From contig NC_061801.1 in NCBI RefSeq assembly GCF_021462225.1, positions 5,390,125-5,454,124 of the forward strand: DNA of 64,000 nucleotides, in the 5' to 3' direction. Below, one piece after another: positions 1-64,000 of the stretch. The position numbers were made by a program, and so were the translations under genes. Source of the DNA: Girardinichthys multiradiatus (taxonomy: Eukaryota; Chordata; Actinopteri; Cyprinodontiformes; Goodeidae). Under the pieces are notes generated by a model that did not search any database, was not told where the DNA came from, and saw nothing but the letters and a program-made list of their open reading frames with translations. Within the stretch, counting starts at the first letter, position 1, and the number at the start of each line of letters is the position of its first letter.

Positions 1-835
1 GGTTAGTGTCTCTGCCCGCTCGTGTACTTGTGGTTCTCAGTGTCTGGGCCTGGGTGCTTTGGTGTGTGCCGGGTCACTCCTGGTGGCTGCTTGCCGGGCT
101 TTGACCCCTGGGCTCTGTCGGGCCTCTGCTTGGGGAGTGATATGTCCCAGGGTCTCGGGTCTCTGGGTCCATGGCTGGATCTGTTCTGGCGTAGACGGCT
201 GCCGGTGGAGCCTGTGGGCTCTTCGCTGCAGCTCCCTGGGGCTTCTGCACTGTGGCTGCTGGGTGGTTCCCCTGGGACTCTCCCCTGCTCTTCTCTGCGG
301 GGGTTGCGGTAGTTCCGGCAGTGGTTCTCCTGGGCTTCCTGTGCTCTGGGGGCCTTTGGATGTCTATGGTTCAGATCTCCTCTGTATTTGTCCCAGGTCC
401 AGTGGGGCAGGTCTGAGGCTTCTCAAACTCGCTACTGCATATTTTTATGGAGAAACCTTGTATACACAAGCGCGCTCACACTCAGACCCACAGATGTTTA
501 TATTCAGGTGTTATTATGCTGTTATTATGTATGTTTCTGAAGGTGTAGAAGCAAGCAGGGTGTTATCTTGTAATCTCTTCATTCTTCTTTCTCTCCTCCA
601 TTCTTTTCTTCGTCTCTCAATTTTTCCTTTTTTTCCCCACCTCTCTCTCTCTCGCTCTTTCGTACTTCTTCTTTTTTCCTTTTAATTTCTGTCTCCGTGA
701 CCATAACAATTGAAAAAATCGAAAAGCAGTTTCTAATAAAGTTTCCTTTATAAATATCAAGCAGAGCTTTAAAGCGTTAGTCGTAATGCTCCACTTGTGA
801 AAATAAATCTGTTGGGCTTCTTTTTGGCACTCGGA
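1..835. repeat. Unclassified dispersed repeat, copy 1
   Basis: GC-rich segment whose later half matches 9170-9560 (for example TGTGCTCTGGGGGCC, GCATATTTTTATGGAGAAAC and CCACTTGTGAAA). It runs off the window's left edge and contains a C/T-rich stretch at 570-690 absent from the other copy. The open frames here are not supported as genes. Confidence 0.6.
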
Positions 836-1300
836 CAGGACATGAAAAAAAAAAAGAAATATTAATGACTGCATATGGAGGACATCAGCACATATTGTTT
901 TTTAAAAAGCAATATTGTTGCTGCTGCGTGTCAGAGACCAAGTCAGTCAAATGAGAGTGATTTGATTGACAATTAAAGTTGGATCCTCAACACTACACTT
1001 ATTCTAAATCAAAAAAATAAAACATAAATAGTGTGTGTGTAAAAATTGTGTGTCTAGGTGCAACCCAGCAGGCACAAAGGATATGACAGCAAATTAATAT
1101 GAAATATAAAAATTCAATTAAATCAGGTCCAGTCATTAGAGGTGCAGTATAGCTTGGTGACATGGGTGACAGCATCGATGTAAAAACTGTGCAATATAAT
1201 ATAAAACATAAAACAAATAAAACATAATCTTTATTTAGTGAAGGAGCAGTGAATGTAACTGTCATGTATGCAGCCAATTAAGCCTGGAAACACAGAAATA

Positions 1301-2416
1301 CAGGGGTTGGACACTGTCATTTTAGTGTGGGAGGTTTCACGGCTAAATTGGGCCAGTCTGGTAGCCAGTCTTCATTGATTGCACATTGCACCAGTAAGAG
1401 CAGAGTGTGAAGGTTCAATTAGCAGGGTAACAGCACAGTATCCAGGGTAATGTCAGCATACCACCAAGAAGGACGAACCACATCCAACAGGATTAACTGT
1501 GGACGCAAGAGGAAGCTGTCTGAAAGGGATGTTCGGGTGCTAACCCGGATTGTATCCAAAAAACATAAAACCACGGCTTCCCAAATCACGGCAGAATTAA
1601 ATGTGCACCTCAACTCTCCTGTTTCCACCAGAACTGTCCGTCGGGAGCTCCACAGGGTCAATATACACGGCCGGGCTGCTATAGCCAAACCTTTGGTCAC
1701 TCATGCCAATGCCAAACGTCGGTTTCAATGGTGCAAGGAGCGCAAATCTTGGGCTGTGGACAATGTGAAACATGTATTGTTCTCTGATGAGCCCACCTTT
1801 ATTGTTTTCCCCACATCCGGGAGAGTTATGGTGTGGAGAAGCCCCAAAGAAGCGTACCACCCAGACTGTTGCATGCTCAGAGTGAAGCATGGGGGTGGAT
1901 CAGTGATGGTTTGGGCTGCCATATCATGGCATTCCCTTGGCCCAATACTTGTGCTAGATGGACGCGTCACTGCCAAGGACTACCAAACCATTCTTGAGGA
2001 CCATGTGCATCCAATGGTTCAAACATTGTATCCTGAAGGCGGTGCCGTGTATCAGGATGACAATGCACCAATACACACAGCAAGACTGGTGAAAGATTGG
2101 TTTGATGAACATGAAAGTCAAGTTGAACATCTCCCTTGGCCTGCACAGTCACCAGATCTAAATATTATTGAGCCACTTTGGGGTGTTTTGGAGGAGCGAG
2201 TCAGGAAACGTTTTCCTCCACCAGTATCACGTAGTGACCTGGCCACTATCCTGCAAGAAGAATGGCTTAAAATCCCTCTGACCACTGTGCAGGACTTGTA
2301 TATGCCATTCCCAAGACGAATTGACACTGCATTGGCCGCAAAAGGAGGCCCTACACCATACTAATAAATTATTGTGGTCTAAAACCAGGTGTTTCAGTTT
2401 CATTGTCCAACCCCTG
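1301..2416 (+). mobile_element. Tc1-like transposon with CAGGGGTTGGACA ends
   Basis: Inverted ends CAGGGGTTGGACA at 1301-1313 and its complement at 2404-2416, flanked by TA on each side (1299-1300, 2417-2418). 1.1 kb, single transposase gene. Confidence 0.93.
1450..2364 (+). CDS. Tc1-like transposase, N-terminally shortened
   Basis: A 304-residue open frame with the complete DDE triad: LFSDEPTF (Asp), VYQDDNAPIH (Asp) and SPDLNIIEPLW (Glu), the last two about 34 residues apart (DD34E type). It catalyses cut-and-paste transposition at TA sites. Relatives are about 340 residues. Upstream of the ATG the frame continues with recognisable helix-turn-helix sequence (STVSRVMSAY) but then meets TAG and TGA codons, so the first DNA-binding helices are lost. 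The catalytic domain is undamaged, making this the best-preserved transposase in the window. Confidence 0.9.
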   Translation: MSAYHQEGRTTSNRINCGRKRKLSERDVRVLTRIVSKKHKTTASQITAELNVHLNSPVSTRTVRRELHRVNIHGRAAIAKPLVTHANAKRRFQWCKERKSWAVDNVKHVLFSDEPTFIVFPTSGRVMVWRSPKEAYHPDCCMLRVKHGGGSVMVWAAISWHSLGPILVLDGRVTAKDYQTILEDHVHPMVQTLYPEGGAVYQDDNAPIHTARLVKDWFDEHESQVEHLPWPAQSPDLNIIEPLWGVLEERVRKRFPPPVSRSDLATILQEEWLKIPLTTVQDLYMPFPRRIDTALAAKGGPTPY

Positions 2417-2637
2417 TATATGAATAGTTAATGTTTGAAGTCTCAAAATGTGATACAGATTAAATTACTGCTTTCATTGATACCTGTGACATTCTTCTTT
2501 TATTACTTGCTATGTTTTTCAGATTGCAAAGCAACTTATAATTATTCAAGGGACTCCTTTTTAAAATAAAATATAACTAAACCTAAGCTATTTGTGTCTG
2601 ATGAAAATAAACAAAACGCAACTTCAGCACAACTTCC

Positions 2638-2710
2638 GTCGGGGATCGAACCCTGACGTACTGAGTGAAAGGTAAGGACACTCCGCTAAGGAGGACAATC
2701 TGACGCCACT
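2638..2710 (-). repeat. tRNA-like SINE candidate
   Basis: The minus strand has TTAGCGGAGTGT (A-box-like), then GGTTCGATCCC (B box) about 36 bases later. The stems do not form a convincing standard tRNA, so a tRNA-derived SINE or pseudogene is more likely. Confidence 0.35.
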
Positions 2711-3480
2711 GGATGTTTGTGGTTGACATTATGGCCACCTCTGCTGTACAGTGACTAAATACAATGATGACATTCCTGACAGCACGATGTGCAGATGCCT
2801 TTGAAGGACCTGCATCACCTATGTTATACAAACAAAACAAGAATTGAGAATATTATTGAGATTAATTATTTACTGTGGCGAAAATCGGTAACGCTTGAAA
2901 ATAGTCTAGGTAATTCACCTAGAAAATAATAATAATAAGACATCTATTTGCGGTCTGATCACACTCTCCTGACGGAGATTTCTGCAGAGTATTTGCGCTC
3001 CAATGCTTCCATGCTCCTCCAGAAAAGATTATGCTATTTCTGCAACGTTCCTTGTAACAGATCTCAGCAAAAACGTAGACCAAACCAAGTTAGTTCAATA
3101 AACCCTGCTACTGAGCAAGGTAGGTTCATGGAGTAAGTTGAAGGGGTAACTTGATTCGGGGTAACGGCTACCTGGCTTTCTGAAACCAAAAACTCAGGAT
3201 ATGCACATACCCAGAGGTATAACCAGAACCTACTCTGAGTTCTCACTCACCTGCTTTCTAGAACAGGGCCCAGGTGTTAGGTGGTGGTTATACACACCAG
3301 GCAGTGTTTTGACTGTTGAACCTCTACAATGATGGAAGATTTACTGGACATCATTTGATGTATGAACTGGTATAGAAGTCCTACAGGTTATTGTTAGGCT
3401 TGAACTCATGAAATGTACAAATAAACATGTCTGGGTTTATTGGACTCAGTTCAGGCAGAAAGCATTAATTGATAACGTGG

Positions 3481-3523
3481 CATGAGCCTCCACTTAAGCC
3501 TCCGCTTTAAGTGGAGGCTCATG
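3481..3523. repeat. Perfect 17-bp inverted repeat (hairpin)
   Basis: CATGAGCCTCCACTTAA (3481-3497), a 9-base loop, then its exact reverse complement (3507-3523). No gene is nearby. Could be a fold-back remnant. Confidence 0.8.
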
Positions 3524-5054
3524 GCCCCTAGAACTGCAATGTTCCCTTCTAGGTTCCAAGCCTGTTGGCTAATTGTAAAAGGCTTATTCTCAGTTTGTTC
3601 TTTATGTTGATTCAACAGTTGATGAGTTCTGACTCATCACTTTACAATGATAACAGATGCAGATGAGTTTGTGTGAAATAAATTTAAATAACTGAAACTT
3701 TCTGTAGTGGCCCAGTTAAAAAAGCACCTACGTGTCAGAGGCATCATTTGCCAATGATATCTCCTGACATGCTTATATTATAAACAGAAACAACACCATT
3801 TTTTGGTAACATTAGAGGACATTTGCAGTAAAGTGTATCCTCTCAAACAATGTCATTCCCATCAGCAAGTATTGTGATTACACAGAAGGACCCATGGGAA
3901 CAAAAAAGACAAGAACTGCAAAGATAAATGAGCATTTCCTATTGCCTCAGTATCAGGGTTATTGCCACACAAGTGAATTTATATGTTTTAATGCACTACC
4001 TGTTAATCATTGTATGATTTCACACCACCAGATGTGGTCATGACCATATGCAGAGTTGTTGTTCTACGAATCATTGTTGAGCTTTAGGTTCTAAGCTACA
4101 AGGGCCACATCTTCCTTTGTAACTAACAGAGGGTTCCTGTGTTGCAAGATAACATACAACTGCCACCAGCCGTGCTATAAAATGCTGCAGCGGGGAAAGC
4201 TGTCTCACTCCCAGACTGCTGTGTGCACTCTGTGAGGACACTCCCTGTACTGTTCCATAAACTACAGCAGGACATGATTTGACTCATGTCACCAAGGTTC
4301 TTGGCAAATATTTTTCTCTCCACATTCTTCAGGAGTGACCTAAAAATGTAGAATGTGAACTGGTATTTGCATGAATTAGCAAACTAAACTATGTTTGGTT
4401 ATATGAAGATAAAAAAGCTGACTGACATATCTATTCAGATCTCAATAGATAAAACCTAAATAATAATTTGCCCTAATTCATCTTGCTTACACTAGAGCTC
4501 TATTTAAAACAGGGGTGTCCAAAGTGCGGTCCGGGGGTCATTTGTGGCCCATGGACAGATTTTTTGCGCCCGATGATTGCACTTTGAGAATGATACACAT
4601 TTGACCCACCATGAAGGGGTGTTTGGTTGATGTAAATTGAGAATTTTATTTTTAATTAGGGACAATCTTTTATTGACCAATTAAAATCTTATAGTGGAAA
4701 ATGCTAGGTAAAACACAAAGCATTTATATTTTAACAGCCAAGATTTTTGCTTTCTTTTTAATTTCGTAGTAAATTGGACAACATTTATCCAGGGACTTTG
4801 GTGCATCCAAATCTGCTTTCAGTTAATTTATTAAACTCGGCTAAATACAGCAAACATTTTCAAAGGAAGAGCGACCCAAACAATGCTCTTATCACCAAGA
4901 AAAAACCAAATGTCTTTCTACTTTTTTCAATTAAGCTTAAAATAATTTGCAAACTGGATGCCAGCTTTTTAGTACAGTTAACTTTCAAAACCCTTTTTAA
5001 GTTTTGGTTCTACTGTGACTTAAAGATCTCTTTCCTGCAAAACATCTAACTACT

Positions 5055-5145
5055 TTAGACAGAACAAAAGAGCAAAGTGTACCGGAGGCAAATTCCTTGT
5101 TTGTATGTACGAACTTGGCAATAAAGCTGATTCTGATTTATTTGT
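5055..5145 (+). mobile_element. L2-type LINE 3' tail
   Basis: AGAACAAAAGAGCAAAGTGT...AATAAAGCTGATTCTGATT is nearly identical to the tail found on both sides of the Tc1 copy at 33293-34693. This uninterrupted copy shows that element's empty site (TTGTTTGTATGTACG). Confidence 0.75.
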
Positions 5146-5162
5146 TTAATCAACATATTATA

Positions 5163-6381
5163 CACTCACTGGCCACTTTATTAGGTACACCTGTCCAACT
5201 GCACGTTAACGCAAATTTCTAATCAGCCAATCACATGGCAGCAACTCAATGCATTTAGACATGTAGACATGGTCAAGATGATCTGCTGCAGTTCAAACCG
5301 AGCATCAGAATGGGGAAGAAATGTGATTTAAGTAACTTTGAAGGTGACATGGTTTTTGGTGCCAGACGGATTGGTCTGAGTATTTCAGAAACTGCTGATC
5401 TACTGGGATTTTCACGCACTACCATCTCTAGGGTTTACAGAGAATGGTCCGAAAAAGAGAAAATATCCAGTGAGCGGTAGTTCTGTGGGCGCAAATTCCT
5501 TGTTGATGCCAGAGGTCAGAGGAAAATGGCCAGACTGGTTTGAGCTGATGGAACGGCAACAGTAACTCAAAAAACCACTCGTTAAAACCAAGGCATGCAG
5601 AAGAGCATCTCTGAACGCACAACACGTCGAACCTTGAGGCGGATGGGCTACAGCAGCAGAAGACCATACCGGGTGCCACTCCTGTCAGCTAAGAACAGGA
5701 AACTTAGGCTACAATTTGCACAGGCTCACCAAAATTGGACAATAGGAGATTGGAAAAACGTTGCGTGGTCTGAAGAATCTCGATTTCTGCTGCGACATTC
5801 AGATGGTAGGGTCAGAATTTGGCGTCAACAACATGAAAGCATGGATCCATCCTGCCTTTTATCAACGGTTCAGGCTGGTGGTGGTGGTGTAATGGTGTGG
5901 GAGATATTTTCTTGGCACACTTAGTACCTTAGTACCAATTGAGCATCGTGTCAAGGCCACAGCCTACCTGAGTATTGCTGCTGACCATGTCCATCCCTTT
6001 ATGACCATAGTGTACCCATCTTCTGATGGTTACTTCCAGCAGGATAATGCGCCATGTCATAAAGCACGAATCATCTCAGACTTGTTTCTTGAACATAAAA
6101 ATGAGTTCACTGTCCTCAAATGGCCTCCACAGTCACCAGATCTCAATCCAATAGAGCACCTTTGGGATGTGGTGGAACGGGAGATTTGCATCATGAATAT
6201 GCAGCCGACAAATCTGCAGCATCTGTGAGATGCTATCATGTCAATATGGACGAAACTCTCTGAGGAATGTTTCCATTATCTTGTTGAATCTATGCCACAA
6301 AGGATTAAGGCAGTTCTGAAGGCAAAAGGGGGGTCCAACCTGGTACTAGCAAGGTGTACTTAATAAAGTGGCCGGTGACTG
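5163..6381 (+). mobile_element. Tc1-like transposon (CACTGGCCACTTTATTAGGT ends)
   Basis: Left end CACTCACTGGCCACTTTATT; right end TTAATAAAGTGGCCGGTGACTG; TA on both sides (5161-5162, 6382-6383). Nested in the hAT-like element. Confidence 0.9.
5310..6348 (+). pseudogene. Tc1 transposase, broken
   Basis: Starts MGKKCDLSNFEGDMVFGARR with an N-terminal HTH part (ADLLGFSRTTISRVY). It is then interrupted by stops after SSER, after ARLV and after KTTR, and by a frameshift between about 5924 and 6001. The catalytic regions are still visible: WSEESRFLL, FQQDNAPCHK and SPDLNPIEHLW. Not functional. Confidence 0.88.
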
Positions 6382-6555
6382 TATGTTTACTTCATTGTTG
6401 AGCAGATAAAAAATTCACAGTATATTTTTTGTGACTTTTAGTAAAAAAAACAACAAAAAAAACAAGTATTTTTGATCATTTTGACCCACGTGTCAAAAGG
6501 TTTGGACACCCCTTGTTTAAAAGTTAAAGGATATTTTCATGAGAGGTCATTATAC

Positions 6556-6672
6556 CTGGTGCCTGTGAAACCTGGCATGCATGTACAGTTAGCTCCCCAC
6601 AGCCCATCTCTGCACACACCATCATTTGCACACTGGACATCTGTGTTGCACTGTAACGGAGGATAGTCCCAC
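6556..6672 (-). CDS. crb2: crumbs (crb2-like) EGF exon, most 3' exon found
   Basis: This 117-bp exon reads WDYPPLQCNTDVQCANDGVC...LWGANCTCMPGFTGTR, the penultimate-type EGF repeat of Crumbs proteins. The acceptor TTTTTTAG at 6673 joins in frame with the phase-2 end of the 7049-7919 exon. The donor CACCAG/GTATAA ends at 6556. The remaining 3' exons, which should encode a last EGF repeat, the transmembrane helix and the short tail ending in ERLI, were not found in 1-6555. Confidence 0.85.
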
Positions 6673-7048
6673 CTAAAAAAGAAAATGGAAATGAGTTTGA
6701 AAAAAATTGCAAAACTGGATTCTTGATCGTTACTTTGCATTGCTTTTACAGTAAATCCATAAAAACACCACATGCAAAACTATATAGAAAACTATATGCT
6801 GAAGTAGACACAGCATCACAGCTACTTTCTGCTGTTTCAACCTGAAGCCAAAATAGATTGAAAACAGGAGACACCTCTTTGCAGGGTTGATTATTCAGGC
6901 AAAGTCTACAGTTTGGGTTATCTCTCACTCATATTTTGTCCGATTTTAAAGATGAAAAATGCCTGATAACTGTATAAACAGGTCAGATTATTAGGTTATC
7001 TATATTTATATGCACAGTTTATTCACAAAATTATAAAGCAGCATTTAC

Positions 7049-7919
7049 TGGCAGTTTGGGCCACTGTAGTCTTTGGGGCACACACAGGTGTACATGTTAA
7101 GTCCATCCTGACAGGTCCCTCCATGTTCACAGGGATGAAGCTCACACTCGTCGATATCTTCATCACACAGTGTGCCAGCATAGCCAGGGTCACAACGACA
7201 CTCAAAGCCGGCTAAGTAGTCCTTACAGCTGCCATAAACACAGGGCTGAGAAACACATTCATCAGTATCCGTCTCACATTGTTCTCCCTCCCAACCTGTG
7301 TCACACACACAGCCAAATTTATTAAATAAGTCTTCACACCTTCCTCCGTTCAGACAGGGACCAGAATCACAAACTGGTGCACTGTTGCAGCCCAAATGAA
7401 TTTTTGGTTTTCCAACTAAGTGAAACTGTGAGGGCTGCGGAGCTTTGTGGTCATCTGCAAAGGGGAGATAGATCCCCCCGAGCCTCACTGCGCCCAAACA
7501 GCCGATGAAGCTGTCCCCAACAGCCAGCATGGCCCCCTTCTTATTGAGGAAGCTCAGACTTCCTGTGCGCTCCTGTTTGCTGGTAGCATCTGTGATTCCA
7601 TCAACAGTGATGACCCAGGGGGAGGTTTTACGTTTCCAGTCAGCCATAGAGATGTTGACGCGATGCCAGCGTCCATCAGCCACGTGACGATTTCCTTTAA
7701 AGGTTAGCGACTTGATGCTGCTGTCACTTTGGATCTCCACCCAGATTGAGAAATCCAGGATGCCCACCACCAGCAGGTTGGATCCCCAGGAGGCCCTCAG
7801 GAGCACAGCATTCTCTGATCGGGTCCGCAGCTCCATGTAAATGACAGAGATGGGTTCAGCTAGGGAGCCTCCAGCACTGTACTGCACAGGGTTGTTTTCA
7901 AATGTGGTGTTGTGCAAAC
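7049..7919 (-). CDS. crb2: crumbs (crb2-like) third laminin-G + EGF exon
   Basis: This 871-bp exon begins with the end of a split Cys codon, then LHNTTFENNPVQYSAGG. It encodes the third laminin-G domain (MELRTRSENAVLLRASW, RWHRVNISMADW, SFIGCLGAVRLGGIYLPF) and three EGF repeats (CDSGPCLNGGRCEDLF, DTDECVSQPCVYGSC, DIDECELHPCEHGGTC, ending SGPNCQ). The acceptor is TACTGGCAG at 7920 and the donor CCA/GTAAAT at 7049 gives phase 2. No frame damage is seen. The open frame runs past the acceptor into intron sequence, which is not coding. Confidence 0.9.
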
Positions 7920-8699
7920 CTGCCAGTAAACATGGAGAAAATATTGTTGTTGAAGTGTTTATATGTAATTTATCAAATGAAGAGTGATGCAATGCAAATG
8001 TTCTTTCACTGTTACAAAGCATATAAAAATGCACCAGCTTTTTCACTCCCATTACTCTTAACTCAGGTCATATAGTGAAGTCAAGGTTCAAAAAAGACAT
8101 ATTTAATAAATGCAATTTTTAGACCCTGAGTCCACACTTCAAGATATTATTTAAATCTATCTAATTCCCACTGTTAAGAAAAAAAACTAGAGAACCAAAA
8201 TGACAACAAATACACTGAATTAACCATGTCCTCCCAGTAGGTGGCAATAATGTGCATGTACCGTACCATACAGACTGTATAGCGTGCTTCAAAGCAAGCC
8301 CAGCTGAAACAAAGGGCAGCACATAACTGAAAACTATAAACATACATTAAAAGAACAATGAAACCAGTTATAACAAACAATGTCAAATTAAGTGTTGGTG
8401 AGGCTGAAAGCCAAAAAAACCAATAGGTTGTAAGATGACCTTTAAAAGTAGGCAGTAATGAGCCTCTCTAATGTGCAGCAGTAGATTATTTCACAGTTTA
8501 GCAGGAGAGATAGAGAAGGCAGGCTCTGCCCCCTTCGAGCTTCCTACTAGACATTGGTACCTGCAGGAGCCTCTGTTTGGCCAACCTGAGGGACCTAGAA
8601 GGTATAGGGGTGAAGAAGCTCATATATGTTTACCATCTCTGCGGTCCCATGGCAGCCTGGGCCCTAATTTTAATGTCCAACTTTGACACTCTCACTTAT

Positions 8700-9565
8700 A
8701 ACATTTTCATGGCATGCACACGTAGAACCTTGGGCGTGGGGGAGGGGTCTTGGCCAATTAGTGTGCAGTGGTGATTGGAGCATGGCTTCGCTTTTGTGGA
8801 GGGGCTGGCCGGCCCGCTGGGTGTGCGACGGGGTTGTGCTGCTGGCATGCTAAGGGCACCTCCAGGGTTGAGGTGTGGGGTTGGCAGGGAACTCAGTCTT
8901 TGGCGCTTTGCAGAGGCACTTCCTTCAATGCTTCCTCCTGCAGCTCCAGCTGCCAGCCTGGCGCCACTGCGGTCACAGTCGGGTGGGTGGGGCGGTGGAG
9001 TACAGTGTTGTACCCGTGCTGGGGCAGCTGGCATGTTGTGATCTGCTTGGGGCAGTTGGTCCCAAGCCAAGACTGGTACACCTGGGCTCGAGGGTGTGTT
9101 CGTTGGGTGTGAGTGTTTTATGTGTACGCATGAGGGTGTGAATGTGTGATCGGGCCTATTTCCTCCCTGTCCCACTCCCTGGGGTTCCTGTGCTCTGGGG
9201 GCCCTTTGCATGTCTGTGGCTAAGATCTCCTCTGTATCTGTCTCGGATACAAAGGGGCAGGTCTATGGCTCCTCACACTCGCTATTGCATATTTTTATGG
9301 AGAAACCTTCTATACATTAGCAAACTCAACTTACACCCACAGGTGTTTGGATTTAGGTGTTAACAGATACACAGATACTCTATACTGATCTGCAGTTACT
9401 ATTAAATACATCTTGCATTTATTAGTACCGTGCACTTTTTGGTAACATTGCTGTTGATATATATGTTTCTGCAGGTGTAGCATCAAGCATAGCATTATAG
9501 CATTAGCTGTAATGATCCACTTGTGAAAGTAAATCCGTTGGCCTTTTTCCTGGCATTCAGACTAC
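8700..9565. repeat. Unclassified dispersed repeat, copy 2
   Basis: Second copy of the repeat seen at 1-835, in the same orientation, inside a crb2 intron upstream of the 7049-7919 exon. High GC compared with the AT-rich surroundings. I do not recognise the family. Confidence 0.6.
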
Positions 9566-10495
9566 AGTGCTACAGAACAAATTAGAATTTTAAAATGAAC
9601 TCTAAAATGCAGTAATATACAGCAGAGCAACCTGAGCATGATCTCCCAAATGTTTATCTGATGATTTACCTATTTCAGCACATTGCCAAACTGCCATTGT
9701 GACAGGATCAGCGTAAAATTAGCCAGTTGTTGAATAAATACAAATTTTAGAAACCGTATAAAACTTGTTTGGCTGTAGGCATGTGTTATCACTAACCTAA
9801 AGGCCCCTTTAAACATAGATCCCCAGACCTTTCTTTTTAACATACAAATATACTAAAACCTGAAGGGCAATTCCCAAAGCCATTTGGTCATACTGAACGT
9901 GTCAAATTCTCAAACCACGCCGTAGGAAAAACCTAAGCCTAAATTGAGCTATCAGGCATATTGTACTGATGCAGTCTTAAAACATTTAAATCAGGTTTTA
10001 AACTTGCATTTATGTAAAAGGTGTGCCCATATTTTTGTATATTTATGTACAATTCCAGCCAGAGCTAATGTACTTATATATTGAAAGAGTTGTTCTGCCT
10101 GTAACAAAGCCAGTGTGAAATACCGTCTACTGAAAGCAAGCGATTTTGAAGAAAAAACTACCTGCTGCACTGCTGGGTTAACAGACAAGGTAAAGATATA
10201 ATTGTTGAACATTCCAGCAGATAGTGCTTTACAAGCAGAGGATAGTAAACAGAACAGAAAAAATTTACCCCAGCAAGAAGACCCTTCCTCACAGCACAAT
10301 ATGGGTGTGGCACACTGAGGAGGCGTGGGGTTGAGGAGGTGGTGAGCAACCACACAGCCAACACCCTGTGATGGAAACCCAATGCAACTTTTTATTTATT
10401 ATACAAAAGTAACTAGATCTAATCACAGGCAAACCAATTCATTTGGAAAATTTAGTTTAGCAAAATATTCCCATTACAGGGTCTTTATGTTCATA
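9566..10495. other. crb2 intron, nothing recognised
   Basis: AT-rich sequence before the mariner-like element. The 120-codon minus-strand frame here shows no known motif or EGF cysteines. Confidence 0.55.
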
Positions 10496-11595
10496 CACTG
10501 CTCAAAAAAATAAAGGGAACACTTAAACAACACAATGTAACTCCAAGTAAATCAAACTTCTGTGAAATCAAACTGTCCACTTAGGAAGCAACACTGATTG
10601 ACAATCAATTTCACATGCTGTTGTGCAAATGGAATAGACAACAGGGGGAAATCACTCAGGACCGCTACCTCCGCCTTTGTGCAAGGAGGAACATGAGGAG
10701 CACTGCCAGAGCCCTCCAAAATGACCTCCAGCAGGCCACAAATGTGCATGTGTCTGCACAAACGGTTAGAAACCGACTCCATGAGGATGGTATGAGGGCC
10801 TGACGTCCACAAATGGGGGTTGTGCTCACACCTTGCAGGACGCTTGGCATTTGCCAGAGAACACCAGGATTGGCAAATTTGCCACTGGTGCCCTGTGCTC
10901 TTCACAGATGTGCACAGATGGTCCTCCATGTGCTCGCCAGAGGTAGCCTGACTGCCATTAGGTACCGAGATGAGATCCTCAGACCCCTTGTGAGACCATA
11001 TGCTGGTGCGGTTGGCCCTGGGTTCCTCCTAATGCAGGACAATGCTAGACCTCATGTGGCTGGAGTGTGTCAGCAGTTCCTGCAACATAAAGACATTGAA
11101 GCTATGGACTGGCCCGCCCGTTCCCCAGACCTGAATACGATTGAGCACATCTGGGACATCATGTCTCGCTCCATCCACCAACGTCACGTTGCACCACAGA
11201 CTGTCCAGGAGTTGGTGGATGCTTTAGTCCAGGTCTGGGAGGAGATCCTTCAGGAGACCATCCGCTGTCTCATCAGGAGCATGCCCAGGCGTTGTAGGGA
11301 GGTCATACAGGCACGTGGAGGCCACACACAATACTGAGCCTCATTTTGACTTGTTTTAAGGATATTACTTTAAAGTTGGATCAGCCTGTAGTGCGTTTTT
11401 CCACTTTAATTTTGTGTGTGACTCTAAATCCAGGCCTCCATTGGTTAATAAATTTGATTTCCATTGATGATGTTTGTGTGATTTTGTTGTCGGCACATTC
11501 AACTTTGTACAGAACAAAGTATTCAATGAGAATATTTCATTCATTCAGATCTAGGATGTGTTATTTGAGTGTTCCCTTTATTTTTTTGAGCAGCA
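10496..11595 (+). mobile_element. Tc1/mariner-like transposon (CACTGCTCAAAAAAATAAAG ends)
   Basis: Ends CACTGCTCAAAAAAATAAAG and its inverted counterpart at 11568-11595, with TA outside (10494-10495, 11596-11597). 1.1 kb. Confidence 0.9.
10615..11337 (+). pseudogene. Mariner-like transposase, internally deleted
   Basis: Readable pieces are the N-terminal DNA-binding part ([20 protein letters not shown]), a stop TGA at 10801-10803, a frame change, then CPVLFTD where the first catalytic Asp lies. From there the sequence jumps to VLHVLARGSLTAIRYRDEIL, losing the middle of the DDE domain. The second Asp (LMQDNARPH) and Glu (SPDLNTIEH) remain, ending RGGHTQY. Dead copy. Confidence 0.87.
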
Positions 11596-11597
11596 TA

Positions 11598-13074
11598 TTG
11601 TCAGTGTATTGGGGAAAAAAAATATTGTTATGAAATAATCCTTAATTTCAACCTGGAGCATCTACAAATCAGTGTTTGTTCCTCCACTTTATTATTTAGA
11701 TGAGTTTATTAAAATCCACAAAGGTTTTTGGTTTTTATATGCTGATGTCTGTTTCCTTTGACAAAATACTCCTGCTTCTTCATAATAAGGGAAGGTAAAC
11801 ACAACAGGTTGAATTTACTCAATATTATTTTAGCAGTAAGTGTTGTGGTTAAGGCTGAAAATGTACAGAGATGATATCATGCAGATTATGAAGATCTCCA
11901 TGGCATTATCAGACTTCACAGAATGACTCATAAGCAGATTTATGTTGAACATCAACATATTTTTGGCTCCCAGAGCCAATCAGACCTCAGGGCTTATGCA
12001 GAGAGATTTTATGTTGTGCATGAGTTGGGAATGCCTCGGATGAACTGGGAAAAGATAGATAAAGAAGGAGGTCCAGGGATCTATACTTGACCTGTTTCCC
12101 CCATGACTCCCACCCAGAAAAGTCCCATAAAATGGATGAGGATCAGCCTCATTAGCTGCCTCAAGTCCAGTTTTGTTTCTGCCATTGTTTAAGCAACCTG
12201 AAACATGTCTATGTAATGTAGCCTGAGCTGATGGAATTATGCAGGTTTCTTACATTCATATCCATCAGGAAGGTCCACACACAAGCCGCCATGGACACAA
12301 GGATTGCTGACACACCAAACGCGTGTTTGGCAGGTCTTTCCCGTGTATTCCTCTGGACAGGAACAGGTAAAATCGTTGAAGGTGACAGAGCATTTTCCTC
12401 TGTTCTGACAGGGCTTGGTCTGTAAAGAGAAGCATGGTGATTGGCTTAGAGTGAACTAACACAGCAAATAAAACAGGCAGAACAAAGAAGAAGAAAACTG
12501 GCAAATGGAGATATGAGCTGGATTGGTCAAAAGCTTAAAATGCAGTTGATATGTTTACATTAATTTGATGGTTATTGCCAATGGAACATTATTTTGGTCA
12601 AAATTAACAATAGGCTAAAGTCTAAGTTTAAATCTAAAGGTGATTTATGTAAAACTAACTATCAGTCTTGTTTATTGTAAAAATGCTGGAGGTTCATTTT
12701 TCAAAGCTAGAAGTTTTGATTAAAACCAAACGTTTTATGTGCAGCAGGAGTATTTTTCTAGAACTTTTAAAGAGATCTTGTCAGTATTACTGGACTGTTA
12801 TGCAGGCAATTGCATCTATAGTGCCGAGAAAAATATTTTACAGATGAATTCTGTTTTGCCTGTTTTTTTGCACTTCAATGCTTTAGTTAAATAATTTTAA
12901 ATGATGGATTACATGTGTTAGGTATTAATTAGTCAACTCAGAGGCAAGAATGATACAGAGTCAGATTTACTTGCAGCAAGGGTAGCTTTGCAGTGCAAGT
13001 CTACAAAGTATTAGCACCCCTCTCTCTTTATTTATACATGCTGGTTCACACACACAGTTCAACAAACATTCAGG
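11598..13074. other. crb2 introns flanking the 12254-12419 exon
   Basis: Apart from the exon I see no gene or strong repeat. Confidence 0.55.
12254..12419 (-). CDS. crb2: crumbs (crb2-like) EGF exon
   Basis: This 166-bp exon begins in phase 0 (TKPCQNRGKCSVTFNDFTC) and covers one EGF repeat plus the start of the short linker before the third laminin-G domain (RVWCVSNPCVHGGLC ... DLPDGYE). Human CRB2 has LVTWNDFHC and EEVPDGFVC at these places. The donor GAAT/GTAAGA splits the final cysteine codon, which is completed by the first bases of the next exon at 7919. The acceptor is CTTTACAG. Confidence 0.87.
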
Positions 13075-13094
13075 GTGTGTGTGTGTGTGTGTGT

Positions 13095-13182
13095 TGGATC
13101 AGAAAGGTCGGGAATTGAACCCAGGACCTTCTTGCTGCAAGGCAACAGTGCTACCAACTGCGCGCCACCGTGCAGCCACAAT
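13095..13182 (-). repeat. Teleost SINE-like repeat fragment
   Basis: Contains the GGAATTGAACCCAGGACCTT...CTTGCTGCAAGGCAAC segment shared with 47254-47603 and 38440-38712. On the minus strand this is tRNA-like (GTTGCCTTGCAGCAAGAAGG then GGGTTCAATTCC). Confidence 0.65.
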
Positions 13183-13184
13183 CA

Positions 13185-13620
13185 ATTCAATTTAATTCAA
13201 AAATTCTTTATTAATCCCAAAGTGAAATTAATTGTTGTTGTAGTTCATATTATGCAGGTTTCTTCAAGGAGCCGTTGTAGATGCTGATGCTTGTGGGCAG
13301 GAAGGATCTCCTGTAGAGGTCTGTCTTACAGCAGATCTGAAGAAGCCTCTGACTGAAGACACTCTGTTGTTGTAGGATAGTCTCATGAAGAGGATGCTCA
13401 GGGTTCTCCATAATGTTCTTCATTTTATGAAGAATCTTTCTTTGCACAATGATCTCCAGTGGCTCCAGAGGAGTCCCCAGAACAGGACCAGAACCTTCTT
13501 AATTAGCTTGTTGAGCTTTTTTAAGTCCCTGGCTCTGATGCTGCTTCCCCAGCTGATGATGGCAGAAGAGATGACATTCTCCACAACATACTTGTAGAAG
13601 ATATGCAAACACTACATAAT
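13185..13620 (-). mobile_element. L2-like LINE, 5'-truncated 3' end
   Basis: The minus strand encodes the end of a reverse-transcriptase protein (LKKLNKLIKKVLVLF; QRKILHKMKNIMENPEHPLH; QQQSVFSQRLLQICCKTD), then a 3' tail ending in AATTGAATTGA-like repeats near 13190. Same family as 34740-35370. Confidence 0.8.
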
Positions 13621-14019
13621 AATACACATCTAAAGCTCGGCAGATCTCACTGCCTCAGCTAAGGTCAAAGTTCATGATTCACGTGCTTCTACAGGTCCTT
13701 CTCAAAATATTAGCATATTGTGATAAAGTTCATTATTTTCCATAATGTCATGATGAAAATTTAACATTCATATATTTTAGATTCATTGCACACTAACTGA
13801 AATTTTTCAGGTCTTTTACTGTCTTAATACGGATGATTTTGGCATACAGCTCATGAAAACCCAAAATTCCTATCTCACAAAATTAGCATATCATTAAAAG
13901 GGTCTTTAAACGAGCTATGAACCTAATCATCTGAATCAACGAGTTAACTCTAAACACCTGCAAAAGATTCTTGAGGCCTTTAAAACTCCCAGCCTGGTTC
14001 ATCACTCAAAACCCCAATC

Positions 14020-14598
14020 ATGGGTAAGACTGCCGACCTGACTGCTGTCCAGAAGGATACTATTGACACCCTCAAGTAAGAGGGTAAGACACAGAAAGAA
14101 ATTTCTGAACGAATAGGATGTTCCCAGAGTGCTGTATCAAGGCACCTCAGTGGGAAGTCTGTGGGAAGGAAAAAGTGTGGCAGAAAACGCTGCACAACGA
14201 GAAGAGGTGACCGGACCCTGAGGAAGATTGTGGAGAAGGGCCGATTCAAGACCTTGGGGGACCTGCGGAAGCAGTGGACTGAGTCTGGAGTAGAAACATC
14301 CAGAGCCACCGTGCACAGGCGTGTGCAGGAAATGGGCTACAGGTGCCGCATTCCCCAGGTCAAGCCACTTTTGAATCAGAAACAGCGGCAGAAGCGCCTG
14401 ACCTGGGCTACAGAGAAGCAGCACTGGACTGTTGCTCAGTGGTCCAAAGTACTTTCTTCGGATGAAAGCAAATTCTGCATGTCATTCGGAAATCAAGGTG
14501 CCAGAGTCTGGAGGAAGACTGAGGAGAAGGAAATGCCAAAATGCCAGAAGTCCAGTGTCAAGTACCCACAGTCAGTGATGGTTTGGGGTGCCGTGTCA
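14020..14598 (+). pseudogene. Tc1 transposase, 5' part, disrupted
   Basis: The N-terminal helix-turn-helix part (RIGCSQSAVSRHLSGKS) and the first catalytic Asp region (LSSDESKFCMSFG) are readable. An in-frame TAA interrupts codon 20 (after DTLK), and the Polinton cuts the gene after VMVWGAVS. The remaining C-terminal part lies at 30463-30894 and includes QHDLAPAHSAK (second Asp) and SPDLNPIEN (Glu), with a TGA after DIVK. Cannot make transposase. Confidence 0.9.
14593..14598. repeat. Polinton target-site duplication, left copy
   Basis: GTGTCA directly before the left terminus, repeated at 30463-30468. The undisturbed Tc1 copy at 58470-60079 has a single GTGTCA at the matching site (GGTGCCGTGTCAGCTGCTGG on its coding strand), confirming the empty-site sequence. 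Confidence 0.9.
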
Positions 14599-14810
14599 GA
14601 GAGAATTTAAGTGCACCCTTTCATCAAACATTTTGACAGGTGGGCGGGACTTCCGGTGAGGGCGGGACTTCCGGTGGGGGCCATATGGGCGCCATGTGGT
14701 TGCCATGTGGGCAGGGGTGTGTGTCCAAGGGGCGTAACAGTGGATGTTGATTGGTTGTCGTCATTAGGGGCGATACCTTAAATGAGTCAATTAAAACACA
14801 GGGGTGTGTT
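14599..14810 (+). repeat. Polinton left terminal inverted repeat
   Basis: About 212 bp, matching the reverse complement of 30229-30462 with a few substitutions and one gap of about 22 bases (present only on the right). It contains two direct 18-bp-spaced copies of GGGCGGGACTTCCGGTG at 14642-14658 and 14660-14676, combining Sp1-like GGGCGG and ETS-like CCGGAAGT (reverse strand) motifs. Confidence 0.92.
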
Positions 14811-14880
14811 TAAGGGTGTTACGGGGAAGGCCTTAAATGAGCCAATTAAAACACACAGGGGTGTGTTTAAGGGTGTTATT
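14775..14880 (+). repeat. Sub-terminal tandem repeat, period about 56 bp
   Basis: CCTTAAATGAG(T/C)CAATTAAAACACA...GGGGTGTGTTTAAGGGTGTTA occurs twice, from 14775 and from 14831. The first copy overlaps the inner end of the left terminal repeat; the second has no partner at the right end. The element is therefore asymmetric just inside its termini. Confidence 0.8.
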
Positions 14881-15560
14881 AATAATCTGTATGTTTTTTC
14901 AGGCGTTAATACATCTAAAAAACAAAACAAACAAAAAAAAAGACATGCATCCTTTTATATTTTTAAAGGTATAATCAACTTAATGTTGACCTATCACATG
15001 AAATCCTAATAAAGGAACTGTGTAACCTGACAGAATTGTAAGTTAATTTTGCTTTACAGCAGGACCTATTTGTTGAATATATGAGCCAGTCTAAATCCGT
15101 TCAAAATAGAAAAGACCTAAAAAAAGTAAATAAATAAAAAAAATTGTGCTTCACTACATCGATGGAACGAGAAAAACCTTCAGCTTCTGCGTCAACATAC
15201 TGGAAAAGCAGCTGAAATAGGTAAGACGAATATCAGATTAACAGAAAAAAAAAAAGAACATCAGTATACTGTTTCCAAGTTACAAATTGACTAGCAATGA
15301 TGTGTTTGTTTTTTAATCATGAGAGACTCCATTTTAGGAAAAAAAAAAAAAAGGAATGATAATTTTAGTTACCTGTAGCTTTTCTAAAAAACATTTTACT
15401 TTTTCATCTTAGAGTTACAGGGGGTTACAACTGTTAGGGGCGATGTTAGGAAGGGGCAGTTACGTCTGTTTCTTAGATAACATATCACCTTTGAACTCAA
15501 GAAGGGTTTTGGTCTTAAAAACATAGTCTTTGCAGTTGAGATAACACTGTCATGTTCTGG
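14811..15560. other. Polinton left noncoding segment
   Basis: Between the left terminal repeat and the first gene. It is A-rich, with no convincing coding frame; short open frames here lack support. It probably holds the leftward promoter region. Confidence 0.5.
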
Positions 15561-15568
15561 TATAAATA
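15561..15568 (+). promoter_or_regulatory. Candidate TATA box for the seven-exon gene
   Basis: TATAAATA lies 123 bases before the ATG at 15691. It is the best promoter-like match upstream of the left-hand genes. This is inference from position only. Confidence 0.5.
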
Positions 15569-15690
15569 CTGTGTGTAAATGTTGGGGCTCTGTTTCATTG
15601 GTTAACCTCAGTGTCAGGGTCTTCAAATGCTGAATGTCTTTGAACCATAACACTTGTTACATTGAAAAATACCAGTACTGACAAGAAAAA

Positions 15691-17131
15691 ATGTCGGTAA
15701 ATATTTCAGGAAACCCGGAAATTGTGGCTTCTTCTTCTGATAATTCACAAAAGCACAATGACATCTTAAAACGTAAGTAAGTAAGTAAGTATCATTAAAT
15801 GCATGTGAATGTTCTCAAATTTTGTTTATATATATTGTTTATATATATATATATATATATAAACAATATATATATATATATTTGTTTCTTTGTCATAGAA
15901 CCCACCGCTGATGACCTTGATGATTTCATCTTGACACAATCAGATTATGGTAAGTAAATGTTAAATGCAATAAAATATATATATATATATATTATAGTTA
16001 ACCCTTGACAATGTTTCAATTTATAGATTTGATGAGAGAGGTAAACCCGAATGATCAAGTTGGAGGGTTCAGCGGCTGGAATCCACACTCCAAATTAAGA
16101 AGGCGAATTATTTCCAAACAAGAAAAACTCGCAACAACTGAACTTTCTTTTAACACAGAAATTACGACAGATTCTTTGAATACCCCCCCGTCAATTATCA
16201 TCATTTCCCCTGAAGACACACCGGATAAGTTACCGGCACCACCAGAAAGTAAGTAAGTCCTAAGAACTATCTATTTTTTCTTTGAGAGTGAATGTATTTT
16301 ATTTATGTGTTATTAGAGACTTTTGTTTTAAACCTCAGATAAAACTGTTTACAGATTCGACTGAGAGCTCTGTGGAAGACATAGTTGTCGAGCAGGAGCA
16401 AGGTAAGGAAATAAAAATTAAATAAAAACAATATATATATATATGTATTTTAAGCATAGTTCAATAAAAATGTCATATAAACCTGTTTACAGATACATCC
16501 AAAGATGCCACATTGAATCCGCCCACCAGAAGGTCGCTTTTCAAAGATCAAGACAGCTTTCAGCAGAACGGCACAGTTTCAGTCCAACAAGAAGTGAAAT
16601 CTGGAGGTTTTACCGCAAAGAATCGGAGTAAGATTTTTAAAAAAACTTGTGTATTTTAAAAACTATTTTCGTTTTATTTATGAACGCTGTGCTGCGCAGC
16701 GTAAGATAACTTTTATTGTCTTCTGTTTTTACAGAATATTTAACCCCGGCCAAAAGACAGCGACTCTTTGCGCTACAAACCAGAGCAACGCTAGTGAGTG
16801 GTTTAATGAACGGTACGTTTTAATTCATACATACATACTGAATTAATTTTAATTCCCCTTTTTTTTTTTTTTTTTTTTTTCAGCTTTAATGTGATTATTT
16901 CAATATATATATATATATATTTATTATCTATTTATTTATTTTTTGTTCATTCTCCTTACAGAGGTAACGTTGATGGTAGGACAGATTGGTCACAGAAACG
17001 GACAGCGCAGGAAGACAGTCTCTACAGCCTCACGGAATCTTCGTAATAAGGCCTCATCGTTAACGCTTCTGGCAGCATGTCAGATTCTGTTAAAGAAGCA
17101 TTTTGGTGACATCAAGGTGATTTTAAACTGA
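15691..17131 (+). CDS. Spliced seven-exon Polinton gene, unknown function (261 aa)
   Basis: I do not recognise this protein. Seven exons can be read: 15691-15772, 15899-15949, 16027-16248, 16355-16402, 16493-16627, 16735-16812 and 16962-17131 (stop TGA). The six introns are 77-149 bp, all GT-AG, with good donors (GTAAGT, GTAAGG, GTAAGA, GTACGT) and TTTACAG/CTTACAG-like acceptors, and every one is phase 1. The joined frame is 786 bases with no stop. The protein is hydrophilic: an acidic, Ser/Thr-rich N-terminal half (for example ADDLDDFILTQSDYD and SPEDTPDKLPAPPE), then basic segments (TPAKRQR, GHRNGQRRK), and a more hydrophobic C-terminus (LTLLAACQILLKKHFGD). It has no signal peptide or obvious enzyme motif. 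Its position at the promoter-bearing end and its acidic-then-basic make-up would suit an early regulatory protein, but that is inference. The last donor-like GTGATT at 17117 could allow an alternative final splice. Confidence 0.8.
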
Positions 17132-17460
17132 ACTGATCACTGTGTTTTTGTTTTTTGTTTTTTGTTTTTTCTGTAGGTTAGTTTTATTTTTATTTTTGTT
17201 TCTTATGTTCATAGAAAATGGATAACCGTTAATGCAGAAGAAAATAGCACACCGTCTCCACACAGCAAAATTATCATAATCCCTCTACGACACACTCCGC
17301 AGATCATCACGGGGGTCATTTCAATACAGGAGTAGCGGTTAGTTCTGATCAAGTAATCAGACTTGCCCTGGATGAAATAAGAAATTTAGTTAATGAACTT
17401 AACGAAATCCCCGTTAATGCATCTCCTGCTAACAGTGAAAATTTAATAAATGAACATCAG

Positions 17461-17730
17461 CACGGTGACGTTTTAAACGTAATCAATCAGGCTCTTTCCG
17501 ATTTGAACAGCGAACCGTCTCCACACAGCAGCATTGAGGAAAATGATTCACCTGACACTCATCAGAATCTTTCTACGTCACACGCCGCAGATCGGCACGG
17601 TGACGTTTTAAACGTAATCAATCAGGCTCTTTCCGATTTGAACAGCGAACCGTCTCCACACAGCAGCATTGAGGAAAATGATCCACCTGACACTCATCAG
17701 AATCCTTCTACGTCACACTCCGCAGATCAT
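17461..17730 (+). repeat. Two tandem 135-bp (45-codon) repeats in the PolB N-terminal region
   Basis: Near-identical units at 17461-17595 and 17596-17730, each starting CACGGTGACGTTTTAAAC, keep the reading frame and encode a Ser/His/Asp-rich stretch. A further degraded, frame-shifted and internally deleted copy of the end of the unit lies at about 17235-17365, so the region has grown by at least two duplications. Confidence 0.85.
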
Positions 17731-20700
17731 CACGGGGGTAATTTCAATACGGGAGTAGCGGTTAGTTCTGATCAAATAGAGCGAGATCCTCCAGCTGTGG
17801 TTGAACGTGAACATTTTAATAACCATGAAATAAGGAGACCTTTTACCATACCGCCGCCCTGTCCAAGTAACGTTCCAGATTTAGCAGCATTCTATACAGA
17901 CATCATGCGTATTATAATTGAATTAGCCGACGCTGCGAGATCGTTAACCAGACGTAACGACGTTGTGCAGCTGGAATTAGTGGGTGAAAATCTCAATCGT
18001 CACATCACATTTACTGTTACAGATGATGGAAATATGATCCTGCCTGCTTTCGAAAACTTCCTCGACGATTTAGTACAATCGAATGCAAATATACCTGTAG
18101 ATAATAACATGGAATTTGTTCTTCAGGTTGTTAATGACCCAGCAGGAGGTTCTAAGCGTAAAGCTGCAGGAACGTTAGACTGTGAACTGTTTAATAAGAA
18201 AATGCGTCATTTGTATATTATAAACAATACCGGTAATCAGTTATGTTTTGCAATCAGCCTCGCACACGTCTCTGATCCTGAGCTCACGGATCACCGTGCT
18301 GTAGAACTGGGGAGGAGATGGCAGCATCAGGCAGGCCTTGACGAGCAAACAGCAGTTACTTTTAGTGATATTGGTAAATTTGAAACCATTCTGAAGAGAA
18401 AAATTGTAGTGTTTCACAGAACCACGGGCTCTACTGCTCTGTGTAAATTTGAGACCAGTTTCCCCGATCGTTCAAACCCTCTGTTTTTGCTGTTATTTCA
18501 AGGTCATTACTATGGGATAAAAAATCTCAAAGGTTTTATGGGGTGCAGATATATTTGTAATTACTGTTACGCCAGCTATCAGAATGCCAATACACACCAT
18601 TGTGAAGGTTATTGTCCAGTGTGTCGAACATATAAATGTATGCAAGAGATTAGCAATCCTGTAAGCTGTGCAGGCTGTCAAAGAATCTGTCGTAATTCTT
18701 CATGTTTCAGCAGACACAGGGAACCGCGCATCAGAAATAGTGCTGAAAGGCCTATGAGTGACTGTGAGTTGGTAAAACTGTGTAAAGTATGCAAACGGAT
18801 ATACGTTATTCCAATCAGTAAACCGAATAAACCACACGTGTGTAATGTAAAATGCAGTATTTGCGGTGAAAATGTACCCCCCAGCCTAGACATTACATGC
18901 GATGATCATAAGTGTTACATTCTGCCTTGCAGTGCAATTAATCAGCTTGATGATAAACTGATTTTTTATGATTTCGAATGCCTCGTCAATGAGAGCGGCG
19001 TGCATACCCCCTTTCTGGTCTGTGCTAAAACGTTGAAAGGTGATGAATGGTACGCTTATGGACTGAATTGCACCCAAAAATTTCTCCTGCATTTCAGGAG
19101 GCCAATGTACAAAGGTTACACCTTAATAGCGCACAATGCGCGGGGGTACGATGGTTACCTGATTCTCACAGCAATGCTGTAGTTAGGCATTAAACCACAT
19201 ATCGTCATGGTAGGGAGTAAAGTTCTCTGTTTAACCGACCCTGATTACAGGTTAAAATACATTGATAGCCTGTCCTTCATGTGCATGAAGCTTAGTGCCA
19301 TGCCGAAAGCGTTAGGCTTTACCGATCAAAGCAAGGGTTTTTTTCCCCACCTATTTTCCTCTGAACAACATCTCCAGTATGTAGGGGCTTTTCCTCCTCC
19401 ATCCTGCTACGCTGTAGAACGCATGAGTCTTCAAGAACAACAGGTGTTTAGCAGCTGGTACAGAGAAGCGAGCAAAGAGGTCTTTGACTTTAAGAAAGAA
19501 GCAATTCGTTATTGTAAAAATGACGTTGAAATTCTTTTTCAAGGATGCTTAAAATTCAGAGACGAGTTCTTTAAGGAGACAAGTGTGGATCCGTTTAAAA
19601 GTATCACAATAGCATCAGCCTGCATGAAGGTTTTTGTAACCAATTTCCTTCCTCCTCAAACCTTAGCCATTCCATCACCTCTGGACTACAGACGTAGCAG
19701 TAAAACGTTCTCCAGCGCGTCCATTCAATGGCTCGGCTGGATTGCAGACAGCAGAGCCATATTTATCGAGCATGCATTAAATAGGGGTGAAAAGAAAATC
19801 GGGCCATATTCAGTGGATGGGTATGCAGAGATTAACGGTGTCAAAGTTGCGTTTGAATTTTATGGCTGTTTTTTCCACGGCTGTAAAAAGTGTTACATGC
19901 CTCATGACAAGTGTCCGTTGAGAGGGGTCGCATTTGAACAGTTTTACGCAGCCACTGTTGAGAGAAGTAAGGTGTTACAAACTGTGTACGGCCTTCGTCT
20001 CGAAGTCATATGGGAGCATGAGTGGATTGAAATGAAAAAATCAGACCCAGGGGTGATCAGCTTTCTTGAGAAAGTTAATGCACCCGAACCGCTATCCCCC
20101 CGGGATGCGCTGTATGGTGGACGCACCTGTCCTATGAAGTTGAGGTACACAGCGGAACCGGATGAAACTGTACACTATGTGGATTACACATCTCTGTACC
20201 CTTATGTAAACGCCAACTGCGTTTTTCCCCTCGGACACCCCACCATCATTTACAAAGATTTTGATGACCCCAGCAGCTACTTCGGTATAATCAAAGCTGT
20301 GGTCTACCCACCACGTAACCTGTTGTTCCCTGTTTTACCTTACAGAACATCCCAAGGTAAACTTGTGTTCACTCTCTGCCGCTCATGCGCTGAATTAAAT
20401 AACCAGTCAGGTCCCTGCATGCATAATGATCAAGAAAGAGCTCTGACGGGAGTTTGGGTGACTGTAGAATTCTGTAAAGCTTTGGAGTGTAGTTATCGTC
20501 TTGCTAAAATCACAGAGGTGTGGCATTTTGAAAAGAGAAGTGATACAATCTTTAAAGGTTACATTCATTGCTTTTTAAAGGGTAAGCAGGAGGCTTCAGG
20601 CTATCCGTCTGAAGCAGTGGATCAGGAGAGTAAGTCAAAGTATATAAGCGACTACAAACTGCATCAGGGCATCCAATTAGACCCTGAGAAAATCGAGATG

Positions 20701-21438
20701 AATCCTGCCAAAAGGCAGGTTGCAAAATTGTGTTTAAACAGTTTTTGGGGGAAATTTGCGCAAAGAAGTGATCTGTCTCAGACCACAGTCATCACTAATC
20801 CTGAAGACTTTTTCAGCTTCATGTTCTCGAGTAAATACAGGGTTAACTATTTTCATTTTTTCAACCCTGAAATGTGTGTAGTGCAGTGGAACTACAGCAA
20901 ACGTGTCATATATCCACCAAGTAAGACAAATAATGTGTTTATAGCAGCATTCACCACCGCTTATGCACGTTTAAAACTTCTCAGCAGCATGGAGAAGTTA
21001 CAGGACAGATTGATTTATATTGACACGGACAGTTTGATTTATGTGACAAAAAGTGGTGAAACTCCTCTGGAATTGGGGAATTATCTGGGTGATCTTACTG
21101 ACGAGTTAGATGGTGACAGCATTTCGGAGTTTGCATCGACAGGACCCAAGAGTTATGCATACCAAACTAAAAACCGTAAAAAAGTAGTGATACGTGCTAA
21201 AGGCATCACTCAGACGCATGAATGCAGCGAGAGGGTCAATTTTGACAGCATCAAAGGGCTGGTCGAGGGCTACTTATAGGGGTCAAGTGAGGGTGTCATT
21301 GAAATCCCCCAGCACACGATCAGGAGGGATAAAAAGAGATTCCGTTTGACAAACGCGACATTTCTTAAAAAGTTTCGACTGGTGTATGATAAGAGACGTC
21401 TTTTTTCTGACGGGACAACTCTGCCTTTCGGTTATTAG
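17503..21438 (+). pseudogene. Protein-primed type B DNA polymerase (Polinton PolB), two in-frame TAG stops
   Basis: This is the replicative polymerase of the element, using a protein primer. Order: low-complexity tandem repeat region (17461-17730); conserved N-terminal domain (LYIINNTGNQLCFAISLAH, about 18210-18270); Cys/His cluster with many CxxC pairs (18540-18900); 3'-5' exonuclease motifs FYDFE, HNARGYDGY and YCKNDVE; palm motifs DYTSLYPY, KLCLNSFWGKF and YIDTDSLIY. All catalytic acidic residues are present. The frame is broken by TAG at 19180-19182, just after exonuclease motif II, and TAG at 21277-21279; downstream codons continue in the same frame to the TAG ending at 21438, whose final residues LPFGY match the usual Polinton PolB C-terminus. 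The start is uncertain: the frame is open back to about 17249 without a clear ATG, and a first exon or a start at ATG 17903 is possible. It could be a decayed copy or depend on stop readthrough; decay is more likely. Confidence 0.9.
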
Positions 21439-21468
21439 AGTTGAAGAAGAAATAAAATAAAAAGTCAC

Positions 21469-22140
21469 ATGGATTTACAGGAGATTGATTTTGATCCTAG
21501 ATTTAGAGCCCCTTTCTCATGTATGATAGTTGGACCCAGCGGCTGCGGGAAAACTTTCTTTGTAAAAAGTATTTTACAAAACTGTAATCATGTCATGGAT
21601 ATTGTTCCAGAAAATATTGTATGGATTTACACATCTTTTCAACCCATGTATGCTGAATTGCAGAAGATGAATAAAAATATTACCTTTGTGGAAGGATTGC
21701 CTCATTCTTTTGAAGATGAAAACCTGTTTCCTCCTGATCAGAATCATCTGATTATTCTAGACGATGTTATTGCTCAAGCCTCAGATGATGAAAACGTGAT
21801 GAAGGTCTTTACCCAGTTTCGTCACCATCGTAATATGAGTGTTATGATGTTGACTCAGAATGTATTTCATCAGGGAAAGTTCAGTCGCACTATTAGTTTG
21901 AACTGTAATTATATGGTGTTGTTTAAGAACCCGAGAGATAAGCTGCAGCTGAATATATTGGCCCGCCAAATGTTTCCATCTCAAAAGGGTCTCTTCTTGG
22001 AGAGTTTTGAAGACGCAACGAGAGAAGCTCATGGATATTTAATCATCGATTTTACGCCTACCTGCCCAGAACATTTCAGACTGAGAACGGGGATACTTCC
22101 TCAGCAGTGGCCTGCTGTGTACGTACCCAGAACAAAGTAA
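21469..22140 (+). CDS. DNA-packaging ATPase (FtsK/HerA, A32-like)
   Basis: A 223-residue P-loop ATPase, the predicted motor that pumps element DNA into the capsid. The Walker A motif GPSGCGKT lies at residues 23-30 and Walker B LIILDDV near residue 90. A sensor-like MLTQN follows, preceded by FRHHRNMS, as in Polinton and virophage packaging ATPases. Length is normal for the family (about 200-250). The ATG follows the polymerase frame by 30 bases, and an AATAAA (21451-21456) overlaps the gap. The frame is intact. Its presence beside capsid genes supports a virion-forming element. Confidence 0.93.
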   Translation: MDLQEIDFDPRFRAPFSCMIVGPSGCGKTFFVKSILQNCNHVMDIVPENIVWIYTSFQPMYAELQKMNKNITFVEGLPHSFEDENLFPPDQNHLIILDDVIAQASDDENVMKVFTQFRHHRNMSVMMLTQNVFHQGKFSRTISLNCNYMVLFKNPRDKLQLNILARQMFPSQKGLFLESFEDATREAHGYLIIDFTPTCPEHFRLRTGILPQQWPAVYVPRTK

Positions 22141-22146
22141 GTCATC

Positions 22147-22488
22147 ATGTCAGCGCGTATAAAAAGGAATTTACCATTATTCAGAGCTTTGTACCAGGCC
22201 TGTCCACAGAAACGTAAAGATATTCTCGCACACTGCTCTCCCGACTTTATTCAGGCTCTGTGCGAGATTGCACTGAATATCCTAAAAGGTAACATTAAAC
22301 TATCACCCTCTCAACACCGACAATTGAAGAAACAAAGAAATATCATCAGATTGTTGGGTGATAAAAGAACCGGGATAAAAACTAAACAGTTGGCTCTCAA
22401 AAAGCAACGAGGTGGTTTTATTCTGCCCATCTTAACGGCTCTTGCACCCTTGATCGGTGATCTAGTGGGTGGAATCATCAGGAGATAA
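22147..22488 (+). CDS. Small basic Polinton protein with hydrophobic C-terminus
   Basis: A 113-residue, Lys/Arg-rich protein that starts six bases after the ATPase stop. It has an N-terminal helical part (LFRALYQACPQKRKDILAHC), a basic middle (HRQLKKQRNIIRLLGDKR) and a glycine/hydrophobic tail (GGFILPILTALAPLIGDLVG) that could form an amphipathic or membrane-active helix. I recall similar short proteins in the capsid gene neighbourhood of metazoan Polintons, so a virion core or minor capsid role is likely but not shown. Its TAA stop overlaps the next start as TAATG. Confidence 0.75.
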   Translation: MSARIKRNLPLFRALYQACPQKRKDILAHCSPDFIQALCEIALNILKGNIKLSPSQHRQLKKQRNIIRLLGDKRTGIKTKQLALKKQRGGFILPILTALAPLIGDLVGGIIRR

Positions 22489-23318
22489 TGTCTCTCAGAA
22501 CATCGCAGAAGATGTTTCTCATTTCCCCTCATCAATTCAAGCGTCTGACCCAGTCAGACACGTCCATCAGACAGACGGCGGAGGAGAATTTGGATGCTGA
22601 AATGAGAGCGATATTAAACGAGCCGGGTTTGACTTCTTATGAAAAAATCAAGAGATACGATGCTCTTCTCCAGAGGTATCTGACTTTACTTAAGCAAGGT
22701 GTCAAAGAAGAAAAACAGCGGGTCAGTTTAACGCTGCAGCGTGACACAGAGGTTCCTGAACATGAGCGGTCCCAAGAAAAACAAGGCCCAGGGCAGGACG
22801 AGGCCCCTAAGGATCAGGTTCTTACGGAAGTACTGAAAAGCCTTCCTAAACACAATCGTAAAAATGCCGAGTACATTTTGAAGAAATTATCCGAAAGAAG
22901 TGAGAGTTGGACTTCGCGAGGTGAATTTGTATTTAACGGAAATATTATAAAGGGGTCCCACATGATTGATTTGTTGAAAAATCTCATGCTTCCGTTTAAA
23001 AAATCTGGAGCATCACAAACCCGAGGATGGTCTGATTTTCTACACTCCATGTCAGAAGTAAACATACCTATATCTTCAGTCATTAACCCTTATGCTCGTG
23101 AAGAATATAGACGTTTCAAAACAGAGGGTACATCGATTGAAAATGGGGGTACACCCCCCAGCGTTAAGCAGAGAAGAAAAAGAAGAAGAAGGCAGATAAC
23201 TCATTCTCCCTACTGGTCGAGATCTGAGCTGGAAGATCCAAAAAATGCTGATGGGAGATCAAAAAGGTCTCTTCGTAAGACGACACTACCACCCCGATGG
23301 ATTACATTTTCACCATAA
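22488..23318 (+). CDS. Conserved Polinton protein of unknown function (276 aa)
   Basis: The ATG overlaps the previous stop by one base (TAATG at 22486-22490), which suggests coupled translation from one transcript. The first part is helical and charged (EKIKRYDALLQRYLTLLKQG); the middle holds a compact segment (RGEFVFNGNIIKGSHMIDLL, then GWSDFLHSMSEVNIP); the C-terminus is basic, with RRKRRRR near residue 232. The GS-x-x-x-DLL ... GW-x-x-F pattern resembles a protein often placed beside the capsid genes of animal Polintons, whose function I do not know. A DNA- or capsid-associated role is inferred from the basic tail. Confidence 0.75.
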   Translation: MSLRTSQKMFLISPHQFKRLTQSDTSIRQTAEENLDAEMRAILNEPGLTSYEKIKRYDALLQRYLTLLKQGVKEEKQRVSLTLQRDTEVPEHERSQEKQGPGQDEAPKDQVLTEVLKSLPKHNRKNAEYILKKLSERSESWTSRGEFVFNGNIIKGSHMIDLLKNLMLPFKKSGASQTRGWSDFLHSMSEVNIPISSVINPYAREEYRRFKTEGTSIENGGTPPSVKQRRKRRRRQITHSPYWSRSELEDPKNADGRSKRSLRKTTLPPRWITFSP

Positions 23319-23361
23319 ACCGTTATAAGAAAAATGAAACATGTAGTCTATTTCTTTTATT

Positions 23362-23378
23362 CAATAAAATATTTATTG
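23362..23378. terminator. Shared bidirectional poly(A) signal
   Basis: CAATAAAATATTTATTG contains AATAAA on the plus strand (23363-23368) and AATAAA on the minus strand (complement of 23372-23377). It lies between the rightward gene ending at 23318 and the leftward gene ending at 23501, as expected for convergent transcription units. Confidence 0.7.
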
Positions 23379-23500
23379 ATTATATTTTTCAAGTCTAACT
23401 TCGTTCTCTACTTCACACACTAACATATGATATCATTACACAAATATTAAATCATAAGAAGAAAAAAAAAACAATGAAAAAAAAATAAAAAAAAGACATT

Positions 23501-24043
23501 TTAAATTCCATAACAATCCAGAAACATCTCCAAAGAGCATGTTCCGTGAGTATAAAATGTACAACTTTGATTAATGACACACTTCTGATATTTTTTCACA
23601 AAGTTAGATACCATTAAATCATTCTTAATCACATCTCCGGTGTATTTCGACAACACTTGCTGCATTGATAATCCGCACGCTCTATGACATAGATAAAAAA
23701 TGCAATGGTGACCGCACACAGTGGACAGAGTGTTTTGAAGCTGATTATTATGATACAATATTTTTGAGGATCTGTCTTCTAAAAATGTTACGATGCTTGA
23801 CGGGTAGAACTCAAAATCCGGAGAGAATCCATAAGAGTCAAAAAAGCTGGATTGACCATTCTCATCCAATGTCAGAGCTAGCCAGTGTTCCCCCGGCATG
23901 TGTGAAGGATGTGTATTCACGATAAAGTAGGCCGGCCCTGGGAATTTGTCAGCTAGCAGCGGCAGCTGGTCGCACGGCCACACACCGCAAAACAAATCTT
24001 CCAGCAGATGACGCATCAGGCTCTCAATTTCATGATTATTCAT
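23501..24043 (-). CDS. Adenain-like cysteine protease (virion maturation)
   Basis: A 180-residue protein of the adenovirus-protease (C5/Ulp1-like) type that is expected to cut capsid precursors. The catalytic histidine lies in GEHWLAL (residue about 52), followed by the acidic FFDSYG (about residues 67-72). Then come a Gln-containing stretch and the nucleophile in VCGHHCIFYLCH (Cys about 114). Length (about 180-200) and motif order match the family. The frame is intact. The start lies 12 bases after the stop of the major capsid gene, so the two are probably on one leftward transcript. Confidence 0.9.
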   Translation of the reverse strand: MNNHEIESLMRHLLEDLFCGVWPCDQLPLLADKFPGPAYFIVNTHPSHMPGEHWLALTLDENGQSSFFDSYGFSPDFEFYPSSIVTFLEDRSSKILYHNNQLQNTLSTVCGHHCIFYLCHRACGLSMQQVLSKYTGDVIKNDLMVSNFVKKYQKCVINQSCTFYTHGTCSLEMFLDCYGI

Positions 24044-24054
24044 GCCTGATTAGA

Positions 24055-25362
24055 TTAATAATAATCCACCAGCACACGCCTCTTTGAATCAATCTCTAAA
24101 ATAGAATCATAACAAGCGTAGATGATCAGCGTGGTGGTATATGGCAACGGGTTTCTGAAGCGCATTTCCAATCTTAAATTCCCACTGGAAACTGGAGATA
24201 GAGCATCTGTGTCCTCACCCGGGTTAAGATTAAATGTGAATAGAGAGTATCCTTGATTAAATTCCTGACGTGATATACTCAGTGGAAGATCTTTTAGATG
24301 TCGTCCTGTAGCCGTAAACAAGTTGCAATACTCTCTCACTGAATGACCTTGGTTAAAATTTGGCTGGAAGGCTTTAGCAGGAATTTGTCTGCCATCCTTA
24401 CACAAAGCTAAATATTCCATATCAAAATGATTAAAGTCAAACGGATTGAGATTGCGTGTTCCTGTAAAAGCGTCATGATCCAGTAACGCAATCACCACAT
24501 ACTTGGGAAAGATGCCTAAGAAAAGATTCTCTTGGTTGCATACCCTTGAATTTTCAGGGATGGAATATGTTTTTACATTCACACGTGAAAGTGGATACAG
24601 AGCATTTGCTTTCATTAAAGCTGAAGCGTGCCCCAGTCGTACAGCTGGAGAGACAGTAACTTTTTTGATAAAAAGAGATGCTCCTAATATCCTGAGTTTG
24701 TAAGTGGAGTCTCTTGCGGCCATGAGACAAAAGGCATCGTTGGCTCTTGTAAGTTTAATTTTAAGGTCAACAGAGTTTAAAAGAAGTCTCTCGCAGAAAA
24801 ATATGTCGGCATGCAGGGGGCCTAGGAGATGTACCTCCCTGGAATTTGCCGTAAAGCCTGCTCTGCTGTCAAGACCTTGGTTAGGGCCGTTAGTTGTAAC
24901 AATAGAGTTCAGAGCACCTGCAGTGTCTTTATAAAAAAGACCAGAGCTAAACTGGGTTTTTAAAGAATCCTCAGAAAAGTTTAACAATGTCTCAATCATG
25001 GCTCTATATGGATGTGTAGCGCTGGATTGTGAAATCATTCGATCTCCGAGAGTGACGTCACACTGACTGAAGATGGTGTTTAACGGGTAGTTGATGAGCC
25101 CTACAGGTGCATCATCTGGCAGGTTTGTTCCATTCTCGTTAGTAATTTTCACTCTGAGATGCAACAGCGTATCGTTGAGATCCAGATACTTTTCTCCGTC
25201 TCCCGGAATGAAAAACTCGATCGGCCCTCCATCGGTGATTGCTGATAAAGGCTGGATCTCGGTGTAAATTTTATCTTCGATCGATAGCTGCGTCATCGGG
25301 GCAGAAAATAAGTCCAACTCTGCCAGCGTGCACTCTGATGATTTGTTATGTAAAAGAGCCAT
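24055..25362 (-). CDS. Major capsid protein (double jelly roll, F54H12.2-like)
   Basis: A 435-residue protein resembling the family called F54H12.2-like in animals, which is the Polinton/adintovirus major capsid (hexon-like) protein. Diagnostic segments are SELDLF-type TLAELDLFSAPMTQLSIE near the N-terminus, GPIEFFIPGDGEKYLDL at about residues 46-62, and NTIFSQCDVTLGDRMIS at about 94-110. The C-terminal part has NLRLEMRFRNPLPYTTTLII. Length fits the animal Polinton type. The ATG overlaps the stop of the upstream core-protein gene as TAATG, again hinting at coupled translation. The frame is fully intact. Confidence 0.92.
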   Translation of the reverse strand: MALLHNKSSECTLAELDLFSAPMTQLSIEDKIYTEIQPLSAITDGGPIEFFIPGDGEKYLDLNDTLLHLRVKITNENGTNLPDDAPVGLINYPLNTIFSQCDVTLGDRMISQSSATHPYRAMIETLLNFSEDSLKTQFSSGLFYKDTAGALNSIVTTNGPNQGLDSRAGFTANSREVHLLGPLHADIFFCERLLLNSVDLKIKLTRANDAFCLMAARDSTYKLRILGASLFIKKVTVSPAVRLGHASALMKANALYPLSRVNVKTYSIPENSRVCNQENLFLGIFPKYVVIALLDHDAFTGTRNLNPFDFNHFDMEYLALCKDGRQIPAKAFQPNFNQGHSVREYCNLFTATGRHLKDLPLSISRQEFNQGYSLFTFNLNPGEDTDALSPVSSGNLRLEMRFRNPLPYTTTLIIYACYDSILEIDSKRRVLVDYY

Positions 25363-25805
25363 TATTTAAATATATCAAAACTTGCGGATGACTTCCTTCC
25401 TCTTCGTTTGTCAGCTGCGACTGATCTCCTTTTTCGCGTTTGTCGTTGTTTTTTAACCGTCCTTAAACGATCACCAGGGGGTCTTGTTCTGGGTCTTTTG
25501 GATAAAACCATAATTCCTGAACCTTCTTGACCGTCGATGTGTGCAGAACCACTCATTTTACTCACGGCTCTACCGATGACATCCGAAGCGATATTTGATG
25601 CAGCCGTTTTAAGATGGGGTTTTGCAATTGCAAATCCTTTTTTAACCAGAGGGGATACGAAGCGGAATAATTTTGAAAATAATGATCCAATTCCGCGTCC
25701 GTACATGACCGGGGCCCCATAAAACCCTGGCAGATTACCGCCTGATTGACTTACATAGTAATTTACAAAGCGATTTGGATCACGTCTCAGACTTAGATGT
25801 GCCAT
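25362..25805 (-). CDS. Basic virion core/condensing protein (adenovirus pVI/pX-like)
   Basis: Start chosen at the ATG at 25805 (MAHLSLRRDPNRF); an in-frame ATG at 25865 is possible but adds unrelated hydrophobic residues. About 147 residues. The N-terminal half has aromatic and glycine-rich sequence (GGNLPGFYGAPVMYGRGIGS) followed by an amphipathic helix region (FRFVSPLVKKGFAIAKPHLK). The C-terminal half is strongly basic (RPRTRPPGDRLRTVKKQRQT, KRRSVAADKRRGRKS). This resembles the membrane-lytic pVI plus DNA-condensing pX arrangement of adenoviruses, also proposed for adintoviruses. The role is inferred. It lies directly upstream of the major capsid gene. Confidence 0.75.
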   Translation of the reverse strand: MAHLSLRRDPNRFVNYYVSQSGGNLPGFYGAPVMYGRGIGSLFSKLFRFVSPLVKKGFAIAKPHLKTAASNIASDVIGRAVSKMSGSAHIDGQEGSGIMVLSKRPRTRPPGDRLRTVKKQRQTRKRRSVAADKRRGRKSSASFDIFK

Positions 25806-25917
25806 GTTCTCTCTTGCCTGCTTGATGCAGTGTTGAATGACCAGCGTAATATGAATGATAACCAATCAATCTTAGAGGTTATATACATATCTCTGGAATA
25901 GTTTATACAAATAAAAT

Positions 25918-26691
25918 TTATCTCAGGCTACGTTGTGATATCACCGGTCTGAAGTGTAGTCTTATGACGGTCTTTCCATAGACGAAATTTACAGGAACGT
26001 TTTGGTCCGATTTAATTTCTATATTGATATTTTCAATATGTCTTCTGGAGACTGGAAGGTAGTGGGCGGGGTTAAACGTCTGAGTAATCATATCACTGAA
26101 TGTGCCTTGTACTTTGACGGTCCGCAGTAAAGGTGCAAAAGTGTCGCCTACTATTTGTGGGCTGACCACGTCGCTGTAACAGTATAGGTGATAGAAACCA
26201 GCCTTTATATCCGCCGGAAAAGGAGCCAGTTTTGGTTCAGAAACATGAATCCATTCCCCTGGTTTCACGCCCATCATATAAGCTAGAGTGCTGAAGAAGC
26301 GTATTTCATACGGACTATTTGCTTGAAATGCAAATCTCTTTTGAACTTTGCTGAATTTAATGCGTAAACCCGATTTCAATTTTTTGAAAAACATTTCCAT
26401 CTCTGTCTCGAGTTGAACAACGCTGTTATAGTAGCCACTTCTGATCCTTTGCGTATTGATCTCCACATCACCAACCTTCCTCCATTCAAAGTAGGCATCA
26501 TAATCCGGTAAATTATGCCATGTATGAGGGTATGAAATCTCGGCTAATGCAACCATCCATTGGCCTTCTAAATCAATATGTTGAGCTAAATTTACACGGA
26601 AACTTGAACTGGTATTATTTTTAAACACTTCCATGCTAGCATTAGATGGAAGAGTAACGTAAAAGCCATCATCCTCTACCTGACGGTTCAT
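25918..26691 (-). CDS. Minor capsid (penton-like, single jelly roll) protein
   Basis: A 257-residue protein. It begins DGFYVTLPSNASMEVFKNNT, continues FRVNLAQHIDLEGQWMVALA, and ends with YGKTVIRLHFRPV, the pattern of penton-like minor capsid proteins in animal Polintons and adintoviruses. It would form the five-fold vertices of the capsid. Length is in the normal range (about 250). The frame is intact. It sits between the core-protein gene and the integrase on the leftward transcript side. Confidence 0.88.
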   Translation of the reverse strand: MNRQVEDDGFYVTLPSNASMEVFKNNTSSSFRVNLAQHIDLEGQWMVALAEISYPHTWHNLPDYDAYFEWRKVGDVEINTQRIRSGYYNSVVQLETEMEMFFKKLKSGLRIKFSKVQKRFAFQANSPYEIRFFSTLAYMMGVKPGEWIHVSEPKLAPFPADIKAGFYHLYCYSDVVSPQIVGDTFAPLLRTVKVQGTFSDMITQTFNPAHYLPVSRRHIENINIEIKSDQNVPVNFVYGKTVIRLHFRPVISQRSLR

Positions 26692-26729
26692 GATGCTGTG
26701 TCAACTGTGAGGTTTAGTGCAAACCTTTT

Positions 26730-27818
26730 TTATACGTTTCGAAGTTCATCAAACTTGATCCAACTGTTGAATTTCTCAGGCCAGTTTTTCCAGCTTACAA
26801 AAACCTGTTTGACTCCCTTGACCGTACGTCGTTTTAATATTTTTTCCACTTGATACATCTTGTCGTTAAATATTTTTACTTTTTGAAGTTCCTCAGCGTA
26901 AAAGGAACCCTCGATAGGTTCTCCATCCAAATCTTTGAGTTTGTATACAGGAGGAGAACGGGGTATCCGGTCATAGACTGTAAACACTTCATCCGTAAAA
27001 CTCTGTTCGTATTTTTTGTCAAACACTCCACGGACCTTGGATATTCTGACAAGATCCCCTTGTTTAAACGTTGTCACTGAGTCCTTGCAATATCTGTTGG
27101 ACTTGACATCATACAGATTCTGAAACACTTGAAAGGCATTTTCTGGGGTCACTTCCATAGGGCTCATTTTAATGCTGGAGTGGTAGGAATGGTTGTAGCT
27201 TCTAGCTAGGTTTTGCAGTACATCGACGTACCGCCGGGTATTGTTAGCTGTAAAATATCTCCACATCCTTGTTTTTAATGTGCGGTTAAATCTCTCGACC
27301 ACTGAAGCTTTTGCTTCACTCGCTGTGGCAAAATGTTCAATACCGTGTTTCTCCATTAAAACTTTAAATTTCTTGTTAAAAAATTCTTTACCGGCATCAG
27401 TCTGAAGTTTTTTGGGGATCTGACTTTCTGTAAAAACTGATTCAAATGCCTTTACCACCTCAGCGGCTGTTTTCCTCTTCAAAACTCGTACATACGCCCT
27501 TTTTGAAAAGATGTCAATGACTGTTAATAAATAATTATAACCATCATTTTCCATGGCCAGAGCTTGCATGTCACAGAGATCAGCCTGGAACTGCCTCAAT
27601 GGTCTGGTGACAAAAACTCTGTTTCTCGGGAACTTTATTCTTGCAGGTTTATGTAGAGTATAGGTATCTTCTCCTGATAAAAAATCTTTAACTTTTTCAA
27701 CCGCAACCTTCTTTCCCGTTTCATCTTGCATAACCCTCCTCAGCCTATCTACACCCCCAAAACTTCCCGGATTTGAAGGGCTATAATATACTTTCTTCAT
27801 CAGCCGTCTTCCTGCCAT
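26730..27818 (-). CDS. Retroviral-type integrase with C-terminal chromodomain
   Basis: A 362-residue integrase that inserts the element and makes the 6-bp target duplication. The catalytic core holds the DDE residues: first Asp in FQADLCDMQ (about residue 80), second in LQTDAGKEFF (about 142), and Glu in ASVVERFNRTLK (about 177), with spacing typical of the rve family. A C-terminal chromodomain follows (YQVEKILKRR ... QVFVSWKNWPEKFNSWIKF, about residues 320-358), as known for Polinton integrases and thought to steer integration toward chromatin marks. All catalytic residues are present and the frame is intact, so the protein could be functional. Confidence 0.95.
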   Translation of the reverse strand: MAGRRLMKKVYYSPSNPGSFGGVDRLRRVMQDETGKKVAVEKVKDFLSGEDTYTLHKPARIKFPRNRVFVTRPLRQFQADLCDMQALAMENDGYNYLLTVIDIFSKRAYVRVLKRKTAAEVVKAFESVFTESQIPKKLQTDAGKEFFNKKFKVLMEKHGIEHFATASEAKASVVERFNRTLKTRMWRYFTANNTRRYVDVLQNLARSYNHSYHSSIKMSPMEVTPENAFQVFQNLYDVKSNRYCKDSVTTFKQGDLVRISKVRGVFDKKYEQSFTDEVFTVYDRIPRSPPVYKLKDLDGEPIEGSFYAEELQKVKIFNDKMYQVEKILKRRTVKGVKQVFVSWKNWPEKFNSWIKFDELRNV

Positions 27819-27839
27819 CTCTGCCGATTACTTGTTAAA

Positions 27840-28147
27840 TAATGAGAAAAAACACACAGGAGGGTAGCTTTATCCTTATTTTTTTTTTATTTTTTATTTT
27901 ATTTATTTAATATAAACAAAAAACAACCAGAAAACAAAATCAGATAAAATGCAGATGAATTCAAACACTACTAGCTTTTTAAACAACACTTTTGGGAAAG
28001 GTTACTATGTTCCTACTTTAATTGTATTTAATAGTAAAAAAGAAAAAAGAAGAAAAATCATATAATGCAGATTAACTAAAGTACTGGAATACTAAAAAAA
28101 AAAAAAAAAAAAAAATTATACAACAACAAGTCATCAAACATGTGAGA
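27840..28147. other. A/T-rich Polinton intergenic segment
   Basis: Between integrase and the HPSQ accessory gene. It holds homopolymer runs (including a long A run near 28096-28115) and several TTTATT (minus-strand AATAAA) sites around 27880-27910 that may end accessory transcripts. I see no gene. Confidence 0.6.
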
Positions 28148-29041
28148 TCAGTTTGTCAGTCCATAGCACTCTGAAACAGAGTTAAGTTGTTTGAGATGTT
28201 TCTCATCGACCATGCGATCATAAACGTGCGCTATTGCACTGTGGATGCCTTGTACCGATTTCAGTTCATATAAAACCGTCTTGGCAATCGTCTTCACTCT
28301 GAAGTCATCCGCTTGTATGCTTCAAAGTACCAGAAGATTCTGAATAGCAGGAATGAGTTTGGGGGTTACGAGTCGTCGTACGATGCGTTGAAAGTTGACT
28401 TGGTAATAATCCTCCCCCAGTACCTCCAGGCAATGGTGTTGACGCTGGCTTGGGTGGTTCGTTATACATCCATAGCAGGTTTCTCTGACATAGTTCAAAG
28501 AGGTTATGTTGAATAAATGAAGTATCGCTGTTTTCACCGTATTGATGAGGGTGGTTGAGAACCAACCGTCAATTTCGTCCTCCTGGTTACTCTCATCCTC
28601 TGCTGAAGGCTGAGGGTCCTCCATCGGTTCCAGGGTTTGTGTAGGGGCTTCGGTAGAGGGTGAGTAGCCGGTGGCTACCTCCTCCTCCACGACCACCTTC
28701 ATGTCTTCAGGCAGGACATTCGCGTCTACAGACTCAGCCATGAATAGCGGTGATGGTGAGCAGAGGTCTGGAGAAAGCGGTAGATATTTCATGTTGTATC
28801 CTGTAGGTGATGCAGGACTGTAGTGGTTTTCTGAGAATGAGGATGTTGAGGTGGATGGTGAGAAGAGGTCAGGGGAAGGCGGATGATATGGTCCAATGTT
28901 GAAGCTTTCATCGTGCTCAGGAGAGAAGTGGATCTCTGCTCGGTGGTTGTAGAGATCCCTGTATGGTGTCGGTCCACTCATTCTCATGATACGATTCTCA
29001 GTGTCTGTGAGCTTGCAGTTATCCCCCCGTATATATATCAT
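28148..29041 (-). pseudogene. Accessory Polinton gene, unknown, with HPSQ zinc-like motif and one in-frame TGA
   Basis: Unrecognised gene. The open frame 29041-28322 has 239 codons, but the start is more likely Met at 28987 (MRMSGPTPY), because a TATATATA stretch at 29031-29038 could be its TATA box. The N-terminal half is Pro/Ser-rich and acidic (SPDLFSPSTSTSSFSENHY; EEEVATG). The C-terminal half is folded-looking and carries CYGCITNHPSQRQHHCL (C-x2-C-x4-HPSQ-x2-HHC), a likely metal-binding motif. A TGA at 28322-28324 interrupts it; the same frame then stays open for 57 more codons with similar amphipathic composition, ending in TGA at 28148-28150. A nonsense change at an Arg CGA codon is the simplest explanation. 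I recall HPSQ-type motifs in proteins of aquatic DNA viruses but cannot name a family. Confidence 0.65.
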
Positions 29042-29057
29042 AGGAAGGGGCGTGTCC

Positions 29058-30011
29058 TCAGAAGAGGGTTCGTTCTAAACGTAAAACAGGAAACGTCAGC
29101 GTTTTTTTCACTGACATGACATCGATCCAACTTCGTAACTTTTGGAAAAGGTCGGAAAGACGATGTCCAATTTCACTCATCTTCTCTGCCCAAGCTTCAA
29201 ACGGCAGAGCCAGCATTGTCTTGAATACGCCGCAGTCCTGATTGAAAGCCTCCAACACAAACAGATCTGAGGGACTCGTCCGGTTGTTCCTGCGTCTGCT
29301 TGCCCGAAAAGACCAGCGGCCATTTGCTGTGATTTTTGACCCCCACACTGCGCTAAAGAGAGGTTCTCTCTCAGCTATTTCAACATCGGATGGTATATGA
29401 AACATTCTCGCCCGTTTTACAGGTCGAGGAGACAGTTCATTTTCTTCTTCTTCTTCTTTCTCCCTCTCCTGCCTTGAGACTGTTTCAGGGCTATCATTAA
29501 GGTGCGGGATTGCAAGCTTTAACACAGCCCAGTCGCTGTGGGTGAGTGTACACAGAGCCAGTGATCCATTAAATACCTCGTCTTGATCCAATTGATACAG
29601 GCAAAGCTCTCCTATTTCATACATGAAAATATAACCCCAGCTGCCAACCAGGCCATATGGCTCCAAAGACCATTCTTCCTGCAGAGTCTTGAACGGGGGT
29701 CTTTGTACCCTGCAGATGTAGTATGTTGATTTCTTAGGAGCATTCAATTCACGGGATGAATACTGGTAGACGGTCACTGGGGTTTCGCACAGAACTGACA
29801 TACCTCTTGGCCGAACCGAGGTCTGATTTTCAACCATGGTTGTTGAAGTTGATTTTGGATCCTCATCATCGGTAGAGTATGTCACGACGGGAATTCCGAT
29901 AGGTATCTCCGTTGAGGAAGTATATGATGCAGTTGCTTGTTCATCATCATCATCTTGGCACGCGTTGCGTTTCTCCTCCGCTTGACGATAAACTCTCTTA
30001 ACTCTAGCCAT
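29058..30011 (-). CDS. Accessory Polinton protein of unknown function (317 aa)
   Basis: Unrecognised. Start chosen at ATG 30011 (MARVKRVYRQAEEKR); an upstream in-frame ATG at 30053 adds 14 residues. The N-terminus is basic then acidic (CQDDDDEQATASYTSST). A middle globular part (EEWSLEPYGLVGSWGYIFMY, LALCTLTHSDWAVLKLAIP) is followed by an acidic coiled stretch (EREKEEEEENELS), a short basic patch (RPVKRARM) that could be a nuclear signal, and an aromatic C-terminal part (ALPFEAWAEKMSEIGHRLSD). The frame is intact. It is the outermost gene at the right end, mirroring the spliced gene at the left end, a position where adintovirus-like elements often keep lineage-specific regulators. Function not inferred. 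Confidence 0.7.
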   Translation of the reverse strand: MARVKRVYRQAEEKRNACQDDDDEQATASYTSSTEIPIGIPVVTYSTDDEDPKSTSTTMVENQTSVRPRGMSVLCETPVTVYQYSSRELNAPKKSTYYICRVQRPPFKTLQEEWSLEPYGLVGSWGYIFMYEIGELCLYQLDQDEVFNGSLALCTLTHSDWAVLKLAIPHLNDSPETVSRQEREKEEEEENELSPRPVKRARMFHIPSDVEIAEREPLFSAVWGSKITANGRWSFRASRRRNNRTSPSDLFVLEAFNQDCGVFKTMLALPFEAWAEKMSEIGHRLSDLFQKLRSWIDVMSVKKTLTFPVLRLERTLF

Positions 30012-30218
30012 TGTTGAACGGGTGTTCTTTTTTTTTTCCAACGAATGCTGCATGTAAAGTGCAGAGTTTTATCTCTGTATTTAAAGTAAACACTAAGGCA
30101 CGCCCTATTGTTTTCATTGGGTTATTCAAGGTTTAACGATGCTTACAAACACACCCCCTCTATTTTTAATTGGTGCTGATGCCAAACAGTTTCCGATAAT
30201 ACCATATTTGTCTTGTTC

Positions 30219-30226
30219 TATTTATA
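30219..30226 (-). promoter_or_regulatory. Candidate TATA box for the right-end leftward genes
   Basis: The minus strand reads TATAAATA just inside the right terminal repeat, about 208 bases before the ATG at 30011. The left-end gene has the identical octamer at 15561. Inference from position. Confidence 0.45.
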
Positions 30227-30228
30227 AC

Positions 30229-30462
30229 AAACACACCCCTGTGTTTTAATTGACTCATTTAAGGTATTGCCCCTAATGACGACAACCAATCAGCATCCAC
30301 TGTTACGCCCCCCTTGGACACACCACCTGCTTGACCACGTGACCTCCTGCCCACGTGGCAACCACATGGCGCCCATATGGCCCCCACCGGAAATCCCGCC
30401 CTCACCGGAAGTCCCGCCCACCTGTCAAAATGTTTGATGAAAGGGTGCACTTAAATTCTCTC
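30229..30462 (-). repeat. Polinton right terminal inverted repeat
   Basis: About 234 bp. It carries the same paired motif at 30385-30401 and 30403-30419, with one base change in the first (GGAAAT in place of GGAAGT). It is longer than the left copy by a 22-base insertion near 30330-30350 containing CACGTG-like sequence. Confidence 0.92.
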
Positions 30463-30468
30463 GTGTCA
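30463..30468. repeat. Polinton target-site duplication, right copy
   Basis: Second GTGTCA, after which the Tc1 transposase sequence resumes (GTTGCTGGTGTTGG). Confidence 0.9.
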
Positions 30469-30894
30469 GTTGCTGGTGTTGGTCCACTGTGTTTTATCAA
30501 GGGCAGGGTCAATGCAGCTAGCTATCAGGAGATTTTGGAGCACTTCATGCTTCCATCTGCTGAAAAGCTTTATGGAGATGAAGATTTTATTTTTCAGCAC
30601 GACCTGGCACCTGCTCACAGTGCCAAAACCACTGGTAAATGGTTTACTGACCATGGTATCACTGTGCTCAATTGGCCTGCCAACTCTCCTGACCTGAACC
30701 CCATAGAGAATCTGTGGGATATTGTGAAGTGAACGTTGAGAGACTCAAGACCCAACACTCTGGATGAGCTAATGGCCGCTATCGAAGCATCCTGGGCCTC
30801 CATAAGACCTCAGCAGTGCCACAGGCTGATTGCCTCCGTGCCACGCCGCATTGAAGCAGTCATTTCTGCAAAAGGATTCCCGACCAAGTATTGA
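30463..30894 (+). pseudogene. Tc1 transposase, 3' part, disrupted
   Basis: Holds the second and third catalytic residues of the DDE triad and the usual C-terminus FPTKY-like ending (IPDQVL region reads FPTKY in relatives). It has an in-frame TGA at 30730-30732. Belongs with the segment at 14020-14598. Confidence 0.88.
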
Positions 30895-31172
30895 GTGCAT
30901 AACTGTACATGATTATTTGAAATATTGACGTTTATTGTATTGAAAACACTTTTCTTTTATTGGTCGGATGAAATATGCTAATTTTGTGAGATAGGAATTT
31001 TGGGTTTTTATGAGCTGTATGCCAAAATCATCCGTATTAAGACAATAAAAGACCTGAAATATTTCAGTTAGTGTGCAATGAATCTTAAATATATGAATGT
31101 TAAATTTTCATCATGACATTATGGAAAATAATTAACTTTATCACAATATGCTAATATTTTGAGAAGGACCTG
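30469..31172 (+). mobile_element. Tc1-like transposon, right part
   Basis: Continues the transposase from the exact break and ends AAATATTAGC-type inverted repeat, complement of the left end, then TA at 31173-31174. Confidence 0.93.
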
Positions 31173-31179
31173 TAGATCT

Positions 31180-31515
31180 GGATGACTTGCTGTCTTCTTC
31201 ATTTTCTTTCAGCTTTTCCCTTTCAGGAGGCGTCACAGTGAGTCACCTCCATATTACCTTGTCTTCTGCATGTTCTTCTCTCACTACCATCATATCCTCT
31301 TTCTCTCCATCCATAAATCTCCTCTTTGGTATTCCTCTAGGCCTTCTGTCTGGCAGTTTTAGCCTCAGCATCCTTCTACAGATGTACTCAATATCCATCC
31401 TCTTTACATGTTCAAACCATTTGAGTCTGGCCTCTCTGGTTTTATCTGGAAAGGGGCAAATGCATTTTCTCTGCACTTCAGGAGAACAGCCAGATGTATG
31501 ACGTGTCTCCTGCAA
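31180..31515 (-). mobile_element. LINE fragment (reverse transcriptase C-terminus)
   Basis: The minus strand reads EARLKWFEHVKRMDIEYICR, then LPDRRPRGIPKRRFMDGEKE, the conserved end of a fish LINE polyprotein. It abuts the Tc1 right end at 31172. Truncated at its 5' side. Confidence 0.72.
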
Positions 31516-32049
31516 GTCTCAGGACTTGCAGGAGATACTTGCGTGGATACTTGCTTAATACTTTGGCAGGTACTACAAAGTATGCAAAGTCTGCAAAGTT
31601 CAAGATGTGTTTAATGCCACAGATACTATTCATCTCCCAAAAAGAGGCAGTATTTCATGTAAAAAGATGGCATTGGTTTGAATTTGAGTTATTTTTGAGG
31701 CCAAACATAACACAACTCATGCTTAAAACTGAATGGTGACCAACAGAGCTTCTGCTAGATGAAAACACTCCAAATCACACCCAACTCATTCCCCAAAGGA
31801 TCTTTTTATGGATTATAAGTAATTGTGAATGTAAAGTAATTTATTGGATCTAATGTTATATATTTGGCATTTATTTTGGTCATTTTAGAAGTTCATATTA
31901 TTTTGAACATGGAATTGAAACAAAAAATTATATTTTAATATTTTTAACAAGAAAGAGTAAAACAAATGAATACCTTATGAATTAATTTACATAAAATAGT
32001 TTTGTCCGTCAATTACATCAGCAGAGTAAAAAAGGCAGGTATTTCTTAC

Positions 32050-32621
32050 CTTGCAGGTATCATCACTGATGCAGCCCTCCCTCCAATTTTCAGATTCACT
32101 TGATACATAAACTACTTCATCTGAGCTGTTCCAGCCACCCGGATCCAAATGTGCAGAGTCTAAACGAAAGTCCTGGAGGCAGCCTTTAAAATGCCCCCCC
32201 CACCTATCAAAATCCCAGCCTTGTGGAAGCCCTCCAACATAAGCCTTATCTCCGCTCCTAACATTCATCATAGGGATCTCTCCTATTCCATAGTTAAGGC
32301 CTGTGTGATTAAAAATCACATGTGTGTGTTTGACTTCCACAGAAAGAAATTGCTTCTCCCCAGTGGTGAGAAACACTGGAGCCGTCAGTGGGGGGCTGTC
32401 AGGCAGGGAGCTGACAAAAACCCTCCCCATCCTCAGATAGACTGAAAAGTAGATTTTGTCTTCATCTTCTGCAGGAGGTCTTCTCAGCTGGAGCAGCAGC
32501 CCATCTGGCTTCAAGGACTTCATGAAAAAAGAGACACTGAAGTTGCTTCCATGACTCTCTTTGATATCATAGGAGCTAAAACTCACGGTGTCCTCGTGGC
32601 TGTAGGTCCATGAAAAATATT
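32050..32621 (-). CDS. crb2: crumbs (crb2-like) second laminin-G exon
   Basis: This 572-bp exon begins EYFSWTYSHEDTVSF and encodes the second laminin-G domain (FSVSFFMKSLKPDGLLLQL, then YVGGLPQGW, then HFKGCLQDFRLDSAHLD). The GCLQDxRLD motif and the ending GCISDDTCK resemble human CRB2 (GCLQDLRLD ... GCVSEDMC). The acceptor CTGACAG is at 32622 and the donor TGCAAG/GTAAGA leaves phase 0. The following intron is about 19.6 kb and holds the Tc1 plus Polinton composite. Confidence 0.9.
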
Positions 32622-32727
32622 CTGTCAGAGGACAAGCAGAAGATTAGTCAGATTTACGATTTACCTCACATTTCAGCAACTCAGTAACTCAGGAAAAGAG
32701 GCATCGATTATTCAGAACACAGATGAC

Positions 32728-32796
<69 letters not shown>
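32728..32796. repeat. (ATCT)n microsatellite
   Basis: About 17 perfect tetranucleotide units, 107 bases upstream (in gene direction) of the laminin-G exon at 32050-32621. Confidence 0.97.
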
Positions 32797-33292
32797 GGCA
32801 GATTATTGACACATTAACATGTTTTGTTGTGGTCTAACCACCACTGTTGTTAGCTTTTGTTTCAATAAATTGCTTGAAATGAAGAAATTACAATTGCAAG
32901 CTTCTACTTCTACTGCCCTACTTTCATACTATATCACTGTAGCTTGAACTTTTTATGTTTTCCATAAATTTCACCCAAAAGCCAAATATCCCTAACTTTC
33001 TAGAATTGCGCCGCTCAAGGTGGCAGCAGGTTGGAGTAGCTTGATTCTGCAGTCGTGGGGTGGATCAGAGATGGACAAGAAGCTGAGTACAGGGAGCTGG
33101 TGGAGCGCTTTGTGGCATGATGTAGAAACAATCATCTCATCTTGAACGTGACTAAAACTAAGGAGAGGATTGTAGATTTTTTTTTATTAGATATGTGTAT
33201 ATTGTACATTGTAAATTGTAAATTTGTATATTCTGTAATGCAAAAACAGAACAAAAGAGCAAAGTGTACCGGAGGCAAATTCCTTGTTTGTA

Positions 33293-34693
33293 CAGGTCCT
33301 TCTCAAAATATTAGCATATTGTGATAAAGTTCATTATTTTCCATAATGTCATGATGAAAATTTAACATTCATATATTTTAGATTCATTGCACACTAACTG
33401 AAATATTTCAGGTCTTTTATTGTCTTAATACGGATGATTTTGGCATACAGCTCATGAAAACCCAAAATTCCTATCTCACAAAATTAGCATATTTCATCCG
33501 ACCAATAAAAGAAAAGTGTTTTTAATACAAAAAACGTCAACCTTCAAATAATCATGTACACTTATGCACTCAATACTTGGTCGGGAATCCTTTTGCAGAA
33601 ATGACTGCTTCAATGCGGCGTGGCATGGAGGCAATCAGCCTGTGGCACTGCTGAGGTCTTATGGAGGCCCAGGATGCTTCGATAGCGGCCTTTAGCTCAT
33701 CCAGAGTGTTGGGTCTTGAGTCTCTCAACATTCTCTTCACAATATCCCACAGATTCTCTATGGGGTTCAGGTCAGGAGAGTTGGCAGGCCAATTGAGCAC
33801 AGTGATACCATGGTCAGTAAACCATTTACCAGTGGTTTTGGCACTGTGAGCAGGTGCCAGGCCGTGCTGAAAAATGAAATCTTCATCTCCATAAAGTTTT
33901 TCAGCAGATGGAAGCATGAAGTGCTCCAAAATCTACTGATAGCTAGCTGCATTGACCTTGCCCTTGATAAAACACAGTGGACCAACACCAGCAGCTGACA
34001 CGGCACCCCAAACCATCACTGACTGTGGGTACTTGACACTGGACTTCTGGCATTTTGGCATTTCCTTCTCCCCAGTCTTCCTCCAGACTCTGGCACCTTG
34101 ATTTCCGAATGACATGAAGAATTAGCTTTCATCCGAAAAAAGTACTTTGGACCACTGAGCAACAGTCCAGTGCTGCTTCTCTGTAGACCAGGTCAGGCGC
34201 TTCTGCCGCTGTTTCTGGTTCAAAAGTGGCTTGACCTGGGGAATGCGGCACCTGTAGCCCATTTCCTGCACACGCCTGTGCACGGTGGCTCTGGATGTTT
34301 CTACTCCAGATTCAGTCCACTGCTTCCGCAGGTCCCCCAAGGTCTGGAATCGGCCCTTCTCCACAATCTTCCTCAGGTTCCGGTCACCTCTTCTCGTTGT
34401 GCAGCGTTTTCTGCCACACCTTTTCCTTCCCACAGACTTCCCACTGAGGTGCCTTGATACAGCACTCTGGGAACAGCCTATTCGTTCAAAAATTTCTTTC
34501 TGTGTCTTACCCTCTTGCTTGAGGGTTTTCATGAGCTGTATGCCAAAATCATCCGTATTAAGACAATAAAAGACCTGAAATATTTCAGTTAGTGTGCAAT
34601 GAATCTAAAATATATGAATGTTAAATTTTCATCATGACATTATGGAAAATAATGAACTTTATCACAATATGCTAATATTTTGAGAAGGACCTG
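33293..34693 (-). mobile_element. Tc1-like transposon, internally deleted copy
   Basis: Same family as 58470-60079. CAGGTCCTTCTCAAAATATT ends are flanked by TA (33291-33292 and 34694-34695). At 1401 bp it is about 210 bases shorter: near 34525 the sequence jumps from CTTGAGGGT to TTTCATGAGC, removing the transposase start and part of the end region. Confidence 0.92.
33570..34532 (-). pseudogene. Tc1 transposase lacking its start, broken
   Basis: Recognisable from KTLKQEGKTQKEIFERIGCS at 34532 to the C-terminal FPTKY at 33570. The first codons are lost with the 210-base deletion. Two breaks (around 34122, after LFSDES; around 33930, after VNAASYQ) interrupt the frame. DDE segments SDES, QHGLAPAHSAK (the second Asp is replaced by Gly) and SPDLNPIEN are visible. 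Confidence 0.88.
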
Positions 34694-35429
34694 TATGTAC
34701 GAACTTGGCAATAAAGCTGATTCTGATTCTGATTCTGATTTTAAGAGAAGCAGGAATAGGTCAAAAACTATTTCCATCATGGGGATGGAAGAAGAAGTGG
34801 AGGTGGTGGAGGAGTATAAATACCTCAGTGTTCACCTGGACAACAGACTAGAGTGGAGATGCAACTGTGAAGCCATCTACAAGAAGGGACAGAGCAGACT
34901 GTACTTCTTGAGGAAGCTTAGGTCCTTTGGTGTTTGCAGCAAGATGCTGCATATCTTTTTTAAGTCTGTTGTGGAAAATGTGATCTCTTCTACCATCATC
35001 TGCTGAGGAAGCAGCATCAGAGCCAGGGACTTAAAAAAGCTCAACAAGCTGATAAAGAAGGCTAGCTCTGTTCTGGAAACTCCTCTGGAACTTCTGGAGA
35101 TCATTGTGCAAAGAAGGATTCTTCATAAAATGAAGAACATTATGGAGAACCCTGAGCATCCTCTTCATGAGACTGTCCTACAACAACAGAGTGTCTTCAG
35201 TCAGAGGCTTCTTCAGATCTGCTGTAAGACAGATGCTACAGGAGATCCTTCCTGCCCACAGCCATCAGCATCTACAACGGCTCTTTGAAAAAACCTTCAT
35301 AATATGAACTACAACAACAATTAATTTCCCTTTGGCATTAATAAAGTATTTTTTAATTGAATTGAATTTTTGTGAATAGTGTGTATATATATGGGCTGGG
35401 TGAACCTCATGGGCTGGGTTATGCGTGTT

Positions 35430-35880
35430 GTGATGTGTCTGCCCTTTTGCTCCAGCTCCGTGCAGGTGCTGTGGATCCGGAGCACAGTGTATATAAGCTG
35501 TCTGTTTTCTCCTTCCGGAAGAGAGAGGAAGGGGTCTGTCTCTCTACTGGTCTTCTCCACACTCCGTGACACGCGTGGGTGGGCTGCTCTGCTCTGCTTA
35601 GGAACAAGCCCCAATTTGTTATGACTGCCTAAACAAAATGGGAGACCATGTTATCAATAAAAGTGCACAACATTAACATTTATTTAAAATTAAGGACAAA
35701 CTCAAATGTGCACAATAAGGACGAAACGCAGCCCAGCAGCAGAGCAGCCCACCAGCCCCTTACACGTGGAGCATGGAGAAGACCAGCAGAAAGAGGGTTA
35801 GGGTTAAGGAATGAGAGGAGCTTATACATGCTGTGCTCAGAATCCATAGCACTGGCACAGTGGAGTTTCTCCTCCACCAT
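35430..35880. repeat. Long imperfect inverted repeat
   Basis: The left arm (about 35438-35603) and right arm (about 35733-35872) are reverse complements with scattered changes; for example GGTCTTCTCCACACTCC pairs with the GGAGCATGGAGAAGACC region, and CACAGTGTATATAAGCT with AGCTTATACATGCTGTG. The spacer is about 130 bases. May be a fold-back element or two opposed repeat copies. Confidence 0.65.
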
Positions 35881-38800
35881 AAGTTTCAGCAGCAATGGGC
35901 AGGAGGAAACACCATCAGCATTTTTATCAGCTTATAAGCATAATGGGAAAGAGCAGCTAAGGGGTTTCCTGTCAGGTGCACAGAGCATTTTGCTAAATAA
36001 TTTAACCCGGTACATTTCTCTGTGCACATTAATCAGTCCATGGAGTCAAAAGCAAACATGTTTTTCACTCATCACTGTCAGAGGATAACTAAGAGGTTCT
36101 GAAGCTTGAGGTTATTTTCATGAGTAATGTTCCAACTACTCTGAGCTGCTTCTCGTGCTTTTATTCTCCTCTTCTACCTCCTCCTACCTTCTAATCGCTA
36201 ACCACAATGCAAGAACTTTTCTTGGAAAGCCTAATAAATACATTTCACTTTTAAACTGCAGCATAATAAACCTACAAGTTTCTTCAGTCTCCCAGTATTC
36301 AGCCTATGTGTGCAGTTTGGAGGTGTGTGTTTCTCCCCAACTGGGAGCAGTATTGTACTGAGAGCACATACTGATCTCTATCTGCAAGAAGTCTGAAAGG
36401 GGCTGGGCATTGCATTTTTTTCTTGACATGGAGAGACTGGGTTGTACTTTTAAGCTGCTTAGTAAGATCCTTTTGGCTGTAGCCAAAGCAGTGAAGCCTT
36501 TCACATTACAGCAGTGATGCCAAAAGTGCTACTATAAATTACTTTGAAAGCTGCTAACCCAGCTGACATGTGGCCACTGCATCCAGTCCTCCAACAAATT
36601 CTCTAAAGACCAATCCATTTAGGTGTGCATGTATCACGTCATGGAAAAAACTGCCGCTGCAGCTACTAGATTCCTTCACGCAGTACCCAGGACCCAAATT
36701 CCCTTTAACCAGTACAATGAGCCATCAAGATCTCAAGTGGAAGTATCATAGATTCTCCGAACAGCCCGAAGCTGTTCATGAGGAGCTCACTATGTTATTG
36801 ATGAACCCCCAGAAGGCCTCTTTTAGACCCTGCAGAGACAATCCAAATTCTTATGAATCTTTAATGTTCAGGTACAGTCCAGTATAAACAGGTCCTAAGA
36901 GCTGGTCAAAGCATAAACATAAAGTTCTGCCCACACCTTGGATCTTACAACTGTTAAACTGCTGTCATGTTTGTGGTAGACAGTTATTGACATGGAAGAC
37001 TGCAGTTATTCACATAGTAAGTCACTTTCTGGAGCAACGACCTTTCCTTGTGAAACATACACTGCCAAATGTAATGTGTTAAGCATATCTGGCTAGAATG
37101 ACTAATAGACTATTTTGTTTTTATTTCTAAACAGAATCCAAGTTACAAAATCTAATGGAGTCAAAATATACTCCAAAAATACTAACTAGTATTTCACCCC
37201 TTTATCCCACTCTTTTTGAATATTATGTTACATATTATGTTTTATCACAACCTTTTCATTAGAAAATCATTTGCATAAACAAAGTCCAAGAACCATTCAA
37301 GTGAGATTATCCTACTCATAATGTGGCAGAGGTGAATGCACAACATTTGTACTTGGATGATGGGTGTGTTGATGTGGGTGTGTGTGGTTTTTGATGTAAG
37401 AGCCTGGGGGTGTCATATCGTGTCGTGTCATGCCATGTAACTCATCTATTGTTTAGACCTGGACTGTCTGTGTGTCAGTCACTGATTTATTATCATGCAA
37501 ATTTGGATGGTCTTTGGATTTTGGAGTGCCTGTCCTAGGTTTGACTCCTGACCTCGGGTCATTGGCTGCATGTATTCCCCTTCTCTCTACATCCTCTTAC
37601 CTGTAAAAGTACTATTTGATACAGGCCACTAGTGCCTAAAAAGTCATTAGAAAAAACCTGATCAACTCAGACATTTCAGTAAGGACTGTAAATAGCACTC
37701 ACAAACACAAGCTGTTATTTAAAGCAGCATTTGCTCCTAAGCTGACAAAACTACAAGATGTTTGACCAGATTTTAACCAACGATTCCCAGTTGGGCAAAG
37801 AATGGATTAGCCTGCACCAGTTTGAGGCACTCCGTATTAGTAGATTGCATAAAAATCTGTTGGTCTGTAAGAGATAAAAGTGCAAATCAACAAGCATGTG
37901 AGGGAACCAGGCCTCTAACCAAGCTCAGTCAGAATCAGCCACATGTGTCTGTATTTTAATGAGCTGAATCTGGACACAGTTAGGCTGTGTGAACCGATCA
38001 TCAACCTAACTGCAAAACATGTGTTGCCAACAGCCACTCATGTTGATTTTCTATTTGAGAACTTACATTTATAAAACAGTTGGGAATGATATTGAACAGT
38101 AAAAATAATAAGTGCAAATATAAAATTAACACAACAATTAGATTAGATCAAAGACATAAGAGGTTGTTTAATAGAACGAGGCAAAGTAACACCTTAAATT
38201 GTTTGATTTCAAAATGTATGTTAAAAATTTGAATGCTTATAAATCTCAAAGTGTGCAGGAAAGAAGTCAGTTATAATAAAGTTGGTTAAAGGCTGGGCAA
38301 TATGTTTTGCATAATCCATAATGCATAATGTTACTGTTTTTGTCAAGTTTTTGAAGGTTTTAACTTAGCAAAGTTTAAAGATAACTGCAAATGTCTGTTT
38401 TTAATGGGATGAATGATGGTATTTTTTTCCATTTTATCCATTCATCTATGCCCACTGATTCTGTGCAGGGTCCCTGGGGGGCAAGTGCTTATCTCCTGCG
38501 CTCATGTTGCCAGAGGTGGGGCACATCCAGCCCAGTTGCCAGTACATCACAGGGAAACACAAGTCAAAGAACCATGCACACAGACCCAGACCCAAGGGCA
38601 ACATCAGGAGAGAACATAAGCATGCATGGGGAGAACATGCAGACTCCATGCAGGAAGACCCCATGCCAGGATTTGAACCCAAGACCTTCTTGCTGCAAGG
38701 CAAAGGTGAAAATAACTGTACTCCTGTGAAAGCAATTCCATTATGAATATGAGTTCTCAGTATTACAAAATTTTGGGAAGCTGATGGTCAACTAGGTTTG

Positions 38801-39333
38801 ATGAGATGTTGCTTTTAGTTAGTTTAACAAACCATGTAGTCTGATCCCTCATGAAGCAACTTTGAACCCTTAGTATTTCAGCCATGATACAAAAATCTGC
38901 AGATAACAGTTTGTTGGTGTGGACTAAAAACATTTTCAAAATCTGTCTGTGAAAATTCTGAAAATTGTTCAGTTGTATTGCTGTGGAAAACAGACTAGTT
39001 CATTGAATGGTTTTGAGAATGCGTTAAGAAACAGCTCCAGCACCAGCACTGTAACATCTTGGGTTGAAAAACTCTAATAAAGAACTCCTACAGCCACTGG
39101 TTGGTGTGTTCTTTCCATCAATAAGGTGAAATTAATAAGTAAATAACCTAATACTAAAATCAAGTTAGTATATGAGTGAATTCCTACTGGCAATCTACAT
39201 CGAAGCAAAGATAGTACACAAGAGTTTGTGGTAGTTGCATGCTGATTCTTAAACTCTGCAAGAAACAAAATCTGACAAGTTTGGGAAGTCGGAATTTGGC
39301 AGGAGCATATACTCAGTGGGAAGGTTGCCTTAC
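35881..39333. other. crb2 intron, mostly unrecognised
   Basis: Contains the SINE-like copy at 38440-38712. A tRNA/SINE-like tail may lie near 37530-37640 (TAGGTTTGACTCCTGACC). No exon found. Confidence 0.5.
38440..38712 (-). repeat. Teleost SINE-like repeat, degraded copy
   Basis: Shares GGGAGAACATGCAGACTCCA and ACCTTCTTGCTGCAAGGCAA with the copy at 47254-47603, in the same order. Confidence 0.65.
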
Positions 39334-40287
39334 CGTCAGAGCAGCTCTCCCCGTGGAAGGGACGGGAACAATCACACTGGTAGCTGGTCCACACATCCAC
39401 ACAGTGGCCATGCCCATTACAAGGTTCAGATTTACACCATTCCGTCTTGGAACACCCCAACTCAAAATCGTGGTCCTCTGGAAGTGCTTGGGGTAGAATA
39501 GGTTTTGAGTCAATCATAAGGTCTTCAATACATCCAAGGAATCCTGCACTGCTTAAAGAGAGCTCCAAAAGCTCATCTGGTGCTCCCCCTATGTAAACAT
39601 CAGTAAAGGATTCAGAGGCCTGGAAAGGAGGTTCCCCATCACCACTATCTGTAACTGTACATCCAGCTCTGTCACAGTCAGGACCTTTTATGATCAAGGA
39701 CAGACCTCCATTATCCAAAAACACATGGACATCCCTCCAGTCTCCATCACTAACCAGGCCAGGAAATGTTACATCCAATTCAGACTCTTCAGAAAAAGCT
39801 CTTGCATGAAGACCACCCTTAAAAATCTCCAGGAGAAGATAGTTATCCATATCCCCTCTGTAGAAGATCAACATACTAGGTAAAGTTGTTCGGAAACGAA
39901 GCTGTAACCCCAAACCCTGGTGAACATGGTGCTCAACCTCTCTGCGGACCTTTTCTTTGAGGGCAACCTGGATATGAATAAACCCAGGGGTGGACAGTGA
40001 AAATGTTGTTCTCGTAGAGCACTGCTCATCATAGAAGCCATGCGGACACAAGCACATGTGGCTGTGTTTCCCCTCTTCCAACGTCGGAAGACAGCTGGCT
40101 CCATTCTGGCATTTGTGGCCAACACATCCATGAAGTTTAACCTCACAGTGATCACCTCCCCATGGAAGGTCATCAGGCTGAGCTTCAGGACAGTGGCAGG
40201 TGTACGATGCTCTGCCATCTTCACACCAGCCGCCATTCTGACAGGGCTGGCTCTCACATTCATTAATGTTTACTTCACATAGCTCAC
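39334..40287 (-). CDS. crb2: crumbs (crb2-like) EGF + first laminin-G + EGF exon
   Basis: This 954-bp exon encodes two EGF repeats (VNINECESQPCQNGG..., then LHGCVGHKCQNGASC...), the first laminin-G domain, and a closing EGF (SKTEWCKSEPCNGHGHC..., ending PFHGESCSDG). The laminin-G part starts TTFSLSTPGF and carries LQLRFRTTLP, which is closer to human CRB2 (ALRFRTTLP) than to CRB1 (ALRFQTVQP). Splice sites are TCTCCAG/GTGAGC at 40287 and GACG/GTAAGG at 39334, both phase 1. The frame is open throughout with no damage. The open frame continues past the donor into intron, but the splice site fits the next exon exactly. Confidence 0.9.
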
Positions 40288-41682
40288 CTGGAGAGAGATA
40301 ACACTGAATGTTAGAATAAACAGCAGCTTCCAACTTGGACTAGAAAGTAATGCATGACAACAACAAAAGAGGATGTAATAAAATGTTACCGTTCTATTAA
40401 AATACAATGTTATTCAGCTGTAGAGAAGGAATCATGACCCCAGTCATACATAGATCACATTCATCACAAGAAATATCAAAGTCCAGCATGCATTTAGTGA
40501 TATGTTCTGTGTGTTATAAAGTTGTAGCCTAAACTTTTGGCACAGATGTTGCTTTAGTGAATAACATTTCTAGAAATACATGTTTTCATGGTGTTGCAAA
40601 GAAAAGCGAAAACATTTCATTTGTTTTAATGTCTTTTATTACATGAAGTCATTATGCAGTGTTGGCCCTTCATGACTTCTGAAGTGCTGCTTGGTAGGCA
40701 GCTTCTCAGCCAAAGTGCCTAACTGATGGTCAGCCATTCTTGTCTTCTCAGTGCTTGGGGTTGATCAAAGTTTGTTAGCTTCTGTTGAAACATCTGTTTT
40801 TTGAGAACTGACATCTAAGAGGTTGAGATATTGTTTTCTGACCACAGGTTCAAAACTTCAATGTTCTGATCAGTGAGCCACAATGTGCCATCAGACTGAA
40901 AATGCTACAGATTATCACCTAATTGTGCCTAGATTGGCGGACATTAGAGGACATTTTGATCCTGTTTTTTATTCCTAGAAGCCCTTTTGTGCAGAGCTGT
41001 GAGTAAACTTCATTTGTTCACACAGCACAGGGCTCGTTATTGCGCTCCCCCTTTCTTTTGAAGGACAAATAATTGTCCAGGTCTCCTAAGAATTTCACTT
41101 TCTCCGTAAAGTTTTTCTTGAACAAAAGTCAATTCTTTGCTGTTCTTCTTGTCACAGGGCACTTATCCAAAGATCTTCCCCTCCCTGTGTGTGCAGAAAT
41201 GCTCACACCCACCTGCTGCCTATGTTGAGCTGGCTCTGTACTAGTAGCAACACAATTCAGCAGTGCACTCCTCAGTGAGATCCCATCCTGGTGTTTCCTG
41301 GACAATCATTGGTTTAGGTAAACTTCTAATGTTTTAGGTTCTTGAAAATCCAGATAAATGTTCTTTTAACTGCAGTATTACTTGTGGCACTGCTAGATAA
41401 CCACTGCAAACAGACTATAACATTAGACAGATCTCCTTTATATCAATCAGTCAGCTAATTGGATTAATTTTAACTGGACTGCTTCTATTTTTATGTCATG
41501 GCAAAAATACTGTAAAAAATGTATGTTAATATAAAATATGCTTTTTTAACTGAAACAGGGTGTCTTATCACCCTGCATAATTTTTCAACAACAAAGTGAA
41601 AACTTTCCACAAAACGTTTGCAAAATACAACATTGTGTCACCGGCAAAACCTTTAACCATGAATATAGATTAGAGACTTTAC
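40288..41682. other. crb2 intron
   Basis: No gene or clear repeat seen. Confidence 0.55.
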
Positions 41683-41796
41683 CTAAGAATCCAACAGGGC
41701 ACACACACGTGTAGCCGTTGATCTTATCCTCACAAGCTCCTCCATTCTGGCAGGGTTCAGATTCACATTCATCTATATTTATGGAACAGTTCTCTC
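41683..41796 (-). CDS. crb2: crumbs (crb2-like) single EGF exon
   Basis: A 114-bp exon coding for exactly one calcium-binding EGF repeat ([19 protein letters not shown], ending CVCPVGFLG). Flanks are TTCTACAG and GTAAAG, with both introns phase 1. Symmetric phase-1 exons of this size are typical of EGF modules and can be skipped or duplicated without a frame change. Confidence 0.85.
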
Positions 41797-41875
41797 CTGT
41801 AGAAAACAGAGCCAGTGTCATCAAGTTGGAAATGTGAGAGACCGTTTCATCACTGATTCATTCAGCTTAACCAAC

Positions 41876-42046
41876 CTGCAAAACCTCCTTGGCACTGACA
41901 TATATACCCAGCAGCATCTGCAAAGCTAAGCTTCCATTCCAGCTCCCAGTGGGAAGGATTTGAACGCTCCAAACACTCCCCACCATTTTGACAGGGCTGC
42001 TGAACACACTCATCAGTGTCAACTTCACAGTTAGATCCTTCATAAC
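41876..42046 (-). CDS. crb2: crumbs (crb2-like) EGF exon with long loop
   Basis: This 171-bp exon encodes one EGF repeat (VDTDECVQQPCQNGGECLE...) with an unusually long loop between the third and fourth cysteines, containing a RSNPSHWELEW stretch. Human CRB2 has a comparable enlarged EGF repeat with a CLQRSDP motif at the same position, and CRB1 has a related but less similar loop. This is one of the reasons for preferring crb2. The acceptor is TCTCCAG, the donor GCAG/GTTGG, and both edges are phase 1. Confidence 0.82.
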
Positions 42047-42239
42047 CTGGAGAGAGAAAGCAAATATGAACATATCTGCTAATAAATGCACTATGGACAC
42101 TAATGGATATGCAGCAATCCATATTTATGGATTCATCGAAGTCTCTTGTCTTTTTCTGCATTAATTAAATTAGATTTTAACAATTGTAAAATTTGCAGAA
42201 ACAAATTTGCCTAATAAGTCAGTGTGAGTAAAAATCATT

Positions 42240-43020
42240 TAGCCACGTGCGACACACGTGCCTCCCCCTCATGCATTCATCCATACCTCATCCCAGTTCA
42301 TCTTCTGTCTCCAACCATCCTCTTCATGCCCCTATTCTTTTTTTATAGCTTCACTGTCATCAGACTCATCCTCCTCATCCCTGTTTACAAGCTATTTTCC
42401 CACTTCTGCTTGTCCCTGTTTATGATCCCTTGTAAGTTTGTTTTTACAAAACAGTATGTGACCCATCAAAAAGGTGAATAGCAGCTCCTTCTTTATAGCG
42501 TAATGGTCACAACCCTAAAAACTCACCTTACACTTCTTTTCATGCGACACATTCTTTTTACTCCATTCATCCTCAACCCTCTTTACATCCCGTCCTGATT
42601 ATAACCCCTAATCTTTCTCATCCCTCCTAATTTCTCATTTCCATATAATCTATTCTTCTATTCATCTTTCAACCCCTTCTCTCCTTACTTCTCTTTATGA
42701 TTCATTTTATGTCATTCATCATTGTTAACCATTTTGTGATTAATTTACATCCCATTTATCCATTACATCCATCTTTAACTCCTTCTTTTTATCCCCGTCA
42801 TCCCCATCCATTTTCATTCCCTCAACACTACTCTTCCATCATTACAACCCCCTTTCATTGTAACCTATAACCTGGGATTATAGCCTCTATTTATCTCACT
42901 CATCTGCCACATCACTCCTAACATCCTCCTGTTCACCCCATTCATTAATCTCATCCCTTATTACAATCCCTTCTGCACACTTCTGACCCCCGTTCACCTT
43001 TATTACTCCTTTTCACACTC
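42240..43020. other. Pyrimidine-rich crb2 intron segment
   Basis: Strongly C+T-rich plus strand with recurring CATCC, TTCATC and CCTC words over about 750 bases. No gene. May be a decayed minisatellite. Confidence 0.7.
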
Positions 43021-43756
43021 ACCTTCCAAATTCCATTCAACTCTATTCATACCAATATCAGTTTTTATTTTATGGTGATTCCCAGCCAAATCACGGCTCC
43101 ACATCAGCCAGTTGCATATTTTCAGGTTCACTCCATCTAATCTCAGATACCTTCCAGCTTGTTTTATCAACCAACTGTTAGGTACATTGTTCTCGCTCAT
43201 CCCTAACAATGTCCATTTCAGTAAACTGTTGCTGCTCATCATTTTTGCTAAGGTACCATCCAGAGGTAGGGTGGGGTGTAACCTGGCCAGGTTGTCTGCT
43301 TACAGTGAAAGAACCGCTCAGTCCTCCTCCTACCCTTTTAACATGGGACTGCCCAGACCAAGCTGAACCTTAGTGATCTATAAGCCCTCATTCCCCCCTC
43401 TTTAACTAGTTGCCAAGTTAATACATTATTGTGGCATGGACCTTGAAAGTAAAGGTATTCTTGGACAAAACACCAGTCCCAGTCTAGGAGTGGATTCATA
43501 CATTCATAACCTTTATTTCTACAGGTGAGTTCCATTGAGACACAAAGTCTCATTTTCAGGAGAGACCTGTTTAAGTCATCTGCAATATAAGATTACAATT
43601 AGTTGCAGAAAGGCATTCATATATTACAGAATACAATACTTCAGATCATAATTGCACTAAGCATTGTAAAATCCAAACCCTTTTTACAGCCATGGACGGT
43701 GACCCTTTTAGTTCACTATTCTGGATTTTGTCCTGAGACAGAAAGTTTTTCAGTAC

Positions 43757-43896
43757 CTGGCCAACACAGACACAAATATCCTTTGACTTCTTCTAGACAT
43801 GTGGCACCATGCTGGCAGGGATCTGAAGCACACTCAGCAATATCCACTTCACAGTGTTTGCCCTCAAATCCTGTGTTGCTGCAGTCACATTCATAG
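43757..43896 (-). CDS. crb2: crumbs (crb2-like) EGF exon
   Basis: This 140-bp exon has no long open frame of its own and is seen through its splice sites and EGF cysteines. It begins after TTCCAG at 43896, reads YECDCSNTGFEGKHC, then a full repeat beginning VDIAECASDPC, and ends LCWP before the donor GTACTG. Both neighbours join in frame: it completes the EGF repeat begun in the 45572-45767 exon and ends phase 1. The CLCWPG ending matches the CHCWPGY/CLCWPGY segment found at the same place in CRB1 and CRB2. Confidence 0.82.
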
Positions 43897-45571
43897 CTGG
43901 AATGACAAAAGCCAACTCCAGAGATTATTCAGAACATGACACAATCTCAGTTTAAACACACTTCATTTTCTTTAAAATAGGTGTCCTGCAGATACAATTA
44001 AGGAAGGTGTGGAATAGGATTAGTGAAAAGTACATAATTAGTACAGGCAGCTGCACAACTTACAAATGAGCTACTACAGGCAGACTATAAACCTACATTA
44101 TTATAATTACAGCAAAGTTTTTAGTCTTGCATGGACTCACCTTGGGTAGGGTGGTTTTGACTACAAAACTGCTGCCAAGGATTTCTAAAGCTGTTGTCCC
44201 AGTGTTTCCCATCTAGCCAAAAATGCTGGCGTTTTGAAAAACATGTCATGTGGTTGTAAACGTGTTATGATTTGGGGTTGTTAGGTTTTTGCTTTTTTCT
44301 TATATGTTTCTCACAGTTTTTGAATCATGCTTCTGTTTATTATTTTCCTGGTCATGCTTTAGTTTTTGTCTTCTAGTTCATGTTTTGTCAAGTTTGGTTT
44401 TTGGATCTGGTTATGCTTTAGTTTCATGTTGTTCTAGTTTCTGTTAGTTTGTATTCAAGAGTCTGCTTTGCTCCAGCCACGTTTTGTTCTGTCTGTCAAT
44501 TATCTTTATTCGGTTCACCTGCTCCAAGCTAATCTGTCTCCTTGCTTCACCTGGTTCATGCTCCATAAATACACACCTGTTCAGTTATTCATCGCGGAAA
44601 CATTTTCAGATCATGTCACCTGTGTCCTGTTGTTGTCTTGCCAGCCTGCCGATGTCTGTTTTTGCCAGTCTTGCCTGCCCGTTTATTGTTTTGGTTCCTG
44701 CCTCTTCTTTTGAGTGAGTTTTTTGTTTATTAAATCATTTCTTCACTTACCGTCATGATGCCTGCTAGTCTGCATTCTGAGGTCCTCCATTGCTCAAATC
44801 TTAACAAAACGTGAGGATTTGAAGGACATTTTGTGGAAAATCAAATCCTGCCATGTCTTTAATCTTTAAGGTATGTGTTATACAATAAAATGCAAATTAA
44901 TTACTTAAAAATCACACAATGTGATTTTCTGGATTTTTGCTTTAGATTCTGTCACTCACAGTTGAAGAGTACTCATGATACAAATTAAAGACTTTTACAT
45001 GTTTTGCAAGTGGGAAAATCTGCAGAATCGGCAGTGTATTAAATACTTGTTCTCCAAAGTGTATACAGATATCAATGTTGGGAATTCACAATGTCCTGCT
45101 GCATCATAACCAAGTATGCAACCGTTCCATGACGTCACCATCTTGTTTTAGAAACGTTTTTTGAATATGAAAAGATCAACAGGCGCTTTGAGAATGAGAT
45201 TTCAACGCTCCATGTGTGCCCCAAAAAGAGAAAGTAATTATTACCCAAATTATTCCAATAATAAATGATAGGTTCACCTTTAGTTTCCAGCTTCAAGCAA
45301 CCCAAGGTGAGTAATGCACATGTGTGGTCTGCATTATTGGCGATGCTCATGGCGGAATTCTTCAGAAAAAGCTGTGGCAGGCTGGCTAATGTAGCATTTG
45401 CTAGAGTTAAATGTTTAGTCTTCTAATGCCATTGACATAAAGGTTGACATGTAATACGGTGATGGGGGTGCAATATCAATGAAGTGGATAATATATAATT
45501 TTTCTGCTTAAGGTAGACCTGGTTTTTGTGAGGATTTTTGTCAGATTAAAAGTGTCTAGCGATTTACTTAC
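43897..45571. other. crb2 intron
   Basis: A T-rich stretch at 44270-44760 (TTCATGTTTTGTCAAG, CCTGCCCGTTTATTG) looks repeat-like, but no second copy is in the window. Confidence 0.45.
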
Positions 45572-45767
45572 CTGTTTACCACATCATGGCAGAATGCTCC
45601 ATTCTGACAGGGCTGGCTGGCACACTCATCTACATCAACCTCACAGTTCATGCCATCAAACCCTGGCAGGCACTCACAAGAGTAAATGCCAGTCAAATCA
45701 TGGCAAGTGGCACCATTTTGGCAGGGATGAGAGTCGCACTCGTCTAGTTCAGTTTCACAGTTGACTC
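45572..45767 (-). CDS. crb2: crumbs (crb2-like) EGF exon
   Basis: This 196-bp exon encodes one complete EGF repeat (ELDECDSHPC onward) and the first half of the next (VDVDECASQPC to NGAFCHDVVN). The acceptor CCCACAG is at 45768-45774 and the donor AACAG/GTAAGT ends at 45572. Joined to the upstream exon (phase 1), the split glycine codon at the end of the preceding EGF repeat is restored. Joined to the next exon, the interrupted EGF repeat continues without a break. This exon order and frame agreement is strong evidence for a working splice chain. Role: extracellular spacer of the Crumbs receptor. Confidence 0.85.
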
Positions 45768-48700
45768 CTGTGGGATGTACAGGTATCAGGGTGTTGAAAT
45801 AAATTAAAATGTTTTGTAAATTAACACAAACTCTATATACTATCCATTAAACTGTTTCTGAGCCCACCTGAAACCTGACAACAAGCTCAATGAGTGAGAG
45901 GGGACACACAATACAGAGACTACAGCTCAAATAACCCTCTCTGAAGGCTGCATCCCTAATTTCAGTCCTTGGATGGATGACATCAGAGGTCTTTTACCTT
46001 ACTCTGAAGTCATCCACAGCTTTTGCCTCTTTAAGGTGAAGGCAAAGTTGTGAAGACTTTAACATTACCCATGCGTTTTGTAATACAGCCGATTACAGCC
46101 AGTTTACACTTCAATGAAAACGGGGAGATCATCTGGAGTTTAAGCCTTTCTGAACATGCTCTAGTCAGTACTTGGAAAATAGAGGTACAACAGGTACATC
46201 TTTAGGCCAAACTGTTCAGTATGATTAACAATAAAAAACAGTAATGGTAATATTATCTGCATCTCTACGCTAAGCACAATTGGGTGCTTTAAAATGTATC
46301 AGTATTTGTGTACAACAGATGCAATCTGTTAGTTCTTTTAATTGTAAAGTGGACAAGTTGGTGGTATCTGAGCAAAACCATGTTCCAGTCTGCATGACTA
46401 AATACTGACCATGGTAATCTGGATGTTAGAGATGGGAGTCAGCCTTCAACAGAACAGAGTTAATTCATGTGACTGAAGTTGTGAACAGAGATATATTACA
46501 TACAGTATTAATACATAATCTCAGCCCGCTCAGCTTTCTTCTTTTATCTAAAATTTGATTAGGTTTTGAGGTAATTTGGAGCTTAATTTCTTTTGGTATG
46601 ATAAGAAATGTGGATCTTTAAACTTTAAACTAAAGGTTGGCATGTTTATTGGCAGGACCCATTTTTGTTGTTTTAATAATGTCTATAATTTGGTCAAACC
46701 TGAACAGATTACCAAGGGTGTTTGTGAGTAGCAGTGTTGCTATGGCTGTGTACCTGCTGAGCATTTTTGGTTAACATACGACATGTCTACGGGGATCTTT
46801 CTTTGGCGAGATGTTACTTTCGTGTTACTGTGACTCCCAGACAGTTAAACAGTTATTTACTGTTTTAAAGGATGAGGGCAGGCATGCCCAGTTTAAGCCC
46901 TTCCTTATTTAAAAGAAAGGTTCACCCAGTGCAATTAAATTTTTAACCTAAAAAGTAGCTACATGTAAGCAAAAGTACTGACAAAACAGACGGTGAAGAA
47001 ATATGGGAACTTGAAATAAAAATTAAATCATCGGCATTAGGTGAAATTTTATATTCAATGTGACCTCTGGACCTTAAAATAACTAAGACCCAAAGAAAGA
47101 TGCTGGAAGACACAATCAGGCTAAAGTTGGTTTTAAAGTCAAATCTTGGTGGATTTCTAAATCGTGTTTAATAGACATTCAATGTCATTCCGTCATTATA
47201 CTCCGTTGAACTAAGCATAGCTTATAAATGTCCTAATATCAGTCAGTCAGTCATTTTCTACCGCTTATTCCATAGTGGGTTGCGGGGAAGCTGGTGCCTA
47301 TCTCCAGCAGTCTATGGGTGAGAGGCAGGGTACACCCTGGACAGGTCGCCAGTCCATCGCAGGGCAACACACAAACAACCAAGCACACACTCATTTATAC
47401 ACCTAAGGGCAATTTAGAGTTACCAATTAACCTAACAGGCATGTCTTTAGACTGTGGGAGGAAGCCAGAGTAACCGGTGGGAACCCACGCATGCACAGGG
47501 AGAACATGCAAACTCCATGCAGAAAGACCCCAGGCTGGGAATTGAACCCAGGACCTTCTTGCTGCAAGGCAACAATGCTATCAACTGCGCCACCGTGCAG
47601 CCCTGTCCTAATATTAATTCATTTTAAAAAAACAGAGAGCACAAATCAAAAATCAGACGCAGCTTAGTATAAATGACTTGAAACCTGGATATCTTAGAAC
47701 TAGTGAATGTCCAGGACATTGCAGTTCTAATATTATCTGGAAAATATCTCCTCAGAGCTCTCAAGTTGAATGAAATGTTCAAAGTGATATTATGTCTGCT
47801 AAACTATTGGGCTGCAGTGGCCCCTCCACCTCACTCTGTTCTCCCAACAGTTTTTTTAGAAAAATGTCTAATTTTACATCCTCCTTGTTACAAATAACAA
47901 CAAGTAGAAATAATGATAACTGGTTAATCTAATAAAGAACGTATTTAGCCAAATACATAAATTAAACTTATGCATGTGACCCAAAACACAGAACTTTTGA
48001 AATTAATGTGGTTTAATGTGGCTGCAGTATTTATGTTTATTTTGCTGACATCTAAAGTTCCCCTGAAATGTAAAGAATCACTGTGTCTCTGGCTGGCTTT
48101 GAAAGTCCTCTTCTGTTATAAATATTCCTATTCACCTGGGTTAGGAGCAAATATGATCTGAGGTAAATTAGGAGCTGTGAACTAGTGATTTTTAAATCTG
48201 ATTATTGTCCAAGCAGAAATAATACACTAACAGGTCTGGGGATATTTAGCCAATCCTCTCTTCAATCTGCAGAGAGCCAACATCATTGTTCAATGCAGGA
48301 GTACTCAACCTGTGGTTTCTGGACTCCTGAAGCCCATGAGCCATAGATTTTGGGTCCATAAAATTATAATACTTAATTAAAGGTAGACTGATTACCTATT
48401 AAAATAGATCTAAGCCAATGATGAGTTCCAGTCATTTGGTGGCTTTGAAATGAAATAATACTCAAAATTTCTACTCTGGGTGATACAGATTGGGGTTGAA
48501 GAGTTTTGTTTTGGAACCAAGGTTAGGATTTTTATAACGAAATAAGGATAAAGAAAATCCTTCATTTTAGGAAAAGAAAAGAAATAAAGGTTCCTTGTTT
48601 GATTTCTTAGGGTTTAAAGATTAAAACAATACATAGGAGTAGAAAGGTACACAAGGTAATTTCAGATTACTAAGATAAAATATTGGAACATTTATCAGCA

Positions 48701-50157
48701 TTTGGATTATTAAAGAGGGGTTCGAGTAATGATTTTCTCCCCAACTCTCAAAATTTAAATAGCCAAATTAAGGAAAATTATATGTGTCTTCCTTTTGAAA
48801 CACTATGTGGAAAAAATCCAGTTTGGAGTCAAGTTTCCTATCTTAATTTCTGATTAAGTCAAACACTGCAGTTTTTGTTTTGTTTGGGTATACCATAAAA
48901 ATGTCAACGCCGGCTTAAAATACTTCTTTGCATTTAACCCGAGCAGAGAAATTCTTGAATGCAGCTGCGATCAAAATTGAGCAAAACAAAAAGAGAATTA
49001 TAACAATATCTCTCAGGATTGTAGTTATTATTACAGAGTTACAGTACAAAGAATTGGCAAAAGGTTTCAGCATCAGTGAATTTGGATTAATTTAAGAGAA
49101 AACTGTTGCTGTGCTTCTAAATAGTTTGTGCACTCATCTTAAAAAAGGATCCTGAAAATTGTCATAACAAAATTGATCAATCACAGCATTAAAAGATATG
49201 GCTGAGAAAACATATTCTGAAAAGAGATTGTTAAAAATTTCTTTGAATTCTTGAAGCTTCAAATTTGGCCATTTGTTTGTCTTTGATGTTTGTGTTTGCT
49301 TCGTTGGAATTAATGTTTGTTATATATGTTGCATGACAATAATCCATGTTTAGAATAATGTTTCTAAATCCCAGATTGATTAAAACTTTGAGTTTTCAGG
49401 AGAGTTAGGAGGCAGCTTGTTTCTGAGGTAGGTGCATGTTAACAGTTTTGCAGTTTAAGGTTCATTAAGATGGGTTGGAATGAAGAAACTGTGGTCCCGC
49501 CCATAGGCTGCCAATCAGAGGTTGGTTGTGCCTGACTCCGCCCACCAACCAGGTTGGTTCACGCCTTTGCTGTCATGGAAACGCTCAGCACCTCCCTTCC
49601 TGAGTTTTAACACTGTTTAAGAGACAATAGAATCAAAATGCTTGTAGTGATTGTTGCCTTAAAAACATATTTTTTGTATAATAATTAAGGATGTAGCATG
49701 TCATTTAGATTTATGTGTTTTACTATAAAAAGGTTAATGAAATAGTTTAAACTAGTTTGAAGAATTAGTTTTGCATACAGAATCATTGGTGATTTATTAG
49801 ATTGAAAGTTTTCCCTGGTGCCATTAAGCTAACTGACAGTTCAAGATATGCCAAAAGTAAGGAATATATTTTTGATAAAGAATTAGAGTTATGATTTCAT
49901 ACTTGACAGGAATTATTTATTAGATTTAATTTATTTGTAGAGTGTATGCATCAGAATTACATTAGATTTACATTAATCTAAAACTTATCTTCATGCAAGA
50001 CAAATCAGGAAGATGTGTGACTTATTTCTAAGTGAAATATTGATGAACTGTACAACGACTGAAGTTTGTGTTTTGTTGTTAATGGAACTGAGTTCCAGTT
50101 ATAAACATCTGGATTTTATTTCTGTTGTTCTTATTAAATTCATAGAGACACATAGTT
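45768..50157. other. Large crb2 intron, 3' half
   Basis: Holds the SINE-like copy at 47254-47603. The rest is AT-rich with no gene seen. Confidence 0.5.
47254..47603 (-). repeat. Teleost SINE-like repeat, near full copy
   Basis: Best-preserved copy of this abundant fish repeat. On the minus strand it begins GGCTGCACGGTGGCGCAGTT with a tRNA-like head, then GCATGTTCTCCCTGTGCATG, and ends near GGAATAAGCGGTAGAAAATG. Confidence 0.7.
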
Positions 50158-50640
50158 ATGTCAGAATTCATTTCTTTGGTTCTATGTAATGTGATCTTGA
50201 TTACTAGAACATTCTTGTTTAAACCTTTTGCTGGATTGTCGCATGGGTTGGACCCTGCGCCAAAAGGGGGGAAGTGTCAGAATAAAGTAACATGGAGTTA
50301 TTGCCAAGATCATTTTCTTCCACATCTTTGTGGGAAGATAGGATCCTGTTGTACTGTCAAAACCCATCCACTGTTTTCTCAAGTTTCACAGACAGTGAAG
50401 GCTGCATTACCAGAAACAGCCACTTCCACCCTCCAGTCCTTTATCCCTGGCGACTGGATTCTGATCAGAGAATCTAGGAGAAAACACTGGAAGCCACAGG
50501 CGCTGGAAAGGCCCATATCAGATCCTACTAGACACCCAGGAAAGCTGCAGGTATGCTCTCCAGCTTCATCTGGCTTCCAGGACACAAGTAATCTTCCAAC
50601 TGGATCATCCACGGCCTGAAAGGTGTGAGGACAGCGGACC
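50158..50640 (+). pseudogene. Endogenous retrovirus pol remnant (integrase C-terminus)
   Basis: The open frame at 50158 contains FIPGDWILIRESRRKHWKPQ at about residues 90-115, the gammaretrovirus-like integrase C-terminal motif. After this the matching continuation (PYQILLDTQ-like) is in another frame, so the gene is shifted. The upstream part of the frame is not recognised. Degraded, not functional. Confidence 0.6.
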
Positions 50641-51748
50641 ACCACAAGACAAAGAACTGTAAGCTGATCACTGGCGAGTGATTGAAGAGGTGGTTAAAGA
50701 ACACTGTTCTTACAAGGGCACAATAATCTCTTGGGCAGTGCAACATTATTTCAGAATCTTCTTAAGGCCATCGCATTGCCTGAAAGTTAGAAATCATAAG
50801 GTCATTTGCCTCACTGCACACACACCACAGTGAGAGACACATAGGAAACATACAGGGAAGACCTCTACACATTTGCACATAACCTTTCCCTGGATGATGG
50901 ACTGGCGACGTCTGCAACAGAGAGACAGTCAAACATGCGCCATGATGCTTATTCTCCTTAATTTCTTAACATTTGGTGGCTATTAGGCTCCTTTGCCTGG
51001 ACAGCAAGGGTCAGCCAAATTCTTTTCTCCCACTTTGACAGCAAAACTGACTGTGAGAAGGAAATCTCGGATGCTTTTATCTAACTTTCATGTTTATTGC
51101 TTGATATCTATCATTATGGTACTAATTTGAAATGTGTTCATTTCCGCCGTTGTGATAATTTGTTTTCAGTACCAGAAGAAAGGAGTTCTAATGTAAATTC
51201 TTGTATTAAGTGCTCTAAGGTGTTCCAAAGTGTATGACCTTTAGGTTACCTCTCTTTCTGCAGAACATCTGTGTTAGTGGAGGAAGCTGTCAAAACCAGG
51301 AGCAGCTGGGTCTGCTCAAAGATAACGTTGTTACACCTGACCCGAGGACGGTTCAGGGTCGTAAAGTATAAACTCTTTTAAGTGGAGATAACACCCACAT
51401 ACTCTTTAAATACTGTGTGTAAATGTTGACACCACACTGAACCCAAAGACAGAAGAAGAGGCGGAATGATTGAGTTTCTCTCACTGGGAGTGGTGTAGCT
51501 TCCCTCCCACCCACATTTTATATTTTATATTACATTTTGATGTTTCTGTATCTTTTTCAAGTTATGAGTTAACTTTGTGTGGATGAGGACTCAGCGTGTG
51601 AATTTATGGACGCATAATATGATGGATGCATGTTTTTTAATGATTTTCTCTTTTACGGGTAGTACAGTAATATTTTTACTTATTTATACTTATTTTTAGA
51701 AGGACATTTTAGATTGTGAACTCTTTTATTAGAGTTCAAAAGGGGGAT

Positions 51749-52311
51749 TGTAGAATATAAACTATTTATGTGTGTAATATTAACCATCTCTGTGTGTAAC
51801 TGGCATGTGTACATAGAGCATAGGGGGGGTCAAGCTTAGGGAGTGAAGTAGAGAGTCCAAAGTCATAAATTAGTGAAGGACAAGGAATCACTGATGGGGG
51901 AGAAGAAGACAGGGGAGAACAGCGCACAGAGAGGGCAAGGTCATAAATTGGGCCAGACACGATAAGTTTGTTATAAGAGAAGAACCAGAAGTACTCCAGA
52001 TATGAGGTTATATGGTTGCTGGGGAGATATCCACAGATAGAATGATTGTGTATGTGTACTGCATAGCAGCGAGGGGTATATAAAGGTATTTGTGGCCCCA
52101 CCAAAAGGGACAACACACAGACGTTTCTAGGTACCAGTGTGAGTGTGTGTCCGCTCTCTGAATTCAGATTGGTTTTTTATAAATTTTGTGGAAACGTACA
52201 ACTGATCTCTGACTGAGGATTGTCCTTTGGGTGCCAAATAAAAGAGTCGGGGAGAGGTGAGGAGTAATGTAAGAGTTAACTGATGGCCAGTAAAGTTTTC
52301 CTACCTCAACA
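51749..52311 (+). repeat. Candidate retroviral 3' LTR
   Basis: A polypurine tract AAAAGGGGGA (51738-51747) is followed by TGTAGAATATAAAC at 51749. Inside are TATATAAA (52077-52084) and AATAAA (52237-52242) in the expected order. The end CTCAACA at about 52311 would complete TG...CA. It lies about 1.1 kb after the pol remnant in the same orientation. The second LTR was not found. Confidence 0.5.
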
Positions 52312-53904
52312 ATTGCCTCACAGCAAGAAGGCTGAAGTTTAGCGGTTTCAAAATTCAGGCCTTAGAGGGACGCTGTGTCCTGTAACCTTTAGATGGAACC
52401 ATGGTCCAATGCATCCATGTCAAATGGTTGAATTATCTCCACAGCATGCATTCAAGTTCTACAGAGTCCTGCTAAGGACCTTATTGTTTGATTCGGGTGT
52501 GTTGAAGCCGATACAGTGAGTCTCTTCTGATTACGATGCATAGCAGAACATTGATTTCTTTTATTTACAAATTTTGCAGCAAAATGCCAAGAAAAGCGAT
52601 GCTATAAAAGCACAAAAACATCCTGTTTTTTTTCATTTTAATTTAATAAATATATTTCAACTGGTGCCCTTTTTTGGCATTCTTGGCCTCCAAAAATGTC
52701 TGTGCATGTTCTGATCAGCACCAGAACCAATTAAGATCTGGTGCTGGTCTGATTTTAGTTTTCTGGATAGTTTTTTAATTTTCCCCCTTCAGCATGAAGC
52801 TGTCTTTCAACATCAAGTCAAAGCTTGATAAAGTAAAGGCCACACTTCAGTGTATATTAGACGAACTCTTAAAAGCATTTTGGCCGTTTACAATTGACTA
52901 ATATAATTTCACAGTGACAGTTGATTAACCAATGACCATCACTGATTGATGATGTCAAGTTCGACAGATTTTCTTTTTCAAAATAAATGAACTTTTGATG
53001 TGAGTAAAAAAAAACATTTTGGGATTCTGAGATGCGTAGGTTTTTTTTTTTTTTTGTGGTTTTCAACTCTTAACTATTTTGATAAAAACATTTCCCATGA
53101 ATAGTTTTTAAAAACCCTCCAAATGTTGTGAAAGCAGCCTTAATTTTAACAACCTGCCCAAAGCTATTTTTTCCAGCCCAACGTGTTCAAAAGAAGTCCA
53201 ACTGGGGGCAAACCAGCACAGCATTACACATTTTACCCCAATCCCATAAAGAAAACACTAATCAACAACAACAATAAACACAACAAGCATAATGTGTATG
53301 TATGATGATGCCCCCTTCACATTTCTGCTTGCCCCCTCATATATGCATGCCTGGAACCAGCCTTGACCTATATACAATTTCAGATTCTTAACAATAAAAA
53401 AGCTATTAAACCTGTTAATGCATACAATATAACTTTGTAACTTGCATTTCTCTTACCTTTTTTCTTTGTTGTTTTTCTGTTATGCTACACGTCTTCCTGC
53501 TGTTCATAAATAAGTTATTTATTTGTGCATGAAATGTTTGCACCTTAAACTTCATTCATTCTTAATAGAGAGCGGCGCGCGCAGTCAGCGCAAAGTTACA
53601 AAATTTTGGAGGTGCAAGACCAGGCTCTGTGGCAGCGCACAGGGCCATAGGGACGACGGATTGAATGGCAGTTTGTCTCATCACTTCTGTGTTGCAGTTT
53701 AATGGACTGGTGAACTTTCCAGGGTGTCTCCCAACTCTTACCCATAGACCACTGAAGATTCTTTCAACAGCAGCAGCACTGATCTAACCCATTTCATAAT
53801 GAAAAGCTTCCTTAACACAACAAATTCCCAACCTACTGAAATACAAAGCTAACATAGTGAATTGGGGTGTGTGTGTGTGTGTGTGGGATGACTTTGGACC
53901 TTAC
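52312..53904. other. Large crb2 intron, 5' end
   Basis: No gene recognised. It has homopolymer T at 53040-53055 and a GT run just before the exon. Confidence 0.5.
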
Positions 53905-54597
53905 CTGTGAAGCCCACTGTGCATTCGCATTCGTAATGGTCCTTCTCATTTATGCAGGTAGCATTGTTCTCACAGGGCTGAGAAGCACATTCATTAATGT
54001 CTATTTCACAGTTGTGGCCCTGAAAACCGGGCACACAGAAACAGTGGTATTCTGCCGTTCCATCAATACAGATGGCACCATTCTGACAGGGTTCTGATAA
54101 ACACTCATTGACATCTTCCTCGCAGGTCCTCCCCTTGAACCCTGGTGCACAGTGGCATTCAAAGCCATTTGGTTGTAAAACACAAGTGCCGTTATTCATG
54201 CAGGGTTTATCAATGCAGTCAGTCACATGTGTCCTGCAGTCCTGACCTCCGTATCCAGACGGACATCTGCAGAAATATCCATACAGCTGATCTACACATA
54301 GAGAACGAGGCTCAGAGCAAGGGTTGCTCTGACACTCATCCACCTCCTCTGTGCAGTTGTCTCCTGTAAGTCCATCCGGGCATATGCAGTGGTATTCCGT
54401 TGTTCCCGGGGTACTAATGCAGTCTTGACACGGCACAAAGAAGCAGCCATCATAAAGTTCATCACAGTTTTTGCCCATGTACAGCACACGTTCTCTGGCA
54501 CAGATACAGGCGTAATCATCCATGGTGTCCACACAGGTAGCCCCATTCTGGCAAGGTGCAGACAAACATTTTTCTGATGTGGCCGAGCAGAGAGTTC
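53905..54597 (-). CDS. crb2: crumbs (crb2-like) EGF exon, most 5' exon found
   Basis: This exon encodes part of the extracellular region of a Crumbs apical polarity receptor. It reads as six consecutive EGF-like repeats with regular six-cysteine spacing; several begin with the calcium-binding DxxEC-type pattern (VDECQSNPC, VNECLSEPC, INECASQPC). The acceptor (TGTAG/GA) is at 54597 and the donor (CACAG/GTAAGG) at 53905. The exon starts needing one base from the previous exon and ends phase 1, so it fits the next exon in frame. A single large EGF-rich exon after a short signal-peptide exon is the layout known for CRB1/CRB2. The signal-peptide exon was not found upstream. Crumbs2 rather than Crumbs1 is inferred from the laminin-G and later EGF exons. 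Which fish paralogue (crb2a or crb2b) is unresolved. Confidence 0.85.
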
Positions 54598-56959
54598 CTA
54601 CAGCAAGAAAAAAAGTTACTGTGAGGTCAAATAATTGAAGTTAAAAACCTCTGCCATATGGTAGAGTGATTGCCAACAAATCTTCAACCAGTCAAAGTGT
54701 ATTTTGTTATAATCAAATTATTTATCACTAAGCTATAAGCAAATAGTGAGACTTCCTCTTCCAAGAGATATAACCATTAAGGAAAAGGGAATATCTCAAA
54801 AATAAGTGTACCCTTAAGCCTGAACTGTTAAAACGTTAATGTGTCCTGCAAGATCTAAATGTGTTCCTGCTACTGCCTGAGAGACAGGATAGGAGGAGAG
54901 AGAAAATAGCCCTGAGAGACAGAGACAAGTGTGCAATGTGAAGACAAATTAGATGAAACCCAGTAATATCAATATTGTGAAAAAGGAAAAGAAAACCTCT
55001 TTTAATGTTAGGGACATATTTGGAACAACGACCCAAACATTGAGCAGAATAGAGGGTAGGGCCAGTGACTTACCTGTTCTAACTGCCCCTTTAGTGAACC
55101 TAATGGACCAATTAATGTGATTGCTCTGACTACAACTATAAGCCTGTTTTCTCCAATCATGTTCCGAACTGAAGTACCCTTTTGGGTACGAAGCAAAATG
55201 GCTTCAAGACAAAAAGAGAACGCATCGCTTTGGAACCATCAGAAAACAATCCCATGAGTTAACATTTTGAATTGGTGCAACAAAAAAAAGTAAATGAAAC
55301 TTTTTAGATGCCTTACAGTAAAGTTTGTTATCCATACAATGAATATCCAAACTTATTGCCGTCTCCAAATAAACACAGGAAGAATAAATCACACAGAGAT
55401 CTCATTGCGATTTCACGGGTGTGTTTGTTCTCTACTCATCAGCTGACATATAACAACAACACATCATCAATGCAGAGGCCTTACTGAGCCAGCGGCGGAT
55501 GCTGGTCTTTCAAGGAGGGGAAGCTCAATTTCAAGATCGCTGATTCGCTCATTTTGCTGTCAATCAAAAAGGGGCTCAGCCTCAGACAGATCATCCAATC
55601 ATCATGCAGAAGCTGAGCGTCCGGGCCAGCCAAGGCCAGCCCACTGCCCCATAGAGCCCCAGAGACGCTGAGCGTCCGATGGGCGGGACAAAGCCCAGCA
55701 TTTGAACTCACTGTTTAAAGCTGTGAAGCTGCGGGAATGAGTGAGAGGAAAGCCGCGTCGTTACCAGAGATAAGAAGCTGATTCTGAACAAATGTTGAGC
55801 GCGTTGTAGCGCATATTTAGTCAATGACATGAACACACAACAGTATATATTTGATCAATTATTTTTTGACATTTTACGGGAAGCTGAGCTTCCCTTGTAG
55901 TCTTAGAGCAATCGCCAATGTACTAAGCCAACCATGAAAACACTCAGTCAGTTAATGACACCAGGATGACATCTTCACTAGGTTAGTGTGTTTAAGGCGG
56001 TATTAAAAATAAGTATGTACACTGGACTGCACTACTCTACTACTGTTTAGGAGCAATGAGTGGGGGTTGCGGTGTATTTAAAGTTAGCAAAACAGAAAGG
56101 AGAAGAACGCGTGCGTGTGTGTGTGTGTGTGTGTGTGCATTCAGTGACAGAGCTGATATATCACACAAGGTGATAACAACGTATGCACCTTGTTCCTGGC
56201 GGTGCTCCTATATGATTGATTGTGTTTGCAACTTCTGGTAAAATAGCAATAGTTACAGTAAAGTTGTTTGTTTTGGTACCTAGATGTACTCAGTGATATT
56301 TATTTTTTAAGTAACTGGATTGCAGTTTAGTGATTTTTTTTATCTGTTTTGATAATCAGTTGCTTACGGACATATCTGAGATTTGCAGGGACATAAAGAC
56401 TTGCTGCGTTCGTCGTGACGAAGCTTAACGTGGCTTCAGCTAGTGCTTTAAACATGCATCAAAAGTGAAACGAGGTTGTTGTTGATATCAGTGGATTATT
56501 TCAATATGGAAAATAAACTTAAAAACTGTATGTGTAAAGTTATGTGTACCTGTCCAGATTTCGGAAGACAGCAGTTAGTGTGTAGAAGTTAGGATACAGG
56601 TCGCCACTCCATCACAGGACAACACACAGACCTACAGGGCAAACAACTTTTCATGCACACAGTCGCATTTAATGCAAATGTACAATCTCAATTATTACCC
56701 AGTTTGCACATTTGAGAGAAGAAATTATAGTACTTAACACATGGGCCAGGCCCTGGCACTGGCCATGTTTTAAAGTCAGTGTACAAAAACTAATTACAGA
56801 GTTTTACAGAATAATATATTTCAAATTTTAGATTTATATACAATAATTTATATAACATATATGTTTTTCAGATTTTTTATCCATATAAACATCTTTGTAG
56901 GGGTGGGTTGGCCAAGTGCATCTTCTTTCCCTAGAACAATAGTTCCTCCCTCCAGCAAC
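54598..56959. other. Upstream crb2 intron or 5' region
   Basis: No exon found. At 55869-55895 GGGAAGCTGAGCTTCCC is a short palindrome, and a related GGGGAAGCTCAATTT at 55517 in opposite sense may mark a small decayed DNA element. Confidence 0.45.
56111..56138. repeat. (GT)n microsatellite
   Basis: Simple dinucleotide run. Shorter GT runs lie at 13076-13094 and 53867-53884. Confidence 0.95.
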
Positions 56960-58265
56960 AGAAGATATATATATATAGTCGTACTTGTCGTCTTCTGCTT
57001 TATCCGGGACCGGGTGGCAGGGGCAGCAGACTCAGCAGAGACACCCAGACGTCCCTCTCCCCAGACACCTCCTCCAGCTCCTCTGGGGGGAGTCCAAGGC
57101 GTTCCCAGGCCGGCTGAGAGACGTAGTCCCTTCAGCGTGTCCTGGGGCGTGTCCTGGCTCTCCTCTCAGAGGGACGTGCCTGAAACACCTCCCATGGAAG
57201 GCGTCCAGGAGGCATCCGGTATAGATGCCCGAGCCACCTCAAGTGGCTCCTCCGGATGTGGAGGAGCAGCGGCTCTACTCCGAGCCCCTCCCGGATGGCC
57301 GAGCTCCTCACCCTATATCTAAGGGAGTGCCCGGCCACCCTACGGAAGAAGCTCATTTTAGCCGCTTGTATCTGAGATCTCGTTCTTTAGGTCATGACCC
57401 AAAGTTTATGGCCATAGGTAAGGGTAGGAACGTAGACTGACCGGTAAATCGAGAGCTTCGCTTTTCGGCTCAGCTCTCTTTTCACCACAATGGACCGGCA
57501 CAGTACCTCCATTACTGCGGCAGCCGCGCCAATCCGTCTGTCGATCTCCTGCTCCATTCTTCCCTCACTCGTGAACAAGACCCCGAGATTCTTGAACTCC
57601 TCCACTTGAGGCTGGAACTACCCTCCAACCTGAAGAGGACAAGCCACCCTTTTCCGGTCGAGAACCATGGCCTCGGACTTGGAGGAGCTGATCTTCATCC
57701 CAGCCGCTTCACACTCGGCTGTGAACTGCCCCAGCGCATGCTGTAGGTTTTGGCTAGAGGGGGCCAGCAGGACCAGAAATCCTGTCCATAAAACAGGACC
57801 GGTGAGAAGGAGCAGCCCTGCTGGAGTCCAACATGCACCGGGAACAGGTGCAGCTTAGTGCCGGCAATGCGGACCAAACTCCTGCTCCGCTTGTACAGAG
57901 ACCGGATGGCCCCTAGTAAAGGGCCCCCGATTCCATAGTCCTGGAGCACCCCCCACAGGGCATCACGAGGGACACAGTCGAATGCTTTCTCCAGGTCCAC
58001 AAAATGATGTGGACCGGTTGGTCAAAACTCCCATGAACACTCGAGTACCCTGTAGAGGGTATAGAGCTGGTGCAGAGTTCTACGGCCGGCACAAAAGCCA
58101 CACTGCTCCTTCTGAAGCCGAGGTTTGACTATCGGGCGGCTCTCTTCTCCAATACCCTGGTGTAGGCCTTACCAGGGAGGCTGAGGAGTGTGATCCCCCT
58201 GTAGTTGGAACACACCCTCCGGTCACCCTTCTTATGAAAGGGGACCACCACCCAAGTTATAGATA
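56960..58265 (-). mobile_element. RTE/Rex-like LINE 3' part, broken
   Basis: Minus-strand pieces of reverse transcriptase in order: MDLEKAFDCVPRDALWGVLQ (58000), SLYKRSRSLVRIAGTK, MEEFKNLGVLFTSEGRMEQE (57605), LSIYRSVYVPTLTYGHKLWV, and MSFFRRVAGHSLRYRVRSSA then HLRWLGHLYRMPPGRLPWEV (57356). Frames change several times. The 3' end is near 56960 by TATATATA. Confidence 0.8.
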
Positions 58266-58469
58266 ATTTCTATATCTTTTTCTTTCTGTTTTAACTGGCT
58301 CGCCATCACAACCAGGCCAGTGCAGGTTGAGATAAGACGTTTTATTGCACCTGCATGGAAATTTGGCTTGTAAACTGCAAACATATATCACAGATATGAA
58401 GCAGCAGAAAACTGATCAACTGCCCCGGCAGTCTGTGAGAACACAGATAGGGACCTAAAAAAGGATTTA

Positions 58470-60079
58470 CAGGTCCTTCTCAAAATATTAGCATATTGTG
58501 ATAAAGTTCATTATTTTCCATAATGTCATGATGAAAATGTAACATTCATATATTTTAGATTCATTGCACACTAACTGAAATATTTCAGGTCTTTTATTGT
58601 CTTAATACGGATGATTTTGGCATACAGCTCATGAAAACCCAAAATTCCTATCTCACAAAATTAGCATATTTCATCCGACCAATAAAAGAAAAGTGTTTTT
58701 AATACAAAAAACGTCAACCTTCAAATAATCATGTACACTTATGCACTCAATACTTGGTCGGGAATCCTTTTGCAGAAATGACTGCTTCAATGCGGCGTGG
58801 CATGGAGGCAATCAGCCTGTGGCACTGCTGAGGTCTTATGGAGGCCCAGGATGCTTCAATAGCGGCCTTTAGCTCATCCAGAGTGTTGGGTCTTGAGTCT
58901 CTCAACGTTCTCTTCACAATATCCCACAGATTCTCTATGGGGTTCAGGTCAGGAGAGTTGGCAGGCCAATTGAGCACAGTGATACCATGGTCAGTAAACC
59001 ATTTACCAGTGGTTTTGGCACTGTGAGCAGGTGCCAAGTCGTGCTGAAAAATGAAATCTTCATCTCCATAAAGCTTTTCAGCAGATGGAAGCATGAAGTG
59101 CTCCAAAATCTCCTGATAGCTAGCTGCATTGACCCTGCCCTTGATAAAACACAGTGGACCAACACCAGCAGCTGACACGGCACCCCAGACCATCACTGAC
59201 TGTGAGTACTTGACACTGGACTTCTGGCATTTTGGCATTTCCTTCTCCCCAGTCTTCCTCCAGACTCTGGCACCTTGATTTCCGAATGACATGCAGAATT
59301 TGCTTTCATCTGAAAAAAGTACTTTGGACCACTGAGCAACAGTCCAGTGCTGCTTCTCTGTAGCCCAGGTCAGGCGCTTCTGCCGCTGTTTCTGGTTCAA
59401 AAGTGGCTTGACCTGGGGAATGCGGCACCTGTAGCCCATTTCCTGCACACGCCTGTGCACGGTGGCTCTGGATGTTTCTACTCCAGACTCAGTCCACTGC
59501 TTCCGCAGGTCCCCCAAGGTCTGGAATCAGCCCTTCTCCACAATCTTCCTCAGGGTCCGGTCACCTCTTCTCGTTGTGCAGCGTTTTCTGCCACACTTTT
59601 TCCTTCCCACAGACTTCCCACTGAGGTGCCTTGATACAGCACTCTGGGAACAGCCTATTCGTTCAGAAATTTCTTTCTGTGTCTTACCCTCTTGCTTGAG
59701 GGTGTCAATAGTGGCCTTCTGGACAGCAGTCAGGTTGGCAGTCTTACCCATGATTGGGGTTTTGAGTGATGAACCAGGCTGGGAGTTTTAAAGGCCCCAG
59801 GAATCTTTTGCAGGTGTTTAGAGTTAACTCGTTGATTCAGATGATTATGTTCATAGCTCGTTTAGAGACCCTTTTAATGATATGCTAATTTTGTGAGATA
59901 GGAATTTTGGGTTTTCATGAGCTGTATGCCAAAATCATCCATATTAAGACAATAAAAGACCTGAAATATTTCAGTTAGTGTGCAATGAATCTAAAATATA
60001 TGAATGTTAAATTTTCATCATGACATTATGGAAAATAATGAACTTTATCACAATATGCTAATATTTTGAGAAGGACCTG
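58470..60079 (-). mobile_element. Tc1-like transposon, full length (1610 bp)
   Basis: Complete relative of the split element at 13692-31172. Both long inverted ends are present, with TA at 58468-58469 and 60080-60081. It supplies the empty-site sequence for the Polinton insertion. Confidence 0.94.
58747..59751 (-). pseudogene. Tc1 transposase with a single in-frame TGA
   Basis: Reads MGKTANLTAVQKATIDTLKQ at 59751 to FPTKY* at 58747, about 334 codons, normal for Tc1. The only break is TGA at 59524-59526 after EKG, where the sister copy has a CGA Arg codon. HTH (RIGCSQSAVSRHLSGKS), catalytic SDESKF, QHDLAPAHS and SPDLNPIEN are all present. A nearly intact transposase. Confidence 0.9.
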
Positions 60080-60081
60080 TA

Positions 60082-60150
60082 TTGTCTTTCTTTCTTTATC
60101 GATTGATCTGTCTGTCTGTCTATCTGATTGATTGAGCGATTGATTGATTA
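60082..60150. repeat. Compound simple repeat next to Tc1
   Basis: Mixed TTTC, TCTG and GATT units start immediately after the TA at the Tc1 right end. Confidence 0.85.
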
Positions 60151-62879
60151 CCACTCTCATAAATCCAGGTGACTATTTCACCTCCGACAGCCAAGCTTTA
60201 GCTGCATATCAGAGGCAGGGAATGAAACACTTGGGATATTTTGTGTACCTGTACCTTCACCATATGCACCAGGAGTAGGAGAGTTAGCCCTGCTGCTACT
60301 TGCAGGAGAGGAAGTTCTGCCATCAAAACGAAATTCAGCGCTTTTAAAAACCTGAGATATCCCTTGCCTGCTTTCCAGGTTTTAGTTGCATGTTTTTCTG
60401 TCCGGTTTCTTTCCGCTGTTGGGAGCGTGTGTTGACCTGCTTGCGAGCGTACCTAACTCAGCGTGTCAGTGTCGACACAGAGTATGAGGAGTGTTTAGAC
60501 TCAACTTTGGACATAGAAAGTAGAGTAGCAACGATGTAGGGACAGAAATCGCTCACGACGTGATCTAATAAAATGAATGACATCAACTATGGAAACGTAG
60601 TATTACTACCTTGTTGGCGGGGAGGGGTGCCCCACTTGAATAAGGGCTCAATAAACAGACATTTAAAAAAATAATCAGCAACAGAACACTTAACAAAAAT
60701 AATATTCAGGCTACCTATATGAGTTTTTTTTTCATCATTTAACTGAGCTCTAATACTACACCTGAGCCTGCTTGTCCTTGATAAACCTTTATAGATCAGC
60801 AGAGTGGAAACAGCTATTTATATGAAACATTTAATAATAACTTTCAGCAAATTCATGCAGTTAAGAGTTCATTTATGTGGTTAAAAACACATTAAAATGT
60901 AAGGGGGGAACTTATTTTGTGTTCCGCATGACACATTGTTGCCCACTGGGGGAAGTTTGGCTGGTGTACAAAAGGAAGCCACACAGAATATTCTACCTGA
61001 TATACCTGCAAGAGACTGGTCACAAGAAGTTTCCTCAGTTGGCAAAATTATAGTTTTGTGTGTGGGAAGAAGCTGTATTAATCATTTTTTGATGCGGCCA
61101 ATGAGGTACAATTTTATTGTTTTATTTGTATCTTTTATTTATGTAGATTCTATATTTTCCTTGAGCTAGTGTAGGGTTATGTTTCCTTTCTTAGTTCTGA
61201 CGGCATTTTCGGGGCATCCTTAAGACATGTAAAGACATGTTGTCCGCAACAAATGTCTGTTGAAACCCAAGAACGATGTTGAGCCTTGATTGAGCTCGAG
61301 AGGAATAACAGCCCTGCTTTAGTCTTTCCCATCTGTAGTTGTTTTATTGTTCCTTTTTTTCTCTTTTGGTTGATAGAAGGTACCCCCTGCAATGTGCTTA
61401 CCTACCAATAGGGGTACGACTTCTTTGGATGCCAACTTTTTCCAGTCAGAGAGCGTAATTTTACTCTATCATTGTTCCTGTATTGTATTTTATATTTTGT
61501 TGCTGTTATATTAGTTTTCTTGTTTTTTTACCCTAGCTGTGAAAACTTTGCTAAAAATACATGAGACAAATAAAAAGAAAAAAATATTTGGAAGACTTTT
61601 TCTTTTTATTATCTCATTAGTTTTACTTCATTACTAATAATGGACTTTTACTCCACCACCACACGACTTAACTAAAAGAAGATTTATTTTCTAATGGGAT
61701 GCTAATTGTTCTGATCTCCTTTTGGTTTTATTCTTACATTCACATGAAGGAGCTAAGTAAATTGAAGGAATAAGACAAAGTAGCCACACCAGCTGTTAGT
61801 ACTGACTTTGGACTCAATTAGTTCTCATGTCTGGCCCAACTTTTGCTGACTAATTTAGCAGCCATGCCTCTGTAATAAGATTTTACATGAAAGAATGCAT
61901 ATTATACACAACACCACACAGCAGCAGATAAAGAGTAAGGATGATTATTTTTGCACATTGTTAATCATACTATCTTCTAAGCCAGGCATCTGTGTCTGTA
62001 CAGAAGATAAAGTTGTATTTCTCCCACTACAATGGCAGTGGTCAAACTGTCATTGTGAAGGATATCATGTAAACCAATGATCTTTTTTTGTGGACAGAAG
62101 TGTGTATAACTGCACATTTTTGCAATGGAAACAGTCTTTTTTATATATTCTATTTTTACAAATTTTATTCATTTCTTGGAAATCTGCTTTAAGACTGTGA
62201 CCTGTTCTTCCCCATTCAGGACAGAAGGATAATGTCATTTCCAATTCTGGTTAAGATGCATCCTACCTCCAGTCTGATGTAGAGACACTAACTAAGTTTG
62301 AAATTTCACAGATTACTGTGGGCTTCAGCAGGGGGGTGAGCCACCTGCACAGTGAAAGAATTACACGCGGTTGCCTGGAGTTTTAAGATTAGATCCAAAT
62401 CATGTAAGAAGGTGTAAGAAGGGTTTTAGGAATGTTTATAGTAAATGATTGGGATTCTCACTTGAAAGTAAACTTCAAGGCTCCTTAATGCAATATCGTG
62501 CAATGATCAACCATGTTGGCTCAGGAGCAGAGCAATCTACCAGCCTGGAGGTTAGTGTTTAACTTCAATTTACACCTCCACAAGTAAAAAGAACAGCCTG
62601 GATGAACTGTCCCTGTTGTACCAGGCGTTGAGTGGTTTCCAGTATGAATGTATGCCAAGGTTTTAATAAGTTCCAGTTTCAAAACCATAAACGTTTTCCA
62701 TCATGCGACTCCTAGCTTAAAGTTCTTTTAATAAGATGCCAGAGAAAGATCCGGAGTGGATTAAGTTTTCTACAACTGCTCCTTCCCCCTCTTGTTGTCC
62801 CTCAATGCCAGTCACCTGACAAAAAGAAGGCTCCAACAGTTTTCTATCCCGTACAAAAAAGACAAATTTGGGGAATGGT
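60151..62879. other. Upstream noncoding region
   Basis: AT-rich with no recognised gene. A short minus-strand signal-peptide-like frame at 60255-60323 is noted but not accepted as crb2 exon 1. Confidence 0.5.
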
Positions 62880-64000
62880 GGTGGGGCAGGGGTAAACCAT
62901 GCGACCCACGGAGGCTACCATCCTCAACGCACCCGTCACAGGTTCGAGTCCTGGCCGTTGACCTTTGCTGCATGTGTTCCCCTCTCACTTTTCAACCAAT
63001 TTCCTGTCAGTCAACTTACAAAACCCCTCTTTGAACCGCCACCTTGACTAGATGGAAGGGTTTGAGTGCTCAAATGATCCTAGAGGCCCCTGGTAGGGTC
63101 TCCCATGGCAAACAGGCTCAAGGTGACGGGTCAGACAAAGCGCGGTTGAAGACACCTTCACGAGGACCACAAAATTGAGGCATGTTACGCCGCACGTTAC
63201 GACAGAGCTGGAGTCCCATCCTGGAGCCAGGCCTCGGGTCAGGACTTGTCAGAGAGTGCCTGGTGGCTTGGTTGCTCCTCGCGGGACCCGGCCAGGCCAA
63301 GCCCGAACAAGAGACGGGAGGCCATCCCCCAGTGGGTCCACCACCTGTAGGGGGAACCAGGAGGGACCCGTGCAAAGAGGATTGGGCAGCGGTTGAAGGT
63401 GGAGACCTCGGCGGCTTTATCTCCGAATGCTTAGGCTGGCTCTAGGGATATGGAATCTCACCTCGTTGGGCGAGAAGGAGCCAGAGTTTGTGAGGGAGGT
63501 CAAGAGATATCGACTAGAAATAGTCGGGCTCGCCTCCAGTGGGCTCTGGAACCCATCTCCTTGAGAGGGGCTGGACTCTCTTCTACTCTGGAGTGGCCCA
63601 CGGGGAGTGTCGACAGGCTGTGGTGGGTTTGCTCATTGCCCCCCAGCTCAGCCATCTTGTGTTGGGGTTTACCCCAGTGGATGAGAGGGTCGCATCCCTA
63701 CGCCTTTGGGTTGGGGAAAGGTCTCTGACTGTTGTCGGCCTACGGGCCGACAGTAGTGCGGAGTACCCGGCCTTCTTGGCATCCCTGTCTGGGGTGCTAG
63801 GTAGTACCCCTCCCAGGAACTCCATTATTCTGCTGGGGGACTTCAACGCCCACGTGGGAAATGACAGTGACACCTGGAGAGGCGTGATCGGGAGGAATGG
63901 CCTCCCCGATCTGAATCCGGGTGGTGTTTCGTTATTGGACTTCTGTGCTATTCACGGATTGTCCATAATGAGCACCATGTTCAAGCATAAGGGTGTTCAT
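62880..64000 (+). mobile_element. RTE/Rex-like LINE 5' part with endonuclease, runs off the window
   Basis: In 63600-64000 the plus strand encodes an apurinic-type endonuclease ([20 protein letters not shown], then [20 protein letters not shown]), the family nick-maker for LINE insertion. Upstream is GC-rich with no clear start. The opposite orientation to 56960-58265 makes these separate copies. Confidence 0.75.
62893..62965 (+). repeat. tRNA-derived-like segment
   Basis: Contains a Pol III B-box-like GGTTCGAGTCC at 62940-62950, with a loose A-box-like region upstream. Probably a SINE head or LINE 5' end; no fold was verified. Confidence 0.35.

What the first reader, a model, noticed from the sequence alone, without database searches (positions are those of the whole stretch)
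15691..17131. Seven-exon Polinton gene with six introns, all phase 1
Exon lengths 82, 51, 222, 48, 135, 78 and 170 join into one 262-codon frame through six short GT-AG introns, each after the first codon base. Chance agreement of six junctions is very unlikely. Polinton genes are usually described as intronless or lightly spliced. Symmetric phase-1 exons can be gained, lost or skipped freely, and could reflect exon capture from a host or a rapidly changing regulator. I do not recognise the protein.
Basis: seen in the sequence. Interest (0 to 1): 0.9.

Follow-up and report, generated by a model that had tools for sequence, protein, structure and literature searches.

The report
Seven-exon accessory gene in fish Maverick
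A virus-like jumping element in what is likely a fish genome carries a gene whose seven coding pieces fit one reading frame and are likely spliced together in the cell, although elements of this kind have been described as having no introns; the protein is predicted to be a flexible nuclear regulator.

Summary
Seven exons (82, 51, 222, 48, 135, 78, 170 nt) give 262 codons including the stop, through six GT-AG introns (77-149 nt), all phase 1. No dinucleotide shuffle of the region (0 of 2000, any phase; 0 of 2000, phase 1 only) gave a spliced frame this long. Exon 3 alone found four fish gene models, from Goodea atripinnis and Xenoophorus captivus, at 62-70% identity. One, P0122, runs unbroken across the predicted exon 2/3 join and carries the residue of the split codon. 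Three of the four begin exactly at the first whole codon of predicted exon 2 or exon 3. Junctions 1/2, 5/6 and 6/7 and all of exon 1 have no outside support, and no RNA was available. The gene lies in the left accessory region of a 15.9-kb Maverick/Polinton with a 6-bp target duplication. PMC8097293 reports no introns in intact vertebrate Mavericks. The pieces searched match no known family above cut-off. The product looks disordered, acidic at the front and basic at the back. A nuclear regulator is my best guess; function is weakly supported.

The parts
14598..30461 (.). Maverick/Polinton element, 15,864 bp, inserted in a Tc1-like transposon; CGTGTC duplicated at 14592-14597 and 30462-30467; left end (AG)3, right end (CT)2
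   Evidence: inverted arms I2/I3, end sequences, coordinates checked
14599..14811 (+). left terminal inverted repeat (partner 30229-30462 as reported, with a gap between the two arms)
   Evidence: arms I2 and I3, 98% and 92% complementary
15561..15568 (+). TATAAATA, candidate TATA box 130 nt before the start codon
   Evidence: pattern found; consensus match only
15691..15772 (+). exon 1, start codon, phase 1 end
   Evidence: no relative covers it
15899..15949 (+). exon 2, acidic (0 K/R, 5 D/E in 16 whole codons)
   Evidence: 13 of 16 residues identical in P0122
16027..16248 (+). exon 3, the conserved core; holds the IIIISPE stretch (predicted SUMO-interacting motif)
   Evidence: four fish homologues at 62-70%; alignment A2
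16355..16402 (+). exon 4, acidic
   Evidence: aligned right after exon 3 in P0121, 4 of 500 shuffles
16493..16627 (+). exon 5
   Evidence: start resembles the end of P0122 by eye, not picked up by alignment
16735..16812 (+). exon 6, basic
   Evidence: no relative covers it
16962..17131 (+). exon 7, basic, stop codon TGA; predicted single helix
   Evidence: no homologue found
15773..15898 (+). intron 1, 126 nt, phase 1
15950..16026 (+). intron 2, 77 nt, phase 1; join crossed unbroken by P0122
16249..16354 (+). intron 3, 106 nt, phase 1
16403..16492 (+). intron 4, 90 nt, phase 1
16628..16734 (+). intron 5, 107 nt, phase 1, weakest donor
16813..16961 (+). intron 6, 149 nt, phase 1
17248..21279 (+). 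family B DNA polymerase frame in two pieces, divided by an in-frame stop at 19180-19182
   Evidence: DNA_pol_B_2 E 2.5e-38 in the second piece; no Pfam hit in the first
21445..22140 (+). packaging ATPase (Pox_A32-like)
23501..24049 (-). adenovirus-type protease (Peptidase_C5)
24055..25365 (-). putative major capsid protein (assigned by position and recall)
   Evidence: 431 homologues, best 94%; no Pfam hit
26730..27827 (-). integrase with rve and Chromo domains

Best explanation
Seven exons in the left accessory region of a fish-type Maverick/Polinton fit one reading frame through six phase-1 GT-AG introns, and are likely transcribed and spliced by the host into an accessory protein that is predicted to act as a flexible nuclear regulator. 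Shown in the sequence: the exon/intron structure, its place inside the element beside PolB on the same strand, and homologous coding sequence in two goodeid fishes that runs across the exon 2/3 join. Inferred: transcription from the TATA box at 15561, splicing in expressing cells, and exons 1, 6 and 7 being used as drawn. Predicted and weakly supported: acidic N-terminal exons (2 and 4) would bind nuclear partners or the transcription machinery, the invariant IIIISPE stretch would bind SUMO or SUMO-modified factors, and the basic C-terminal exons would hold the protein in the nucleus or on DNA. It would thus act early, countering silencing or switching on the element. An unspliced transcript would meet a stop soon after any donor, so the full product would need splicing at every intron. 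The confidence given is for the spliced accessory gene as drawn; the regulatory role alone I put at about 0.3.
For: Structure and phase; 0 of 2000 and 0 of 2000 shuffles; in-frame stop behind all six donors. Homologues: 4 proteins with E 3e-21 to 6e-17 among 7 candidates. P0122 is contiguous over exon 2, the split D codon and exon 3. P0122 starts at the first whole codon of exon 2, P0123 and P0124 at that of exon 3; P0121 starts at a Met one codon further. Exon 4 aligns right after exon 3 in P0121 (4 of 500 shuffles) and P0124 (7 of 500). Element identity and ends. Disorder: mean pLDDT 60, pTM 0.17 for P0122. Charge: exons 2 and 4 have 0 K/R and 10 D/E together; exons 5-7 have 21 K/R and 5 D/E. 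IIIISPE is invariant in 5 of 5 sequences.
Against: No RNA evidence. Exons 1, 6 and 7 have no homologue coverage, and exon 7 alone found none among 46 candidates. Exon 4 was not placed after exon 3 by alignment in P0122 or P0123, nor exon 5 at the end of P0122. Splice scores of intron 5's donor and of the acceptors of introns 2 and 3 are weak. A longer five-intron path exists. The genomic context of the goodeid models is unknown, and three of the four end near the same place inside the region matching exon 4. The SUMO-motif pattern is loose: 564 of 2000 shuffles of exon 3 contain it. Folds rest on 4 sequences and on 1 sequence.
Confidence: 0.72

Rival explanations
1. A spliced gene, but with other boundaries: exons 2-5 are real, while exon 1, exon 6 and exon 7 differ or belong to other transcripts, for instance ones that go on into the PolB frame.
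For: Only exons 2-5 are touched by homologues. An alternative 846-nt path exists. Pyrimidine-rich acceptors at 17177 and 17215 and a donor-like GT at 17117 lie between exon 7 and PolB.
Against: Exons 6 and 7 are open in that phase up to the stop.
Confidence: 0.2
2. A host gene fragment or host exons captured by the element.
For: Short phase-1 symmetric exons and vertebrate-like introns; none of this is specific.
Against: No Pfam match above cut-off and no significant PDB match for the pieces and homologues tried. The only protein hits are four unnamed goodeid models, two per species and on contigs of 2.2-5.5 kb, which suits a repeat better than a single-copy host gene. The surrounding gene is on the other strand and has EGF and laminin-G exons.
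Confidence: 0.05
3. A terminal or priming protein, or another replication cofactor of PolB, rather than a regulator.
For: It lies directly upstream of PolB on the same strand; basic C-terminus.
Against: Nothing specific. The published vertebrate core set has no such gene and describes diverse accessory ORFs flanking the core modules (PMC8097293 section 7).
Confidence: 0.1
4. A chance or decayed intronless frame interrupted by AT-rich insertions.
For: Introns hold AT runs, and some introns resemble each other through these.
Against: Six GT-AG pairs in one phase; shuffles; homologues whose starts match exon starts.
Confidence: 0.03

Closest known systems
Vertebrate Mavericks/Polintons (Barreat and Katzourakis 2021, PMC8097293)
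   Same: Core genes in two inward modules, AG-repeat end, 6-bp target duplication, size near the reported mean of 16.9 kb, accessory regions at both ends
   Different: [quoted passage not shown] here one accessory gene has six predicted introns. This copy also has an in-frame stop in PolB and (CT)2 rather than (CT)3 at its right end.
Hypothetical proteins of Goodea atripinnis and Xenoophorus captivus (P0121-P0124; family Goodeidae)
   Same: Exon 3 at 62-70% identity; exon 2/3 join unbroken in P0122
   Different: Partial models of 102-140 residues; longer in the exon 4 region; a 4-residue insert in exon 3 of three of them; genomic context not seen
Nuclear early proteins of DNA viruses with SUMO-interacting motifs (VZV ORF61, KSHV K-Rta; PMC8430037, passages)
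   Same: A hydrophobic core followed by Ser and acidic residues; predicted nuclear role
   Different: No sequence relationship seen; those proteins have a RING domain, none was found in the exon pieces searched; SUMO binding untested
Adenovirus early transcription units (recalled)
   Same: Spliced early regulatory genes at the ends of a protein-primed linear DNA genome
   Different: No homology found in the searches made; six introns in one small gene

Membership tests
Maverick/Polinton element | Family B DNA polymerase | tested here: met
   PF03175, E 2.5e-38, in the second piece; no Pfam hit in the first piece; frame divided by one stop
Maverick/Polinton element | Retroviral-type integrase with chromodomain | tested here: met
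   PF00665 and PF00385
Maverick/Polinton element | Packaging ATPase and adenovirus-type protease | tested here: met
   PF04665, PF00770
Maverick/Polinton element | Capsid protein genes | tested here: inconclusive
   431 homologues of the putative major capsid protein, many named fish proteins, but no Pfam hit for it or for the putative minor one
[quoted passage not shown]
Maverick/Polinton element | Two inward-facing modules on opposite strands | tested here: met
   against PMC8097293 section 7
Maverick/Polinton element | Genes without introns (reported for intact vertebrate elements) | tested here: not met
   Core ORFs show as long open frames here, but the accessory gene has six predicted introns. 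This is a reported trait rather than a defining one
Spliceosomal gene | GT-AG introns joining one open frame | tested here: met
Spliceosomal gene | Junction reads in RNA | not testable with these tools
   no RNA reads on hand
Spliceosomal gene | Join conserved in a relative | tested here: met
   exon 2/3 in P0122; 3/4 moderate; 4/5 suggestive by eye; the other three not covered
SUMO-interacting regulator | Conserved SUMO-interacting motif | tested here: inconclusive
   IIIISPE invariant in 5 of 5, but the pattern occurs in 564 of 2000 shuffles
SUMO-interacting regulator | Binds SUMO | not testable with these tools
   needs a binding assay

The most novel reading that the evidence does not exclude
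Fish Mavericks carry a modular, multi-intron regulatory gene built from interchangeable phase-1 exons, two of them acidic duplicates, so that alternative splicing makes several nuclear regulators from one locus. A whole layer of spliced accessory genes in Polintons has been missed because surveys call ORFs without introns.
Probability: 0.2. Interest if true: 0.8.

Novelty: new variant of a known kind. Interest (0 to 1): 0.6.

Why it matters
Vertebrate Mavericks were reported to have no introns in intact elements (PMC8097293), and a large survey of integrating viruses in protist genomes used an intron-blind gene finder on the ground that endogenous viruses do not contain introns (PMC10120064, one passage). 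A gene with six introns would show that such surveys can miss accessory genes. It also implies that this element's life cycle passes through nuclear transcription and the host spliceosome, which can be tested directly with fish RNA data.

Tried and rejected
Host-exon capture: no support. Relatives of PolB and of the putative major capsid protein in IMG/VR: none confirmed (pattern-based, so distant ones can be missed). Prokaryote genome contigs gave two Polinton-like contigs with capsid identity of 42% and 49% (L001, L002); their ORF lists were not searched for a spliced gene. The first shuffle test was superseded: its thresholds cut off real sites, so the observed value came out as 630. Exon duplication: the exon 2/4 likeness is the best of 21 pairs and not significant after correction. 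Intron likeness: of 15 pairs, 1/4, 1/6, 2/4, 2/6, 3/4 and 4/6 beat all but 0-4 of 300 shuffles, by the look of it mostly through AT runs; not followed. The cyclin-type motif pattern gave one hit (exon 5) and LxCxE none. Papers: nine searches on Polintons, Mavericks or adintoviruses showed no spliced vertebrate Maverick gene in the titles and abstract starts listed; two searches listed 20 of 50 and 20 of 29. One search was on SUMO motifs. Passages on splicing and introns in PMC11071296 did not concern adintovirus genes. Kapitonov and Jurka 2006 and the adintovirus description (two DOIs tried from memory) are not held, so they were not read.

Full report
What was checked. The sum is 786 nt, so 261 residues and a stop. 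Introns are much richer in A+T than exons (G+C 0.17-0.28 against 0.35-0.50). Reading past each donor in frame meets a stop that begins 5-29 nt on; in introns 1-3 this comes from the GTAAGTAA donor itself, which in phase 1 spells a stop.

Chance. A program searched for the longest spliced frame with GT-AG sites at least as good as the weakest site in the model. In dinucleotide shuffles of the region, 0 of 2000 (any phase) and 0 of 2000 (phase 1 only) reached 786 nt; the longest were 456 and 504. The real sequence reached 846 with a different path, which uses an ATG inside intron 1 and a different exon 3/4 join with 42 more nt. That path scores lower at its splice sites and, by eye, does not match the relatives at the 3/4 join. 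Start and boundaries are therefore not fixed by openness alone.

Relatives. Exon 7, searched alone against 5.8 billion proteins, found nothing. Exon 3, searched alone, found four proteins: two from Goodea atripinnis and two from Xenoophorus captivus, 62-70% identical, both species in the family Goodeidae. They are partial gene models of 102-140 residues. P0122 matches exon 2 at 13 of 16 residues, then has D, the residue of the window's split codon, then matches exon 3. P0122 starts at the first whole codon of exon 2; P0123 and P0124 start at that of exon 3. None of these three starts is a methionine, as expected of partial models that begin at an acceptor. P0121 starts at an ordinary methionine one codon later. 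After exon 3, P0121 reads ENSTENSLEE where the window reads E, split N, STESSVED; exon 4 scores above all but 4 of 500 shuffles there, and above all but 7 of 500 in P0124. In P0122 and P0123 the best alignment of exon 4 lies elsewhere. The end of P0122 (D, APKDATLK) resembles split D and TSKDATLN at exon 5 by eye, but the automatic local alignment of exon 5 did not pick this up (202 of 500 shuffles), so it is only suggestive. Exons 1, 6 and 7 are not covered by any of the four. Against a simple picture, the stretch matching exon 4 is longer in the relatives, and three of the four models end near one another in it.

Setting. The element spans 14598-30461 and sits in a Tc1-like transposon (named by the look of its ORFs and its 204-nt inverted ends; not run against a family library). 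The six bases CGTGTC are repeated on both sides, and the ends carry (AG)3 and (CT)2. This nearly fits one of the common end motifs, (AG)3//(CT)3, and fits the 6-bp duplication and size range in PMC8097293 (passages; section 7 and part 1 of section 14). Pfam finds the polymerase, ATPase, integrase with chromodomain, and adenovirus-type protease. The putative major capsid protein has 431 homologues, of which 120 were listed, most of those with an organism name being fish, the best 94% identical. PolB has one in-frame stop, so this copy is not intact. The gene in question occupies the left accessory region. The host gene around it, with EGF and laminin-G exons on the other strand, looks like crumbs (name recalled; domains).

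What it may do. None of the five exon pieces long enough to search has a Pfam hit (exons 2 and 4 were too short). The four homologues have none above cut-off; P0123 has one weak match, a COE1 helix-loop-helix model at E 0.042, 14.1 bits against a cut-off of 27. The fold of P0122 from four sequences has low confidence and no compact domain (mean pLDDT 60, pTM 0.17). Exon 7 alone is modelled as one helix (single sequence). Exons 2 and 4 are acidic without any basic residue; exons 5-7 are basic on balance, 21 K/R against 5 D/E. [quoted passage not shown] The pattern by itself is common by chance (564 of 2000 shuffles). I read this as a nuclear regulatory protein of the element, made in full only if all introns are spliced. 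That the locus is a spliced gene in some form I hold at about 0.9, the model exactly as drawn at 0.72, and the regulator role at about 0.3.

Novelty. PMC8097293 states that no introns were observed in genes of intact vertebrate Mavericks, in agreement with Kapitonov and Jurka 2006 (the latter not read). PMC10120064 says that endogenous viruses do not contain introns and used a gene finder made for prokaryotes and viruses (passage). Polinton-like viruses of a few protist groups have group I introns (PMC12220804, passages), which are a different kind. The nine Polinton, Maverick and adintovirus searches listed under Tried and rejected showed no report of a multi-intron accessory gene in a vertebrate Maverick in their listings; most subscription papers are not in that library. 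I rate it a new variant of a known kind.

Noticed in passing
17248-17904: The PolB frame is open for 219 codons before its first ATG at 17905 and holds a tandem repeat of 135 nt near 17461-17730; how translation of this stretch would begin is unclear.
   Followed up: partly
17117-17215: A donor-like GT inside exon 7 and two pyrimidine-rich acceptors (17177, 17215) outline a possible further AT-rich intron between exon 7 and PolB (scores).
   Followed up: no
19180-19182: An in-frame TAG divides the PolB frame, so this copy is not intact.
   Followed up: partly
13688-31176: The Maverick is inserted in a Tc1-like transposon whose 204-nt inverted ends flank it; more Tc1-like ORF pieces occur at 33570-34604 and 58747-59526 (named by look).
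   Followed up: partly
28322-30068: Two long unnamed ORFs in the right accessory region (250 and 336 codons stop to stop, - strand) with no Pfam match above cut-off.
   Followed up: partly
16291-16354 and 16430-16492: The 3' parts of introns 3 and 4 align over about 64 nt up to the acceptor (0 of 300 shuffles score as high), perhaps a duplication.
   Followed up: no
L001, L002: Contigs filed under bacterial MAGs (a mussel symbiont and Breoghania) encode relatives of the Polinton capsid protein, so they are probably animal contamination.
   Followed up: no
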